A DNA stretch of 64,000 bases from Gammaproteobacteria bacterium (lineage in GTDB: Bacteria; Pseudomonadota; Gammaproteobacteria; Eutrophobiales; Eutrophobiaceae), in the NCBI GenBank assembly GCA_947480335.1, contig CANKCB010000004.1, forward strand, positions 124,001 to 188,000. The letters run 5' to 3'. The notes under the pieces are model-generated. The model was not told the DNA's origin and searched no databases. It was given only the letters and a program-made list of their open reading frames with translations. Shown here in pieces: positions 1-64,000 of the stretch. A program made the translations under genes and the position numbers. Within the stretch, counting starts at the first letter, position 1; every line of letters starts with the position of its first letter.

Positions 1-408
1 ACGATCGCCAATGGTTACCTGTGCTTCCTGCATTGATTCGAGCAAGGCCGATTGGGCGCGCGGGTCAGTACGATTTAATTCATCGAACAGGACGATATTG
101 TGAAAGATGGGTCCCTTGATTAGTTCAAATCGACCACTCTCCTTGCCAACAATTTCTGCACCGAGCATATCGGACGGCTTCAACGTTGGTTGTCCTGAAA
201 TTCTACCTACGGTAATCCCGGAAATCGAGGCAGCCAGTGCCGTTGCAAGTAATGTCTTGCCTTCTCCAGGAACAGATTCAAGTAGCATGTGTCCCCGTGC
301 CAGTACGGTGACGACGGTCATATCCAGACCTTCTTCATGCCCCTTTACTACCTTGCCAAGGTTTTCACGAAGCGCCTGTGCCTTCGTTACGGCTTGTTTA
401 AAGTCCAA
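1..408 (-). CDS. MoxR-family AAA+ ATPase, 5' part (cut by window edge)
   Basis: The first 136 codons of a minus-strand gene whose 3' end lies outside the window. The reading contains a Walker A motif (SVPGEGKT) and a Walker B motif (IVLFDELNR), followed by RTDPRAQSALLESMQE, the usual MoxR order. MoxR ATPases are cytoplasmic chaperones that work with DUF58 and vWA proteins in maturing or activating other proteins. The start is TTG at 408: a strong GGAGGGG sits about five bases upstream, and an in-frame stop at 426-424 rules out any longer form. It is distinct from the second MoxR at 52995-54014. Its partners are not visible. Confidence 0.85.
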   Translation of the reverse strand, partial: MDFKQAVTKAQALRENLGKVVKGHEEGLDMTVVTVLARGHMLLESVPGEGKTLLATALAASISGITVGRISGQPTLKPSDMLGAEIVGKESGRFELIKGPIFHNIVLFDELNRTDPRAQSALLESMQEAQVTIGDR

Positions 409-712
409 AAGAACCCCTCCGTTTTAATGATTAAAAGGAATGACTACCAGGATGTACACGTGCCAGAAAGCCTGTTGCAGACCCGTATGAACTGACACCC
501 CCCACGACTCATAACTCTACATTATATTTTTTAAACATCAAAGAACAATCTCCTTTGAACAATCGTGCAAAATCGGTGCAAATCCGTGAACGGTTGTGTT
601 TCGCATGAATGAAAAGACTGACGGTTTCCCTTTGGCATAAACGATTACCGCAGGTATGATTACGCGCGATCGTTAAATCCGTGTTTTTGTTCCATTAATC
701 AGGGAAGTCTTG
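409..712. other. Intergenic region between divergent MoxR and EamA genes
   Basis: About 300 bases without a convincing gene. It must hold the promoters of the leftward MoxR gene and the rightward transporter. Two TGCAAA hexamers at 566-571 and 577-582 are exactly 11 bp apart; a similar TGCACA pair lies at 1684-1700. No clear sigma70 promoter was found. Confidence 0.4.
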
Positions 713-1627
713 ATGTCTAATCCCCAACTCGGTCAATTTCTGGCAATCCTCTCAACTATCTGTTTTGCCGGAGGTGGAGTATTCGTCTCGAAGGCAGCAC
801 GAATTCGTGGTGACAGCGGCGTATTGTTTTCAATCTTTGCCACCATGGTATTTTCCTGTGCGCTCTGGCTGATACTTGAGGAAGACAGCCGACAACTGGT
901 CCATGATCACGACTGGTGGCAGGGTATCGCCTGGTTTGCGCTCGCGGGATTATTCGCGATGGTTTTCGGCCGATCCTTACTTTACACATCCATACGTTAT
1001 CTCGGGGTCACCCGTTCCAGTGCTCTGAAACGCCTGAATCCGTTTTTTTCGGCCTTACTGGCCTGGGTATTTCTGGCGGAGCCAATTACCCTGCTCGATG
1101 GTGCAGGTATGGCCGCGATAGCCTGTGCCTTTATACTATTGATCAAGGCCAATAAAAACTCCGGTTCACTGGATCCGGCGGCCAGTCGTCTTTCGAGTAT
1201 GAGTTATATGTGGGGAGTCGGTTCGGCACTGGCCTATGCTTTTGCCTATATTTCCCGTAAGTATGGTCTTGAAAACATTAATGCACCGGTTTTTGGAACC
1301 ATGATCAGCGCTGTCAGTGGCTTTTTATTTTTTGTAGTGGCTGCCGGTTTTGTGCGCACCTATCGAGAAAGTCTGCTGAATTTATTCAGTAATCTTAACC
1401 GCTGGCTGGTGCTTGCCGGCGTGTTTGTCTCGGCCGGGCAAATCCTGTCGTTTTCCGCCCTTTATTATGAGAAGGTTTCTACCGTGGTCATGATTAACTC
1501 AATGGAAATATTCCTGTCGTCTTTCCTCTCTGTGGTGATCTTCCGTACGGAAAAACGACCTGAGATGATGACCTATATTGCCGCTGTGATAGCAACTGTC
1601 GGGGTTGTGGTTGTTGCCGTGGGCTAA
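713..1627 (+). CDS. EamA/DMT-superfamily transporter
   Basis: A 304-residue, very hydrophobic protein with about ten predicted membrane segments arranged as two EamA repeats. The first repeat spans roughly residues 10-140 and the second 165-300, each ending in a typical segment (FFSALLAWVFLAEPI in the first, IFLSSFLSVVIFRTEKRP in the second). Members of this superfamily export or import small metabolites and amino acids in the inner membrane; the substrate cannot be told from sequence. The ATG at 713 is preferred over the TTG at 710 because AGGGAAG at 702-707 gives proper spacing. It stands alone between a divergent MoxR gene and the amidohydrolase operon. Confidence 0.85.
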   Translation: MSNPQLGQFLAILSTICFAGGGVFVSKAARIRGDSGVLFSIFATMVFSCALWLILEEDSRQLVHDHDWWQGIAWFALAGLFAMVFGRSLLYTSIRYLGVTRSSALKRLNPFFSALLAWVFLAEPITLLDGAGMAAIACAFILLIKANKNSGSLDPAASRLSSMSYMWGVGSALAYAFAYISRKYGLENINAPVFGTMISAVSGFLFFVVAAGFVRTYRESLLNLFSNLNRWLVLAGVFVSAGQILSFSALYYEKVSTVVMINSMEIFLSSFLSVVIFRTEKRPEMMTYIAAVIATVGVVVVAVG

Positions 1628-1777
1628 GCATCGATTGATATGACAGGAACCATGTTTTAAGCAGCTAATACTCTCCTGATTTGTGCACAATGTTTGCACA
1701 TTTATCCATTCTGTTTTCATGCCAGACATTCCCTGGATTAGTTTCAGCTATATGTGGTTTTTCAACTACATGCTATT

Positions 1778-1809
1778 TATAATCATTACCTAAATTACCG
1801 TATGGTAAT
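1778..1809 (+). promoter_or_regulatory. Promoter -10 and operator-like inverted repeat before amidohydrolase operon
   Basis: A perfect TATAAT at 1778-1783 has no good -35 box at 16-18 bp, which suggests activator dependence. Just downstream, where transcription would begin, lies the palindrome ATTACC-GTAT-GGTAAT (1794-1809), preceded by another ATTACC at 1785-1790. The position fits an operator. The regulator is unknown. Confidence 0.4.
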
Positions 1810-1832
1810 GGATCAAAAAAATGGGGGGGTCT

Positions 1833-3785
1833 ATGTATATTTCTGAATCCATTCGTATCACATCGTCTTCAGTTGTTGATACACATCACGCGACTGTATT
1901 TTCTATTAGCAGGGCACTTTTTCTGCTGGTGGCGATTTGCCTGGCATCACAGTTGGTCGGCGCACAGACCAATATTCCAGCAGAACTAATCGACTATCCT
2001 GATTTTGTTTTTTATAACGGTCAGGTACTCACTGGTGACAAGGACAAGGATTTCACCATTGCGCAAGCTGTGGCCGTACGTGGCAACCGTATCCTCACAG
2101 TAGGGACCAGCGAGCAACTGCAAAAATATATCGGACCAAAAACCCGGGCTATCGATCTGAAAGGTCGTTCATTGACAGCCGGGTTCATTTATAACGACGG
2201 CGATAACTCTGTACCGGCAGGCGACATATTAAAAGACAGTCAATGGGGAGGACTGACCCGTCCCCATGTCGGCGGAAAAACGCTCGATGAAGCGCTGGCA
2301 ACCCTTGCCAAGATAGTTGAAACCGAAGGCAAACCGGGCGAACCCATATACATTAATCTGCAGGACACCTGGTCCGGCACCGCGATGAATGTGTGGGACA
2401 TTGATACACTCAACGAGGTTGCTCCGAATAATCCGGTAATTGTATTTCTGGAAAGTAGCGAAGGTGTGATGAACCAGGCCATGATCGATCTGGCGATCAA
2501 GGAAGGCTTCCCACCCAATCATCTGCACATGGGCAAGGACAAGAACGGCAAGTATAACGGTCGCGCCGGCGCACAACTGGTCGGATTCATCGGTCGTGAA
2601 GTCAGGCCCTGGCCAGATCCAATCTGGTTTGACGAAGTAGGTATTCCAGCCGCTGTTAAATCACTGGCCAACTATGCGAAACATGGCGTCACAGTGGCCA
2701 CCGGGCATATGAGTGCTCCAACGATGACCATATTGAACCGTATGTTCCATGAAGATCCAAAGACTCTTGCCGTACGTGTATACCCTGGACTGGATTTCCT
2801 GCGCCAGAATCCGAACGGAGAAATGTACCTGAAACGCATGGGTAATCTGGTCGACTTCACTCTGGAAGATGAACGTGGCGCGATGGTCACCATAGTCGGA
2901 GCCTCAGTGGGACCGCATGCAGGTACGCCGGACGGGCTGTCAGGACTATTGTCCATCCATCCGAAAAAAGTCATGATTCCTGGCCTCGCTCCTAACCCCA
3001 ATGGTGATAACCGCTGGACCGGTGAATGGATGAATGGTCTGAGCCAGGATGAACTCACGCCGGAACAGATGAAACAGACAGATTTCTACAACGTTATGCT
3101 GGCTCGTCAGCATGGCTGGAATGTGACCGGTATCCATAATATGGGCAGTCAGGGTATACGTCTGGCCATGCAGAACATCATTGCCGCGGAAAATCAGCCC
3201 AAGCTCTACGTGAAGAAACTTTGGCGGCCGCAAGGCTTTGATCACAATATCCAGTGGGAACCGGAAATTTTTACTTATTATGACACCGAGCCAGTGCTGC
3301 AGGACGTGGTGCGTTTTGGCATTAGTCTGCGGACGATGGTTGCCCAACGTGACTCTGAACCTCTTGGTATCAAAAACCTGATCGAAGCGCAGTATGGTAT
3401 GGAAGGTCTGGAAAAAATGGTTCCGCTGCGCACATTGCTACAGAAAGGAATTAAATTCCATATTGAAGGTACCGAACCACACGATAAGGAGATGTACCCG
3501 ACGTGGTACATGCAGAAAGCAGAAAACAGAGTCGATCGTAACGGTCGGGTCATTGCTGCAAATGAAGCACTGGATCGTGAATCCGCATTCCTGGCGCTGA
3601 CCCGCTGGGCAGCACGTTTTATCGGCTCTGAAAAAGACATGGGCTCCATTCAACCCGGAATGCTGGCCGACCTGGTTGTGTTTGATGGAGATATTATGGC
3701 CGCACCGGTTGAAAAGCTGGCCGATATCAGAGCAGTCTTAACCCTGGTGGGTGGACAAGTGGCCTATGAATCTCCCGAACTGTAA
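1833..3785 (+). CDS. Exported amidohydrolase-3-like protein, tandem copy 1 (HxH motif lost)
   Basis: A 650-residue protein with an N-terminal hydrophobic export segment (about 25-44, ending VGA-QT). The amidohydrolase composite fold follows: the N-terminal beta-sandwich (DFVFYNGQVLTG), the strand before the barrel (IDLKGRSLTAGF), and the C-terminal GSIQPGMLADLVVFDGD signature. Where active family members have a Thr-His-x-His metal motif, this one reads IYNDGDN (residues 119-125). The late barrel region keeps His in GIHNMGS but has HIEGT where the usual Asp sits. It may be a divergent enzyme with altered metal binding or a non-enzymatic binder. ATG at 1833 is chosen over 1821 because seven G residues (1823-1829) form the ribosome site. 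First gene of a four-gene operon. Confidence 0.85.
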   Translation: MYISESIRITSSSVVDTHHATVFSISRALFLLVAICLASQLVGAQTNIPAELIDYPDFVFYNGQVLTGDKDKDFTIAQAVAVRGNRILTVGTSEQLQKYIGPKTRAIDLKGRSLTAGFIYNDGDNSVPAGDILKDSQWGGLTRPHVGGKTLDEALATLAKIVETEGKPGEPIYINLQDTWSGTAMNVWDIDTLNEVAPNNPVIVFLESSEGVMNQAMIDLAIKEGFPPNHLHMGKDKNGKYNGRAGAQLVGFIGREVRPWPDPIWFDEVGIPAAVKSLANYAKHGVTVATGHMSAPTMTILNRMFHEDPKTLAVRVYPGLDFLRQNPNGEMYLKRMGNLVDFTLEDERGAMVTIVGASVGPHAGTPDGLSGLLSIHPKKVMIPGLAPNPNGDNRWTGEWMNGLSQDELTPEQMKQTDFYNVMLARQHGWNVTGIHNMGSQGIRLAMQNIIAAENQPKLYVKKLWRPQGFDHNIQWEPEIFTYYDTEPVLQDVVRFGISLRTMVAQRDSEPLGIKNLIEAQYGMEGLEKMVPLRTLLQKGIKFHIEGTEPHDKEMYPTWYMQKAENRVDRNGRVIAANEALDRESAFLALTRWAARFIGSEKDMGSIQPGMLADLVVFDGDIMAAPVEKLADIRAVLTLVGGQVAYESPEL

Positions 3786-3824
3786 TAATGCCTTTTAACT
3801 GATTTTAATAATCATGGGGATAGT

Positions 3825-5726
3825 ATGAATATATTTACTAAACGAACTCCAGCTCTGGTCAGCGGTATCGTGCTGGTGGCACAACTTTTAGCCACATCGG
3901 CCAGTGCACAAACTACCGCTGTACCGGCAGAACTGATCCATTACCCGGACTTTATTTTCTACAACGGCCAGGTACTGACCGGTGACAAGGACGTCGATTT
4001 CACGATTACCGAGGCAGTTGCCGTACGCGGCAACCAGATTTTCATGACCGGTACCAGTGAACAACTAAAGAAACTGGCAGGCCCGAAAACGCGCAGCATT
4101 GATCTGAAAGGACGTTCAGTCACTCCGGGATTTATCTACAACGATGGCGATAATTCCGTACCCGCTGGTGACATCCTCAAAAACAGCCAGTGGGACGAAC
4201 GTATCCAACCCCAGGTTGGCGGCAAAACCATTGATGAAATCCTCGCCACCATGTCAAGTATCGTTGAAACCCAGGGCAAACCCGGTCAGCCGATGTTCTT
4301 TGACTTGCAGGACCAGTGGGCCACTGCGGCAATGGAAGGCTGGAATGCCGACACATTGAATGAGATTGCGCCGAATAACCCGATCATAGTTTATCTGGAC
4401 AGCAGTTATGGCATCCTCAATTCCTCCATGGTCGATCTGGCCATCAAGGAAGGGTTCCCACCGGAACATTTCCACCTGCAACGTGATGCGAATGGTAAGC
4501 CCACCGGTGTTGCCGGTGCCCAGCTGGTTGGTTTTGTTGGACGTGAGGTTCGTCCATGGCCTGAACCGGCATGGTTCGATGAGGTGGCGATACCGGATGC
4601 TGTTACCTCTCTGAAAAAATATGCGAAACACGGTGTAACAGTCGCTACCGGTCACATGAGCTCGTTGACCATGACGGTATTAAACCGACTGTTTCATGAA
4701 CAGCCGCGTGATCTGGCTGTGCGTGTGTATCCGGGTCTGGATTTCCTGCGTCAGAATCCGAACGGCGAAATGTATCTGAAGCGCATGGGTAATCTGGTTG
4801 ATTTTTCGCTGATTGATTCCCGTGGCGCCATGGTGACTATTATTGGTGCTTCCGTGGGACCGCATTCAGGCTCGGAAGATGCCGGTGCTGGTCTGCTCAC
4901 GATAGAACCGAAAAAGAATATTATCAGCAAGATTGGCACCAATACGAATGGTTATAACCGCTGGACTGGTCAATGGTTTACCGGATTGAGTCAGGGCGAT
5001 TTGTCGCCTGAACAACAGAAGCAGACTGATTATTACAATGTCATGCTCGCCCGTCAGCATGGCTGGAACATGACCGGTATCCACAATCGTGGTAGCGAAG
5101 GTATCCGTCTGGCGATGCAGAATGTACTGGAAGCAGAACACCAACCAAAACTGTATGTGAAAAAATTATGGCGCCCGGATGGATTTGATCACAATATCGA
5201 CTGGTTACCGGAAATCTATACGTACTACAACGCGCATCCGGAGCTAAAGGAAATCATCCGTTTTGGTGTCAGTCTGGCCACCATGGTTGGTCAGCGTGAT
5301 TCTCTTGGCGTCAAAAATGTAATTGAAGCACAGTATGGTATGGAAGGTGTTAATCGGCTGGCCCCGCTGGGCACGTTGTTAAAGCAAGGAATACCATTCC
5401 ATATTGAAGGTTCCGCACCGCGTGATGATCGCGACTACCCGACCTGGTATATGCAACGAGCCATCTCCCGTGTAGACAAGGATGGACGAGTAATCTCTCC
5501 CGAGGATGCGCTGGATCGTAAATCGGCAATGCTGGCATTGACGCGTTGGCCCGCCCGATTCATGGGCTCGGACAAGGAACTGGGTTCACTGCAACCTGGC
5601 ATGCTCGCCGATCTGGTTGTATTTGATGGAAACCTGCTGGATGTACCAGTTGAAAAAATGGATCAGATCAAGCCGTTGATGACACTGGTTGGCGGTCAGG
5701 TTGCATTTGAAGCCCCGGGCTTGTAA
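3825..5726 (+). CDS. Exported amidohydrolase-3-like protein, tandem copy 2 (HxH motif lost)
   Basis: A 633-residue paralogue of the preceding gene, beginning 39 bases after it. A clear signal peptide (about 1-28, ending SASA-QT) precedes the amidohydrolase domain. The metal-motif position reads IYNDGDN (residues 105-110). Blocks shared with its neighbours include YPDFIFYNGQVLTGDKD, HGVTVATGHMS, MYLKRMGNLVDF and ARQHGWNMTGIHNRGSEG. It ends with the PGMLADLVVFDG signature typical of amidohydrolase-3 (YtcJ-like) proteins. Expected in the periplasm or outer membrane. The conservation of the odd NDGD motif in all three copies argues for retained function rather than decay. The substrate is unknown. 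Confidence 0.85.
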   Translation: MNIFTKRTPALVSGIVLVAQLLATSASAQTTAVPAELIHYPDFIFYNGQVLTGDKDVDFTITEAVAVRGNQIFMTGTSEQLKKLAGPKTRSIDLKGRSVTPGFIYNDGDNSVPAGDILKNSQWDERIQPQVGGKTIDEILATMSSIVETQGKPGQPMFFDLQDQWATAAMEGWNADTLNEIAPNNPIIVYLDSSYGILNSSMVDLAIKEGFPPEHFHLQRDANGKPTGVAGAQLVGFVGREVRPWPEPAWFDEVAIPDAVTSLKKYAKHGVTVATGHMSSLTMTVLNRLFHEQPRDLAVRVYPGLDFLRQNPNGEMYLKRMGNLVDFSLIDSRGAMVTIIGASVGPHSGSEDAGAGLLTIEPKKNIISKIGTNTNGYNRWTGQWFTGLSQGDLSPEQQKQTDYYNVMLARQHGWNMTGIHNRGSEGIRLAMQNVLEAEHQPKLYVKKLWRPDGFDHNIDWLPEIYTYYNAHPELKEIIRFGVSLATMVGQRDSLGVKNVIEAQYGMEGVNRLAPLGTLLKQGIPFHIEGSAPRDDRDYPTWYMQRAISRVDKDGRVISPEDALDRKSAMLALTRWPARFMGSDKELGSLQPGMLADLVVFDGNLLDVPVEKMDQIKPLMTLVGGQVAFEAPGL

Positions 5727-5820
5727 GCCCGGGATTACCCGGTTTGAATCTATGTGAAGGTATGGCTGGGAGATTCTGGAAGATAAAGTAATCTGATAAC
5801 TTATTTCGGGGGGAATAATT

Positions 5821-7758
5821 ATGCCGTACCAATCTATGAAAGAAAACACGAATGGCTCGCCCGCAAGGCGGGCCATACTTTTCTCAGGGATCCTGCTGAT
5901 CGTCCTAATGTTTAGCACAGCAGTCAGGTCCCAGACTGATGCTATTCCTCCCGAACTGATTCATTACCCGGACTTTGTTTTCTACAACGGACAGGTACTG
6001 ACTGCCGACAGCGATAATGATGATTTCACTGTTGCGGAGGGAGTCGCGGTACGCGGCAACCGTATTTTCTCGGTTGGCACCAGCGAACAAATACGCCTCC
6101 TCGCCGGTCCGGGCACACGGGTCATTGATCTGAAGGGCCGCACACTGACACCGGGCTTTATCTACAATGACGGCGACGGTTCCGTTCCTGCCGGCGATAT
6201 ACTCAAGGAAAGCCAGTGGGATGGAGTGACCCAACCGTCCATCGGTGGTAAGACACTGGATCAGGCGCTCGCAACCATGGCATCGATCGTAGAAGCGCAT
6301 GGGAAACCCGGCGAACCGATTTTTTTGCGATTGCACGATTCATGGGCGGCCACAGCAATGGAAACCTGGGATGCCAATACACTGGACGAAATCGCACCGA
6401 ACAATCCCATCATTGTTTATCTCGACAGCAGTTACAGTATGTCGAATACAGCTATGCTGAATCTGGCAGTTGAAAAAGGACTTCCCGCCAATCACTTTCA
6501 TCTCGACAGGGACAAGGATGGCAAATTCACCGGCCGTGGCGGTGCACACGTAAATGGATTTGTCGGTCGTGAGATACGGCCCTGGCCAGATCCGATCTGG
6601 TTTGAAGAAGTGGCCATGCCCGCCGCAGTGAAATCGTTGACCAACTATGCCCGTAATGGTGTAACTGTGGCCACAGGCCACATGAGCGCACCAACGATGA
6701 CGGTACTCAATAAACTATTCCACGAAAACCCGCAGGGACTTCCGGTACGCGTATACCCCGGACTGGATTTTCTGCGCCAGAATCCCAACGGCGAAATGTA
6801 TCTGAAACGCATGGGTAACCTGGTGGATTTTTCGCTCGTCGATGAACGCGGCAAAATGGTTACCATAGTTGGTGCGTCTGTAGGGCCGCATTCCGGTTCC
6901 GAGGATGCCGGTGCCAGCATGATGACGATAAGCCCGAAAAAACATGTAATCCCGGGTATCAGTCCGAATACGAACGGCTACAGTCGTTGGACAGGAGAGT
7001 GGTTCACTGGCCTCAGCCAAGGTGAGCTTACGGAGGAGCAGAAGCGACAAACGGACTATTACAATGTGATACTGGCTCGCCAGCATGGATGGAATGTGAC
7101 CGGCATCCATAATCGCGGCAGCGAAGGTATACGCCTGGCGATGCAGAACATAGCTGAGGCTGAACACCAGGAAAAATTGTATGTGAAAAAGCTTTGGAGG
7201 CCGCATGGCTTTGATCACAATGTCGACTGGGAGCCAGGCGTGTTTGAGTACTACAATGCTCACCCGGAACTCAAGGATCTGATTCGCTTCGGTGTAAGTC
7301 TCAGTACAGTTATCACGCAGAGGGATAACCAGGCCCTGGGAATTTCGAATGTTACCGAAGCACAATACGGTATGGAAGGTCTTGAAAGGCTGGCTCCGCT
7401 TGCTACGCTACTGAAAATGGGCATACCCTTTCACATTGAAGGTACCAATCCGGGCGATGATGATAGTTATCCGACCTGGTACATTCAGAAGGCCGTAACC
7501 CGCATTGACGAGGATGGTCGCGTGATTTCCGCTAAAGACGCATTGACGCGCCAGCAAGCCTTTCTTGCGCTGACCCGCTGGGCAGCGCGTTTCATTGGTT
7601 CGGAAAATGAGATGGGGGTTGTCAAACCTGGATATTATGCTGATCTGGTCGTATTTGATGGCAACCTGATAGACGTGCCTATTGAAAAACTCGCCGAACT
7701 GAAACCGGTTATGACTCTGGTTGGCGGCAAGGTCGCATACGAATCACCAGAACTTTAA
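5821..7758 (+). CDS. Exported amidohydrolase-3-like protein, tandem copy 3 (HxH motif lost)
   Basis: A 645-residue third copy, starting at an ATG with six G residues (5808-5813) seven bases upstream. It has an export segment at about 18-36 and ends with PGYYADLVVFDGN. The metal-motif position reads IYNDGDG (residues 115-120), and the usual late Asp is replaced in FHIEGTNPGDDD. The copy is roughly as divergent from the first two as they are from each other, so the duplications are not recent. Followed after 70 bases by the small DGDxDY membrane protein, probably in the same transcript. Confidence 0.85.
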   Translation: MPYQSMKENTNGSPARRAILFSGILLIVLMFSTAVRSQTDAIPPELIHYPDFVFYNGQVLTADSDNDDFTVAEGVAVRGNRIFSVGTSEQIRLLAGPGTRVIDLKGRTLTPGFIYNDGDGSVPAGDILKESQWDGVTQPSIGGKTLDQALATMASIVEAHGKPGEPIFLRLHDSWAATAMETWDANTLDEIAPNNPIIVYLDSSYSMSNTAMLNLAVEKGLPANHFHLDRDKDGKFTGRGGAHVNGFVGREIRPWPDPIWFEEVAMPAAVKSLTNYARNGVTVATGHMSAPTMTVLNKLFHENPQGLPVRVYPGLDFLRQNPNGEMYLKRMGNLVDFSLVDERGKMVTIVGASVGPHSGSEDAGASMMTISPKKHVIPGISPNTNGYSRWTGEWFTGLSQGELTEEQKRQTDYYNVILARQHGWNVTGIHNRGSEGIRLAMQNIAEAEHQEKLYVKKLWRPHGFDHNVDWEPGVFEYYNAHPELKDLIRFGVSLSTVITQRDNQALGISNVTEAQYGMEGLERLAPLATLLKMGIPFHIEGTNPGDDDSYPTWYIQKAVTRIDEDGRVISAKDALTRQQAFLALTRWAARFIGSENEMGVVKPGYYADLVVFDGNLIDVPIEKLAELKPVMTLVGGKVAYESPEL

Positions 7759-7828
7759 TTGAACCTGCCGGATAGTACATAACATCGTACAATCCGGTTA
7801 CATTAGCAGCTAACCAAGAGGTAATAGA

Positions 7829-8296
7829 ATGATGAATATCCGTTGTAAACTGGTAACTACCGGATTGCTGGCAACTGGTCTATATGCGGGCATGATATTC
7901 ACGAATATTGCCTGGAGTTATGATGGCGACATCGACTATCTGGCACCTTATGTCACACTGGATCAAGAATCGGGTAAGCTGGTCACAGTCGACCCAAGAA
8001 AGGATGCCGCAGCGGCAGCTAAACTGGAGCAAGAACATAATGCTTCCAATCCGAATGCAACTGCCAGTATCGCTACATCAACTACTGCTACCACAGCTGC
8101 GACAAATGATACTGGCACTGCGTCTACGGCAAACACCCTTTCAGCACCGGCACCAGCAAGCAGCGAACAATCTTCATCACCTGCTGCATCATCAAGAGCG
8201 ACCGTGATCGCCATCGGCACACTCGTAATTATTGGGCTTATCGTTGTAATAACTCGCCGGAAAGCTGATTCAGCAATAGATAAATCCGGTAGTTAA
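7829..8296 (+). CDS. Small DGDxDY membrane-anchored protein of unknown family, copy 1
   Basis: A 155-residue protein that I do not recognise. Layout: an export segment (about 8-30), then a motif right at the likely mature N-terminus (YDGDIDYLAPYVTLD, continuing GKLVTVDP), then a long low-complexity Ala/Thr/Ser linker (about 60-120), then one C-terminal membrane helix (about 125-142) followed by RRK. This predicts a periplasm-facing N-terminus tethered to the inner membrane. The motif recurs in the protein at 56702-57094, which is also next to an amidohydrolase. It may dock or present the amidohydrolases; that is inference. A ribosome site AAGAGG lies at 7816-7821. Confidence 0.75.
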   Translation: MMNIRCKLVTTGLLATGLYAGMIFTNIAWSYDGDIDYLAPYVTLDQESGKLVTVDPRKDAAAAAKLEQEHNASNPNATASIATSTTATTAATNDTGTASTANTLSAPAPASSEQSSSPAASSRATVIAIGTLVIIGLIVVITRRKADSAIDKSGS

Positions 8297-8382
8297 TCAA
8301 GCGGGGATACAACTTAAATTTACCACTAACGGGCGAAAATACTGTCCGTAATTTTTCAAGCAATTCTCTTATCCAAAAGTGT

Positions 8383-8409
8383 GACCGGGGCAATGCTATT
8401 GCCCCGGTC
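8383..8409. terminator. Bidirectional hairpin between convergent genes
   Basis: A perfect 12-bp stem (8383-8394 with 8398-8409) and a three-base loop lie between the convergent DGDxDY gene and TonB receptor 1. There is no strong T run on either side, so termination may be imperfect. Confidence 0.55.
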
Positions 8410-8427
8410 TAACAACAAAAACTGCTC

Positions 8428-10995
8428 TTATTGATAATTATATTCGAACTGCACTCCATAAGTTTTGAAATGTGAGGAGGACAAACTGGTGGTAACCAGA
8501 CCAGTTGGATTCACATCATACTGGGAATTATAGGACGGTTGTGGTTCCAACAGATTGCGACCATAGGCCGAAATACGCCAACTGTCATCCTGTGCTCCAA
8601 ATCCCATTGTCAGATTCATATCATCATGCTTGTTCATCTTCACAATCAAGCTGAAGCTTTCGACGTTGGTGATGTAACCGGCAGATATCTTGTACTTGCC
8701 ATTGAAGGTGACCTTGTACTTGTCCAGAACCGGCAACCAGTAATCCACGTTTCCGGTAAATATCCAGTCTGGGGTACGTGGGGCATCATAACCGCTACGA
8801 TCGATGGTCAGGCTGGTGGTGACTACGCCAAACTGTGCGAGTGTTTCCGCAGGGGTACGACATGGGCCAGTCGCTGCGGCCAAACCCTCGGCTTCAGTAC
8901 ATCCGGCACCCTCAAAGTCTAGCATCTTGCCATCCATTAGCGCGCCATTTACTCCGAGTGTTAATCTGTCAGCGACCAGCGCTGTTGCGTCAAACTCAAT
9001 CCCGCGTACACGCTGACGACCGGCATTGGTACTGGTACTGCCTTGAGCAGTGTTCGAATTGGCATCGAAATTGGTCGTTGCAATCTGCAGGTCATCCACC
9101 GTCATGTTAAACGCACTGATATTGGCCCGCGCTTTACCATCCCAGAAAGTTGCCTTCGCACCAATCTCAAAGTTCTCAGCGAATTCAGACAATAACTCAA
9201 ACTCGGCTGTGGTGGCGGGTATGGTCGATGACCCGGTATTAAACCCACCGGCCTTGAATGCCGTTGCCCACTTCGCATACATCGAAATATCTTCGGTCGG
9301 GCGGTAGCGCAAGGTAATTTGTGGGTTTAGATCGTCATCCTTGAATGTGCCTGTATGGGGACCACCTTCCCTTAATCCGGTTACCAACGGTGTCATACCG
9401 ACAGCAGCACGGCCATCCCATTCAACTGGAACGAAACGTTGTCGATCATACGGGTATGTCCAGCCACCGGGTACAGCGGTATAACCCGACCGACTGACAG
9501 GTTCTACATTGAATATCCAGGTCGAACTGTATCCAATTATATGAGCCGACTTTTCAACATCTGTATAACGTCCACCCACATCGATCGACGCCTTGTCGTC
9601 CCAGAAATTCCAGGTCAATGTTGCAAAGATGCTCTTCCACTCACCGTCTTCCCAAACCTCATTATAACGACGCGGACGGCGTAATTCGCCGCGCCAGTTA
9701 TCCGAACGCAGTTCTAGATCAGTCTGCTGCCAGTAAAAACCGGCCATCCATTCAATTGCACCACCAGATGGAGATGTGATCCGGAGCTCCTGGCTCCAGG
9801 AATTATAGTCCTCTTCCCTGTTCTGCAGATTCATCAAAAAAGGTGACAAACTGTTATCCCTGACGTAACTGCGAACCAGACGGCTAAAGCCGGTCAGTGA
9901 ACTTACCTCGACCTCATTGGCAAAGCGATAGTTCATATCCAGATAGGTATCCCAGGGATCACTGTTTTCCCTACCAACAATATCGCCATCACGAATGGCA
10001 CCGGCCGCAGCACGCATATCGATATTACCACCACAGTTTGTAACAACCGTGGCAGTACAGAGAGTGGCGTCTGCATTATTGATCGTATTATCGGCATACA
10101 GGTATATAGGCCCTGTCCTGACGCCAAGACCATCACTGAGAGAACCGGTCAGCGGGATAAAGGAATTATTATTGTAGCCTGTGATTAGCACCTTCCGCTC
10201 TATATTAGTCGGGGCACCTTTTCCGGAAAGTGCAACAGCCGTACCATCGGAACCGCCGTTATAGTCTGTAAACTGGTACTTCAGTGTGGCATCAAACTGC
10301 TCAGTCGGCGCCCATTTCATAATTACCCGCCCTGCGATATCCCGTCCTTTCGGAAACGTGTCGCCTGTAAACACATCGGTCAGATAACCTTCCATCTTGT
10401 CCCACTTGCCAGCCACACGAATACCGATCGTATCGGTGATTGGTCCGCCTGCAGCCGCTTCAACTGTCTTACGTCCAAAGTTGCCAACTTCGCCAGTCAG
10501 GTTGCTTTCCCATTCCGGGGTTGGCTTTTTCGTGGTCAAACTGAATGCGCCTGCTGTTGCATTCTGGCCAAAATAAACTGGCTGCGGCCCTCGTAATACT
10601 TCGACACGCTCCAGATCCATGAAGGCATTTTTGATCTGCGAGGTACGTCCATAATGAATTCCGTCTACAAAAGTAGGGGCAGCCTGCTCCAGCGTCAGGT
10701 TATTACCCGTCGTGCCAATACCACGGATGGCGATGTCCTGATCCTGTATACGATTATCGATCAATACCGATGGAGAAAAATCTGCCAGCTGATCCATATT
10801 GCGAAAACCTTGCTGGCGAATTTCCTCACCTGAAATAGCGTCTATTGATATTGGAACTTCCTGCAAGGACTGTGTTCGTCTTTGCGCGGTAACAACGATT
10901 TCTTCCAGCACCTGTGCTTGCAGCGGTGATAACAAAAAAGTGGAAGTCAGTGCTAGTACAGATACAGTTTTGATAACTGGATGTTTGATTGTCAT
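8428..10995 (-). CDS. TonB-dependent outer-membrane receptor 1
   Basis: An 855-residue receptor: signal peptide (about 1-28), a mature N-terminus containing LEEIVVTAQRRTQSLQEVP, a plug domain, and a 22-strand barrel ending in an aromatic C-terminus (VQFEYNYQ). The plug carries VLRGPQPVYFGQNATAGAF instead of the common GPQGTLFGRNA form, a trait shared by all four receptors here. Such receptors import scarce substrates across the outer membrane using TonB energy; the substrate is unknown. The start at 10995 is chosen because six G residues lie four bases upstream; the longer TTG form would have no ribosome site. It converges with the amidohydrolase operon. Confidence 0.93.
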   Translation of the reverse strand: MTIKHPVIKTVSVLALTSTFLLSPLQAQVLEEIVVTAQRRTQSLQEVPISIDAISGEEIRQQGFRNMDQLADFSPSVLIDNRIQDQDIAIRGIGTTGNNLTLEQAAPTFVDGIHYGRTSQIKNAFMDLERVEVLRGPQPVYFGQNATAGAFSLTTKKPTPEWESNLTGEVGNFGRKTVEAAAGGPITDTIGIRVAGKWDKMEGYLTDVFTGDTFPKGRDIAGRVIMKWAPTEQFDATLKYQFTDYNGGSDGTAVALSGKGAPTNIERKVLITGYNNNSFIPLTGSLSDGLGVRTGPIYLYADNTINNADATLCTATVVTNCGGNIDMRAAAGAIRDGDIVGRENSDPWDTYLDMNYRFANEVEVSSLTGFSRLVRSYVRDNSLSPFLMNLQNREEDYNSWSQELRITSPSGGAIEWMAGFYWQQTDLELRSDNWRGELRRPRRYNEVWEDGEWKSIFATLTWNFWDDKASIDVGGRYTDVEKSAHIIGYSSTWIFNVEPVSRSGYTAVPGGWTYPYDRQRFVPVEWDGRAAVGMTPLVTGLREGGPHTGTFKDDDLNPQITLRYRPTEDISMYAKWATAFKAGGFNTGSSTIPATTAEFELLSEFAENFEIGAKATFWDGKARANISAFNMTVDDLQIATTNFDANSNTAQGSTSTNAGRQRVRGIEFDATALVADRLTLGVNGALMDGKMLDFEGAGCTEAEGLAAATGPCRTPAETLAQFGVVTTSLTIDRSGYDAPRTPDWIFTGNVDYWLPVLDKYKVTFNGKYKISAGYITNVESFSLIVKMNKHDDMNLTMGFGAQDDSWRISAYGRNLLEPQPSYNSQYDVNPTGLVTTSLSSSHFKTYGVQFEYNYQ

Positions 10996-11242
10996 AGATC
11001 CCCCCGGGTGAGACAAATAATCAGTGGCTGGAGATATGATTCAATAAAATGACTGCACTGCTATATCAACAAGAATTTATTGAACAATAAATCCAGCCGG
11101 AACCAGAATGCAAATTTACCTTATGACAATGTTTAATGTCTGTCAACAATAGAACCCTGAATTCACAAAATCTCTACATTTCAATCGTGTCTCTATCAGA
11201 TGAAATCACAGTGTATTTTACTACTGTAGTCTCAATGCGACT

Positions 11243-12379
11243 TCAATCCCGTATATCCTGCAACAACCATTCTGTCGGAAACTGACGACCCAATCCTTGT
11301 GCGATGGCCTTTCGGTAAACAACCTGGGCAACAGCCGAGAACTGTAACCCCTGATTTCCAACATTCCGGTAGAAGGTAATCTGGTTACGGTTGGTACGCC
11401 CTTGTACCTTGCCGGAGATCAAATCGGCAAAATCTGGTTTGTCAGCGCCCTTGCCCCGATCATTGAACTGCGGATCATCTCCGCCAAATCCGGGCTGGCT
11501 ATTTTTTGCGGGGATACGATGCATCTGTTCAGCAGAGCCTCCTATGAATGCAGCGGGTGACAAACCGCGTTCAGCCTGAAAACGCTCGGTCTGTTTCATC
11601 TGTAGCCCGGCAGTTCCCTGCCTTATGACCACATCAAACCGTTCAGCGGCTGCTTCCGGCATCTCGCGACGTCCAAGGTTGGTTACATGCATACCTGCTT
11701 CCAGCCAGTCTGCCTCATAAACAGGTTTCATCGAATCGGTGCAGGAGGACAAAATATCACAGCCTCGAATCGCATCACGTGGATTGTCCACAGCTATCAC
11801 CTCAATCCCAAGTTGTCTGGACATCTCTTCGGCATACTGCTCGCGGTGTTGCGGTGTTGGAGAATAGACCCGACACAGGCGGATATCCCGCACACATTTA
11901 AATGCTTCCAGAAAGGTGCGTGCCATTCCGCCAGAACCAATCATGCCAACCACATGACTGTCCTCACGCGACAGGTATTTGACACCAATACCGGCACCGC
12001 CACCCACCCGCATATGTTGCATCACACCGTCATTGATAAACGCGAGTGGCTCGGCATTTTCGGTCGAAACCAGCAGGATCAATCCACAATAGGTACCCGG
12101 TTCACGACAATATTTTTCTTCAGTCCAGTTGTCATTTTCATCCCTCGGCCAGTGAATAATGTCTGACTTCATGCGTATGGCAAAATAGCCATCGTTCGCG
12201 CCTTCCATCGTGCCCCAGCGAAAATAGCCATCATCCCGCTCACAGGGGACATACATGTCCACACGAGGTCGATGTATGGCTCCACCATCTGTCAATCTTG
12301 CAAACGCTGTTTCCTGCGCATGGATACATTCCTCCATCGTGAGCAGTCTGGAGACTAGTTCGTTATTTATAATATGCAT
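11243..12379 (-). CDS. Ornithine cyclodeaminase / mu-crystallin family protein 1
   Basis: A 378-residue cytoplasmic NAD(P)-dependent enzyme of the OCD/mu-crystallin family. Visible features are the N-terminal dimerisation and substrate region with FAIRMKSDI and HMRVGGGAGIGVKYL, then a Rossmann motif VGMIGSGGMA, and DILSSCTDS in the catalytic region. Family members include ornithine cyclodeaminase, ketimine reductase and amino-acid dehydrogenases; the exact reaction cannot be assigned. It is a paralogue of 15511-16623 and is divergent from the EutA-like gene at 12637. Weak ribosome site (GGAAAA) before ATG 12379. Confidence 0.88.
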   Translation of the reverse strand: MHIINNELVSRLLTMEECIHAQETAFARLTDGGAIHRPRVDMYVPCERDDGYFRWGTMEGANDGYFAIRMKSDIIHWPRDENDNWTEEKYCREPGTYCGLILLVSTENAEPLAFINDGVMQHMRVGGGAGIGVKYLSREDSHVVGMIGSGGMARTFLEAFKCVRDIRLCRVYSPTPQHREQYAEEMSRQLGIEVIAVDNPRDAIRGCDILSSCTDSMKPVYEADWLEAGMHVTNLGRREMPEAAAERFDVVIRQGTAGLQMKQTERFQAERGLSPAAFIGGSAEQMHRIPAKNSQPGFGGDDPQFNDRGKGADKPDFADLISGKVQGRTNRNQITFYRNVGNQGLQFSAVAQVVYRKAIAQGLGRQFPTEWLLQDIRD

Positions 12380-12636
12380 TATTCATTTTCCACATTAAAC
12401 AGGTCGGGAGATGAGTCTGAAACAGATATACACTGTTTAACAAGGGTACGTTATTTAGCCTTATTGATGCAATTTCAACATGGTACATACCTGCCTTTTC
12501 TTGACATTTACTGGAGCAAATCCCAGACTTGCACCACAGTTTGTCCCGCACAGTTACCACCTGAATCATCCTTGCTTATCTGCAAGTAACGACCACACTC
12601 CGGGGCATTTATTACACATTATGGATAACTGACCGA

Positions 12637-14316
12637 ATGACGACGCAAGACAAAGAACCGGATCGGACCTTTCGACCAGTCACACAAGGTAAACAGAAGA
12701 GTTTGCATGAGCATGGTCATCATCACGACCATACTCATGATCATGAACACGATCATGATGATCATATCGAAAGCGCGGACTTTGAAGGCGATATTGAAGA
12801 TCATCCCTTATGGCAACGTGACAATGTCATACTGCAAAGTGTCGGCATAGACATCGGTTCCTCCGGCACGCAAATACTATTTTCCCATTTACATCTGCAA
12901 CGCCAGGCCGTTGATTTGTCCAGCCGTTATCTGGTCGTCAAACGCGAAACCTGGTACGAATCTCCTGTGAGTCTGACACCATACAAGGGCGAAACCCTAA
13001 TCGATGACCGTGCCCTGGGAGAGATTGTGGATAACGCCTACAATACTGCACGCATCCATCCGGATGAAATCGATACCGGTGTGGTTATACTCACAGGTGA
13101 AGCGCTGCGTCGTGAAAACTCCGAACGTATTGCCCGGATCCTGTCAGAAAAATGTGGGCAACTGGTCTGCGTGGCAGCAGGACATCATATAGAAGCCATG
13201 CTGGCTGCTCATGGCTCTGGCGCGGCACAGGCATCCTACGACCGCAATGAATGTGTGCTGAACATTGATATCGGTGGTGGCACGACCAAACTCAGCCTGA
13301 TTCAAAAAGGCAAGGTGTTATCAACCGCTGCAATACATATTGGCGGTCGTCTGATCGCAATGGATAACCAGAATAAAATAATCCGTATTGAACCGTCAGG
13401 ACAGGATCATGCCCGGCGAGCAGGCTACAACTGGAAACTTGGCGATCAGGTAACAGGGGCACAACTTGATACTGTTACCGAGTCGATGGCAGAGGATTTG
13501 ATTCATGCGTTGATCGATAGGCCACCTGTGGCTGAAGTATCCGCTCTGTATCTGACGGACCCGCTTGCGGACATCAGTCAAATTAACAGCATGTTATTTT
13601 CGGGCGGCGTGGCAGAGTATGTCTATGACCATGAACAACGTGATTTTGGTGATCTGGGCAAACGTCTGGGGGCAGCGGTACGTAAACGAATAGAAGCAGG
13701 CGCGCTACCCTGGACCTTGTTAAAAGAAAGCCAGGGTATACGTTCGACCGCGCTGGGTGCCTCGGAATATACGGCACAATTAAGTGGTAACACCTGTTAT
13801 ATCAGCAATTCCGAGTCACTCTTGCCCAAACGAAACTTGCAGGTTCTTCATACCGAATTCGATTTTACAGATACATACAATGCGGTGAATCTGGGGGACG
13901 CGATTTCAAAGCAGATGACGCGCTTTAACCTGACCGGATCGAGTGAAGACCTAGTGTTGTCCTTGCACTGGCAGGGTTTGCCTGACTACAGCCGAATCAA
14001 GGCACTGGCCGACGGTATCCTGCATGGAATTGCTGAACGTATAGCTCGCGGCAAGGCCATCTATGTGATTCTGGATGCAGATATCGCCTTGACACTCGGT
14101 GCGGTCATGCATGAAGAATGTAATATCGAAAACGATATTATGGTCATAGACGGCATCGCTCTGTGGGATTTTGATTATATTGATCTGGGCAAGCTACGCA
14201 TGCCTTCTGCCACGGTACCTGTGACCATTAAATCTCTCGTCTTCAATGATATTTCCGAAGGGCCGATGAAACACGAACGCATACATCGACGCCCACAAGC
14301 ACCAGCCAACACATAA
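12637..14316 (+). CDS. EutA-like reactivase with His-rich N-terminus
   Basis: A 559-residue actin/Hsp70-fold protein of the EutA family (ethanolamine ammonia-lyase reactivating factor; known members exchange damaged adenosylcobalamin in EutBC using ATP). Visible motifs: phosphate-1 VGIDIGSSGTQ (residues 69-79), phosphate-2 NIDIGGGTTK, and the adenosine motif FSGGVAEYVYD. Residues 24-43 hold eleven histidines alternating with Asp, Glu, Gly and Thr, a likely metal-chelating tail absent from the second copy at 58751. No eutB or eutC gene is in the window, so its client is unknown; it could serve another cobalamin enzyme elsewhere. Followed after 24 bases by two methyltransferase-like genes. Confidence 0.85.
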   Translation: MTTQDKEPDRTFRPVTQGKQKSLHEHGHHHDHTHDHEHDHDDHIESADFEGDIEDHPLWQRDNVILQSVGIDIGSSGTQILFSHLHLQRQAVDLSSRYLVVKRETWYESPVSLTPYKGETLIDDRALGEIVDNAYNTARIHPDEIDTGVVILTGEALRRENSERIARILSEKCGQLVCVAAGHHIEAMLAAHGSGAAQASYDRNECVLNIDIGGGTTKLSLIQKGKVLSTAAIHIGGRLIAMDNQNKIIRIEPSGQDHARRAGYNWKLGDQVTGAQLDTVTESMAEDLIHALIDRPPVAEVSALYLTDPLADISQINSMLFSGGVAEYVYDHEQRDFGDLGKRLGAAVRKRIEAGALPWTLLKESQGIRSTALGASEYTAQLSGNTCYISNSESLLPKRNLQVLHTEFDFTDTYNAVNLGDAISKQMTRFNLTGSSEDLVLSLHWQGLPDYSRIKALADGILHGIAERIARGKAIYVILDADIALTLGAVMHEECNIENDIMVIDGIALWDFDYIDLGKLRMPSATVPVTIKSLVFNDISEGPMKHERIHRRPQAPANT

Positions 14317-14340
14317 ATCACATGAGCAGGAGGTAATACG

Positions 14341-14814
14341 ATGGAAGGCAGTTTCAACTTTAACAAATGGATTAAAAAAACCTCGAACCGGATTTTTATT
14401 GCCTATCCGGTAGCCATCGTACTGGTTGAATTATTGATACAGAAAGGCAGCCTGCAATTCGTCTACTGGGGATTGCCATTAATCCCGTGGGGATATTATC
14501 AGTTCCGCTTGAGCGGGGAATACCGCAACCGGATAGGCAAAGGCGGCCCGGGATTTGATGTACCGCCTGAGCGTATAGTCGATACCGGAATCTATGCCTG
14601 GACGCGTAATCCCATGTATCTGGGACAAATCATCTATCTGACCGGATTTACCATCAGCTTATGGTCACTGCCAGCAGCTATTTTGCTGGGTTACCACTTT
14701 GCCTGGTACCGGGATCGTGTCAATGAAGATGAACAACGTCTTACTCAGCTGTTTGGTCAGGATTACGTGAACTACATGGGCAGGGTTAAACGCTGGATTC
14801 CCTGGCTCTTTTAA
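14341..14814 (+). CDS. Isoprenylcysteine carboxyl methyltransferase (ICMT)-like protein 1
   Basis: A 157-residue membrane protein of the ICMT/PEMT-like methyltransferase family. It has three or four hydrophobic segments and the conserved C-terminal core VDTGIYAWTRNPMYLG, then DEQRLTQLFGQDYVNY, which forms the S-adenosylmethionine pocket in this family. Bacterial members methylate diverse small or lipid substrates; the substrate here is unknown. A strong ribosome site (AGGAGG) precedes ATG 14341. It overlaps the next gene by one base and probably belongs to the EutA-like transcript. Confidence 0.8.
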   Translation: MEGSFNFNKWIKKTSNRIFIAYPVAIVLVELLIQKGSLQFVYWGLPLIPWGYYQFRLSGEYRNRIGKGGPGFDVPPERIVDTGIYAWTRNPMYLGQIIYLTGFTISLWSLPAAILLGYHFAWYRDRVNEDEQRLTQLFGQDYVNYMGRVKRWIPWLF

Positions 14815-15296
14815 TGTCTATATCCCGTCGTCCCCGAACACTGAAACGTTGGCTGAAAAGCACCTCAAACCGGACATTCATTGTTTACCCAATCATCATA
14901 ATTGTGCTGGAATGTATAGTGCATAAGGGTATGCCGGTATTGATATTCTGGGGGATGCCTTTGTTACCCTGGGGATATTTGCAATATCACTGGGGAGGAA
15001 AATACCGGACACGCAAAGGTGGCGGTGGACCTGGCGTAGAAATCCCACCAGACCGGATTGTCGATACGGGAATTTATGCCTTTACCCGTAACCCGATGTA
15101 TCTGGGACATCTGATTTTTATGACCGGTCTGTCAATCAGCTTCTGGTCACTCCCTGCCGTTGCCCTGCTGCTTTATCATTTGTTTTGGTTCCACAGCCGT
15201 GTCTTGCAAGACGAACAACGCCTTCTTGAAATGTTTGGTCAGAACTATGTGAACTACATGGGTCGGGTCAAACGCTGGGTGCCCGGGTTGTTCTAG
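14814..15296 (+). CDS. ICMT-like methyltransferase 2, tandem paralogue
   Basis: A 160-residue paralogue of the preceding gene, sharing SNRTFI, the core VDTGIYAFTRNPMYLG, FGQNYVNYMGRVKRW and membrane topology. Its ATG begins in the last base of the upstream TAA stop (14812-14816), which points to translational coupling and probably equal production or a heterodimer. Family role: S-adenosylmethionine-dependent methyl transfer at the membrane; substrate unknown. Last gene of the EutA-like/ICMT operon, converging with the second ornithine-cyclodeaminase-like gene. Confidence 0.8.
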   Translation: MSISRRPRTLKRWLKSTSNRTFIVYPIIIIVLECIVHKGMPVLIFWGMPLLPWGYLQYHWGGKYRTRKGGGGPGVEIPPDRIVDTGIYAFTRNPMYLGHLIFMTGLSISFWSLPAVALLLYHLFWFHSRVLQDEQRLLEMFGQNYVNYMGRVKRWVPGLF

Positions 15297-15390
15297 AATA
15301 GATACCTCGACTACTTTAGCAGATGTTTTTTTATCGTTTCTGTCTCAGGAGTCGTCGAGTTCAATTTAGATTACAATTAGTGAATTCGTC

Positions 15391-15410
15391 ACTCTGGCGA
15401 ATGCCAGAGT
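15391..15410. terminator. Short hairpin between convergent genes
   Basis: ACTCTGGC (15391-15398) pairs perfectly with GCCAGAGT (15403-15410) over a GAAT loop, between the ICMT 2 gene and the convergent OCD-like gene. No T run follows, so the role is uncertain. Confidence 0.3.
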
Positions 15411-15510
15411 CCAGTTCTAAAAGCTTCACTCGATGACTTTTGGATGCTTGCATGCGCCAGCAGGACATGAATTATAGTAATAAGAGCGCGCTTTATTTTT
15501 GTGATGGCTT

Positions 15511-16623
15511 TTAGTTGCGCATATTCTGCAAAAACCAGTCAGTAGGGATTTCCCGCCCCAATCCCTGCGCTTTGACGGCTTCATAAATGCGACCAGCCAC
15601 TGACCAGAACTGGTGCCCTTGTAGATTGCCTCGCTCGGAATAGGAAATTTGCTCTGGACGAGTACGTGCACTTTGCAAATCCTTATTCACAATATCGGCA
15701 AAGGTGACCATGTTTTCGGTCACTGCCGGACCATGTCCCCGCTTTCCGGTATGTTTCAGTTTGGGAAGTACCAAAGATGCGGGTTCTGCTGCAAAGGTAA
15801 TATACTCATCGGCAGAAGGAAAATCAGGTAATCCCCAGGGTGAGCTTGCATTACCAAAACGCAGATACAGGTTTACCCGATCAAATAACTTGCTCCCGGG
15901 TTTACCGCCGCCACCAATATTAACAATGTGCATTCCGGGTCGTATCAAATCAGGATTGATCACAGGCACGGCACTATCAGTTATGGCGGCCAGTATGTCC
16001 GCATTGACATAAACTTGTTCCGGAGAGGAACATACCTTTACCTCAATCTTGTATAATTTACGCATTTCCTCTGCAAACAATTCACGATTTTCTCGTGTAG
16101 GACTGTATACCTGTAATAATTTAATCTCCGGACGCACCTGCATAAACGCCGCCATATGCGAACGTGCCTGACCACCGGAGCCGAGCATACCTACAGTGTG
16201 GATATTCTGCCTTGCGGCATATTTGACGCCAAGACCACCGTCTGCGCCCACACGCATATGCTGCAATACCCCGTCATTTAATATCGCCAGAGGCTCACCA
16301 TTATCAACACTCATTAACAATACCAGACCGCAATAGGTGCCCGGTTTGGTACAGTATTTTTCCTGGGTCACCGCCCCTTGGTATTCTGTTTCATAAATGA
16401 TGTCTGACTTCATCCGGATAGCAAAGTAACCTGACATGGATCCACCCTCCATCGTCCCCCAACGATAGACTTTTTTTGGGTCTGTGGTTGGAATCTGGAT
16501 ATCAATACGAGGTCGACATACGGCTTCACCTCGTACATGCTGACGGTATGCATCATCGAGTGCAGCAATGGTGTGTTCCATCGTTAACACTTTCTCGACG
16601 GCTTCATTATTGATAATCAGCAT
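15511..16623 (-). CDS. Ornithine cyclodeaminase / mu-crystallin family protein 2
   Basis: A 370-residue paralogue of 11243-12379 with the same layout: RPRIDIQIP, WGTMEGG, FAIRMKSDIIYE, HMRVGADGGLGVKYA, a Rossmann motif VGMLGSGGQA and DILAAITDSAVP. Cytoplasmic NAD(P)-dependent enzyme; reaction not assignable. ATG 16623 is supported by CAGGAGA upstream. The two OCD-like genes bracket the EutA-like and ICMT genes, suggesting one functional island, possibly amino-acid or amine metabolism (inference). It lies just beyond the terminator of TonB receptor 2, so it has its own promoter. Confidence 0.88.
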   Translation of the reverse strand: MLIINNEAVEKVLTMEHTIAALDDAYRQHVRGEAVCRPRIDIQIPTTDPKKVYRWGTMEGGSMSGYFAIRMKSDIIYETEYQGAVTQEKYCTKPGTYCGLVLLMSVDNGEPLAILNDGVLQHMRVGADGGLGVKYAARQNIHTVGMLGSGGQARSHMAAFMQVRPEIKLLQVYSPTRENRELFAEEMRKLYKIEVKVCSSPEQVYVNADILAAITDSAVPVINPDLIRPGMHIVNIGGGGKPGSKLFDRVNLYLRFGNASSPWGLPDFPSADEYITFAAEPASLVLPKLKHTGKRGHGPAVTENMVTFADIVNKDLQSARTRPEQISYSERGNLQGHQFWSVAGRIYEAVKAQGLGREIPTDWFLQNMRN

Positions 16624-16668
16624 ACGAATCTCCTGTAAAAATACGGATTGTACAATTTCTGTTTCGGC

Positions 16669-16694
16669 AAAAAAAAGGCCCTGTTGCCAGGGCC
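16669..16694 (-). terminator. Rho-independent terminator of TonB receptor 2
   Basis: Minus-strand stem GGCCCTG/CAGGGCC (16677-16683 with 16688-16694) with a four-base loop, followed by eight T residues (complement of 16669-16676). It sits about 50 bases after the receptor stop codon. Confidence 0.9.
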
Positions 16695-16746
16695 CTTGAA
16701 TGATTTCCTGTCACACCCGAAGGTGCCAGACAGTTATCGATATAGA

Positions 16747-19485
16747 TTAATTAAAATTATATTGCAACTGTACACCGTAGCTACGGAAGTTTCTCGGGCT
16801 AACGTAAGGATCATCACGACCATCCAGCGACAAATCAAACTCAGCGTTATATTCCAGTCCAGAGTTGGTGGCGTTACGTACCCAGAAGTTCAGCATCCAC
16901 ACATCGTCCATGTCACCTATACCTGCCGTCAGGTTGGATACAAAGCGTGTGTTATACGCATCGATTGCTTCAAAATCTTCCACGTTCTGGATGAAGCCAT
17001 CTGAATAAGTGCTCTTCGCTGACAGGTCAATCTTGTAGCTATCTGCAACCGGGAACCAGTAATCCAGATCCAGCACAAATTTCCAGTCAGGCGTACGTGG
17101 TGCATCCTCTCCACTACGATCAATCGTACCGGCAACCAGGGTTCCACCAGAAGCAGTCGCTTCTGCAGCACTTACACAAGGACCCGTCGCCGCATTTTCA
17201 TCTTCAAAATCAGTACAACCGGCACCGGTATAGGAGATCATCTTTCCGTCCAACAGTGCACCTGCAAAGCCAACAGTCAAACGGTCTGTTGCTGCCCAAT
17301 TTGCATCAAATTCAAGACCCTTGGTGCGCTGCTTACCAGCATTCGCGGTAGTACTACCGCCACCAAGACTCTGCGGAATTGAAGTGGCAATCTGCAGGTC
17401 GCTGATGGTCATCTGGAACAGGGTGACGTTGTAGTTGGCTGAGCCATCCAGTAACTTGCCTTTCGCACCCAGCTCAAAATTCTCCGAGGTTTCCGGCTGG
17501 ATAAAGAACTCCTTGTAGTCAACTGGCATGGTACCACTGGCAATATCCGCGCCACCGCCCTTGAATGCACGGGACCATTTCGCATACACCGACATATCAT
17601 CTGATGGACGATAGCGCAGGGTGACCTGTGGATCCAGACTGTTGTCATTGTAATCACGGAAATACGGCTGGCCAGGCAACGGTGCTGTTATACCGTTACC
17701 AATCGGATTGTCACCCAGTGGTTTTTGCCTGACCGCAATGGAGAGAGGCCCGAAATCAACCGGGGATTTGGTATTCCAGGCATCCGGAATGTCACGCAAA
17801 TTCCAGACATGGGTCCAGTAACCGGCACCGTATTTGCCGCACTGGGGGTTGCCTGTGGCGCAGTTAATGATACTGGAGGTTACCGTTCTGACGGTGCGAT
17901 CAGTTAATACTGGTGCATAGGTATTGGTTGATTGAATAACCCCATTACCTGGGACAGTGTCACCGGGACCATCCGGATTGATATCATAAATATAGGTGGC
18001 ACCATAACCTTGTATATAGGACTGCTTGTCGATCTTGGTATAACGTGCACCGACATCAACTGAGGCCTTGTCGCCCATAAAGTTAAAGGTGAAGTCACCG
18101 AACGCACTCATCCATTCGGTATCCTGCCAGTTATTCGTATACCTAACCGGAGTACGCAGGTTGCCACGAATGGTCGCCGTACCGTATTTTCTATCACCCA
18201 GATTACCCAGATCCAGATCTTCCTGCTGATAGAACACACCGGTTTCCCATTCAAACTGGCCACCACGCTCGGACAACAAACGCAATTCCTGGCTTATCAT
18301 ATTGAAAATTTCACCACGGTGCTGCAGATTGGTCATGATCGGCGAGCTGGAATTGTCAAAATTGGTCGCACGTTTGTAATCGATATAACCGGTATTTGCA
18401 TCCAGATTCATACCGTTGTCAAACGTCCAGTTCATGCCCAGTCGATAATTGTATGAATTCATATTATCGTACGAGTCATTCGCATCAAACAGCTTGTCCG
18501 GAACTGTACGTAAATCAACGATACCTGTGCGGGTATCTTCCTGGAAAATACCCTGTATCGGAGCAAAGGTGTTATCACCGGCTTCACGAATTCCGACGCG
18601 TTCAAAACTGCCGCCATCATTACAATTCGGAATGGGTGACACTTCAGTTACGTTATCAAAAGAGGTTAAACCCTTAATCGTCACTGAACGCTCGGTCAGC
18701 GGCGGATTACCCGCGGTGCGACAAAGTACATTGCCATCACCTTCACGATTACGACCAGCATACTCAGCCTTTAAGGTACCGGTAAAGTTCTCTACCGGCT
18801 TCCACTGCAGCGTTACACGACCTGCTGTTTCCTTGCCGCCGGGGAACATATCCGAGGTAACGATATCCTTCAAATAACCGTCCAGCTTGTCAAACTGACC
18901 AGCGACACGAATACCGATCGTATCCGTTACTGGACCGCCAACACCTCCTTCAAAACTGGCACGTCCCCAGTTGCCGTATTCGGCAGTCATTTCGCCTTCC
19001 CAATCTTCAGTCGGTTTTTTGGTTACCAGACTGAATGCACCGGCGGTGGCGTTCTGACCAAATGCAATTGGCTGTGGACCACGTAATACTTCTACCCGTT
19101 CCAGATCCAGGAACGCGCCCATGACCATCGAGGTACGGCCAAAATGAACACCGTCATTAAAGATAGGTACTGCCTGCTCCAGACCAAGGTTATTACCGGT
19201 CGTACCCATACCACGGATAGACACGTCCTGATCCTGAGTACGTACATCAATTTCAACACTGGGGGAGAAATTGGAAAGATCTTCTATCGCACGAAACCCT
19301 TCCTTGGCCAGAGTGGCACCATTAAAGGCCTCCAAAGAGATAGGCACTTCCTGAATAGACTGCACACGTCTTTGTGCGGTCACCGTGATTTCTTCAAGCG
19401 CCTGTGCCTGGATCGCGGCCGGCGTTAAGGCCGCGCTGATGGCAACGTAAAGCGCAAGTTTGCTGAACTTATCTTTCGATAGCAT
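16747..19485 (-). CDS. TonB-dependent outer-membrane receptor 2
   Basis: A 912-residue receptor: signal peptide (about 1-28, AIQA-QA), then LEEITVTAQRRVQSIQEVP, a plug with VLRGPQPIAFGQNATAGAF, and a long barrel ending YGVQLQYNFN. It is of the same subfamily as the other three receptors; EQAVPIFNDGVHFGR in the plug is characteristic. Substrate unknown. The start at 19485 is set by GGGGG eight bases upstream; the longer form starting at 19539 has no ribosome site. A good promoter lies at 19623-19651 and a terminator at 16669-16694, so it is probably monocistronic. Confidence 0.93.
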   Translation of the reverse strand: MLSKDKFSKLALYVAISAALTPAAIQAQALEEITVTAQRRVQSIQEVPISLEAFNGATLAKEGFRAIEDLSNFSPSVEIDVRTQDQDVSIRGMGTTGNNLGLEQAVPIFNDGVHFGRTSMVMGAFLDLERVEVLRGPQPIAFGQNATAGAFSLVTKKPTEDWEGEMTAEYGNWGRASFEGGVGGPVTDTIGIRVAGQFDKLDGYLKDIVTSDMFPGGKETAGRVTLQWKPVENFTGTLKAEYAGRNREGDGNVLCRTAGNPPLTERSVTIKGLTSFDNVTEVSPIPNCNDGGSFERVGIREAGDNTFAPIQGIFQEDTRTGIVDLRTVPDKLFDANDSYDNMNSYNYRLGMNWTFDNGMNLDANTGYIDYKRATNFDNSSSPIMTNLQHRGEIFNMISQELRLLSERGGQFEWETGVFYQQEDLDLGNLGDRKYGTATIRGNLRTPVRYTNNWQDTEWMSAFGDFTFNFMGDKASVDVGARYTKIDKQSYIQGYGATYIYDINPDGPGDTVPGNGVIQSTNTYAPVLTDRTVRTVTSSIINCATGNPQCGKYGAGYWTHVWNLRDIPDAWNTKSPVDFGPLSIAVRQKPLGDNPIGNGITAPLPGQPYFRDYNDNSLDPQVTLRYRPSDDMSVYAKWSRAFKGGGADIASGTMPVDYKEFFIQPETSENFELGAKGKLLDGSANYNVTLFQMTISDLQIATSIPQSLGGGSTTANAGKQRTKGLEFDANWAATDRLTVGFAGALLDGKMISYTGAGCTDFEDENAATGPCVSAAEATASGGTLVAGTIDRSGEDAPRTPDWKFVLDLDYWFPVADSYKIDLSAKSTYSDGFIQNVEDFEAIDAYNTRFVSNLTAGIGDMDDVWMLNFWVRNATNSGLEYNAEFDLSLDGRDDPYVSPRNFRSYGVQLQYNFN

Positions 19486-19622
19486 TGGTAATCCCCCAAA
19501 AGTTTGGCTGTTTTTATACCCTAATATCGTATGAAACACGGCTACGATTCAGGTAGTTTACTACTGTTTTTCACGCTCAAACCCTCAATACTTCTGAGCC
19601 TGATTACAAAAAACCACAACTG

Positions 19623-19651
19623 ATAATAAAACAACACCTCTATATGGTCAA
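19623..19651 (-). promoter_or_regulatory. Sigma70-type promoter of TonB receptor 2
   Basis: Minus strand: TTGACC (19651-19646), 17-bp spacer, TATTAT (19628-19623). This is five of six matches in each box with ideal spacing, about 140 bases before the receptor start. Confidence 0.55.
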
Positions 19652-19745
19652 CCCGGAATTGATACTGTGTTTACCAAATAAATAATGTCATATTACGAGC
19701 CATCAAACCCTACATACCACTCTATAAACAGCGAATGGTGTAGTT

Positions 19746-21122
19746 TTATGGGGCAGCCAGCCATTTGATGGCTGTGAGCATACCACCGGCCAGTTGTCTG
19801 GGTTTTTCGATATGACCGTAATGTGTCATGGGTACATCATATAAAAGCACACGAATCGGCACGCCCGGATTCTTTTTTCTGAATTCATTGGCTATCAGCA
19901 GTTCCCTGGCCTCTTCCACCTTGGGGTTCCAGTGACCATCGTCCAGACTGGCCGTGGTCCAGATCATTTTTTTATAACCGGTATGGGAAGACTTCATGGT
20001 AGAAAAAAGATCGCCAATTACTTCATCCGCATTCACATCAAAACCACTGCTCGCCACAGTCTGGCGTATCTGACCTGAAATATGGTCAAGCAGATTGCTG
20101 GCACTGTTATGTTCTATGTCCTGTAAAGGCTGCTTGAAGTTAGGCCGGCGGCGGCGTTCAAGTCCCTGCCAATGTTCAGCCACCTGCAGTCGGGTCTGGT
20201 TCGGGTCCCACACCGGATTCAAAGGTCCAAGATAACCTTTGGTATATCCTTCTGTCGGGCGTGAACGCACTTCCCAGACATTCAGATAATCATCTGCATT
20301 GCGGTTACCACGAAACTGTTTCATGACATCAAGCCCGGCTGGACCACCGGTACCCCAACCCAGAGACATTCCCTGCATACGAGCACCAAGTTTAGTATCA
20401 TGCAGAATATATTGAATCTCACCACCGGTAGAATGACCGATAATGACGATCGGTCCACTTGTTACCTGTTCAATCAATTGTTTGATACCGTCGGTCACTA
20501 CCCTGAAGGTATAAACCGCATTTCTGAGCTTCAGCTCTTCGCCTGTAATATCCCGATCCAGCAGGTAGCCTGGAATACGCTTGCCGTAATCCTGGTTTTC
20601 GGTCCAGCCACCATAACGGAAATTGCCGGGGATGGTGACCAGCAATACGGGTATTTTCTGGGCAAGATACTGTCCTATGCCTGCCCGGTTTAATGGGTCT
20701 ACATAAAATTCATACCAGTTGGATGAACCGCCGTGCACGATTATGAGTGTAGGTAAGTTGGGTACGGGATTATTGGGAACCAGATACAGACCGGTTATAT
20801 CCCAGTCCAGACCATAAACCTTATACCGTAAGGTGTGCCAGCTGGCTTTATAGCCCAGTTTTTCAGTTGATTGTTTTTCCAGGTCGCGTGGGTCAAATGC
20901 CGAACCCGGTGCCGCATCGGCCAGAGCCTTGACCGTATTACCACCATCGGGCAAATCCCAGCCCAGTTGCTCGAACTGTTCAGCGGATACAGTATGGTTA
21001 GGCTGGTCGCTGGCCAGCATGTGCAGAATGTCATCTTCTGTCGCTGCTGTAGCATCAAAGGACATCATAATGACGGTAATTATCACCGTTATGCCCAGAA
21101 AAAATCGGAATTTGTGATTCAT
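19746..21122 (-). CDS. Exported alpha/beta-hydrolase
   Basis: A 458-residue protein with a signal peptide (about 1-26, DATA-AT) and an alpha/beta-hydrolase fold. Visible elements: oxyanion-region HGGSSNW (130-136), nucleophile elbow GHSTGG with Ser231, and a late His in MTHYGHIEK. Likely a periplasmic esterase or lipase-like hydrolase; substrate unknown. The ATG at 21122 is preceded by GGGGG (complement of 21127-21131). It lies between TonB receptor 2 and the degenerate region, and no operon partner is evident. Confidence 0.8.
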   Translation of the reverse strand: MNHKFRFFLGITVIITVIMMSFDATAATEDDILHMLASDQPNHTVSAEQFEQLGWDLPDGGNTVKALADAAPGSAFDPRDLEKQSTEKLGYKASWHTLRYKVYGLDWDITGLYLVPNNPVPNLPTLIIVHGGSSNWYEFYVDPLNRAGIGQYLAQKIPVLLVTIPGNFRYGGWTENQDYGKRIPGYLLDRDITGEELKLRNAVYTFRVVTDGIKQLIEQVTSGPIVIIGHSTGGEIQYILHDTKLGARMQGMSLGWGTGGPAGLDVMKQFRGNRNADDYLNVWEVRSRPTEGYTKGYLGPLNPVWDPNQTRLQVAEHWQGLERRRRPNFKQPLQDIEHNSASNLLDHISGQIRQTVASSGFDVNADEVIGDLFSTMKSSHTGYKKMIWTTASLDDGHWNPKVEEARELLIANEFRKKNPGVPIRVLLYDVPMTHYGHIEKPRQLAGGMLTAIKWLAAP

Positions 21123-21323
21123 AACACCCCCTAAGCCTGGTCAGACCAGAATGTAATTCGTATTATTCCGACCAATCTTAACAGTCCGACTCACCGGGCG
21201 CCATATGGGAAAACCACCTTAATTTCAAATCCTTCGGTAAAATAATGAAGCATGTGAAGACTAAAAAACCAGCACTTTTACCGTGTAAACTCTGTTAATA
21301 TAGTCACAGAGGGGAGCTGTAAG

Positions 21324-21460
21324 ATGATACCTGCCCGACACACCCGATAAAATATATGTACGTTATTGACTATACAAAAATCAAAGTCAGTTGTGAAAAC
21401 TGCAATCTAAACGAGCTCTGTCTGCCTCGCGGATTGAATGGCGACGATCTGGATAAGTGA
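21324..21460 (+). pseudogene. FNR-family regulator, N-terminal remnant
   Basis: Two reading frames carry FNR-like N-terminal sequence. After GAGGGGAG, an ATG at 21324 gives MIPARHTR and a stop, resembling the MIP start of Escherichia coli FNR. In another frame, ATG 21356 gives KVSCENCNLNELCLPRGL ending at TGA 21460. CxxCx5C followed by LP is the iron-sulfur ligand pattern of FNR/Anr proteins. The sensory beta-roll and helix-turn-helix that should follow are absent. This fits a truncated, frameshifted fnr-type gene. A short functional cluster-binding peptide is a less likely alternative. Confidence 0.5.
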
Positions 21461-21617
21461 AGCCTTACAGGAGCGCGGAGAAACTCCTCCTGGTGTTGAT
21501 CCGGAATCACAGAAAATACGTTCTGCGTCGGTGTTACTTCCACGCGACAAGCCTTACAACGAAGCCGCCAAGGATGCTCTCAAAACCAAACCCGGCAAAG
21601 CGCACGTTTCAGTTTAA
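21438..21617 (+). CDS. Possible small protein, 59 residues, unknown
   Basis: An ORF starting at ATG 21438, giving MATIWISEALQERGETPPG at its start and a Lys/Ala-rich end. It overlaps the FNR remnant in another frame and stops 20 bases before a strong plus-strand terminator (21638-21672), which is the main reason to consider it transcribed. The ribosome site is weak (GCGGATTGA). I recognise no family. It may instead be remnant sequence. Confidence 0.3.
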   Translation: MATIWISEALQERGETPPGVDPESQKIRSASVLLPRDKPYNEAAKDALKTKPGKAHVSV

Positions 21618-21637
21618 TACCCCTGTAGTTCTTCTTC

Positions 21638-21672
21638 GGGGATCAGGCATAAACCTGGTCCCCATTTTTTTT
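21638..21672 (+). terminator. Strong rho-independent terminator in the degenerate region
   Basis: Ten-base stem GGGGATCAGG/CCTGGTCCCC (21638-21647 with 21654-21663, one G-T pair), six-base loop, then A and eight T residues. It implies a plus-strand transcript ending here, although no known gene precedes it. Confidence 0.85.
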
Positions 21673-21830
21673 CAGAGTCTGCTTGAAAAACTCTTATTAA
21701 AGATCAATCGTCCGGCGAGAACATCAAGGGGAGTATGCTGAAATTATTTAATTCAGGATAACTCCACACTTTAATGTGGATTAAATATTCTTGAATTGAA
21801 GACATCAATCATATCTGCAGGTAATACTGG

Positions 21831-21941
21831 ATGAGGAAGCCTGCGTCGGACTGGAAAGTACTAATATTCGCTAGCTGCGGGATATTTTCAGGCACATCAT
21901 TCGCACTTGCGACAAATGGATCCTCAGACTACATAAGCTGA
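21831..21941 (+). CDS. Possible 36-residue secreted peptide or truncated gene start
   Basis: ATG 21831 opens a 36-codon frame with a signal-peptide-like profile: MRKPASDWK, then the hydrophobic run VLIFASCGIFSGTSFALA, then a short polar end. GCAGG lies about nine bases upstream. It may be the surviving start of a deleted exported-protein gene. No homologue is recognised. Confidence 0.2.
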   Translation: MRKPASDWKVLIFASCGIFSGTSFALATNGSSDYIS

Positions 21942-21977
21942 AATCAGCCAATGTAGTGCTGAGTCAGTAACTCTAAA

Positions 21978-23633
21978 TTACTGAACAGATCCTTTATCGA
22001 CAATCTTGCCGGTAAACGGTTTGGCACCGGATTTTAGCAAGGCTTCAACCACGTCCTTATAACCCTGATTCGGTGGACGTCGGTAACGATCATCATAACG
22101 ACCTACAGGGATATTCCTGTAATAACGGGCTTCCGGGTCCCCCATGGCAATCGTTAATGGAGTCTGGCCATATCTGTCTGCCACATCCAGGTTTGCGCCG
22201 TTTTCCGCGAGAAACTTGACCATTTCTTTCCAGCCCAGGCTTGCCGCAAAATGGACTGCTGTTCGGCCATCAATCTTGCCGGTACCGGGACCATTTACCG
22301 CATCATCATTTGTTAACTGGGCATTGATATCGACATCACCCATAGCGAGCGCCAACTTGGCCGCTTCAATTGCCTGTTTTTCATTCCGGGTTCCTTTTTC
22401 TGCTCCGGATGCGGCTGCCAGCATGAACAGAGTGGCGCCACCGTTGGTCTTGGCCTTTTTATCAGCCGATCCTTTTTCCACCAGAATACGCATGGTAGTC
22501 ACATCACCAGAAGCTGCCGCCAATAACAGTGGTGTGGCACCGGAAATATCAATCTGGGGTGGATCTTCATTACCGCGTATAAACTTGTTATCCAGAAATG
22601 AAAAGGAAGATTCAATACGTGCTTCCGGATTGGCACCAGCATCCAGCAGGGCTTCAACCAGTTTTGGCATATTCGGACGATCCCAGCCGAGATGATCTGT
22701 CGATGTCGGCGAATAACCATTCATTATCAACACCCCTTCATGCACGGCATAATGCAAAGGTGTCACACCCCATCCATCTTTTACGTTTGGATTGGCACCT
22801 TTCTCAAGCAGGAATAAAGCAAATAGCTCGTGTCCACTGGCAGTGGCTACAAGCAGGGATGTACCATCCTCAGTGGTGGCATAGTTAATATCTGCACCGG
22901 CCTCCAGCAACAAACGGGCGGTCTCCACACTGCCTTTTTTTGCAGCAAACATTAAGGGTGAAAAGGCACCTGAAGATTTGCGGAAACGTACCGGTTTGGG
23001 GAAGTTCTGACCAAATGAACTTGGAACCTTCACTATAAAGGGTTCCGGCTCAGGCAGTAGTTTAGATGTAGCATTCACATTCGCACCGCCACTGATTAAC
23101 GCCTTGACCACATCGACATGATCTTCTGCAGCTGCCCACATCAGGGCGGTTTGTTCCTGATCCTGTTCATGTGCGTTGACGTTGGCACCTTTTGCAATCA
23201 TGGCGGAAACGGCTGCTGCTGCACCGGAATTGGCACAGGTCATCAAGGCTGTTTCACCTGACCATTTTGCACTGTCCGGTTTGGCTCCCGCATTCAGCAA
23301 TACCGTTACCATATCTGAATTCTGATTGGTGCAGGCCAGATGTAAAGGACTGACGCCGTATTCGTTGGCCAGATTAGCATCGGCGCCTGATTTGACCAGT
23401 AACTCAACTGTATCCTGGGCGTTATTATAGGCAGCCCAGGCCAGTGCTGTTGTACCATCTGCCAGCGCTGAATTCACATCGGTTTTGGCTGCCAACAGTG
23501 ACTTGATTGTATCCATATCATTTTCTTTGGCCGCCAAAACCAGTTCTTCACCGGCCCACGACGTAATTGAAAATAATGAAAATACCAATACGTAAAAAGC
23601 ACGCCTTGCCTTTAAACTGACTAATGGATACAT
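21978..23633 (-). CDS. Exported ankyrin-repeat protein, module A
   Basis: A 551-residue protein with a signal peptide (about 1-28, TSWA-GE) and about ten ankyrin repeats covering nearly its whole length. Typical units are DGTTALAWAAYNNAQDTVELL, EYGVSPLHLACTNQNSDM and TPLTIAMGDPEARYYRNIP. Ankyrin repeats bind proteins; export to the periplasm or surface is less usual than cytoplasmic use. The start at 23633 follows GGGGGACAG; the longer frame is untranslated leader. It is the third gene of a DUF1592/DUF1552/ankyrin unit (27479 to 21978) repeated twice more in the window, so it probably scaffolds or inhibits the partner proteins (inference). Confidence 0.9.
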   Translation of the reverse strand: MYPLVSLKARRAFYVLVFSLFSITSWAGEELVLAAKENDMDTIKSLLAAKTDVNSALADGTTALAWAAYNNAQDTVELLVKSGADANLANEYGVSPLHLACTNQNSDMVTVLLNAGAKPDSAKWSGETALMTCANSGAAAAVSAMIAKGANVNAHEQDQEQTALMWAAAEDHVDVVKALISGGANVNATSKLLPEPEPFIVKVPSSFGQNFPKPVRFRKSSGAFSPLMFAAKKGSVETARLLLEAGADINYATTEDGTSLLVATASGHELFALFLLEKGANPNVKDGWGVTPLHYAVHEGVLIMNGYSPTSTDHLGWDRPNMPKLVEALLDAGANPEARIESSFSFLDNKFIRGNEDPPQIDISGATPLLLAAASGDVTTMRILVEKGSADKKAKTNGGATLFMLAAASGAEKGTRNEKQAIEAAKLALAMGDVDINAQLTNDDAVNGPGTGKIDGRTAVHFAASLGWKEMVKFLAENGANLDVADRYGQTPLTIAMGDPEARYYRNIPVGRYDDRYRRPPNQGYKDVVEALLKSGAKPFTGKIVDKGSVQ

Positions 23634-23685
23634 CTGTCCCCCACCCCTGTCTGAATTAGACTTCAAAACTTGTGTCGGTTAATTT

Positions 23686-25026
23686 CTATGTGTTACCAAG
23701 ACCCGGTAATATTCCTGTCGCATCTGTTTTCTCAGTCATATATTCCGTAGCCGGCACGCCAGCAATATCAAATGTTGCAAGATGCAAGTTGGAGAGAGGT
23801 TCCCCCTTGAACTGCAAGTGTCGACCACCCTTGATACGGTTTTGTGCCTTGCCAAATACCAGCGTCGGAACATTTGTTGACAGATGCAGGTTTGAATCAC
23901 TGTGTGCACCACCCGCCACAATCAGCGAATTATCCAGTAAGCTGCTATCACCGTCAGTGATGGATTGCATCTTTTCAAAGAAATAGGCCATTAATTCAGA
24001 CTGATGCAAGTCAATTTTTTTACAAAATGCAATCGACTCTGCCTTACCCTTGTGATGACTGAGCGAGTGATGTCCATCCTTCGCCCCAAGCTCCAGATAA
24101 TTCCGGTTACTACCTTCGTGACCGAGCATAAAAGTCACCACACGGGTCATGTCGGTCTGATAAGCCAGCACCATCAAATCAAACATCAGTTTGACATGAT
24201 CAGCATACAACGGCGGAATACCCGAGGGACGCGCCATACTTACACTGAGTATATCTTCATCATTATCTGTCTTCGATTCAGCAACGCTGATACTACGTTC
24301 AATATCACGCACGGAATCCAGATATTCTTCCAGCTTATGACGGTCTCCGGGACCAACTGAATTCATCAGGTTTTTGACTCGCTCTCCCACTTCGTCCAGC
24401 ACACTGGATTTTTTCTCGATACGACGCTGCATGGCAACCGGATCCAGCGTATCGGTATCGCCAAACATACGTTCAAATGTCTGACGCGGATTAATTTGTC
24501 TGGGCAACGGGGTGGTACTGTTACGCCAGGAAATGGTGCTGGTGAAGTAACCTGACAAACCATCCACCTTGTTAAATGCCCATTCAGGCGGATCCACACC
24601 CAGTTCCATTGATGCCAATTGTGTTTCCTTGCCATTTTGCTTGGCGATAATCTGGTCGATGGAAATAGCAACAGAGTTATCCTTCCTTGAAGGTGTCACG
24701 CCTGTCAGGTAGGCGGCACAAGGTGGTGCATGGGTGCCTTTACCATGTTTGATGTCCAGACCACTCAGAACCAGAAAGTCGTCGCGAAACTTCGCCAGTG
24801 GCGCCAGTGTCGGCGGCATTTCATAATCTGCACCCACAGTCTTGGGCAACCAGGCTTCCATTTGTCTACCGGTTGGCAAGTAGATGTAGCCTATGCGTAA
24901 GGGCTGTTTGGATGCATTGCTCGCAGCCATCGCCGGTATCATGGCATCCAGAAACGGCAGTGCCAGGGTTGCACCGGCACCACGCAAGAATGTACGACGG
25001 GCAATCGCTTTTTTAAAGATCATCAT
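23686..25026 (-). CDS. DUF1552 (HXXSHH) Tat-exported protein, module A
   Basis: A 446-residue protein with a Tat-type signal (RRTFLRG at about residues 10-16, cleavage near AMAAS). It carries the family hallmark HSLSHH (H320, S323, H324, H325) within DGHHSLSHHKGKAE. DUF1552 (Pfam HXXSHH) has no settled function; the clustered His suggest metal binding, and Tat export means it folds, perhaps with a cofactor, before export. Its start lies two bases after the stop of the DUF1592 gene, with CAGGAGA inside that gene, so the pair is translationally linked. Confidence 0.9.
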   Translation of the reverse strand: MMIFKKAIARRTFLRGAGATLALPFLDAMIPAMAASNASKQPLRIGYIYLPTGRQMEAWLPKTVGADYEMPPTLAPLAKFRDDFLVLSGLDIKHGKGTHAPPCAAYLTGVTPSRKDNSVAISIDQIIAKQNGKETQLASMELGVDPPEWAFNKVDGLSGYFTSTISWRNSTTPLPRQINPRQTFERMFGDTDTLDPVAMQRRIEKKSSVLDEVGERVKNLMNSVGPGDRHKLEEYLDSVRDIERSISVAESKTDNDEDILSVSMARPSGIPPLYADHVKLMFDLMVLAYQTDMTRVVTFMLGHEGSNRNYLELGAKDGHHSLSHHKGKAESIAFCKKIDLHQSELMAYFFEKMQSITDGDSSLLDNSLIVAGGAHSDSNLHLSTNVPTLVFGKAQNRIKGGRHLQFKGEPLSNLHLATFDIAGVPATEYMTEKTDATGILPGLGNT

Positions 25027-25028
25027 GG

Positions 25029-27479
25029 TCAGGATCTCCTGTATTGAAACGGTTTACTTTCTATAATACCCAGTATCAGCGATGACCAGGTATAGTTTTC
25101 CGAAGCCGAATCACGCAGAATTTTACGGACTGTCGGGATATCGTAATACTGAACTGCCCGACCCAGTGCATAGGTGAGCATCTTGGTTGATACTGTTTGC
25201 ACAAACCGATCTGAATATTTGAACAACTGCTTCTGGAATTCTGCAGTATCCTTAAACTCAGTACTATCAAACAAGGTGCCAGAAGCATCCACTTCTGCAT
25301 TGGCATCCCGATAACGGGTACGATACGAACCAATTGCATCAAATGTTTCCAGCGCAAGTCCTATCGGTTCCATCATCTTGTGACAATTGGCACACACGGG
25401 ATTGGTACGGTGCGCTACCATCGCCTCTTTCATCGTCAGCACCTTACCGGTTTTGTCCGCTACTTTCAGTTCAGGCTGAAAGGCATCTGCCGGAGGCGGC
25501 GGGGGTGACATTCCGAACATATTATCGAGCACCCAGTTACCACGTACTACCGGAGAAGTTCGATTATTATAGGACGTTACCATCAACAGGCCGGCCTTAC
25601 CCAGCAGACCCTTGCGTATTGGATTATCAAGTTTGATGCGCCTGAAATTATCGCCATAAATTCCCGGAATACCGTAATGCTTGGCCAAACGTCTGTTTAC
25701 AAAGGTATAGTCAGAGGTCAGCATTTCCAGCACACTCTGGTCATTCCTGACCATATCCTCAAACCAAAGCAGCATTTCCTTTTTCATCGCATCGCGAAGC
25801 TCACCATCAAACTCCGGAAATATTTCTGCCTGAGGTGCTGCCACGTCGACGCGACGTACAGCTAACCACTGTGTACCAAAATTTTCCAGCAGTGCATTGA
25901 AACGAGCATCAGCCATCATTCTCTGTACTTGTTGTTTCATCACTCCAGCATCACGTAATTTGCCGGTCTCTGCCAATTGCAACAAGGTATCATCCGGAAT
26001 ACTGCTCCAGAGAAAGAACGACAATCTTGAGGCCAGCTCCAGATCCGATACAGGATAGGCCTTGTCTGCAACAGCACCCGCCGGGTCCTGTTCTATACGA
26101 AACAGAAACTCCGGACCAGCAAGGATGCTCTGCATCGCCAGTTCAATGCCGCCTTCGAAACCATCCGTTTCTTGCCCTTTGCGATAAAGCCGAACCAGAC
26201 TTTCTACTTCCTTGTCAGAAACCGGTCGACGATATGCAAGGCGTGCCAATCGCGACAGGATGGTAGTCGGGCACGTCACATCGTTAGCATCAGCAGGCTT
26301 GCAGGTAAAAATCCGGTTGCGGCTAGGAGTTTCTCCCGCACCTTTGGCATTATAGGGGCCAGTCACGACTACATTCAGTACAGTCGGATCTCCGCCTTTA
26401 TAGCCGCCGATGTCATATAAGGTCAAATCTGGAGTGGCAATGCCTGCTTCCTTGATTTCCTTGTCCAGGAAAGTGACACCCAATAGACGCTTGCCTGCCT
26501 TGGCCTGAAATTTAATTTCCAGATCCTTGTCTGCTGAAAATTCATAACCTACCTGATCATCATCGCCGGAAAAATCCACGTTCTGGCTTCCGGTAAATAT
26601 CGGACCTGAACGTCCATGCACTTCGCCACCGACAGTAAACAACTTGATTCGCTGATGGTCCAGTCGTACATCCAGCAGGTTTTTATGGCGCATGCCACGG
26701 ATATAACCTTCATTATTTCGATTCAAACGAATTTTGACTGTGTACTCTCCATCCATCGGAAAATAATGTTGTATGGAAATACCACCGCGCGAACCAAACG
26801 GCAGATCTTCACTAATACGGGTATTCTGTAAAAACCCATCAGATTCCACATAAGTCTCGCTAACCGGCAACATCTCAGCCGGACCAACAGCAAGATGACT
26901 GACACGGGTTGCAGCAAACATATACTGTTCCATCAAGAGTGGCGACACTGCCAGTGCATCGGCAATATTGTCAAATCCCTCCTCGACATTATCGGCCGGC
27001 AGAAAGCTTGACCCATCAATCTGTAATGCCAGCAAATCACGAATTGCGTTGGTATATTCTGTTCGATTCAACCTATGAATAGTCGGCTTGCCAGGATTAA
27101 CCTCTTTTTCCGCCAACGCATCCAGCCTGGTTACCAGATAGGATAAAAGCTCCTTGTATTCGTTGTCGTTTGGACGAACCGGCATTCCAACCGGCGGCAT
27201 TGCGCGTAAGGTCAGCTTGGTAACAACCTTTTCCCAAAGTTGCGGATTCTGACTGACATCATCGATATTGGCTTCATCCAACAGGACATTCGCCGTCTTT
27301 AAAGTTGCATTATGGCAGGTAACACAATACTGGTTTAACAGCTTGCGATAAGGCTTGCCAGATGTCTGATCAGAATTGGTAGCTTGTTGTGCCTGAGCTG
27401 TACCGAAAGTTGTTACAGCAAATAGCATTAACGAAACCGTTATCACACGCGCTTGTGTCATCTTGAAATACGTACGCAA
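25029..27479 (-). CDS. DUF1592-family multidomain di-heme cytochrome, module A
   Basis: An 816-residue exported protein built of Planctomycete-type cytochrome domains. Order: signal peptide (to about 30); N-terminal cytochrome with CVTCH (52-56); DUF1587 (about 134-198, IHRLNRTEYTNAIRDLL); a beta-sandwich section (about 230-330); DUF1595 (RLARLAYRRPVSDKEVE, about 410-470); DUF1592 (LASRLSFFLWSSIPDDTLL); DUF1588 with MSPPPPP and a second heme site CANCH (696-700); and DUF1585 at the C-terminus. Likely a periplasmic electron-transfer or oxidase-like protein; the substrate is unknown. TTG at 27479 is chosen because GGAGGGGGT lies five to eight bases upstream, while the first ATG is 18 bases further on. 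Confidence 0.9.
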   Translation of the reverse strand: MRTYFKMTQARVITVSLMLFAVTTFGTAQAQQATNSDQTSGKPYRKLLNQYCVTCHNATLKTANVLLDEANIDDVSQNPQLWEKVVTKLTLRAMPPVGMPVRPNDNEYKELLSYLVTRLDALAEKEVNPGKPTIHRLNRTEYTNAIRDLLALQIDGSSFLPADNVEEGFDNIADALAVSPLLMEQYMFAATRVSHLAVGPAEMLPVSETYVESDGFLQNTRISEDLPFGSRGGISIQHYFPMDGEYTVKIRLNRNNEGYIRGMRHKNLLDVRLDHQRIKLFTVGGEVHGRSGPIFTGSQNVDFSGDDDQVGYEFSADKDLEIKFQAKAGKRLLGVTFLDKEIKEAGIATPDLTLYDIGGYKGGDPTVLNVVVTGPYNAKGAGETPSRNRIFTCKPADANDVTCPTTILSRLARLAYRRPVSDKEVESLVRLYRKGQETDGFEGGIELAMQSILAGPEFLFRIEQDPAGAVADKAYPVSDLELASRLSFFLWSSIPDDTLLQLAETGKLRDAGVMKQQVQRMMADARFNALLENFGTQWLAVRRVDVAAPQAEIFPEFDGELRDAMKKEMLLWFEDMVRNDQSVLEMLTSDYTFVNRRLAKHYGIPGIYGDNFRRIKLDNPIRKGLLGKAGLLMVTSYNNRTSPVVRGNWVLDNMFGMSPPPPPADAFQPELKVADKTGKVLTMKEAMVAHRTNPVCANCHKMMEPIGLALETFDAIGSYRTRYRDANAEVDASGTLFDSTEFKDTAEFQKQLFKYSDRFVQTVSTKMLTYALGRAVQYYDIPTVRKILRDSASENYTWSSLILGIIESKPFQYRRS

Positions 27480-27687
27480 ACCTGACCCCCTCCAGAGTGA
27501 AACCCGATAAACCTAACGATTAGATTTCGGTATGAATAGTATGCAGAACTTCAGACTTTCTCTATAGCAGATTCTAGCATAATTAAGCTGCCCGACTTCA
27601 ATTTTAAGAGTAAGGAGTATTATCAAATCTCATTCAGCTAAAACAGCAATACAAACAGTGAAAAAGTCGGGAAGCACAAATGCGTGC

Positions 27688-27720
27688 GGGCGTAATTATT
27701 GCGCTGCAATAATTACGCCC
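27688..27720. terminator. Perfect 15-bp hairpin after PQQ dehydrogenase
   Basis: GGGCGTAATTATTGC (27688-27702) pairs with GCAATAATTACGCCC (27706-27720) over a three-base loop, 26 bases beyond the PQQ dehydrogenase stop. No T run follows on the minus strand, so it may act as a terminator or an mRNA 3'-end stabiliser. Confidence 0.5.
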
Positions 27721-27745
27721 GAAGAGAAATTGAATAATTTAAACG

Positions 27746-29503
27746 TTAAGGTAAAGCAAAAACGTAAACGGCGTTATGTCCTTGCGGTGTCGTTATCCCT
27801 GATAGTTCATAGGGATTACGCGTAGCTGAATTGCCATCTCCAGACATCACGGCAACATATTGTTTGCCATCTACTGCGTACGTAATCGTACTCATTTGTA
27901 CCACACCGCCAATTATGGTTTGCCACAGTAATTTATCACTTTCTGTATCAAAAGCCATAAAGCGGCGGTTCATATCACCCCAGAACACCAGATTCCCCGC
28001 CGTAGTCAGTACAGCACCATTTGCCGGATATTTACTTTCATGAATACGGGTTATCTTGCCGGTCGTCAGGTTTACTTTCGCGAGTACATGCGCTTTTTCC
28101 AGTGGCACACCCGGACGTACGATACCCTCACGTAAACCATAACCGGTCGGGCTGGATACATCGGCCTGCATGGTCAGACAATAATCATGGTAAGGGATGT
28201 AAATCGAATTATTATCAGGATTATAAGCCAGCGGCCAGTAACCCCGCGTGTTATGAAAACAGACCAGAGTCTTGTCACCGTCTTTCTTGAATACCTTGTC
28301 AAAATTAATGGTGGTCTTGCCGGTATTTACATCTATATCCGCAATATTGAAATCAGGCACATCTTCCGGAAATGGCATCGCCCAGAGAAACTCTCCTGTC
28401 GTTCTGTCCAGCACCCAGAGACCGCCAGCCTCAGCAACTGAAACAACAATATCGCGTTTCTCGCCGCGTTTAATCTTCGGGTTTATCCATTTAACCAATT
28501 TGGGATCCGGATCGATTGTCGTGTTTAACAGAATTCGTTCATGCGCATGATCGGCATCCCAGTCATCACCCGGCAGATGTTGGTAATACCAGGCCAGCTT
28601 GCCGGTCTTTTCGTCGAGTGCCAGCGTTGAATTGCTGTAGAGATCAGCAGGAGCTGATTTTGAAATAGCGTCGGCACGTCCATGACGCATCAAGCGGGTA
28701 TAGGGCTGTGGATTGGCTGTACCCCAATAAAGCATTTTACGCACAGGATCATAGGAGCCCGGCAATCCCCACAATGAAGCGGTACGCTTTTCGGTAGGCA
28801 AATCTGCCCAGGTATCTCCCCCAGGTTCACCCGCTGCTGCCGCAGTATAAAACTTCCAGACTTCCTTACCCGTTATTGCATCATGAGCTGCAATAAAACA
28901 ATTGGTATGATCCTGGCACGCGCGACCAGTTATCACCTTGCCTTCAACCACAATTGGCGCAGAGGTATTTTTTGCTCCGGCTTCCGGATTTGCCGGTAAC
29001 ACTTCCCAGCGGACACTGCCATCACGTGCATTCAATGCAACCAGAAAGCCGTCAGGTGCCGTGTAGTAAATCATGTCCTGATAGATGGCCAGTGACTTCG
29101 AGCTGGTGGAGGCTATCCTGCCTTCGCTGGTCCTCGGATCGGTTTTACGTTTGTATTCCCAGATCAAATCTCCGGTCGTCGCATCCAGCGCGAGTACCGT
29201 TGCCATCGGAGCTGCGATATACATTACGCCTTGATAAACCAACGGAATAGTCTGCTGAACTCCAGTAGGCAAGCCACGGGTCCAGGCCATCCGTAAACTG
29301 TTCACATTCTGGTTATTGACCTGATCCAGCGGACTGTAGCGCTGTTCATCATAGGTACGACTCAGCATCAACCAGTCATTTGGGCTGGGGTTTTCCAGCA
29401 TTTGTTTAGTAACCGGCGGGAAGTCTTGTGACTGTGCCAGACTAACTGTGGCTATCCCGCTGATGATTAAAAGGACTACTGTTTTAGCTATTTGTCTGAT
29501 CAT
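27746..29503 (-). CDS. PQQ-dependent dehydrogenase (quinoprotein alcohol dehydrogenase family)
   Basis: A 585-residue exported eight-bladed propeller: signal peptide (about 1-23, SLA-QS), then repeated blade motifs such as ALDATTGDLIWEYK, AHDAITGKEVWKF and ALDEKTGKLAWYYQ. Catalytic region GDDWDADHAHE holds the presumed base D316 and D318. N264 in GTANPQP matches the metal-ligand Asn. The usual Glu ligand region reads TGRACQDHTNC instead, and no vicinal Cys-Cys was seen. The start at 29503 follows AGAGGGG. It is the last gene after DUF1592, DUF1552 and ankyrin (module B), so those cytochromes may accept its electrons (inference). Substrate unknown. Confidence 0.88.
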   Translation of the reverse strand: MIRQIAKTVVLLIISGIATVSLAQSQDFPPVTKQMLENPSPNDWLMLSRTYDEQRYSPLDQVNNQNVNSLRMAWTRGLPTGVQQTIPLVYQGVMYIAAPMATVLALDATTGDLIWEYKRKTDPRTSEGRIASTSSKSLAIYQDMIYYTAPDGFLVALNARDGSVRWEVLPANPEAGAKNTSAPIVVEGKVITGRACQDHTNCFIAAHDAITGKEVWKFYTAAAAGEPGGDTWADLPTEKRTASLWGLPGSYDPVRKMLYWGTANPQPYTRLMRHGRADAISKSAPADLYSNSTLALDEKTGKLAWYYQHLPGDDWDADHAHERILLNTTIDPDPKLVKWINPKIKRGEKRDIVVSVAEAGGLWVLDRTTGEFLWAMPFPEDVPDFNIADIDVNTGKTTINFDKVFKKDGDKTLVCFHNTRGYWPLAYNPDNNSIYIPYHDYCLTMQADVSSPTGYGLREGIVRPGVPLEKAHVLAKVNLTTGKITRIHESKYPANGAVLTTAGNLVFWGDMNRRFMAFDTESDKLLWQTIIGGVVQMSTITYAVDGKQYVAVMSGDGNSATRNPYELSGITTPQGHNAVYVFALP

Positions 29504-29597
29504 ATAGTTGGCCCCTCTGCCATGGCTATGTAGATGGTTCGATCCGGTATTCAAAGAGTAACGCGTGTTTCTCCCAACATCCCGATATATAAATGTA

Positions 29598-31250
29598 CTA
29601 TTCCCCTGAACGATCCCTGTATTTACCTGTAAACGGTTCTGCGCCGAGCTGCAGTAATAATTCAGTCACTTTCTTGTTACCTTCAAATGCTGGTCGTCGG
29701 TAACGTTCATCATAATTACCCGAACCAATATTTCGATAATAAATACCTTCCGGATCACCCATGGCGAGTTTGATAGGTGTCATTCCATATCTGTCTTTTG
29801 CATTAATATTTGCGCCATTTTCAGACAGGAATTTAATCATATCCGTCCAGCCCAGATATACAGCCGCATGCATGGCCGTTCGTCCGTCTGCCTTACCCTT
29901 GCCAGGACCATCCGCAGCGATTTCAGTCAGGAGTGCATTTACATCGGCTCCCATTGCCAATGCCAGCTTTGCGGCCTCAAGCGCCTCTTTCTGGTTACGT
30001 GCACCCCTTTCGGTACCAACACCCGCAGCCAGCATAAACAATGTAGCGCCACCAATCGTCTGCACATTCTTGTCAGCGTGTCCACTTTCAACCAGGATAC
30101 GCATCGATTCAACATCGCCTGAGGCAGCCGCTAACAAGAGCGGTGTGGCCCCAACCGGATCCACCTGAGCCGGCTCCTCACCGGAACGCGCAAGAAACAG
30201 ATTGTTATGATAGGCAAACGAATACTCTATCTTTGCGTTTGGATCTGCACCCTTGTCCAGTAACAACTTGACCAGACCAGGCATGTTATGACGTTCCCAT
30301 CCGTACTTTTCGGTATCTGATGGCTTGAAATTGTTCAGAATGAGCACTCCCTTGTGCAAGGCATAATGCAGTGGCGTGATTCCCCATGCATCTTTGGTAT
30401 TCACGTCAGCACCTTGTTCGATCAGGAGCCTGGCCATATCTTCATGACCACTGGCAATGGCAATGATCAGGGCATTACCATTTTCACCCTGTGCGGCATT
30501 AATATCCGCACCTGCCTTCACAAGAATTTGCGCAGAGTCTATGTCGCCCTGCTGGGCTGCAAACTGTAACGGGGTAAAACCACCGGACGTTTTTTCGAAG
30601 CGTATGGTCTTCGGATAGTTGTATCCAAACACACTATCACCCGGGTCTACCTGCACAATAAAAGGTTCTGGTTCAGCAATAATTTTTGAACGTGCATTCA
30701 CATCTGCACCCTTGTCTACCAATACCTTGACTACATCAGTATGTCGTTCAGCCACTGCCCACATCAAGGCAGTCTGTTCTTCCTTCTTTTCGCTGGCATT
30801 GATATTGGCTCCGTGCTCAAGCAATTCGGTTACGGCTCCAACCACACCGGTATTGGCACAACTCATCAGCGGAGACACCCCGGTAGTTTTGACCAGATTT
30901 GGATCAGCACCTGCGCTCAACAAGGCGTGCACCAGAGCAGCGCTTTGATTATCACAAGCCATTATCAACGGCGTAACACCATACTGATTCGCCAGATTCA
31001 CATTCGCGCCTGCCTTGATGAGCATCTCTACTGCAGCCGCATTGTCATGGTAAACAGCCCAGGCAAGTGCAGTTGCACCATCTGCACGGGTGACATTCAC
31101 ATTGCCCTTGATACTGAGCTGTGATTCTATCGCACTAATGTCATCAGACTTGGCCGCCTCGAGCAAATCCATACTGTTACCGGCCAAAGGTGTGCATAAC
31201 AATATCGCTATTAGTACGTTAACTGTTACGTTCCTGACTGACTGACGCAT
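29598..31250 (-). CDS. Exported ankyrin-repeat protein, module B
   Basis: A 550-residue paralogue of the 21978 gene: signal peptide (about 1-26) and about ten ankyrin repeats (DGATALAWAVYHDNAAAVEML, QYGVTPLIMACDNQSA, KDAWGITPLHYALHKG). The C-terminal section (MGDPEGIYYRNIGSGNYDERYRRP) matches module A closely. It has GAGGGAAA before ATG 31250. It sits 45 bases after DUF1552 and about 95 bases before the PQQ dehydrogenase start, in a likely four-gene transcript. Role inferred as scaffold or partner binder. Confidence 0.9.
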   Translation of the reverse strand: MRQSVRNVTVNVLIAILLCTPLAGNSMDLLEAAKSDDISAIESQLSIKGNVNVTRADGATALAWAVYHDNAAAVEMLIKAGANVNLANQYGVTPLIMACDNQSAALVHALLSAGADPNLVKTTGVSPLMSCANTGVVGAVTELLEHGANINASEKKEEQTALMWAVAERHTDVVKVLVDKGADVNARSKIIAEPEPFIVQVDPGDSVFGYNYPKTIRFEKTSGGFTPLQFAAQQGDIDSAQILVKAGADINAAQGENGNALIIAIASGHEDMARLLIEQGADVNTKDAWGITPLHYALHKGVLILNNFKPSDTEKYGWERHNMPGLVKLLLDKGADPNAKIEYSFAYHNNLFLARSGEEPAQVDPVGATPLLLAAASGDVESMRILVESGHADKNVQTIGGATLFMLAAGVGTERGARNQKEALEAAKLALAMGADVNALLTEIAADGPGKGKADGRTAMHAAVYLGWTDMIKFLSENGANINAKDRYGMTPIKLAMGDPEGIYYRNIGSGNYDERYRRPAFEGNKKVTELLLQLGAEPFTGKYRDRSGE

Positions 31251-31295
31251 TTCTATATTTCCCTCTCTGACAATCCTGGCTTATTACGTAACATC

Positions 31296-32645
31296 CTAGA
31301 CCAGACCTTTGAGAATACCTGTTGCATCACTGGTCTTGCCAGACAGGAATTCCTCGGTTGGTGCTCCAAACATATCCAACACGGCCATATGCAGATTGGA
31401 CAAGGGCTCACTCTGGTATTTTACATGTCTGCCACCTTTTACCTTGCCTTGGGCACCACCCAAAATCATCATGGGTACAGCATTATGATCATGCAGATTT
31501 GCATCACTGAGAGCGCTGCCGGCAACCAGCAATGAATTATCCAGCAAGCTGGCATCACCATCCCGGGTATCACGCATCTTCTGCAGGAATGCAGCCAGTA
31601 ATTCGGACTGGAAACGATCAACTTTTTTCAACAACTCAATCGCCGCGCTGTTACCTTTGTGATGGGACATGGAGTGATGACCATCCTGCGCACCCAGTTC
31701 CCGGTAATTACGATTGGTGCCTTCATGCCCTAACATGAATGACACAACACGGGTCATGTCAGTCTGGTAAGCCAGGAACATCAGGTCAAACATCATTTTT
31801 GCATGCTCAGCATAGCTATGTGGAATACCTGAGGGACGTTTCATATCCAGAGCAATACTTTCAGAGGAGGTGGTTCTGGTCTCGGCTACCTGTATACCAC
31901 GCTCAATATCACGAACCGCATCCAGATACTCCTCGAGCTTATAGCGATCATTCGCATTTACACTTGTCATCAGTTTATTAACGCGACCACTTACAGAATC
32001 CAGAATACTACCTTGTCTGGCAACACGACTACGCATGGCATTTTGATCAACGGAGTCCGTATCACCAAACAAACGTTCAAATACCTTACGTGGATTATCC
32101 TGAGTGGGCAGTGGTGTGGTTGGAGTACGCCAACTGATGGTGCTGCGATAAAAGCCGTCATAGTCCACCTCGCTCCCTCCAGCCCATTCTGCCGGGTCAA
32201 GTCCCAGTTGTAATGATGCTAACTGGGTATAACTACCCAGATGCTTGGCCACCACCTGATCGACAGAGATGCCTACGGAATTATCATATGGATGCACACC
32301 GGTCAGATAAGCGGCACAGGGACGGGCATGCGTCCCGCCACGCTCTCCGGTCAACAAATCGGCAGCCTTGATATCCAGACCACTTAACAACAGCATCTGA
32401 TCACGAAAGGGTGTCATGGGTTCCAGAGTGGGCGTCATCTCGAAATCCGTTCCTGTCCTGGTAGGCGTCCAGTTCGCCATAATGCGTCCGACAGGCAAAT
32501 AGATATAGCCCAGGCGCAATGGCCTGACCAGCTCATCCGTTGCGGCAAAGGCTGGAACCATCGCGTCCAGAAAGGGTAATGCTAATGAGGCACCAGCGCC
32601 TTTTAAAAAGGTACGACGAGGCAAGGCTTTCTTTAATATAAACAT
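31296..32645 (-). CDS. DUF1552 (HXXSHH) Tat-exported protein, module B
   Basis: A 449-residue paralogue of the module A protein, with PRRTFLKGAG Tat signal and the signature HSMSHH in DGHHSMSHHKG. It also shares YIYLPVGRIM, GGTHARPCAAYLTGV and the C-terminal LLDNSLLVAGSALSD block. The start at 32645 follows GGAGGGAATTTAC; the longer frame lacks a ribosome site. Located between the DUF1592 and ankyrin genes of module B. Function unknown; probable metal-binding periplasmic protein. Confidence 0.9.
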   Translation of the reverse strand: MFILKKALPRRTFLKGAGASLALPFLDAMVPAFAATDELVRPLRLGYIYLPVGRIMANWTPTRTGTDFEMTPTLEPMTPFRDQMLLLSGLDIKAADLLTGERGGTHARPCAAYLTGVHPYDNSVGISVDQVVAKHLGSYTQLASLQLGLDPAEWAGGSEVDYDGFYRSTISWRTPTTPLPTQDNPRKVFERLFGDTDSVDQNAMRSRVARQGSILDSVSGRVNKLMTSVNANDRYKLEEYLDAVRDIERGIQVAETRTTSSESIALDMKRPSGIPHSYAEHAKMMFDLMFLAYQTDMTRVVSFMLGHEGTNRNYRELGAQDGHHSMSHHKGNSAAIELLKKVDRFQSELLAAFLQKMRDTRDGDASLLDNSLLVAGSALSDANLHDHNAVPMMILGGAQGKVKGGRHVKYQSEPLSNLHMAVLDMFGAPTEEFLSGKTSDATGILKGLV

Positions 32646-32711
32646 GTAAATTCCCTCCTGTTCCAAACCATCATAAGTATCACTAAAATTCCTTTACTAT
32701 TCCTGTCCGCT

Positions 32712-35141
32712 CTAGCGTGATTTCCTGAACTGGAAAGGTTTGCTTTGCGTAATCGCCAGAATCAATGCAGACCAGCGATAGTCTTCAGACTCTATGCGTT
32801 TGACTATGTCGCGTATAACCGGCTGGTCGTAATATTCAATGCCACGGCCCAATCCATAGACAAACAGTTTCTCAGCCACAGTATGTACGACACGATCCGA
32901 GTGCTGTTGGAACTGCTGACGAAATCCTGCAGTATTTTCAAATTTATTCCCATCGAACAAAATGCCGGAAGAATCCACATCAGAATCCGCTTCTACATAC
33001 CGTGTACGAAAAGATCCTATCGCATTGAAATTTTCCATGGCGAAACCTATCGGATCCATCAGTTTATGACAGGCCGAACACACCGGGTTTGCCCGATGTT
33101 GCTCCATCGCCTGTTTCAAAGTTAATGCCTTGCCATCACCGTTTTTGACCTCCAGCGCCGGGACATTTTCCGGTGGGGGCGGGGGCGGCATATCCAGTAG
33201 ATTCTCCAGCACCCACTTGCCTCGCAATACCGGTGATGTCCGATTGTTGTAGGAAGTGGCCAGTAACAAACTGCCCTTGCCCAACAATCCCTTGCGGTCA
33301 TCCATACCGTCCAGACTTACTCGTCGAAAGCGACTGCCATAAATACCCGGAATTCCGTAATGTCGGGCAAGACGTTCATTCACAAAGGTATAGTCTGAAG
33401 TCAGCATCTCCAGCACACTATGATCTTCACGTACCATACTGTTAAACCACAACCGTGTTTCCTGTTTAAAAGCAGTACGTAATTCATCATCAAATTCAGG
33501 AAAAATATCCGGATGCGGCTCGGCTATATCTACATTGCGCAGTACCAACCACTGATCACCAAAATTATTGATCAATGCATTGGAACGGGAGTCTGCCAGC
33601 ATTCGTTTTACCTGTGCAGCAAACACCTTCGGCTTATGTAATTGTTTCTTCTCTGCCAGACTCAGCAGTTCCTCATCCGGAATACTGCTCCACAGGAAGA
33701 AGGACAATCGCGAAGCCAGGTCAATATCATTGACCGGATACACATCTCCGGGCTTGACGTTGGAAGGGTCCTGTTCAACACGAAATAAAAATTCTGGTCC
33801 GGCAAGAATACCGGACAGGGCAAGTTCGATTCCGCTTTCAAATCCCTGTTCACTCGCACCTTGATGATAGAGCGCAATCAAGGTATCCAGATCGTCCTTT
33901 GTCACCGGCCGTCGATAGGCCTGGCGTGCCAGGTCTGAAAGTATTTTGCTGGCACAGGTCTCCTGCTCCTTTGAGCCAGCTGCACTGTCTGGATGACAAC
34001 TGAAAATTTTCTCTCTACTTGGCGTATCACCCGGGCCACTGACCTGATACGGCCCACTAATAATCACACTGGCCACAGTCGGGTCTCCACCCTTGTAATG
34101 ACCAATATCAGTTAACAATAATCTTGGCGTCTGGATACCCGTTGGTTTGGTCGCTTCCTCCAGAAAGGTAACGCCCACAGTATGGGTCCCCGCTTTAGCG
34201 TTGAATTTTAATTGCAACGCATCATCGGCAGTAAATTCATAACCTGTCTGTTCCGGATCACCGGCATAGAGCGGATTCTGGCTTTCATTAAACAAAGGCC
34301 CGGAACGCGCTACAAATTTGCCACCGATTGACAGCATGCCTATCCGGGAGTCATTCAGACGCACATCTATCTGATGCTGCTTGCGTATACCGCGAATATA
34401 GCCTTCCATACTTCTATGTAATTTGATGCTGATGGTATATTCACCGTCCACAGCAAAATGATGCTTTATCGTTGTTCCACCACGCGTACCAAATGGCAGG
34501 TCCTCGTTCATATAGGCATCCTGACGATAGGAATCTGGCACATTATAGGTTTCACTTGCAGGCTGCATGGCAGAAGGGCCGACTGCCAGACGCGCTATTC
34601 GTCCAGCAGCAAACATGTATTGCTCCATAAGCAATGGCGAGACCGCCAATACCTCGGCAATATTGTCAAAACCTTGCCCGAGATTATCTGGAGGCAACAT
34701 ACTGGCACTGTTTATCTGCAATGCCAGCAAATCACGAACTGCATTCGCATATTCTGTACGATTAAGACGATGAGCAGTAACGCGACCTGGTTCCGGGCTG
34801 GTTTCAGCCAGTTTGCCAAGACCATTCTCCAGATACGACAACATCGACTGGTATTCCGTCTCACTTGGACGCATAGGGATACCGACAGGTGGCATCGCAC
34901 GCAGTGTCAGTTTCATGATCACCCGTTCCCAAATCTGCGGAGTCAGGCTGATATCATCGACATTGGCCTTGTCCAGCATCAAACCAGCTGTTTTCAAGGT
35001 TTCGTTATGACAACTGACACAGTACTTATCCAGCAATGCCCTTTGCGGGGAACTGGGTGTGGTCTGCGCAAACGCCGTGATGCCCGAGAACAGGCAAACG
35101 ATGCTGATGATGGTTCTGGAAATAGAGAAAAATCTGTCCAA
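32712..35141 (-). CDS. DUF1592-family multidomain di-heme cytochrome, module B
   Basis: An 809-residue paralogue with the same domain order as module A. First heme site CVSCH at 41-45, DUF1587 (AHRLNRTEYANAVRDLLAL), beta-sandwich, DUF1595 (LARQAYRRPVTKDDLDTL), DUF1592 (LASRLSFFLWSSIPDEELL), DUF1588 with MPPPPPE and a second heme site CSACH, and DUF1585 at the end. Exported by a short signal peptide (about 1-25, ITAFA-QT). TTG at 35141 is the start because AGGAGCGGGGG lies immediately upstream and no ATG is near. First gene of the module B operon. Confidence 0.9.
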   Translation of the reverse strand: MDRFFSISRTIISIVCLFSGITAFAQTTPSSPQRALLDKYCVSCHNETLKTAGLMLDKANVDDISLTPQIWERVIMKLTLRAMPPVGIPMRPSETEYQSMLSYLENGLGKLAETSPEPGRVTAHRLNRTEYANAVRDLLALQINSASMLPPDNLGQGFDNIAEVLAVSPLLMEQYMFAAGRIARLAVGPSAMQPASETYNVPDSYRQDAYMNEDLPFGTRGGTTIKHHFAVDGEYTISIKLHRSMEGYIRGIRKQHQIDVRLNDSRIGMLSIGGKFVARSGPLFNESQNPLYAGDPEQTGYEFTADDALQLKFNAKAGTHTVGVTFLEEATKPTGIQTPRLLLTDIGHYKGGDPTVASVIISGPYQVSGPGDTPSREKIFSCHPDSAAGSKEQETCASKILSDLARQAYRRPVTKDDLDTLIALYHQGASEQGFESGIELALSGILAGPEFLFRVEQDPSNVKPGDVYPVNDIDLASRLSFFLWSSIPDEELLSLAEKKQLHKPKVFAAQVKRMLADSRSNALINNFGDQWLVLRNVDIAEPHPDIFPEFDDELRTAFKQETRLWFNSMVREDHSVLEMLTSDYTFVNERLARHYGIPGIYGSRFRRVSLDGMDDRKGLLGKGSLLLATSYNNRTSPVLRGKWVLENLLDMPPPPPPENVPALEVKNGDGKALTLKQAMEQHRANPVCSACHKLMDPIGFAMENFNAIGSFRTRYVEADSDVDSSGILFDGNKFENTAGFRQQFQQHSDRVVHTVAEKLFVYGLGRGIEYYDQPVIRDIVKRIESEDYRWSALILAITQSKPFQFRKSR

Positions 35142-35300
35142 TGCCCCCGCTCCTGGATTGATTTTATATGAAACGATCCGACAACAATTATAACGCTTAT
35201 TTTTACATTATTACGCAAATTCTCTACTTAAGGCTGTTGCAGGTGCTGCCTAAGCCACAATTGGTCAAGGTATCGGCAACAATACTATTCAGCGATAGCG

Positions 35301-35334
35301 AAAAAAAAAGCCCCGGGTTCTTATACCCGGGGCT
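35301..35334 (-). terminator. Rho-independent terminator of TonB receptor 3
   Basis: Minus-strand stem AGCCCCGGGT/ACCCGGGGCT (35309-35318 with 35325-35334), six-base loop, followed by eight T residues. It lies about 30 bases after the receptor stop. Confidence 0.92.
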
Positions 35335-35363
35335 AATTTCAAAACCAATTACTTGATTATCTA

Positions 35364-38279
35364 TTATCTGAAGTGGTAATTGAACTGTATACCATAGGTG
35401 AAGAACGAACTTTCAGGCATGTCATCTTCAACAACACCACGACCTTCTTCTTCAAACTCGGCATAGTATTTCTGTCGTGCACCAAAGAAGTTGCGGCCAT
35501 AGACACCGACATTCCAGGTGTCATCCGTATCACCAATACTCAGCAACGCGTTCAAGTCAGTGTGTACTGGCCAAGCAACAACATAAGTGAAGCCGAGCGT
35601 ATCCTGGGTATAACTGTCAGATACGGCCATCTTGCTGTTCAGTGTGACCAGGTATTTATCAAACAACGGATGCTCGTAATTGGCACCAAAGATAAACTTC
35701 CAGTCTGGCGTACGCGGTGCTTTTGCGCCTGCACGGTCGATATTACCTACTGGCAGCACAAGCGAAAGACCATCAATTTCAGTCTTTTCAATACCATTAG
35801 AACAGGGACCAGTAGCCGCATCAGCCAGTTCAGCTTCGGTACACCCGCCGATATATTTCAACATCACGCCTTCCTGGATTACACCGCCCGCATTCAGCGT
35901 TAACCGGTCTGTGGTTGCCCAGGCGAGATCAAACTCTAGACCACGAGTACGTTGAGCACCTGCATTGGTCATGAATCGTCCTGTTGCCTGCAAACCAGCG
36001 GCCAGTGTGGCTGGATCAGCTACTTCGGTTTCCAGCTGCAGATCCTTGATTTCCATCCAGAACAAGGTAGCACCGTATCTGACTGTACTATCAAATAGTT
36101 CTCCACGAGCACCAATTTCCCAGTTTTCCGCATGTTCAGCCAGATAGGTAAATTCCTTCTGACCATCTGGACCGAATTTTCCAACGTAAGCAGCGGAAGG
36201 AACACTCGCACTACCTGCCAGCGCATCTACACGCTGGTTATATCGCAGACCGCCACGTGGGATACCGCGATCGCTGGTATCAAAACCGCCAGCCTTGAAT
36301 GCCTTGGCCCATTTTGCATACAGTGAATGTTCCGGGCTTGGACGATAGCGCAAGGTTATCTGTGGGTCAAAACTGTCTTCGCTATAGGTATCATAGAATG
36401 GTCCGACATCCGCACCCATATTATCCATTAGAGCACCCAAAGCAACTGGGGCTTTACCGTCCCAAACGTCTGGAATATCACTTTCGTTATATTCATGCGT
36501 CCAGAAGCCAGCCCTGCCCGCATAAGGTCCGCACTGGGCAAGCGCAATCTGCACACCTGGTGATATAACGCTAGCGTCAGGCAGCTGTGAGGGTACACGT
36601 ACATCGCGACCTGTCTGGCAACTGATAATTGCTTCGGCTAATGATTGATTGCTGGTTGCACCTGGGAAATTACCCGCACCTACGCCAGTCGTAGTCGTGA
36701 AGTCACCGCCTGCGACAGCCGGTCTGTGCGTGGTAAACGGAACAATGCCATCACCATCTGGATCCGGGTTGATATCAAATATCCAGGTAGCTGTTTTCAA
36801 GCCTATACCACCTTCCTTACTCACATCGGAGTAGCGACCACCAACGTCGATTGAAGCCTTGTCGCCTAGGAAATTAAAGGTGAACGTACCGAAAGCGCTC
36901 TTCCATTCAGCATTATTAAATGGATCATGTCTGCGTATCGGCGTTGCAAGATTAGCACGTACAGTTATAACCGGATCAAGTACCATCTCTTCTTTCTGCC
37001 AGTACACACCCGTTGACCACTCAAACTGTCCGCCAGTGGGTGAGCTGAATCGCAACTCACCACTCTTCATATCAAATACTTCTGTACGGAAGGCTGCTTC
37101 CATCAGGAACGGTGATTCATCCGATGACTCAAACGTATCCCGGTGATAATCGACCAAACCACCAATTGCCTCAACTGTAATACCGTTGGCCAATTCATAA
37201 TTGGCGCCCAGACGGAAATTCCAGGCATCCAGCGGTTCACGTGAAGTCAGGTTGCCATCCGGGAAAAGTCCTGGGGCAACGCCTCGAATGTCTAGCGCAC
37301 CGGAACGACCATCATCGTTATTAATACCCTGTACCGGCGCCAGATAAAATCCAGTACCTTCCTGTACACCAACTTTTTCGAAACCATCTACGCACAGCGG
37401 AAAGTCTCTCTGAGTAAACATCGCGTCATAAGCTGGTACCAGCCCACGTTCGAGCACTGCACCTGCATCCGTAGAATTGTAGTCTGCGGTTGGACCTTCA
37501 GACTGACAAACTGCGGTGGTATCACCGGCAGAACGACGTTTTGCCACTTCTGCTTTGGCTGTAACTTCCAGTTGCTCTGACGGCTGCCACAATAATGTCA
37601 ATCGTCCTGCAATATCAACTCTGTGAGGGAATGCATTTCCGGAAAACAAATCGGTTAAATGACCTTCTGTCGAATCCCACTGACCAGCCAGACGAACACC
37701 GAGTGTATCCGAAACCGGTCCACCTATCGCACCTTCAAAACTCTCACGTTTGTTTACACCGAACTCGACAGCTGCATCACCTTCCCAGGAATCCATCGAA
37801 GGTTTTTTCGTGGTCATACTGAATGCACCAGCCGTCGCATTCTGTCCAAAATAGACAGGCTGCGGACCAGTTAATACTTCGACGCGCTCCAGATCCAGGA
37901 ACGCACCTTTAATCATGGAAGGACGACCGAAATGCACACCATCAACGAAGATAGGGGCTGATTGTTCAACAGCTATATTGGCAACGTCGTTACCCATACC
38001 ACGGATAGTTACTGATGATTCATGTAAAGAGTCATTCATTTCCACTGAAGGAGCAAACGAGGTCAGGTCTTCCATCGTTCGATAACCCAGTTTGATTAAC
38101 TCCGGGCCGCCGAAGGTTTCAATGGAAACCGGCACTTCCTGCAGCGATTGTTCACGCCGCTGGGCTGTTACAATTACTTCTTCCAGCTGCTGAGCAGTAA
38201 CAGGTACAGCACTGAAAGTCATTGTTGCAATAACCGCAGTTATAGCAATACGCAAAGCACTCTCTTTCTTGACGAACAT
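35364..38279 (-). CDS. TonB-dependent outer-membrane receptor 3
   Basis: A 971-residue receptor, the longest of the four: signal peptide, LEEVIVTAQRREQSLQEVP, plug with VLTGPQPVYFGQNATAGAF (Thr replaces the Arg found in the other three), then a barrel with extended loops, ending YGIQFNYHFR. The start at 38279 follows six G residues (complement of 38287-38292). It lies downstream of the module C ankyrin gene but is separated by 177 bases with an inverted repeat and a possible TTGACA, so it may have its own promoter. Substrate unknown; perhaps the module C substrate. Confidence 0.93.
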   Translation of the reverse strand: MFVKKESALRIAITAVIATMTFSAVPVTAQQLEEVIVTAQRREQSLQEVPVSIETFGGPELIKLGYRTMEDLTSFAPSVEMNDSLHESSVTIRGMGNDVANIAVEQSAPIFVDGVHFGRPSMIKGAFLDLERVEVLTGPQPVYFGQNATAGAFSMTTKKPSMDSWEGDAAVEFGVNKRESFEGAIGGPVSDTLGVRLAGQWDSTEGHLTDLFSGNAFPHRVDIAGRLTLLWQPSEQLEVTAKAEVAKRRSAGDTTAVCQSEGPTADYNSTDAGAVLERGLVPAYDAMFTQRDFPLCVDGFEKVGVQEGTGFYLAPVQGINNDDGRSGALDIRGVAPGLFPDGNLTSREPLDAWNFRLGANYELANGITVEAIGGLVDYHRDTFESSDESPFLMEAAFRTEVFDMKSGELRFSSPTGGQFEWSTGVYWQKEEMVLDPVITVRANLATPIRRHDPFNNAEWKSAFGTFTFNFLGDKASIDVGGRYSDVSKEGGIGLKTATWIFDINPDPDGDGIVPFTTHRPAVAGGDFTTTTGVGAGNFPGATSNQSLAEAIISCQTGRDVRVPSQLPDASVISPGVQIALAQCGPYAGRAGFWTHEYNESDIPDVWDGKAPVALGALMDNMGADVGPFYDTYSEDSFDPQITLRYRPSPEHSLYAKWAKAFKAGGFDTSDRGIPRGGLRYNQRVDALAGSASVPSAAYVGKFGPDGQKEFTYLAEHAENWEIGARGELFDSTVRYGATLFWMEIKDLQLETEVADPATLAAGLQATGRFMTNAGAQRTRGLEFDLAWATTDRLTLNAGGVIQEGVMLKYIGGCTEAELADAATGPCSNGIEKTEIDGLSLVLPVGNIDRAGAKAPRTPDWKFIFGANYEHPLFDKYLVTLNSKMAVSDSYTQDTLGFTYVVAWPVHTDLNALLSIGDTDDTWNVGVYGRNFFGARQKYYAEFEEEGRGVVEDDMPESSFFTYGIQFNYHFR

Positions 38280-38376
38280 CAGACATCCCCCCTGAGGTAA
38301 TGTGAAATACAAAAACTTATAATTATAAAAAATTGCGAACTGAAATTTTTATTATTGCGTAAGTTAGTAGAAAAGC

Positions 38377-38407
38377 CACAAGGTGTCAAGAAATACGACA
38401 CCTTGTG
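38377..38407. repeat. Perfect 11-bp inverted repeat before TonB receptor 3
   Basis: CACAAGGTGTC (38377-38387) and GACACCTTGTG (38397-38407) flank a nine-base spacer. It covers a minus-strand TTGACA (38389-38384), so it could be an operator; it also lies 50 bases after the ankyrin stop and could be a weak terminator. I cannot decide between these. Confidence 0.55.
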
Positions 38408-38456
38408 TTTATTCCGCAACTCTACCAATTTACTGGAAAACTGCTTATCAACTGTA

Positions 38457-40298
38457 CTAATTCAATTTCTGTTTTTCCTTCGCCTCTTTTTCCTTGGCTT
38501 CCTGGATTTCCTTGGACAGCTGGATATCTACTTCCAGACCACCGCGACCAAGTACACAAGCACCCACTGGTTTGCCGGATTTAGCATCATTGGCACCCAG
38601 TTTTTTCAATAATGCCGCAGTTGAATCATGCGGTACCGTACGATCCAGCAATCCAATAACACTTTGGCCTTCTGCCAGACTCAAGGGTGTGCGGCCACAA
38701 CCAGTCTGCACATTGACCTTGGCACCCTGATCTACCAGATAACTGACCAATGAATTTGCGCCTACAAATGCAGCGGCATGCAGCGCGGTCCAGCCAGTAG
38801 CTGAGACCTCATTCACATCTGCACCCAAAGCTATTAAACGTTTTGCACTGTCCAGCGAACTCTTTTCTTCAGAAGGCGTAAAGTCATTCTTTTTTCCCAG
38901 ACCAACAGCGACCATTAATGAGGAACCATTACCAAGGATCTGGTTATCATCTGCGTAGACCTTGGTTTGCTTTTCCAGTACGGCTGGATTTGCCTTGGTC
39001 GAAACCAGTGGTTTTGCACCATGTTCCAGCAACATTTCCATCGCTGAGGTATCAAGTGAAGCCGTTGCGAGGAAAAACGGTGTGGCTCCTTCCAGATTTA
39101 ACCAGGGCAAACTGTCCATACGCAGTCTGGCCGGTGGGAATTTCATGGCAGCATCCGGATCTGCACCTTTTGCCAATAAGGCTTCGGCCAGCTCATACAT
39201 ATTACCGCCCGGCAGAATTTCATCCGTCGGCCCTGCGCCATCGATATTGTTCGTGTCGACTTTACCTTCAACAATATATAGTCCAGAACCTGGAATCTTG
39301 GTCAGCTTCAGTTCTTCTTCACTGACTGTTTCAATCGGCTTGCAGCGGGAATCAGAGGCATAACCGCAAACACGTGTCGCGGCGACAACTTCATAACCGT
39401 GCAGCAATTTAAGACCATCACGCATCGCATAATGTAATGAGGTCATCCCGTTTGCGTCTGCCGCTTTCGGATTTGCACCCTGCTCAAGTAAATACATAGC
39501 CAAATCTTCATAGCCACCCGCACTGGCAATTACCAGAGCTGAGCCTTCTTCTTCGGAGAAAATATTTACGTCTGCACCTTTCGACAACAACAACTTGGAA
39601 GTATCCAAATCACCGACGCGCGCTGCAAACATGAGGGCGGTGTAACCACCTTGTGGAATGCCTTCAACATTACCGGCATAGGCTTCGACCACCATTGGCG
39701 TATAACCTGCCTCCTGTAATTTCCTTGTTTTCAGTGATAGATCCGCTCCACGATCAATCAGCAATTTCGCTGTTTGCGGATTTCTAAACGAGATAGCCCA
39801 CATCAATGCAGTTTGACCGCGCTTTGGTTCCTGCGCATTGATATTGGCCCCCTTGTCCAGAAGTAACTGTACGACCTCGGTCATTCCTGTGCGCGCTGCA
39901 GTCATCAACGGTGTTTCACCACTCCAGAGAGCTTTATTTGGATCGGCACTCGCTTCTAACAAGGCCTTGACGGTTGCAGGATTACGGTTCTTGCACGCCA
40001 GATTCAACGGCGTCACACCGTATTCATTGGTAGCATTAACATCTGCACCAGCTGCAATCAGGCGATTCACTGACTCCTGATTATCCCAGTATACTGCCCA
40101 GGATAATGCAGTCGCACCGTCAGGTTGAGCCGCCTTTACATCAGCTTTGGACTTGATTAATTCCTGCACCTGATTCCACTCCTGATTGCGTGCTGCATCA
40201 ATCAGACGTAAATCCGGCTCAGCAGCAAAAGCAGCCACTGAGCAGAAGACCAATGCCGGTGCAAACCAGCCAGAAAACCGATTTCCCTTCATACTCAT
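38457..40298 (-). CDS. Exported ankyrin-repeat protein, module C
   Basis: A 613-residue ankyrin protein, longer and more divergent than its two paralogues. It has a signal peptide (about 1-25, AAFA-AE) and about eleven repeats, such as DGATALSWAVYWDNQESVNRL and RGQTALMWAISFRNPQTAKLL. An insertion around residues 300-355 has two Cys (RVCGYASDSRCKP). The end is a charged helix rich in Lys and Glu (KEIQEAKEKEAKEKQKLN), absent from the other copies. The start at 40298 (ATG after TTG) follows CGGAG. Third gene of module C. Confidence 0.9.
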   Translation of the reverse strand: MSMKGNRFSGWFAPALVFCSVAAFAAEPDLRLIDAARNQEWNQVQELIKSKADVKAAQPDGATALSWAVYWDNQESVNRLIAAGADVNATNEYGVTPLNLACKNRNPATVKALLEASADPNKALWSGETPLMTAARTGMTEVVQLLLDKGANINAQEPKRGQTALMWAISFRNPQTAKLLIDRGADLSLKTRKLQEAGYTPMVVEAYAGNVEGIPQGGYTALMFAARVGDLDTSKLLLSKGADVNIFSEEEGSALVIASAGGYEDLAMYLLEQGANPKAADANGMTSLHYAMRDGLKLLHGYEVVAATRVCGYASDSRCKPIETVSEEELKLTKIPGSGLYIVEGKVDTNNIDGAGPTDEILPGGNMYELAEALLAKGADPDAAMKFPPARLRMDSLPWLNLEGATPFFLATASLDTSAMEMLLEHGAKPLVSTKANPAVLEKQTKVYADDNQILGNGSSLMVAVGLGKKNDFTPSEEKSSLDSAKRLIALGADVNEVSATGWTALHAAAFVGANSLVSYLVDQGAKVNVQTGCGRTPLSLAEGQSVIGLLDRTVPHDSTAALLKKLGANDAKSGKPVGACVLGRGGLEVDIQLSKEIQEAKEKEAKEKQKLN

Positions 40299-40324
40299 CA
40301 AATTACTCCGCTATATATCTAGGT

Positions 40325-41659
40325 TTAAGCTGGCAATGTGATATCAAGTTCACCGGAAGATTTACCAAACTTCTCGGTAGGAATTCCCAGTTTATTCAGC
40401 ATGGTTACATGCAGATTACTCATTGGAGTTCCCTGCTTGTATTCAATATGACGACCACCCTTGATACCCGCAGCACCACCAAGCAAGGCAACCGGGATGT
40501 TCCACTGACTGTGTACATCACCATCACCCATACCTGCGCCATAGACCAGCATGGTGTTATCCAGCAAAGAAGAACCATCTGCGTCTTTTGCAGACTTCAT
40601 CTTGGCAAGGAATTCACCAAACATCTTGGCATGATAAATATCAATTTCTCCAGCTTGGCGCTTCCTGACCGGATCGCCACGATGATGCGTCAACGGATGA
40701 TAGGGGTCTTTGTGACCAAGATGGGTAAATACCATTTCGCTGTATTCGCGCGCAACCATGAAGGTAAACACACGGGTCATGTCAGTCTGGAAAGCCAGCA
40801 ACATCAGGTCGTACATCAGCCTGATATGTTCCTCATGCGCGGGAATACCAACAGGACGTTCCATTTCAGGCAGCGTCATATCGGTCTTGGCCTCTGCTTT
40901 CTGGATCTGGAACTCCACACCTCGTACGGCTTCCAGATATTCACCCAGCTTGGAGCTATCTTCTGCTCCCAGAGTTTTGTTAATTCTGGCGACGTCTTCA
41001 CTGACATAATCAAGAATACTACGCTGTCTGGTCAAACGACTTTGACGTGTAGCCTGATCGGTTCCACCATCACCAAACAAACGTTCGAATATTTCGCGTG
41101 GGCGATGTTCCATCGGCAACGGCGTGGTAGGGCTGGCCCAGGAGATAGTATTTGTATAGGCCGAGCTGTAACCGGCCGCTGATTGACCTGCCATTTCTGC
41201 CGCATTTTCGATACAGACCTGCAATGACGATAATGGGGTATGTTTTCCAAACTCTGCAGCAATCACTTGATCAACTGAAATGCCACAGCGTACTTCGCTC
41301 AGCGATTTATTTGGTTCAATACCGGTCAGGAACATGGAACTGCCGCCAGAGTGTCCGCTGACACTTTCTGATGCACCGTTGTCCATATGACTCAATACCA
41401 GCAACTGATCCCGGTATGCTTCCCACTGCTTTAATATGTCACTCATGACATAGTTGCTACCTGCTCCCTGAGGAGCCCAGGCACCACGCAGAATGCCGTT
41501 TGGCGTATAAACATAACCTACGCGCATCGGTAGTTTGCTGGCAGGATCAGAAGTTTTCGCCAAAGCTGGGAGCATTGCACTTAACATTGGCAACGCGACT
41601 GTCGCACTGAGACCTCGCAAGAATGTCCTACGTGGTATTGCCTTCTTGAATATTATCAT
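40325..41659 (-). CDS. DUF1552 (HXXSHH-type) Tat-exported protein, module C
   Basis: A 444-residue divergent paralogue. Tat signal PRRTFLRGLSATVALP. The hallmark reads HPLTHH (within DPYHPLTHHRGDP), so Ser is replaced by Thr and the flanking GHH is lost. Other blocks (PNGILRGAWAPQG, LLDNTMLVYGAGMGDG) match DUF1552 proteins. Its ATG overlaps the stop of the DUF1592 gene by four bases (ATGA, 41656-41659), which ties translation of the two together. Function unknown; probably a metal-binding periplasmic partner of the cytochrome. Confidence 0.88.
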   Translation of the reverse strand: MIIFKKAIPRRTFLRGLSATVALPMLSAMLPALAKTSDPASKLPMRVGYVYTPNGILRGAWAPQGAGSNYVMSDILKQWEAYRDQLLVLSHMDNGASESVSGHSGGSSMFLTGIEPNKSLSEVRCGISVDQVIAAEFGKHTPLSSLQVCIENAAEMAGQSAAGYSSAYTNTISWASPTTPLPMEHRPREIFERLFGDGGTDQATRQSRLTRQRSILDYVSEDVARINKTLGAEDSSKLGEYLEAVRGVEFQIQKAEAKTDMTLPEMERPVGIPAHEEHIRLMYDLMLLAFQTDMTRVFTFMVAREYSEMVFTHLGHKDPYHPLTHHRGDPVRKRQAGEIDIYHAKMFGEFLAKMKSAKDADGSSLLDNTMLVYGAGMGDGDVHSQWNIPVALLGGAAGIKGGRHIEYKQGTPMSNLHVTMLNKLGIPTEKFGKSSGELDITLPA

Positions 41660-44091
41660 GAGCCTGTCCTCCTCATCTGAAAGGGTAAACTGTTAACGAT
41701 TCCTGAAACAATAATTGAAAACTTGTAATCGCTGTCCGCTGAATCATGCACAATCTTGCGCACAGCCGTCATATCATAATACGCCAAATCTCGACCCATA
41801 GCATACGTGAGCAATTTCTGTGTAAACGCACTAACAATTACCGTAGATTTACTCAGCAACGCTTTCTGCAATTGTGAGGGGCCCTGGAACTTGGAGCCAT
41901 CTGGCAATACACCTGAGGAATCTACCGGCGAACCCGCATCTTCATCACGCCATTGGCCAATCGGGTTGAAATTCTCCAGTCCAAATCCAATCGGATCCAT
42001 ACGGTTATGACAGACCTGACAGACAGGGTTAGCACGATGTTTTTCGATCGCCTGACGCATGGACAATACCTTGCCATTGTCATCCGATTCTTTCAATGCC
42101 GGAATGACGGTCGGTGGCGGCGGTGGTGGGGCGGCCATGATATTTTGTAACACCCATTTACCACGCAATACGGGTGAAGTACGGTTAGGATAGGAGGTGA
42201 TCGCCAGTATGGCACCCTGTGCAAGCAAGCCCTGCTTGTTTTCATCCGTAACCGAAACCTTACGGAAACGATTACCGTATATTCCGGGTATACCATAATG
42301 ATGCGCTAGTCTCTCGTTCAGGAATTTATAGTCGGCTCTGAACAGATCCAGAATGGAACGATCGTCCTGGAAAATACTACCCAGAAACAGCTCGGTTTCT
42401 TTCTGGAAATCCTTGCGCAGACTCTCATCAAACTGCGGGAACAGTTCCTGATTTTTCTCAGTTTGTTTAAGGTTTCGCAACAACAACCATTGTTCAGCAA
42501 AATTGTTGACCAGCGTTGTTGAGCGCGGATCAGCCAACATTCTTTTAATCTGCTTATCCAGCACTTCAGGCTTGCGCAACTTGCCTTGTTCAGCCACTTT
42601 CAGCAATTCTTCATCAGGGATACTGCTCCAGAGGAAGAATGACAGACGCGACGCCAGCTCAATATCACTTAATTGATATACCTCGTTCTTGCCCAACTTG
42701 GCGGGCTCACGTTCAATGCGGAAAAGGAATTCTGTGCTGACCAGCAAACCTTCCAGTGCCATCTCGATACCAGCGTCAAACGAACCACCGTCCTTTTGCC
42801 CTTGTTCATACAGGCTCATTAACGGCTCAACTTCAGTTGTTTCCGCCGGTTTACGGAATGCAGCCCTGGCCAGGTTCGAAATAATCTTTTCAGCACAAGC
42901 CTTCTCATTCCGTTTGCTGGAAGGATTACAGATAAAAATCCTGTCACGACTTGCGGTCTTAGATGCACTCTTGGCATTGAATGGACCGGTCACCGTTACA
43001 TTTGCAACAGCGGGATCGACCCAGGCACGCTGGTAATCATTATCCATTCTTGACTTAGAGTAGTTCTCATAAGAACGGGGTGGTATTTGTCCTTCCCAGG
43101 CATAATTTTCCTCAAGAAAAGCTACCTGGATTGACTTGGCGCCAGCCGTGGCAGGAAAACGTACTTTCAGTACATCATCTGCTGTACGTTCATACTGAGC
43201 TTGTTCAAATGACGGCGGAGTCTTGTCTGCACGACCTGCACCCATTGCCAACGCGACATTCTTGCCACCAACAGTGATTAATTGCACACGTTTGCCATCT
43301 ACACGAATATCTAGCTGATGCGGTTTGTCTACACCTACCACGAGTCCAGTGCCATCGGTACGCAGCAAGCGAACTTTGATCTCATATTCACCATCCAGCG
43401 GGAAGGTATGCTTGACAGCCAAACCACCCCGGGTACCAAAGGGCAAATCCTCATTCATACGGTCATTTTGCAGCAGGAAAGCCGAGACCGGGTATTCTGA
43501 AATATCCGTACCGATCGTTGGATCCCCAATTGCAAGGCGACCAACTTGCCTTGCCGCTGCCATATATTTTTCCATCAACACCTGAGAGACAGACAACAAG
43601 TCTCCCATATTGTCAAAATCCCCGGAATTATCCGGTGGCAGCATGGAGGCACCATCCACATCAACCGCAAGTAAATCACGCACGGCATTTGTATACTCGG
43701 TACGATTCAGGCGATGCGCTGAAACAGTTCTGCCCGGGTTAGGACTGGCAAGATTCATTGCATCCAATTCATTAGCCAGGTGGCCAGCCAGTCCGGTATA
43801 GAATGTCTCATCCGGCCTGGGCATACCTACCGGTGGCATTGAACGGGTCTGCAGCTTCAGCAATACCTTTTCCCACAATTGTGGCGCTGCTTTCAGATTA
43901 TTGATATCTGCCTTATCGAGCATCAGATTGGCAGTTTTTAAGGTTTCGTTATGACATGTAACGCAATACTGGTTCATGGTTGCGCGATATTTGGCAACAG
44001 GACTATCTGCTGCAGCTGACTGCTGAGCCTGTGCATAGCTTATTGCGGTGAAAGTTAAACACAGTCCAATGAGAAAACGGCGTGATGTCAC
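41656..44091 (-). CDS. DUF1592-family multidomain di-heme cytochrome, module C
   Basis: An 811-residue paralogue with signal peptide (about 1-23, SYAQA-QQ), first heme CVTCH, DUF1587 (AHRLNRTEYTNAVRDLLAV), beta-sandwich, DUF1595 (LARAAFRKPAETTEVEPL), DUF1592 (LASRLSFFLWSSIPDEELL), DUF1588 with APPPPPT and a second heme CQVCH, and DUF1585. It has an extra stretch (YAWEGQIPPRSYENYSK) before DUF1595 not found in modules A and B. The start is GTG at 44091, set by GGAGGGG seven bases upstream. A class II FNR-like promoter lies upstream (44277-44318), so this operon may respond to oxygen. Confidence 0.9.
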   Translation of the reverse strand: MTSRRFLIGLCLTFTAISYAQAQQSAAADSPVAKYRATMNQYCVTCHNETLKTANLMLDKADINNLKAAPQLWEKVLLKLQTRSMPPVGMPRPDETFYTGLAGHLANELDAMNLASPNPGRTVSAHRLNRTEYTNAVRDLLAVDVDGASMLPPDNSGDFDNMGDLLSVSQVLMEKYMAAARQVGRLAIGDPTIGTDISEYPVSAFLLQNDRMNEDLPFGTRGGLAVKHTFPLDGEYEIKVRLLRTDGTGLVVGVDKPHQLDIRVDGKRVQLITVGGKNVALAMGAGRADKTPPSFEQAQYERTADDVLKVRFPATAGAKSIQVAFLEENYAWEGQIPPRSYENYSKSRMDNDYQRAWVDPAVANVTVTGPFNAKSASKTASRDRIFICNPSSKRNEKACAEKIISNLARAAFRKPAETTEVEPLMSLYEQGQKDGGSFDAGIEMALEGLLVSTEFLFRIEREPAKLGKNEVYQLSDIELASRLSFFLWSSIPDEELLKVAEQGKLRKPEVLDKQIKRMLADPRSTTLVNNFAEQWLLLRNLKQTEKNQELFPQFDESLRKDFQKETELFLGSIFQDDRSILDLFRADYKFLNERLAHHYGIPGIYGNRFRKVSVTDENKQGLLAQGAILAITSYPNRTSPVLRGKWVLQNIMAAPPPPPPTVIPALKESDDNGKVLSMRQAIEKHRANPVCQVCHNRMDPIGFGLENFNPIGQWRDEDAGSPVDSSGVLPDGSKFQGPSQLQKALLSKSTVIVSAFTQKLLTYAMGRDLAYYDMTAVRKIVHDSADSDYKFSIIVSGIVNSLPFQMRRTGS

Positions 44092-44398
44092 GTAAAACCC
44101 CTCCAAAATTATTACTGAACAAACCTGATGCAGTGTACAACATTATTTATGGTTGTTCACTACGCAGAATACAACTATCCGCCACTGAAAGACTTTAGAC
44201 AGATATTTAAAAAATATTACTTAAAAACAGGTGTTTAAGTAGTATTACACCGGAACATACTATTTGTGACGCTTGCAGAATATCCAACCTTGAGTCAACT
44301 TGTTTTGATCTAAATCATATTAATTCAGCTTATTGCAATTGCACAAAACTCCGGTCATGAAAAATCACCTCAATCAAGGTAAAAATTAGTTACTTGAG
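44092..44398. other. Intergenic region upstream of module C
   Basis: About 300 bases without a gene. It carries the FNR-type promoter at 44277-44318 and an A/T-rich leader of about 180 bases before the GTG start at 44091. Confidence 0.5.
44277..44318 (-). promoter_or_regulatory. Class II FNR/Anr-type promoter for module C
   Basis: TTGATCTAAATCAT (44305-44318) matches the FNR consensus TTGAT-N4-ATCAA at nine of ten fixed positions. On the minus strand a TATTCT -10 box (44282-44277) would place the transcription start near 44270 and the FNR site at about -41.5, the classical activating position. The leader to the GTG would be about 180 bases. Confidence 0.5.
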
Positions 44399-44920
44399 CT
44401 ATTTAATTGTAATATCCGCACAGGAAAAATAATCGTTACCATCATCTATATCACCCATCGACTGGGTGAGACGAAACGTGCAGCTCTCACACTGCAAACC
44501 GGCAGGCAACTGGATATCTGCCCAGTAAAATTTGGGTGAGGCTTCGCTCATGTCACCTTCGTCCGTGCCATCCTTCATATTCAACAATACTTGCCAGGAT
44601 TTTTCATTGTCTGCAGAAAGGTCTATTCTCCAGACTCCGGCATGATCATTGGTCTCTTTCCAGTGTACACGTATGGTAGAACCAGCTTGATACGTGCGTT
44701 TGACAGGGCCTTTAACGCTCGCAGGCTGCTCACCCCGGAATCCGCCACACGGCAATATATCCTTCATTCTGACATTATCTTCGCGTGGCAAGGGTGAAAT
44801 GAACGAAGCGGCGTCCGTGTCATCCGGAGCTGGCGCAATCAGCAGCTGTGCATGTCCGACGGCAACCATTGGTGCAATCATTAATATAAACACTGAAGTA
44901 AGTGCGATATTCCTGCGCAT
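44399..44920 (-). CDS. Polysaccharide-monooxygenase-like exported protein (SCE4755-like)
   Basis: A 173-residue exported protein. The signal peptide could be cut at VAVG-HAQLL, leaving His23 as the mature N-terminus as in copper monooxygenases (histidine brace). A second His (H93) lies in ETNDHAGVWRIDLS, and the end CESCTFRL...YFSCADITIK has the spaced Cys pattern seen in LPMO-like and SCE4755-family proteins. Copper oxidation of a polymer is possible but not proven; signal cleavage must be exact. It has GGAG upstream and follows the B3-like hydrolase after a terminator-like hairpin. Confidence 0.6.
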   Translation of the reverse strand: MRRNIALTSVFILMIAPMVAVGHAQLLIAPAPDDTDAASFISPLPREDNVRMKDILPCGGFRGEQPASVKGPVKRTYQAGSTIRVHWKETNDHAGVWRIDLSADNEKSWQVLLNMKDGTDEGDMSEASPKFYWADIQLPAGLQCESCTFRLTQSMGDIDDGNDYFSCADITIK

Positions 44921-44950
44921 GTAAAGGGCTCCTCATATTTCCAACTCGCT

Positions 44951-44997
44951 GAAACAAAACGGCCGCCTGCAATGAGTAGGTATCATTACAGCCGGCC
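44951..44997 (-). terminator. Imperfect terminator after the B3-like hydrolase
   Basis: A 15-position stem with two mismatches (44961-44975 with 44983-44997) followed on the minus strand by GTTTTGTTTC. It lies between the hydrolase stop (45032) and the next gene start (44920). Confidence 0.55.
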
Positions 44998-45031
44998 GCC
45001 AATCTTCTTTATTATGCCCTGAATTTAAGGC

Positions 45032-45988
45032 TTATTTCTGCGCTGCTTTTTCTTCCTCAAGCTGCTTTCTGTAACGTGATTCATAAAAATCAATGTAATG
45101 CTTGCAACCTTCCGGGTCGATGAACGGATTGATTGCGCTACCTTGCTTCTTTAACTCGATTTTTTTATCCAGCTCAATTGAAGATGCGCGGGCGTAGAGA
45201 TAAAAATCACACTGTAAAGTCTTCAGGTGGGCAAATGACGCTTCAAAGTCATCCGAAATTTCCGGATACAGTTCATTCTTCAGCAGGGGTCCACGTTCCA
45301 CACCCGAGGCCGATAAACCGCCCATAAATACCGCATTATATTCCTTGCCACCGTCCATCACTTTCATTGTCCAGGTTGTGGCACCAGGAGTATGTCCTGA
45401 GGTGATGTGCGCAACCATGGTAACGTCACCCAGTTTCAGTTCTTCCAGGTTTCCAATCGTGCCATCGACTTTAACGGCCTCAAAGTAATCTGCGCCGGCA
45501 TCACCTTCAAGCATGTTACGAAAATCACTCTTGCCGCCACTGGCAATAATGGCTGCTGTGCCAGCCGTGGTAATGACCTTTGCATTTGGTGCTGCTTTTT
45601 TAAACTGCGCCAGACCGCCAATATGCTCTTCATGCGGATGGGAGTTGATTATGTATTTAATGTCTTCCAGCTTGAACCCGGCTTTTTTAATACTTTCCAT
45701 CACCCACGGGGCATGTTCAGTTGATGTAGTATCCATCAAAATCAGGCCATCAGAAGTTGTAATCAGATAGGAACCTACCTCGGAATGTCCAACCCACCAG
45801 ATATTGTTGGCAATCTGAACTGGTTCTCTCTGTGTCTGCGCATCGTTATTGGCACGGTTTGACGAATCCAGCCGTTCCGGAGTCAGCTGGGCTGACAGGT
45901 TAGTGCTCAGTAATAGTGACAGCGTAACTATAATCCACATCAGACCAGATGTTTTGCTGCCAGTTGTATTCTTTGTTAAACCGTACAT
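45032..45988 (-). CDS. Class B3-like metallo-beta-lactamase-fold hydrolase with altered Zn site
   Basis: A 318-residue exported protein (signal peptide about 1-33, LSA-QL). The fold signature is clear: NIWWVGHSEVGSYLI, HPHEEH (117-122) and SGHTPGATTW with H199. In class B3 enzymes the motif is HxHxDH; here the Asp is Glu (E121). The last B3 His, expected in a CDxxLxxH block, aligns with Arg267 in CDFYLYARASS. The first zinc site (H117, H119, H199) is intact but the second is altered, so it may be a mono-zinc or non-lactamase hydrolase. GGAGGG precedes ATG 45988. Confidence 0.85.
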   Translation of the reverse strand: MYGLTKNTTGSKTSGLMWIIVTLSLLLSTNLSAQLTPERLDSSNRANNDAQTQREPVQIANNIWWVGHSEVGSYLITTSDGLILMDTTSTEHAPWVMESIKKAGFKLEDIKYIINSHPHEEHIGGLAQFKKAAPNAKVITTAGTAAIIASGGKSDFRNMLEGDAGADYFEAVKVDGTIGNLEELKLGDVTMVAHITSGHTPGATTWTMKVMDGGKEYNAVFMGGLSASGVERGPLLKNELYPEISDDFEASFAHLKTLQCDFYLYARASSIELDKKIELKKQGSAINPFIDPEGCKHYIDFYESRYRKQLEEEKAAQK

Positions 45989-46506
45989 ATAAACCCTCCT
46001 CGTTAGAAATAATTCTGAACATTCCCCACGGCATGCATAAACCCTGAAATTATAACAATCTATGGGAAATTCATTCGTCGAGCCCGGCTACAGTCTGGAC
46101 AAGTTCAAAACTTTATTCTGTCTGAACTCATCCACGCCAGCGGCTTTTTTGGTGTGCAAATACTACGACCTCGTCCAAACCCTGCGCAACCATTATTTAC
46201 ATGTATGCAGGGTCAAAAACCTGTCAGGATTCAGATAGTTTCGGACAAACGGCTGGCCTATACAAAAGCTGACTGTTAGCCAGCTTTCCTGACGCTTTAA
46301 TACTGTTTAAACGCTTATTATTACAGTAGAATATCGCACGACAGGTGAGTATTTAAACCTGATTGCCTGAAAAAATAGCTTTATCCGGAATGAACTGTTG
46401 TAAACCCTGACTGCCTAATGGTTTACTGCATACCGGTCTGGCTAGCTTTATGGCTACCTGTTATAGCACAAGATAATTATTGAACTACTAATACTGAGGA
46501 AATTTG
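45989..46506. other. Intergenic region, 518 bases, no gene seen
   Basis: Lies between the divergent hydrolase and cytochrome c genes and must contain both promoters. The only structure noted is a short inverted repeat AAAGCTG/CAGCTTT (46265-46271 with 46281-46287). No coding frame with credible composition was found. Confidence 0.4.
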
Positions 46507-46827
46507 ATGAAAACCATACACGTTCTGTTAATGTCAGGACTATTTGCTGTTTCTGCAGTCACATCTGTGCATGCTGCAGGCGATATTGCAAAAGGTGAAT
46601 CCACCTTTACGGCCAAAGGTTGTATCGGATGTCATGGTCCGGCCGGTGACAGTCAGGCTCCAGAAATGTTTCCGAAGCTGAAAGGTCGTGATGAAGCCTA
46701 TATTTTGACCCAATTAACAGATTTCAAAAGCGGCAAACGGGTAGGTACGACCATGAACCCGATGGCCAGCACCCTGACAGAAGAAGATATTAACAATATC
46801 GCAGCTTATATCTCTTCAAACAAATAA
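46507..46827 (+). CDS. Small class I cytochrome c
   Basis: A 106-residue exported cytochrome: signal peptide (about 1-23, VHA-AG), heme site CIGCH (39-43), and a likely axial Met in GTTMNPMAS. Length and motif order fit cytochrome c5/c553-type electron carriers in the periplasm. The ATG at 46507 follows TGAGGAAATTTG. It is monocistronic, ended by a strong terminator (46879-46916). It could carry electrons from the PQQ dehydrogenase or DUF1592 cytochromes (inference). Confidence 0.92.
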   Translation: MKTIHVLLMSGLFAVSAVTSVHAAGDIAKGESTFTAKGCIGCHGPAGDSQAPEMFPKLKGRDEAYILTQLTDFKSGKRVGTTMNPMASTLTEEDINNIAAYISSNK

Positions 46828-46878
46828 GTAAAAAGTTAAACGGAGCCGGAAGTATTTTCGTTTCCGTGTAGTCTGATG

Positions 46879-46916
46879 ACCGGCCTGCTACAATAAGTAG
46901 CAGGCCGGTTTTTTTT
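46879..46916 (+). terminator. Rho-independent terminator of cytochrome c gene
   Basis: Perfect 13-bp stem (46879-46891 with 46897-46909), five-base loop AATAA, then a run of eight T residues. Confidence 0.95.
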
Positions 46917-46960
46917 CCCCAGCTATTATCTAATCAAATGCGAACAAACAAGTTCATACC

Positions 46961-48313
46961 ATGAAACCAGCAAGTTATCCCCTAAGCCAGCTGCTGAAAT
47001 ACCTGACCATTGTACTTCTTCAGATCGCTTCTGTAGTACAGGCACAGAATTCAAACGACTATGGGCAAACACGCCAGGAACCCAGGGAAAATGAAATCGA
47101 ATATGGCGTAATTCACTATGCCAGCACTCCCCGCACGGATTCCATTGCAACGGTTATAGCAAACCAACAGGCCAAACTGGGTTTCAGTACGAACAGAGGT
47201 TATCTGGAATCCTTGTTAGCGGCGCTGAATATCAGTCCTGCTTCACAGATCCTGGTTTTTTCACGTACCAGCCTGAATGTCACCCACATCACCACGGATA
47301 CACCGCGGTCCATTTATTTTAACGACAATACCTATGTGGCCTGGACATCCGGATCAGATGTGATGGAAATTGCTTCCATGGATCCGAAACTTGGTCCGGT
47401 GTTTTATATGTTGAACCAGAATAAAGATACTGGCGCACAATTTGAACAACAGACCAGTCAATGTTTACGCTGTCACGACTCCTATTCACTGACAGGTGGG
47501 GGTGTGCCACGATTTATCCTCGGCTCCGGCTATGTCGCTGCCAATGGCTATCTGGTTTCCCATGAAGGCTGGATCTTGACTGATCCTGCAACCCCGCTGA
47601 AATTTCGTTGGGGTGGTTGGTATGTGACCGGCAAACATGGCAAACAAGTTCACCTCGGAAATATCATCGTGAACGATCCCGCTGATCTGAACCAGCTTGA
47701 GAATTTACGTAAAGGTAATCTTGATAACCTGGATGGTATGATCAAGCCTGGAGCTTATCTGACGAGTCACAGCGATATTATCGCCCTGATGGTGATTGAG
47801 CATCAGGTCTTTGTTCAGAACCTGATCACCCGGGTTGGTTATGACATACGCACGGCACTGAGTAACAATCCCGAGCTATTAATTGAAACAACAGACAATC
47901 GTGTTATACCGCCTGAGCCCGTAAACAAGTTGATTCGCGATATTAGCGAGCCTCTGGTCAGAGCAATGTTGATGACAGATGACGTTCCATTAGAGGATAC
48001 CATTACCGGTAGTTCCGGTTATGCGGAGTGGTTTGTTAAACAGGGACCAACCGATCAACAAGGTAGATCATTACGTGAACTTGATCTGCAAACCAGATTG
48101 TTCCGCTATCCACTCAGTTATCTGGTTTACTCTGCTGCATTTGATAATCTGCCCTGGCTGGCCAGACAATATATTTACCAACGTTTTGTCGAGGTATTGA
48201 CAGGCAAGGATACCAGCGAGGATTTCAGCAAGCTGACTGCAAATGACAGAAGCGCAATACTGGCAATACTGAACGATACCAAACCGGAATTCGCCTCCGT
48301 TACTGCAAAATAA
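46961..48313 (+). CDS. Exported mono-heme protein of unknown function
   Basis: A 450-residue protein I cannot name. It has a signal peptide (about 1-28, VVQA-QN) and a single c-type heme site CLRCH (168-172) followed by DSYSLTGGGVPRFILGSG. Upstream of the heme, PRSIYFNDNTYVAWTSG and DPKLGPVFYMLNQ look like conserved blocks. The C-terminal third is helical with no clear domain. The single heme in mid-protein suggests a periplasmic redox or heme-binding enzyme. Its stop faces that of the vWA gene only 36 bases away. The ribosome site is weak. Confidence 0.75.
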   Translation: MKPASYPLSQLLKYLTIVLLQIASVVQAQNSNDYGQTRQEPRENEIEYGVIHYASTPRTDSIATVIANQQAKLGFSTNRGYLESLLAALNISPASQILVFSRTSLNVTHITTDTPRSIYFNDNTYVAWTSGSDVMEIASMDPKLGPVFYMLNQNKDTGAQFEQQTSQCLRCHDSYSLTGGGVPRFILGSGYVAANGYLVSHEGWILTDPATPLKFRWGGWYVTGKHGKQVHLGNIIVNDPADLNQLENLRKGNLDNLDGMIKPGAYLTSHSDIIALMVIEHQVFVQNLITRVGYDIRTALSNNPELLIETTDNRVIPPEPVNKLIRDISEPLVRAMLMTDDVPLEDTITGSSGYAEWFVKQGPTDQQGRSLRELDLQTRLFRYPLSYLVYSAAFDNLPWLARQYIYQRFVEVLTGKDTSEDFSKLTANDRSAILAILNDTKPEFASVTAK

Positions 48314-48349
48314 TTATTTCTGAGGTTAATTACAGTACTGCCAGGTTGT

Positions 48350-49321
48350 TTATAAAAGAAACAATCCAAACAAGGCAATCACTGCAGGAATAAGCAACAA
48401 CCAACTGATAGTAATATGTTGCTCTGCGCCGAATTGCATTCCTTCCGGAATATCCACGAGCGTTGCTTCCCTGAGATAATTTATTAAGTCGCCGGTCTGA
48501 CTTTCGTTGAAATACTGCCCCTGACTCCCGGTTGCCACCACTTGTAAAATATCGCTACGCAAGGGTATACGAACAGTCTTGTCATCCATGACTGACAACG
48601 TGTCCTGACACACATCATCCTGATTCGTTACCGGTACTGGCGTCTCTATCGCATTACCAATACCAACAACCTGTATGGTTATTCCGGCCGCCGTCAAATC
48701 TCTCAAAGGTTGCTCCAGATGTTGACGCCAGTCTTCATCCTCGAGATTACCATCACTGAGCAAAATGACATGATTAACATTCCTGTACAATTCCGGCAGG
48801 GTCTGTTTTTTAATTGCGATCACCCTGAGTGCATTTAGCATATCGGTATTGGTAGCCCGATAGGTCATGCCCACAAACAGTCCGTTATTCATCACAGACC
48901 GAAGATAGGAACGACTGAATGTCAGCTGGGTTATCGGAAAGGTGAGACGATCAAATGCAACAATCCCGAATCTGGCCTCGGGAATTCCCTCCATTATGTC
49001 CTGCATCACATGCTTGGCCCGATCCAGAAAGGTCGGTTCTGCACAGGAGTTGCGCGCCTGCATACTGCGTGAGGTATCAACCAGAAACAGATAGTCAGCC
49101 GTCTGTTGTGGCTCCCGATAGGGTCCGGCACCTGCAAGAATCAAAGACACGACAAACAAGCCTGCGCAGAGGTAACGCAGACGAAAATACATTAAGGTGG
49201 GTGGGGTACTCCTGAACTGATAAACCACCGAACGTGTAAATAATTCGCTACGCCTGAACGCCCAGAGTAATGGCAGTATCACAACCAGCAGCAACAGCAC
49301 CCACGGGTAATCAAAGCCCAT
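48350..49321 (-). CDS. vWA-domain membrane protein (BatB/MxaL-like)
   Basis: A 323-residue protein with two N-terminal membrane segments (about 5-22 and 48-66), a von Willebrand A domain with the MIDAS motif DTSRSM (about 86-91) and VILLSDGN, and a C-terminal membrane helix (LLLIPAVIALFGLFLL). Such proteins sit in the inner membrane facing the periplasm and act with MoxR ATPases. It overlaps the upstream vWA gene by 11 bases and ends a five-gene operon whose order (MoxR, DUF58, three-TM protein, vWA, vWA) resembles mxaRSACL, required for methanol dehydrogenase maturation in methylotrophs. The exact target here is unknown. Confidence 0.85.
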   Translation of the reverse strand: MGFDYPWVLLLLVVILPLLWAFRRSELFTRSVVYQFRSTPPTLMYFRLRYLCAGLFVVSLILAGAGPYREPQQTADYLFLVDTSRSMQARNSCAEPTFLDRAKHVMQDIMEGIPEARFGIVAFDRLTFPITQLTFSRSYLRSVMNNGLFVGMTYRATNTDMLNALRVIAIKKQTLPELYRNVNHVILLSDGNLEDEDWRQHLEQPLRDLTAAGITIQVVGIGNAIETPVPVTNQDDVCQDTLSVMDDKTVRIPLRSDILQVVATGSQGQYFNESQTGDLINYLREATLVDIPEGMQFGAEQHITISWLLLIPAVIALFGLFLL

Positions 49322-50369
49322 GACCAGCCTCTTGCCTGATGCTGATTGTTTGATGGAAAATCATTTCATTCAGTGTGAGCAAAACTACAGCTAACAGCGC
49401 CAGCACTACTGAAAATACTCCACGTAAATCGGTTTCAAACAATCTGGTCTCATTATCAAATACCGGAGAAGCCTCAATTTCACTGACCAGACGGTAAGCC
49501 TGTTCCATTTCCTGTTCTGAACCGGCCTTGAATATCCTGAATCCCGGATCGCCAGCAAACTCCTGGGTTATCTTGCGCAGTATTTCATCAGGTATCGCCA
49601 CGCCCAGTGTGTACAAACGGATTCCCGCCTTGCGCAAACTACGAACACCTCTACCCAGATTTTCAAGATCATCTTCCGCATCAGAAATCAGGATAATCGC
49701 ACCATCCTGTTCCGGAAATGCATCGCGTGCCATTAACAAGGCCTTGTCTATATTGGTAAGCGAAGAAAAGGCTTCCAGCTGGGTACCTGCCCCCCGGCGT
49801 ATACTTTCGAGTACTTCTGCAAACTTGTTGTCGGTCTCGGTAGTTGGCCAACGCGCAAAAAAAGGTTCAGTACTGAAAAGGATTAGTCCAAAACGCTCAT
49901 CCTTGAACCTGTCCATAAAATCAAATAACGCACTACGTGCCATTTCATAACGGGTAATTCCACCGGCCCCTTCTTTCAAATCATCTCCCCCAAATCCCTT
50001 GGTATTGGCCGGCAGATTCATTGACGGAGACATATCAAAGGCAACAACAAAATTCTTGTGATACACACGTGTATTTTCGGAAAACAAGGGTTCAGAGGAG
50101 CGATACACCGGACCGGCCAGGGTTATACCCAGACCTGTAACCAGAAGGATTCGGCTGCCTATGAGAAAATATTTTCTGGATCGGGTATCAACACGATTAA
50201 TGGAGTGTAGATACTCCAGACCGGTTATATCCAGCGCACCCTGCTTGCGGTTCACATAAAATTTCCAGATCAGCAAAAGCAGTAATGGAATTACCAATAC
50301 CAGTAACCCGGGTGTGGAAAAACTGACGGATTCTGCAATCGTGGTTTGCACTGTTCCGCTACCCGTCAA
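49311..50369 (-). CDS. vWA-domain membrane protein (BatA/MxaC-like)
   Basis: A 352-residue protein: two N-terminal membrane helices (about 19-37 and 65-85), then a vWA domain with MIDAS DMSPSM and ILISDAEDD, and a last helix (VFSVVLALLAVVLLTL). The start TTG at 50369 overlaps the upstream TGA by three bases (TTGA), a coupled start. Same operon and proposed role as its neighbour: a divalent-ion-dependent partner of MoxR. GTG at 50351 is an alternative start. Confidence 0.83.
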   Translation of the reverse strand: MTGSGTVQTTIAESVSFSTPGLLVLVIPLLLLLIWKFYVNRKQGALDITGLEYLHSINRVDTRSRKYFLIGSRILLVTGLGITLAGPVYRSSEPLFSENTRVYHKNFVVAFDMSPSMNLPANTKGFGGDDLKEGAGGITRYEMARSALFDFMDRFKDERFGLILFSTEPFFARWPTTETDNKFAEVLESIRRGAGTQLEAFSSLTNIDKALLMARDAFPEQDGAIILISDAEDDLENLGRGVRSLRKAGIRLYTLGVAIPDEILRKITQEFAGDPGFRIFKAGSEQEMEQAYRLVSEIEASPVFDNETRLFETDLRGVFSVVLALLAVVLLTLNEMIFHQTISIRQEAGHGL

Positions 50370-52096
50370 AATCGTTCAAAAATTATATAACTGCTGTTGT
50401 CCTTGGCTGAATCAGCATCTTCATATTCTTCCGGCAGTTTTGCTTCAATGATATTGATCAACCCCTGATCGGACGCAATTTCCTTCTCATCGCCTGTGGT
50501 AGTTTTCATCTTGAACATATCGCGCAACTGAACCAGTCGAGTCAATACAGCATTGCGCCAACGGGTAGTCAGCTCAAGGTTTCTGAGCACGTCGTCATCA
50601 CTATCATCAATCCGTGCGGCGGCCTGTAAATCCAGTTGCGCCTGCTGTAATTTTTCAGCAGCATTCACCAGTAAGGCAATCACATCTTCTTCCGATGCAG
50701 ACAACTTTGTTAAAATCAGGGTTTGTAACAAATCGTCTGGCGTTTCGGCCTGGAACACCAACTCCAGTATCTTTAATTGAGACTCCGGGATGTGTACACC
50801 AAAACTGTGCGCTGCGCGGGCGGTACCACTATTGTAATAGGCCGCTAGCTGTATTTTTTTAATCTTTACTGAACTGGCAAACGACTGCAAACCCAGTAAT
50901 ACCTCTTCCGTTATATCTGTCGCCGTCAGGACTGATTGCACGGCACTGTTATAGCGTTTGATTTCTGAAGATAACCACCATTGTGGTGTGGCAGCCAATA
51001 CCAACATAAGTGCCGACAGTAGACTGACCACGATGAGTGATTGGGCAACACGTGGCTGCTGTCTGATGCGCACACTCAGGGTAGGTTGCAGTTCCAGCAA
51101 CAATCTATGCTGTTCAACAAGCAATGTCAGTCTGTCAGACAACAGGTTTTTCATCTGCGACACTTCTGTTTGAGTGAGTTCGCCAGATTGATATACACGT
51201 CGCAAGATTTGCCGGGAAGTCTCTACAAAAGATGACCACTCAGGTTCTTCTGTCTGTGCACCCGACCAGAAACTGTCCGGATCCATATCAACCTGGATAT
51301 GTAGAAGACGAGTGACTATTTTCTCGCATCCAAGCAGATAGGATCGAGGACCGGCAGCCGATTCATTTAATTGCCTGAGCTGAAACCAGAGTTGCTCTGG
51401 CACTGACAGCTCATGCTGTGTTCTTCTGCGACCGAAGTGCCAGAGGATAAACAGTGCAAGCAGCAACAATATTGTACCGCCCAGCAACATTATGGTCTGA
51501 CGCAGGGTATCTCTGGCATAGATCGCGGGTTTGATATCGCGTAAGGAAATAGAACCAGCATTCCAGGGATACAAGGAACCAATATGAATAGCCGGTCTGG
51601 GTATTCTGACTGTATGCAGATTGGAACCGGGTTGCCCAATATTGGTATAGGGCAACATGGCCGGATCCATTTTATAGGTGTCGGGTCGTTTGACTCCGAC
51701 TATATGCAATTGATAGATAATCCTGTATTCGGTTATACCAATACCTGCTGACGAGCTGTTTTCAGTCACACCAATCTGATCAAAAGGTAGAAATCCCAGA
51801 TTGCGCTTGAACGCGTCCAGATCGGGTTTAATTTTATCGTTTCTATAAAGCACCCGGACCAAACAGCTGGCATGTTCCCCCAGCAGGTAACTGTCCTTGT
51901 CAAACTCTATCCAGCCTGCGATATCTTCGTTATCAGCTAGACCAGCTGGTGACATGCTTGAAAAACGAAATATAGAATTGCTGGTTCCGGCGAGAGAAAT
52001 CAGCAATATTGATGCGCATAACAGAATGATCGGTACGGCAACTGCCGCAGCAAGTTGTAACGGATATTTATCAAGCAGATTGCGGAGCCTGTTCAT
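50366..52096 (-). CDS. Three-TM protein of the MoxR/vWA operon (MxaA-like)
   Basis: A 576-residue protein with membrane helices at about 15-35, 201-222 and 350-373, a periplasmic beta-rich part (about 40-195) and a helical cytoplasmic part with RRRTQHELSVPEQLWFQLRQL. The C-terminal half is helical (about 380-540). Topology and place between DUF58 and vWA genes match MxaA/BatD-type proteins, but no diagnostic motif is visible, so assignment rests mainly on context. ATG 52096 overlaps the DUF58 stop by four bases. Likely couples the MoxR ATPase to the membrane partners. Confidence 0.6.
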   Translation of the reverse strand: MNRLRNLLDKYPLQLAAAVAVPIILLCASILLISLAGTSNSIFRFSSMSPAGLADNEDIAGWIEFDKDSYLLGEHASCLVRVLYRNDKIKPDLDAFKRNLGFLPFDQIGVTENSSSAGIGITEYRIIYQLHIVGVKRPDTYKMDPAMLPYTNIGQPGSNLHTVRIPRPAIHIGSLYPWNAGSISLRDIKPAIYARDTLRQTIMLLGGTILLLLALFILWHFGRRRTQHELSVPEQLWFQLRQLNESAAGPRSYLLGCEKIVTRLLHIQVDMDPDSFWSGAQTEEPEWSSFVETSRQILRRVYQSGELTQTEVSQMKNLLSDRLTLLVEQHRLLLELQPTLSVRIRQQPRVAQSLIVVSLLSALMLVLAATPQWWLSSEIKRYNSAVQSVLTATDITEEVLLGLQSFASSVKIKKIQLAAYYNSGTARAAHSFGVHIPESQLKILELVFQAETPDDLLQTLILTKLSASEEDVIALLVNAAEKLQQAQLDLQAAARIDDSDDDVLRNLELTTRWRNAVLTRLVQLRDMFKMKTTTGDEKEIASDQGLINIIEAKLPEEYEDADSAKDNSSYIIFERF

Positions 52097-52995
52097 GCGG
52101 CATATCGCCCTTTGCGCTTGCGAAAATATCGATCTATTTCCCTGCTCGATTGCTCTACATTGGCTGTATCCAGCGGCAGCGGAATAATACCGCGCGAACC
52201 CAGCTGGTTAAGCAATTCGCTGAAACGAGCTTCATGAACTTTTCGGATGTCACGCGCAATTTTTGGAGAGATCCATATTTCTTCACGTGCACCGGTTTCC
52301 GGATTTGAAAAAGGAATAAATGTACTGGCTGATAATTCAGGGAAACTGTATTCAAGCGCATCCTGAATAATCACCGGAACAAAGTCATACCGCTGGACCG
52401 ACCTCCATAACTTCGATAGATCTGCCAGGCAGCCGTCACCTTCGAGAAAATCCGAGCAATAAAGCAACATCGCATTCGGTGGTAAACAACTGTTCAACGG
52501 AACACGGGTTCCTTTCAGTCTGCCATCAGTGTTTCCGGTATAAAAATGCCATAACGCACGATACAAGTGATAAAAATGTCGTGAACCAATACCCAGACCA
52601 AAACTGCGTATACCATTATCGGTTCGAATACCAAAACCAAAGGTAGTTTCTGCCTGCCAGGCTGAATACAACAGCAGAGCAACAGCACAAACCTGTGCTT
52701 CCATTTTTTCACGTACCCGCATTGAGGCAGAACCATCCACCACCACCATAATCTTGAAATCACGCAGGGCCACACGTTCAACTATCGTTGCTACGCCTCG
52801 TCTGGCGGTTGCTGTCAGATTGATACGACGCGGATCATCTCCGAGCTGAAAGTCACGATAACCCATAGGCTCGTAACCCTTGCCGGAAAATGGACTGGTC
52901 CATTCACCGGGTAACATACTGATTACTTTTTTACCCGGAATAAATGTTACAGGTCTGCGCTGAATCTGCAGCAGTAGCTGCTTGCTGTCCAACAC
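52093..52995 (-). CDS. DUF58 protein (MxaS-like)
   Basis: A 300-residue soluble protein of the DUF58 family. The hallmark block GYRDFQLGDDPRRINLTATARR is followed by a vWA-like strand VVVDGSASM. DUF58 proteins are usual partners of MoxR ATPases. The start GTG 52995 shares its first G with the last base of the MoxR TAG stop; AAGG lies about eight bases upstream. Tight overlaps with both neighbours suggest a stoichiometric complex. Confidence 0.9.
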   Translation of the reverse strand: MLDSKQLLLQIQRRPVTFIPGKKVISMLPGEWTSPFSGKGYEPMGYRDFQLGDDPRRINLTATARRGVATIVERVALRDFKIMVVVDGSASMRVREKMEAQVCAVALLLYSAWQAETTFGFGIRTDNGIRSFGLGIGSRHFYHLYRALWHFYTGNTDGRLKGTRVPLNSCLPPNAMLLYCSDFLEGDGCLADLSKLWRSVQRYDFVPVIIQDALEYSFPELSASTFIPFSNPETGAREEIWISPKIARDIRKVHEARFSELLNQLGSRGIIPLPLDTANVEQSSREIDRYFRKRKGRYAA

Positions 52996-54014
52996 TAGAG
53001 AACCTTGCTGATTATTTCATCTATGATTTCATGCAGACGGATTTCAGTTTCTTCCAGTTCGACTTCGCCCGGTTTGAATACCAGACGGTGTCTGAGGATA
53101 GGCAGGACAACAGCCGTCAGGTCGTCCGGCCTGACAAATTCATTTCCCTGCAACACAGCATGTACGCGTGCAGCGGAAATCATGCTCAATCCGGCGCGTG
53201 GTGAAGCGCCACCACCTCGCTGCACCAGTTGTTTGACAATGTTGATTTCCGAGCGTTCAGGACGGGTCTGGTTCAGTATCTGCTGCACCTTGTTAACGAT
53301 GGAAGGTTCAATGTGTACACCGGTACGTATGGCCTTGCGGGCAGCCAGGATTTGTTGTTCGTTTATCACCGGCGTTATTTCCGGCATGCCACCGGTCACG
53401 CCGTAACGCGTCATGATCAATTCCTCGTGTTCTGGCGAGGGATACCCCAGTGGCACCATCATCAGAAAACGGTCTTTTTCTGCCCTGCCCAGACCAAAAG
53501 TACCTTCTTCCTCCACCGGGTTCTGGGTAGCGATAACCATAAACAGTTCTTTCAGTTTGTAGGTACCACCCAGCTCGGTCGTCACCTGACCTTCTTCCAT
53601 CGGTTCCAGCACAGAGCCTTTCGAGCTGGTACGCGCGCGGTTTAGCTCATCCGTTAACAGGAAATTGGTATGCAGGGGTCCCTTGACTACCAGTTCCAGT
53701 TTTTTGGTGGCGAAATCAAAATGTTCAATACCGATAATATCCTTGGGCAACAGGTCGGCTGCAAATGAAATCCGGCGAAACTCAACATGGGCGGCTTCAG
53801 CAAGAGTCTTGAAGAACAGTGTCTTGGCGAGTCCCGGCACCCCTTCAAGCAAAACATGTCCGCCAGCAAACAGACATACCAGCGTCTGTTCCATTTCTGC
53901 TTCCATGCCTACAATACGTTTGCGTACCTCATTCTCCAGCGCCATGATGCTGTCGTGCACCTGCTTCAGTCCGGGCAAATTATCTGCTGGCAACTTGTCA
54001 GTCGAAATCGGCAT
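52995..54014 (-). CDS. MoxR-family AAA+ ATPase
   Basis: A 339-residue ATPase with Walker A GVPGLAKT (58-65), Walker B FLLTDELNR, sensor region ATQNPVEEEGTFGLGRAEKDR, and a C-terminal lid with PRAGLSMISAARV. MoxR proteins remodel or insert metals into client proteins with DUF58 and vWA partners. The start ATG at 54014 is preferred over 54023, because AGGAG lies nine bases upstream of it but directly abuts the earlier ATG. First gene of the operon. It differs from the MoxR fragment at 1-408. Confidence 0.92.
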   Translation of the reverse strand: MPISTDKLPADNLPGLKQVHDSIMALENEVRKRIVGMEAEMEQTLVCLFAGGHVLLEGVPGLAKTLFFKTLAEAAHVEFRRISFAADLLPKDIIGIEHFDFATKKLELVVKGPLHTNFLLTDELNRARTSSKGSVLEPMEEGQVTTELGGTYKLKELFMVIATQNPVEEEGTFGLGRAEKDRFLMMVPLGYPSPEHEELIMTRYGVTGGMPEITPVINEQQILAARKAIRTGVHIEPSIVNKVQQILNQTRPERSEINIVKQLVQRGGGASPRAGLSMISAARVHAVLQGNEFVRPDDLTAVVLPILRHRLVFKPGEVELEETEIRLHEIIDEIISKVL

Positions 54015-54406
54015 TACATTCATCTCCTAAAAATAAATATTTTTATGCAATCATACTCACTGGTTTCGACTGCAGCCTGTTTGAAAACGTGAATACGACT
54101 GATGCTACAAACAATTCATGCATGGGGTAATGACAGTTTTGATATTTCCGGCAGGGGGAATCAGGATTACATAACGAGTGAGACTCACCAGACCATTCTG
54201 CCCTTGTCTATACTGCTACAGTTCAGGACTTCATCCCACCTGAGAGTCCACTCTGTGCTGACAGACACTCATTACGACGAGTACTTCGATTTCCCAAACT
54301 GTTCAAATACTGACCGGCACTGTGTTCATCTGAAATCAAAACGACCACAGTGCCGGCATATTTTCCAAACTACCCGATTAAAATAACCGGAAGTTCTGAC
54401 TACCTT
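54015..54406. other. Intergenic region with hairpin
   Basis: About 390 bases between the amidohydrolase stop and the MoxR start. No credible gene; the open frame at 54102-54386 on the plus strand lacks a ribosome site and known motifs. It holds the hairpin at 54314-54356 and presumably the promoter of the MoxR operon. Confidence 0.4.
54314..54356 (-). terminator. Hairpin after amidohydrolase 4
   Basis: Perfect 11-bp stem CCGGCACTGTG/CACAGTGCCGG (54314-54324 with 54346-54356) with a 21-base loop, 50 bases past the amidohydrolase stop. The loop is long and the T run is missing, so it is only a candidate. Confidence 0.4.
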
Positions 54407-56617
54407 TTACTTACCAGCCCCCTTGCTGACAGCCGGCTTGTATTCCGGATCCTGATACATAATCTTGTCACCAACCACCGTCATGATGGCCTTGTTGTCC
54501 AGAATCTCATCCTTCGGCACGGTAAAATAATCTTTGTTTAGTACCGTGTAGTCAGCGAGTTTGCCTGGCTCCAGACTACCGGCCACGTCTTCTGCAAACA
54601 GCCATTCAGCGGCGCGACTGGTATACAAACGCAGTGCAGTGGCACGACTGACAGCTTCAGCTGGCATGACAATTTCACCCTTGTCTTTTGGCATGCTTTC
54701 ATGACGTACACGTCTGTTTACAAACATGTCGAGTGCATTAAAGTAGATATCCGGGCGTGGAGAGCTGTACTCGGTTTCGCCAACAACATTCACACCCGCT
54801 TCCAGCAAGGTCTTGGTCGGGGCCAGGAATTCCAGGCCTTCCGGACCATAGCGTTTCACCTGCGTCAACGAGGCCGATACGTCATTAGGCTGAATCGGTA
54901 CATACAAGTTGTAACGCTTCATCAGTTCAACCACTTCCGGCACCTTACCGATGGCACCACCGTGTGCAAAACCGATTCTGAGCGCACGAATATCATCCAT
55001 CGTCATGCGACCCTTGACACGGGCTTCTTCAATCCAGGCCACATGCTTTCTGAACGCCTCGCTACCGAATGAATGCAAACTGAACGGGCGCCAGCCTGTC
55101 ATTAATGCCGGTAACAACACCTTCTTGATGCGATAAGCATCCGCATCCCAACACAGCTCACGGTTTTTCAGCATTTCCGGTCCGGGCAAATCATTACCGA
55201 AACAGGCTACCTGACGTGAGTCGCCAACACCGCCGTCTGTGATACCCATAGGCCAGAACCATTCATTGGTCTTGATTGAACCATGATGAGCACCCATTTC
55301 AACAACGGTCAACGAGTTGTTCGGATACATTACGGGACTTCTGAACATTTCAAAACCATAACCCCAACGTACTGGTAATCTATTGTCCCTACGTAACAGG
55401 TTATAGACAGCGGTCATAGCGTCACCAAACTCGACACTGGAGGCAATCATGGTCACGCCGGCAGAGTTATACATATTCAATGCGGCTTCCATCAAATCCA
55501 TGGTCAACTGTTTGGGCATTCTTGGCGGATTGATGACTCGTTCCCACGCACCACTTTCCTGGAACACACCACCGACGATACCCCTGTCACCTTCATGACC
55601 GAGTTTGCTCAGGCCTGTCATGTCGTTGGCAGCAATGGTAAAGCTGGGCCATAATTCCAGAGTCTTGTCCAGACCCTTGCGGTTTAACAGGATATTTCTG
55701 TGACTGCAGTGCTGCATATGGTGCGGATATTCTTCAGAAAATCCACAACCCTGAGCAAGGTGGGCATGATAGGAATCTTTCCTGTCTTTGGTCGCATTGT
55801 CCCTGAACAGTTGCTCGAACGGATTATCATTTTCTGCCAGTGTACTGTTGTCATTGGTCAGATCCTTCAAAGCCTGAGGTACACTCAGCGGCTCCATCTT
55901 GGCCTTACCATCTGGTGCAATACGCACACGCACTACCAGGCCAACCTGAGTAATTGCACTGGGTGTACTACCGCTGCTCAAGGTAGCAGGATTGTTCGGA
56001 ATAACCTTACTGAACTCCGGCAGGGTCAGAAAATCGTTATAAATACCATTGGTAAGCGCACCTATATCCGGATAGTTGGTGTTCTCGTTTTCAACCAGAC
56101 GGATATGTACCCATTCGCCCGGTTCTGGTGGATATTTCTTGATAAACTCGGCAATAGCCGCATAGGTATCGGCAGCATTATTACTGGGTAGTAATATCGC
56201 TGTATGGATACCGGCAGGTAATGAATACTGATCCCGTTCAGCCTCAAACAGACGCACAGCATTCATCGTGCTTTCCGGGTGCACATGAGTTTCGATAATA
56301 CCCGGTATCACTGTCTTGCCCTGTACATCTATGATACGGGTCTGTGGCCCGGCAAAGCGCATCATGTCTTTCTGACTACCTAGCGCAAAGATCTTGCCAC
56401 CGCGGATGGCCATCGCTTCAACAATACTGCCCGGATTGTCCGAAAGTATGGATTTGTTATCCATCGTGACTATCTTGCCATTGACTACAATGGTGTCCGG
56501 ATAGCTGACCAACTCACTGGGAACGGTTGCCGTATTCTGAGCATTTGCCCCGGTAACTGCGAGCACAGCCAGCACGGCAGACACGATCATGGCTGGAAAT
56601 TTTCTGTATCTGTTCAT
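54407..56617 (-). CDS. Exported amidohydrolase-3 family protein, copy 4 (HxH intact)
   Basis: A 736-residue amidohydrolase with signal peptide (about 1-26, GANA-QN). Unlike the three tandem paralogues it keeps the metal motif THVHPES (H111, H113), as well as PFSLHSFG and GFAHGGAIG, and ends SLEPGKLADYTVLNKD. It should therefore be a metal-dependent hydrolase acting in the periplasm; substrate unknown. Its N-terminus (SELVSYPDTIVVNGKIVT) is clearly related to copies 1-3. The start at 56617 follows GGGGGTATTGTTTT. It is preceded by the small DGDxDY gene, probably one operon. Confidence 0.9.
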   Translation of the reverse strand: MNRYRKFPAMIVSAVLAVLAVTGANAQNTATVPSELVSYPDTIVVNGKIVTMDNKSILSDNPGSIVEAMAIRGGKIFALGSQKDMMRFAGPQTRIIDVQGKTVIPGIIETHVHPESTMNAVRLFEAERDQYSLPAGIHTAILLPSNNAADTYAAIAEFIKKYPPEPGEWVHIRLVENENTNYPDIGALTNGIYNDFLTLPEFSKVIPNNPATLSSGSTPSAITQVGLVVRVRIAPDGKAKMEPLSVPQALKDLTNDNSTLAENDNPFEQLFRDNATKDRKDSYHAHLAQGCGFSEEYPHHMQHCSHRNILLNRKGLDKTLELWPSFTIAANDMTGLSKLGHEGDRGIVGGVFQESGAWERVINPPRMPKQLTMDLMEAALNMYNSAGVTMIASSVEFGDAMTAVYNLLRRDNRLPVRWGYGFEMFRSPVMYPNNSLTVVEMGAHHGSIKTNEWFWPMGITDGGVGDSRQVACFGNDLPGPEMLKNRELCWDADAYRIKKVLLPALMTGWRPFSLHSFGSEAFRKHVAWIEEARVKGRMTMDDIRALRIGFAHGGAIGKVPEVVELMKRYNLYVPIQPNDVSASLTQVKRYGPEGLEFLAPTKTLLEAGVNVVGETEYSSPRPDIYFNALDMFVNRRVRHESMPKDKGEIVMPAEAVSRATALRLYTSRAAEWLFAEDVAGSLEPGKLADYTVLNKDYFTVPKDEILDNKAIMTVVGDKIMYQDPEYKPAVSKGAGK

Positions 56618-56701
56618 AAAACAATACCCCCTGGTTTTAACAATCAATCTAGACTACAAAAATAAAAAACTGCAAATTCTGGAACTGCCTCACCCCGGTT
56701 G

Positions 56702-57094
56702 TTACTGACTTTGCCGGAAACGGCGAACCATCACAGCACCAAACACAAGCAATCCTGTCACAATCACCGTGATCATTGGCATGGTACCAAGTGTTTGCTT
56801 TTCACCCTGCTCCGGGCTGACCACAGCCTGATTTTCATTTTTTGCAGACACTGACGTGCTGGCAGTAACAGCTACCGTATCCGGAGTGGTCGTCTCTGCG
56901 GGAGCGGACATGTCCATCGGATGCGATTTCAGTTTTGGACCAGGATTTTTTGTCACCAGCTGCCCGGTTTGCGGATCAACTGTGATATAGGGCGTCGAAT
57001 AGTCCACATCGCCATCACTGGCAAAGACTGGTCCTGATAACAACAATGCATTAATTGTTATTTGTAGAACGAATACGACTATGAATCTGCCCAA
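56702..57094 (-). CDS. Small DGDxDY membrane-anchored protein, copy 2
   Basis: A 130-residue protein of the same unnamed type as 7829-8296. A signal peptide (about 1-25, PVFA-SD) is followed at once by DGDVDYSTPYITVDPQTG and QLVT, then a polar Thr/Ser/Ala-rich linker, one membrane helix (about 104-121) and VRRFRQSQ. The TTG start at 57094 is set by AGGGGAG nine bases upstream; the longer frame has no better site. It sits directly upstream of amidohydrolase 4. Finding the same motif next to amidohydrolases in two places supports a functional link. Confidence 0.75.
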   Translation of the reverse strand: MGRFIVVFVLQITINALLLSGPVFASDGDVDYSTPYITVDPQTGQLVTKNPGPKLKSHPMDMSAPAETTTPDTVAVTASTSVSAKNENQAVVSPEQGEKQTLGTMPMITVIVTGLLVFGAVMVRRFRQSQ

Positions 57095-57440
57095 AACTTC
57101 AGCTCCCCTCAATACCCTTAGTGTCCACGGGCATACCCAAACTGTGTCTGACCGGATGAATGCAGGCTAACCTAGTATAAAAGAATATGAGTGTCAATAA
57201 ATTACTCCTGTGCAAATTGTGCAAATATTTTGCCTTTTTTGACCCTTTAAAATTTCTGAAAAGCAGGATCAAGAGCACAGCAATTTTGAGACCGGATCGA
57301 GTCATCTGCATGATCATGGCAGGAACAGTGTTCCAAAGGATGCATGATTACAAGTAAACCGTGCTGGGCCTGACAGCTGGAAATATACTCACTACCTCTG
57401 TATCATCGAACCATAGTTAGACCACGCGATGGAGTAAATA
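57095..57440. other. Divergent intergenic region
   Basis: About 345 bases between the DGDxDY gene and the cupin gene. No gene seen. TGCAAA repeats at 57211-57216 and 57220-57225 resemble those at 566-582. No clear sigma70 promoter was identified. Confidence 0.35.
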
Positions 57441-58670
57441 ATGTCAGACGAACACAAACAATGGAGCGAACCTACTGATGGCAAGCGTACCGGATTTGGC
57501 AAGTTCAAAAAGCTGCCCTTACCCTATGACATATTTATGGAGTCAGAAGGTATTCCAGTATTCCGTGAATTAGGCGTAAGGGACATACGGGACCTTCCAT
57601 TAATGCCCTGGAAGCGAATCGGGGGCAAAGGTACCTATATTCAGCTGTACGGTACAGAAGGTAAATGGGGATGTTATGCCGTTGAGGTTCCGCCTGCTGG
57701 GGCGTTACATCCTGAAAAACATATGTTTGAAAAGATTTACCTCGTGGTTGAAGGCCGTGGCAGTACGGAAGTCTGGCTGGAAGGCGATGAAAAGAAAAAA
57801 CATGTGTTTGAATGGCAACCTGGTTCAATTTTCTCAATCCCCATGAATGCCTGGCACCGCGTCGTCAACGCGACCAACTCAAGTGCACTGTTACAGGCCG
57901 GTACAACAGGGCCTGTCGTTGTAAATGCGTTGCAGAATATTGAAGCGGTGTTCAATAACCCGTTCGTATTTCGTGACCGCTTCAGTAATGCAGAAGATTT
58001 TTACAAGGAGAAGGATGAGGTCGAACCGGATCCGGTACGCGGCCTTGCGATGCGCCGCACCAACTTTATCGCCGATTCAGTGAACTGCCATCTGCCACTC
58101 GACAATCGCCGCTCACCGGGCTGGCGCCGTATCGAACCGATGATGACCAATAATACCTTGTATTACTGGATAGGCCAGCATGAGGGGGGGCGTTACTCTA
58201 CCGCCCATGCGCATACTTCTGCCGCGATTCTGTTCTGTCTAAAAGGCAAAGGCTACACCTTCACCTGGCCTGAGCATCTCGGTCCTACGCCCTGGAAAGA
58301 CGGCAATGCAGATCAGGTGCGTCGTCTGGACTACGTCCCTGGTGGCATGATAACCGCGGCTCCAGGTGGGGCACGTTGGTACCACCAGCATTTCAGTGCG
58401 TCAAAGGAACCACTACGCCTGACAGCCTGGTTTGGTCCACATAATCCCGGTCGCGATCCCGGCGCACCCGGAACCAAGCATATCGACTATACCGCCATGT
58501 CTATTCCAGAAGGCGGCACCTCTATTCCCTACTGGATGGAAGACCCGTTTGTACGCAAGGAATATGAGAGGGTGCTCGCCGCGGAAGCAACGACATCACG
58601 GATGGAGCCTTCACTGTATGAGACACCTGCGGAATATAAGGACTTTAAATATAAAGTGACATTCGGCTAG
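57441..58670 (+). CDS. Bicupin protein linked to EutA-like gene
   Basis: A 409-residue cytoplasmic protein with two cupin domains. The first has HPEKHMFEKIY (H90, H94, E97) and H139 in PMNAWH, a complete metal site. The second has HAHTSAAILF (H256, H258) and WYHQHF (H315, H317). Related proteins are annotated in databases as ethanolamine ammonia-lyase-activating protein, which fits the EutA-like gene 80 bases downstream, but the biochemical role is not established. GGAG precedes the ATG. A terminator between the two genes means they may be only partly co-transcribed. Confidence 0.8.
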   Translation: MSDEHKQWSEPTDGKRTGFGKFKKLPLPYDIFMESEGIPVFRELGVRDIRDLPLMPWKRIGGKGTYIQLYGTEGKWGCYAVEVPPAGALHPEKHMFEKIYLVVEGRGSTEVWLEGDEKKKHVFEWQPGSIFSIPMNAWHRVVNATNSSALLQAGTTGPVVVNALQNIEAVFNNPFVFRDRFSNAEDFYKEKDEVEPDPVRGLAMRRTNFIADSVNCHLPLDNRRSPGWRRIEPMMTNNTLYYWIGQHEGGRYSTAHAHTSAAILFCLKGKGYTFTWPEHLGPTPWKDGNADQVRRLDYVPGGMITAAPGGARWYHQHFSASKEPLRLTAWFGPHNPGRDPGAPGTKHIDYTAMSIPEGGTSIPYWMEDPFVRKEYERVLAAEATTSRMEPSLYETPAEYKDFKYKVTFG

Positions 58671-58685
58671 TTTTATCTCACTACA

Positions 58686-58718
58686 GGGCGCATCGGGAAC
58701 TACCGATGCGCCCTTTTT
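58686..58718 (+). terminator. Terminator between cupin and EutA-like genes
   Basis: Perfect 11-bp stem GGGCGCATCGG/CCGATGCGCCC (58686-58696 with 58703-58713), six-base loop, then five T residues. It may attenuate transcription into the EutA-like gene. Confidence 0.85.
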
Positions 58719-58750
58719 AATCCCTGGCTTAACCGGAACAGTATTTGACC

Positions 58751-60268
58751 ATGTCAGACAACCCCAATAATCAGACGATATTCTCCAGTGCAGGACGCAC
58801 GCTCGAGGAAGAGAACGAAATAGAATTATTAAGTGTGGGTGTTGATATAGGATCCTCCACCTCCCATATCATTTTCTCGAAGATCATGATGGAACGAATG
58901 GGTAACCGTTACATCGTCACCAAACGTGAAGCCGTGTTTAAATCCGAAGTCTTGCTCACACCGTATCTGGACGATACGACGATTGATGCCGACATACTCG
59001 GCAATTTCATTACTCGACAATACAAACTAGCCGGACTGACTCCAGATCAGATCGACACCGGTGCGTTAATTTTGACCGGGGTTGCTGTCCGGCGGACCAA
59101 TGCCCGCGCCATTGGCGAGCTGTTTGCTGCACAGGCAGGCAAGTTTGTGGCGGTCAGTGCTGGCGATGCGCTGGAGACCATGCTGGTGGCCTATGGCTCC
59201 GGTGCAGTGGCGCTTTCCCACAAACACCATGCCAGAGTAATGAATGTGGATATCGGTGGCGGGACGTCTAAAATCGCCGTATGTGTAAATGGCGAGGTAG
59301 CCGATATCACGGCGCTGGACGTCGGTGCGCGTATTATTTGTGTTGACAAAAATGGTCGCATCAACCGCCTGGAAGAAGCGGGCCGGGTTCATGCCGCCGA
59401 AGCCGGGCTTACACTGAAGACGGGTGATGTAATATCGCATGCAAACCTGATCAAGGTAGTAGATATCATGGTCACGCGCTTGTTTCAGGCCATGGGAGTT
59501 ACCCCAATCGAAAAGGAAACCAGCGATTTATTAAGGCTGGCAACGTTAAAAAATGCTTCCAGACCGGACATTGTTACGTTTTCCGGTGGTGTATCTGAAT
59601 ACATCTACGGTCATGAGACCGAGAATTATGGTGATCTGGGTACCTTGTTGGCAGCGGAAATTAAACGACGCATCGCAAGCTGGGGACCGGTTATAGAAGT
59701 GCCAGTTGAGGGAATTAGGGCAACTGTGATTGGCGCCTCCCAGTATACGATACAGGTCAGCGGCAACACGATTTTTGTCGAGCCACACACTATACTCCCG
59801 TTACAAAACGTTCCGGTTATATCACCCAATCTGCCTCTGGATACCGAAGCACTAAGTGTGGAGGAGATTGCCGCATCAATACAACAGACTCTGACACGTA
59901 TGGAATTGCACGATGCCAACCAACCGGTTGCCATGTGTTTCAAATGGAAAGGATCCGCAACCTATGCCCGTCTGGATGCCTTTTGCCGGGGAACCATCAA
60001 GGGCATGGCTTCCGTATTGGCTAGCGGATTACCACTGGTGCTGGTCAATGACGGCGATATCGGCGGTCTAATCGGTCTGCACTGTCATTCTTATTGCCGG
60101 GTTGCTAATCCGGTGATTTCTGTGGACGGCATTCTATTGAATGAATTTGATTACATCGACATCGGTGCGCTGTTGGAGGGCTCAGGTGCAGTACCTGTCG
60201 TCGTCAAATCACTGGTATTCCCCACAACCGCAGCACTTGGGCATACACGGACCGAGAAAGAGTCCTGA
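58751..60268 (+). CDS. EutA-like reactivase, copy 2 (no His tail)
   Basis: A 505-residue EutA-family ATPase: phosphate-1 VGVDIGSSTSHI (29-40), phosphate-2 DIGGGTSK (167-174), adenosine motif FSGGVSEYIYG. It parallels the gene at 12637 over its whole core but lacks the His-rich N-terminus. EutA reactivates adenosylcobalamin-dependent ethanolamine ammonia-lyase; no eutBC gene is in the window. ATG 58751 is chosen over the TTG at 58745. The ribosome site is weak (GGAA). Probably works with the upstream bicupin. Confidence 0.85.
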   Translation: MSDNPNNQTIFSSAGRTLEEENEIELLSVGVDIGSSTSHIIFSKIMMERMGNRYIVTKREAVFKSEVLLTPYLDDTTIDADILGNFITRQYKLAGLTPDQIDTGALILTGVAVRRTNARAIGELFAAQAGKFVAVSAGDALETMLVAYGSGAVALSHKHHARVMNVDIGGGTSKIAVCVNGEVADITALDVGARIICVDKNGRINRLEEAGRVHAAEAGLTLKTGDVISHANLIKVVDIMVTRLFQAMGVTPIEKETSDLLRLATLKNASRPDIVTFSGGVSEYIYGHETENYGDLGTLLAAEIKRRIASWGPVIEVPVEGIRATVIGASQYTIQVSGNTIFVEPHTILPLQNVPVISPNLPLDTEALSVEEIAASIQQTLTRMELHDANQPVAMCFKWKGSATYARLDAFCRGTIKGMASVLASGLPLVLVNDGDIGGLIGLHCHSYCRVANPVISVDGILLNEFDYIDIGALLEGSGAVPVVVKSLVFPTTAALGHTRTEKES

Positions 60269-60396
60269 CCTCAATTCCGCTTTAACGGCCACCAGACCAC
60301 CGTAGCTATCCGGTCAACAATATATTTACCGGCTTCACACGGGCTTAACCAGACTGGTTACTGTCTGCTAAACATTATTTTCTCGCTTGCACAGCA

Positions 60397-60425
60397 TTGA
60401 CAGCGTTGCATTTGTGTCTTATGTT
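60397..60425 (+). promoter_or_regulatory. Sigma70-type promoter of TonB receptor 4
   Basis: TTGACA (60397-60402), 17-bp spacer, TATGTT (60420-60425). The -35 is perfect and the -10 has four of six matches, about 55 bases before the start codon. Confidence 0.5.
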
Positions 60426-60479
60426 GCACAATTATTACATTATCAATATCAATGCATTAAATCATAAAGGGGGTTGTAT

Positions 60480-63071
60480 ATGGTTAGGTTTAAAAAGCCG
60501 GCTATCGTCGGTTTGCGTTCCATCATCTGTGCGGCGGTTGCGACAGCCATACTGAGTCCTACAGTCAGCGCCCAGGCACTGGAAGAAATTGTGGTTACCG
60601 CTCAACGGCGTGAACAGTCGTTGCAGGAAGTACCGATTTCAATCGAAGCCATCACCGGTGCTATGATCGACAAACAAGGATTCAGGGACATGGCAGAACT
60701 TACCAACTTTGCCACTGGCTCGACCATGGAAATCAACCAGGATCGAATCAACATCACGGTACGCGGTATTGGTACCGCCGGTAACAATCAGGCACTGGAA
60801 CAATCCGTACCTACCTTTCTGGACGGTATTCACTTTGGTCGTTCCGGACAAATTCTGGCCGCGTTCCTCGACGTAGAACGGGTGGAAATCCTGCATGGAC
60901 CGCAACCGGTGTTTTTTGGTCAGAATGCGAATGCTGGCGCGTTCAGCATTACCTCTCGCAAGCCCACTGAAACCTGGGAAGGCAATTTAAAAGCCGAAGC
61001 TGGCAATAATCGCAAGGTATCCTTTGAATTTGGTGCGGGTGGACCTATCAGTGACACCTGGGGAATTCGCGTTTCCGGAAAACATGATCAGTCTGATGGT
61101 TATATGCGCGATATCCTGACCGGTGACAAGTTCCCGCAATATGACGTCTCGATGGGACGAGTCTTATTACAGTGGAAACCGGCGGAAAACTTTACTGCGA
61201 CGGCGAAGTTCCAGATGGCCAACAAGAAAACCGATGGTGATGGCGAAGCGGTACAGCGTTCGGTCGGCTCCAGCATGTCCCCGATACCAACGGATCGCTA
61301 TGCCTTGCAAACCTTCATTACCGGCATACCCAATGCCAAATTTAATCCGATTCCGGAAAGTTTTGGTGATGGTTGGGGTGTCATGCCAGGCAATGTATTT
61401 CTCAATCCAAAACCCTCCGGTGTAACCACACTTGCCATTTCAGACAGAACCGCGGTTGATCTGTCAGGGTTTTTACCAAACTTCCTTGCCACCCATCCTG
61501 ATTATTACGGCAAGGACGGACCGGAAAAAATTGATGCACACGATGACCTGAAACCCTGGGATGCCTATCTGGATTTGAAATACACACTGGCGAATGACAT
61601 CGAAGTCAGCTCGCTAACCGGATTCAGCCATTATGAAAGAAAGAATGCGGAAGATAATAGCGGTCAATACTATTTAAGCAACTGGACCTTCCGTTCAGAG
61701 TTTCTGGATCAGTGGAGTCAGGAATTCAGGCTGACCTCACCTACTGGTGGAACCTTCGAGTGGATGACCGGTGTGTACTACCACATTAATGATCTGGATC
61801 TGAAAACTGTTGGCTTCCGTGCAGACGTAAGACGTCCGGCACGTAACCCACGTGGTTCGGAAGATGCCGAATGGAAGAGTGCCTTTGCAACAGTGACCTA
61901 CAATTTCCTGGATAACAAGGCTTCACTGGATGTAGGCGCACGTTATTCGGATGTCGAAAAAACGGGCAAACAGACCCAGTATGCACAGTCCTGGATATTT
62001 GATAATAATACTTCAACAGGTGTAATCATTTGTTGCGGCTCTACCGGCTTTGGTCTTACGCACTCACAGTGGCGCAGCTCGACCCTGACGGGCAATGGTA
62101 CAATTCAATTCAGAAACTTGATCGGCTCAACCCCGATAGGTATCACTCCCGAGTTTATTTCCAATGACGACGGTGGTGCTCATAATGATGCTACCTTCAA
62201 ACAGGATCGTCTCGACCCACAGGTTACCCTGCGCTATCGTCCAACAGATGATATTTCTGTTTATGCGAAATATGCTGAAGCATTCAAATCGGGCGGTTTT
62301 GAAATCGAGTTAAAGAGCACACCAATACCGGAGAACTTCGTGTTCGGCAGTGAATACACGACCACGTATGAAACCGGTGCCCGAGGCAGCTTCTGGGACA
62401 ATCGCGTACAAGGTGGCGTGACCCTGTTCAGAACAGAAGTCAAGGATCTGCAAATCGGAACCACACTGCCTCTTGCTGTTGTCAATGCAACCGGGGCTGC
62501 CAGCAAGACCGTAAATGCAGCAGAACAACGCGTACAGGGTTTTGAGTTTAACGCTACTGCCGCTGTTACGGAACGTCTGACGGCCAGTCTGGATGGTGGC
62601 ATCTATGACGGTATCATGGTCAGTTTTGACAATGCCGGCTGTACCGAAGCTGAAGTAGTGACACTGACATGTGATAACCCTGCAACGTCCACAATCGATC
62701 GCTCAGGCGAGCACATGCCGCGTCTACCCAGCTGGGTATTTACGGCCGGTATGGATTACTGGTTACCGCTGATGGACAGCTACAAGATGACGTTCAATGG
62801 TCGTTTCAAATATTCGGATGGCTATCTGACCAACATCGAAACCTTCAGCAAGACTGTGCAGATGCCAACGCATACAGATGTTAACCTGAGCCTGGGTATT
62901 GCAGACAGTGAAGACACCTGGGAAGTATCGATATACGGACGTAACCTGACTGAACCCAGAAAGGAATACTACCCGGAATTCGATCCGGTTCCTGAAGCTG
63001 TCGTGTCAACAGCGCTAGGATCCACCGCATTCCGTACCTATGGTATCCAGGTGAAGTATTTGTACCGCTAA
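60480..63071 (+). CDS. TonB-dependent outer-membrane receptor 4
   Basis: An 863-residue receptor: signal peptide (about 1-30, VSA-QA), LEEIVVTAQRREQSLQEVP, plug with ILHGPQPVFFGQNANAGAF (Asn-Ala-Asn in place of Asn-Ala-Thr, and His in place of Arg before GPQ), and a barrel ending YGIQVKYLYR. Same subfamily as the other three. The start ATG at 60480 follows five G residues (60469-60473). A strong terminator follows. It lies downstream of the cupin/EutA-like genes but has its own promoter. Substrate unknown. Confidence 0.93.
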   Translation: MVRFKKPAIVGLRSIICAAVATAILSPTVSAQALEEIVVTAQRREQSLQEVPISIEAITGAMIDKQGFRDMAELTNFATGSTMEINQDRINITVRGIGTAGNNQALEQSVPTFLDGIHFGRSGQILAAFLDVERVEILHGPQPVFFGQNANAGAFSITSRKPTETWEGNLKAEAGNNRKVSFEFGAGGPISDTWGIRVSGKHDQSDGYMRDILTGDKFPQYDVSMGRVLLQWKPAENFTATAKFQMANKKTDGDGEAVQRSVGSSMSPIPTDRYALQTFITGIPNAKFNPIPESFGDGWGVMPGNVFLNPKPSGVTTLAISDRTAVDLSGFLPNFLATHPDYYGKDGPEKIDAHDDLKPWDAYLDLKYTLANDIEVSSLTGFSHYERKNAEDNSGQYYLSNWTFRSEFLDQWSQEFRLTSPTGGTFEWMTGVYYHINDLDLKTVGFRADVRRPARNPRGSEDAEWKSAFATVTYNFLDNKASLDVGARYSDVEKTGKQTQYAQSWIFDNNTSTGVIICCGSTGFGLTHSQWRSSTLTGNGTIQFRNLIGSTPIGITPEFISNDDGGAHNDATFKQDRLDPQVTLRYRPTDDISVYAKYAEAFKSGGFEIELKSTPIPENFVFGSEYTTTYETGARGSFWDNRVQGGVTLFRTEVKDLQIGTTLPLAVVNATGAASKTVNAAEQRVQGFEFNATAAVTERLTASLDGGIYDGIMVSFDNAGCTEAEVVTLTCDNPATSTIDRSGEHMPRLPSWVFTAGMDYWLPLMDSYKMTFNGRFKYSDGYLTNIETFSKTVQMPTHTDVNLSLGIADSEDTWEVSIYGRNLTEPRKEYYPEFDPVPEAVVSTALGSTAFRTYGIQVKYLYR

Positions 63072-63091
63072 ATTCGTACAGCAGTAAGTCA

Positions 63092-63127
63092 ACGGCTCTC
63101 AGGTTTTCCTGAGAGCCGTTTTTTTTT
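63092..63127 (+). terminator. Rho-independent terminator of TonB receptor 4
   Basis: Perfect 12-bp stem ACGGCTCTCAGG/CCTGAGAGCCGT (63092-63103 with 63108-63119), TTTT loop, then about eight T residues. Confidence 0.95.
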
Positions 63128-63129
63128 GC

Positions 63130-63588
63130 TCAGGATAACAAGACTCCGCGGAACAACTCAAACGACAAACCTTTTTCAAAGGTCAGGTAGATAGAAGCAA
63201 ATGTCAGTACAGCTGTGATGATGGAGAAACGCAAGCTCTGCCTGGCTATCCAGAACAGGGACATCACCAGATAAATAAATCCGGCCAGATAAAACCCGAC
63301 AAGATAGATGGCAGTTACCAAAACCAGTAATGAAATGGTAGCGCGTAATTCTGTAGATAGCGGAACAGCCTCTTCCGCCTTTTTATTCAAACCGGCATGC
63401 TGGCCTTTAAAGGTTGAATACAGATCAATTCCCAGCAAAAACAGTGTGAGATAAGCGGTCATTATCGGTACTGCACCGGATTCGTCATCCAGCGTCAGAT
63501 AGGCAACCACCAGATAGGCGGCTACCACCATCAATAGCAGAAGTGAGGGCACCATGTCTATAAACCGGTTATGGGCTGGTGTCGTCAT
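63130..63588 (-). CDS. TctB-like small membrane subunit of tripartite tricarboxylate transporter
   Basis: A 152-residue protein with four hydrophobic segments (about 14-30, 42-58, 83-100, 103-140), the size and topology of TctB subunits. These form, with TctA and a periplasmic TctC, a secondary transporter for carboxylates. No TctC gene is in the window. The ATG at 63588 lies one base after the TctA stop codon. Identification rests mainly on the TctA neighbour and topology. Confidence 0.7.
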   Translation of the reverse strand: MTTPAHNRFIDMVPSLLLLMVVAAYLVVAYLTLDDESGAVPIMTAYLTLFLLGIDLYSTFKGQHAGLNKKAEEAVPLSTELRATISLLVLVTAIYLVGFYLAGFIYLVMSLFWIARQSLRFSIITAVLTFASIYLTFEKGLSFELFRGVLLS

Positions 63589-63589
63589 G

Positions 63590-64000
63590 TTATATCCCCT
63601 TACTCATCTTTTTCTGAACCATAGGCACTAACCACCAAAGCAGACTGAATACAATCAGCATAACCATGATGATTGAAACTGGTGATGAAACAAATATTTT
63701 CCAGTTGCCGTGCCCTATCATCATCGATTGCATATAGCCACGTTCAGCTGTCTCACCAAGAACCAGTGCGATTACCAGTGGCAGGCGGGGGTAATGGAAT
63801 CGCACCATCAGATACCCAACCACGCCCATCAGGGCGGTTACCATCACATCGCCGGGTCTTGAATCGATTGCATAGGCTCCGACCAGACTGGTCATAATAA
63901 CGATAGGTGCGAGGATCTGACCCTTCACCAGCGTGATCAGCGCCAGCCAACGGATCAGCACCAGTGCAAGCACAGCTGAAAAAATTGCGCTCAAGGTCAA
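63590..64000 (-). CDS. TctA large membrane subunit, C-terminal part (cut by edge)
   Basis: The last 136 codons of a gene that runs past the right edge; the usual length is about 500 residues. The end matches TctA: repeated hydrophobic segments with DVMVTALMGVVGYLMVR, LPLVIALVLGETAERGYMQS and the SSPVSI block. TctA is the main permease of the tripartite tricarboxylate family; substrate not assignable. Here tctA precedes tctB, the reverse of the common order. Confidence 0.82.
   Translation of the reverse strand: MTLSAIFSAVLALVLIRWLALITLVKGQILAPIVIMTSLVGAYAIDSRPGDVMVTALMGVVGYLMVRFHYPRLPLVIALVLGETAERGYMQSMMIGHGNWKIFVSSPVSIIMVMLIVFSLLWWLVPMVQKKMSKGI

Follow-up and report, generated by a model that had tools for sequence, protein, structure and literature searches.

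Small membrane-tethered proteins paired with exported amidohydrolases in one uncultured gammaproteobacterial genus: candidate docking partners

In the window studied here (the whole stretch of 64,000 nucleotides that was analysed), a short gene follows a run of three unusual amidohydrolase genes, and a gene of the same kind stands beside a fourth. Is the small protein a dedicated partner of these enzymes, perhaps one that docks them at the inner membrane, as a sequence-only reading of the window had supposed, or do the two kinds of genes merely travel together? The small genes are the following:

7829 to 8296, plus strand: DGD-family protein copy 1, with a signal peptide, an acidic head containing the predicted hairpin YDGDIDYLAPYVTLDQESGKLVTV, a linker, a C-terminal helix and an RRK tail
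7919 to 7999, plus strand: mature head of copy 1 (approximate limits), from the acidic motif to the end of the predicted beta-hairpin, with strands at residues 41-44 and 51-54
56702 to 57094, minus strand: DGD-family protein copy 2, with a TTG start

The small genes and their family

The translation of copy 1 comprises 155 aa, in which a hydrophobic signal peptide is followed by the mature N-terminus YDGDIDYLAPYVT, a low-complexity linker, a single C-terminal hydrophobic stretch and the RRK tail, in agreement with the architecture (signal peptide, linker, single C-terminal helix and RR tail) described in the sequence-only reading. The recurrence of this architecture and motif beside the fourth amidohydrolase, also noted there, can be read in the 130-aa translation of copy 2, which carries SDGDVDYSTPYIT, a linker, a C-terminal helix and an RR tail; moreover, a search of the window's own genome with copy 1 (P0001) as the query recovered copy 2 (P0002) at E 5.9e-8, together with a third copy. 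The orthologue of copy 2 at locus L049 has an ATG start at the same position as the TTG of copy 2. Both small ORFs are real genes. Searches with copy 2 revealed further members, both in the window's genome and in four others from the same genus. The earlier idea of a pair conserved across two loci thus stands with regard to the pairing but not to the copy number, which is about 10 in the window's genome.

A profile search defined a family of 37 members in five genomes of one uncultured gammaproteobacterial genus. In an alignment of 28 members, the signature consists of an Asp-led acidic triplet at the mature N-terminus, a Tyr and a DPxTG turn with a predicted beta-hairpin; this head is followed by a linker of 35-74 residues rich in Pro, Thr, Ser and Ala, a helix and a tail of 4 to 20 residues that is usually net positive. 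The DGDxDY motif, proposed earlier as the hallmark, is present in both copies but proved too narrow for the family, in which it marks a single subclass; other forms of the acidic motif include DEDM, DENM and DRDT. The AlphaFold model (single chain, 28-row alignment) places a fairly confident hairpin over YVTL and LVTV, which flank the turn, followed by a disordered linker and a C-terminal helix, with an overall pLDDT of 70 and values near 83-88 for the head hairpin.

Conservation is uneven along the protein. The whole-gene dN/dS was 0.11-0.34 for orthologue pairs with unsaturated distances. Among the seven pairs for which both head values were estimable, head dN was 0-0.11 at a head dS of 0.37-1.8 in six and 0.14 in the seventh, and in four pairs of close orthologues the head was nearly frozen (dN 0-0.02 at dS 0.37-1.16). 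The signal peptide and linker drift, with linker identity falling to 24-40% in diverged pairs. A frozen head combined with a drifting linker is the pattern that a binding head on a passive tether would be expected to leave.

No relative over the head was found in Pfam, NCBIfam, PHROGs or the PDB, where the matches to the small proteins were chance-like and mostly confined to the low-complexity linker or the helix. One PDB profile match, 9t9v_L (E 0.024), was dropped, as it covers the linker and helix only. As far as sequence comparison goes, the small protein represents a previously unnamed family that belongs to none of the known families searched.

Pairing with exported amidohydrolases

The partner enzymes in the window are as follows:

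1821 to 3785, plus strand: third amidohydrolase of the run before copy 1, YNDGD type
3825 to 5726, plus strand: second amidohydrolase of this run, YNDGD type
5821 to 7758, plus strand: exported amidohydrolase directly upstream of copy 1, with YNDGD replacing HxH
54407 to 56647, minus strand: exported amidohydrolase directly downstream of copy 2, with an intact ETHVHPEST motif

These enzymes match Amidohydro_3 (PF07969) with 81-121 bits against a curated cut-off of 29.7, and they belong to it by fold as well, the nearest solved structures being 3icj and 3igh. The three enzymes before copy 1, flagged as odd at the outset, are indeed Amidohydro_3 matches in which the HxH after beta-strand 1 is replaced by YNDGD; 54407-56647 retains HxH, as do all other subfamilies of the enzyme tree. 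Judged by their sequences, the three are relatives, but they are probably no ordinary metalloenzymes. The YNDGD subfamily (1821-7758 and the orthologous runs) is large, exported and kept across five genomes, and since YNDGD stands in place of the HxH metal ligands, it may be either a pseudoenzyme or an enzyme with other chemistry.

Each of the five genomes contains 17-46 matches to the amidohydrolase profile. Among 113 near full-length enzymes, 108 begin with a signal-peptide-like stretch, four show loose matches to a lipobox, and a C-terminal helix is missing from all. In terms of hydropathy and charge, the pairs resemble an anchor subunit and its enzyme: a small protein with a signal peptide, helix and basic tail next to an exported enzyme with no anchor of its own. 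A search for proteins in which head and enzyme are fused found none.

How regular is the pairing? In the five genomes, 35 of the 37 small genes directly adjoin an amidohydrolase (for one of these, at a contig edge, only the C-terminus of the enzyme remains). The other two are alike, representing a shorter variant that lacks the DPxTG turn and lies about 4.4-4.5 kb from an amidohydrolase, which is of the ESHTHPF type in one case and cut by the contig end in the other. No member among the 37 was found away from an amidohydrolase, and the pairing suggested by the window is strongly supported, extending far beyond its two loci. The zone within 350 bp of such an enzyme makes up only about 0.5-1% of each genome, which excludes independent random placement as the cause of adjacency. 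Because gene copies are not independent, and adjacency among recent paralogues partly reflects co-duplication, the case for pairing rests on rearrangements: the enzyme may lie upstream, downstream or divergently, and parsimony on the enzyme tree requires at least six changes of arrangement, through all of which adjacency was kept.

An adjacent copy accompanies 34 of the 113 enzymes, spread across nearly all exported subfamilies at roughly one copy per subfamily per genome (YNDGD a and b, ETHVH, two DTHNH, DTHxHxW, LTHEH and LTHGH each have their own). The remaining 79 have no directly adjacent copy, and several of them share a locus with an enzyme that does. Head and enzyme distances are correlated over the 34 pairs (r = 0.75) and within the window's genome (r = 0.45, p = 0.012), and this correlation is weak or absent inside each of the remaining four (p 0.06 to 0.71). 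One head class (DGDVDY/DGDVVY) occurs beside two distant enzyme subfamilies, YNDGD and ETHVH, which are about 25% identical; consequently, the head may bind something common to these loci and not the enzyme itself.

Split amidohydrolases were also observed, in which an N-half of about 250-285 aa (profile positions 8-220) and a C-half of about 470 aa (profile positions 215-615) are encoded separately, both halves beginning with a signal-peptide-like stretch of their own. They occur at G000:C4:98052-100332 (L119), G002:C1:1360093-1366652 (L154) and G003:C42:2656-9200 (L176), as well as at L146, L158, L165, L140 and L183; two genomes carry a single N-half with four C-halves in tandem. None of the split pairs was seen to have a small partner gene next to it. 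Near the amidohydrolase loci of the window, EutA-like proteins (Pfam EutA) are encoded at 12637-14316 (E 1.6e-112) and 58745-60268 (E 1.8e-120).

Proposed docking and its alternatives

Since many of these enzymes, which look like soluble exported proteins, lie beside a membrane anchor whose conserved head is exposed, a docking subunit is the simplest reading. Each small protein probably serves as the membrane docking partner of the neighbouring enzyme, and we give about even chances to the broader proposal that the family comprises genus-specific, dedicated membrane-tethered accessory subunits for exported amidohydrolases. Such a protein would span the inner membrane, its N-terminus facing the periplasm and its basic tail the cytoplasm. 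The short head, made up of the acidic motif and the DPxTG beta-hairpin, would bind the amidohydrolase encoded alongside or else a partner that these enzymes have in common. With its 35-74 residues, the linker would keep the soluble enzyme close to the inner membrane, on what would be the path of substrate entering through TonB receptors.

The main rival to docking arises from the genes next to the amidohydrolase of copy 2:

52995 to 54023, minus strand: MoxR-type AAA+ ATPase, downstream of the copy 2 amidohydrolase (AAA_3, 1.2e-43)
52093 to 52995, minus strand: DUF58 protein with a DGSAS motif (profile and sequence)
50366 to 52096, minus strand: membrane protein in the BatD position, with no Pfam match
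49311 to 50369, minus strand: BatA-like VWA membrane protein, MIDAS DMSPS
48350 to 49321, minus strand: BatB-like VWA membrane protein, MIDAS DTSRS

Thus, the genes for the small protein, amidohydrolase, MoxR, DUF58, BatD-like, BatA and BatB proteins follow one another on a single strand. MoxR/VWA maturation systems (Bat, NorQD, RavA/ViaA) are co-located with many of the small-protein loci: a MoxR gene is present within 10 kb of 15 of the 37 small genes, and of the 40 MoxR genes, 18 have these amidohydrolases no more than about 6 kb away. In the papers retrieved, no MoxR/VWA system is linked to amidohydrolases or to this small protein. The MoxR genes fall into two score levels, with most of the amidohydrolase-linked ones at the lower, about 150 bits, and the others at about 210 bits.

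Under this rival, the small protein would be a maturation adaptor whose acidic head acts as the MIDAS ligand of a periplasmic VWA (Bat) protein and presents the amidohydrolase to the MoxR/VWA chaperone for metal insertion or activation. The proximity counts and the gene order at the copy 2 locus speak for it, as does the short variant, at least one of whose two loci has a VWA gene close by. By sequence, the BatA-like and BatB-like proteins keep DxSxS, and the VWA domain of the former looks periplasmic according to the positive-inside rule, applied by eye. An acidic periplasmic head would suit a MIDAS site, which takes an acidic residue from its target, as in the insertion of Fe by NorQD (PMC9976466). 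However, the LTHEH, LTHGH and several DTHNH loci have no MoxR nearby and still keep the small protein, metal insertion would be an odd need for YNDGD enzymes devoid of HxH, and in the controls MoxR is common outside the genus without the small protein. Because so many loci without MoxR keep the small protein, we regard an adaptor role as unlikely and clearly less probable than tethering.

Three further explanations carry less weight. The C-terminal helix and basic tail resemble sorting signals, and the signal peptide and low-complexity region are likewise shared with LPXTG, PEP-CTERM and GlyGly-CTERM proteins; the small protein might then be a surface protein of this kind, its pairing with the enzyme reflecting regulatory co-localisation only. 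A weak PDB match (E 0.024) is even named as an LPXTG anchor domain, but it is limited to the linker and helix. The small proteins differ from such proteins in having no sorting motif: PEP, GG or LPXTG before the helix is not conserved in the 28 aligned members, the tail varies in length, and no NCBIfam sorting model matches, which together leave this explanation improbable. Slightly less probable still is that the small protein serves the amidohydrolase as a substrate, pro-peptide or inhibitor, its head filling the active site and being cut or released; the idea is invited by an N-terminal peptide that is short, exposed and strongly conserved and that nearly always has a hydrolase next to it, but the head is also kept beside YNDGD enzymes lacking the HxH metal ligands, and we know of no Amidohydro_3 enzymes acting as proteases of structured hairpins. 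Finally, both families have expanded in the same genus, and the small gene could have been duplicated along with the amidohydrolases with no functional link. Such hitch-hiking is already disfavoured, and we consider it very improbable, given the maintenance of adjacency through the rearrangements, the strong purifying selection on the head and the presence of about one copy per enzyme subfamily.

Docking by a membrane subunit would have parallels. Single-pass anchors of soluble periplasmic enzymes include the anchor helix of NorC and the anchor subunits of hydrogenases and formate dehydrogenases, and here too a single helix would keep a soluble catalytic unit of the periplasm bound to the inner membrane. 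In contrast to those subunits, to which they bear no sequence relation, the small proteins have a bare hairpin head and a disordered linker, and they form tens of paralogous pairs. To our knowledge, no Amidohydro_3 member has been described with a small membrane partner; the partner enzymes here are distinguished by being mostly 615-750 aa long, exported and massively paralogous in one genus, in some cases without HxH. If docking is true, it would give a cell a simple means of retaining many soluble enzymes of its periplasm at the inner membrane, and it would help to explain why MoxR/VWA operons sit beside amidohydrolases. A more elaborate version, which we regard as unlikely, is a plug-in system across the genus: each exported amidohydrolase subfamily would have its own inner-membrane socket protein bearing the conserved acidic DPxTG hairpin, and the soluble enzymes would be recruited singly to one shared complex in the membrane, perhaps that of MoxR/VWA.

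Distribution

Another question is whether the family exists beyond the window's genome. Relatives are present, though only within the same genus: the 53 family, 369 class and 398 phylum genomes searched yielded no members outside it, which holds for the collections and sensitivity used, and a search of plasmids gave no match to the small protein. Neither of the two outcomes that the sequence-only reading had named as refuting the pairing, motif matches away from amidohydrolases or none outside this genome, was observed. The few weak matches outside the genus cover the linker and helix only or lack the motif. In the class sample, neither the amidohydrolase clan (profile E<=1e-100) nor the small protein occurs outside the genus. 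The small proteins thus form an undescribed family whose partner is clear, and the lineage that carries them is represented here by metagenome-assembled genomes (MAGs) alone.

A scan for the DGDxDY subclass in 84,980 species genomes (one per species) returned four MAGs only, all of this genus. The contigs of two of these MAGs (CAMBTO and CAMDWI; L105, L106 and L107) are titled Klebsiella pneumoniae; if the MAGs belong to this genus, these titles are evidently mislabelled.
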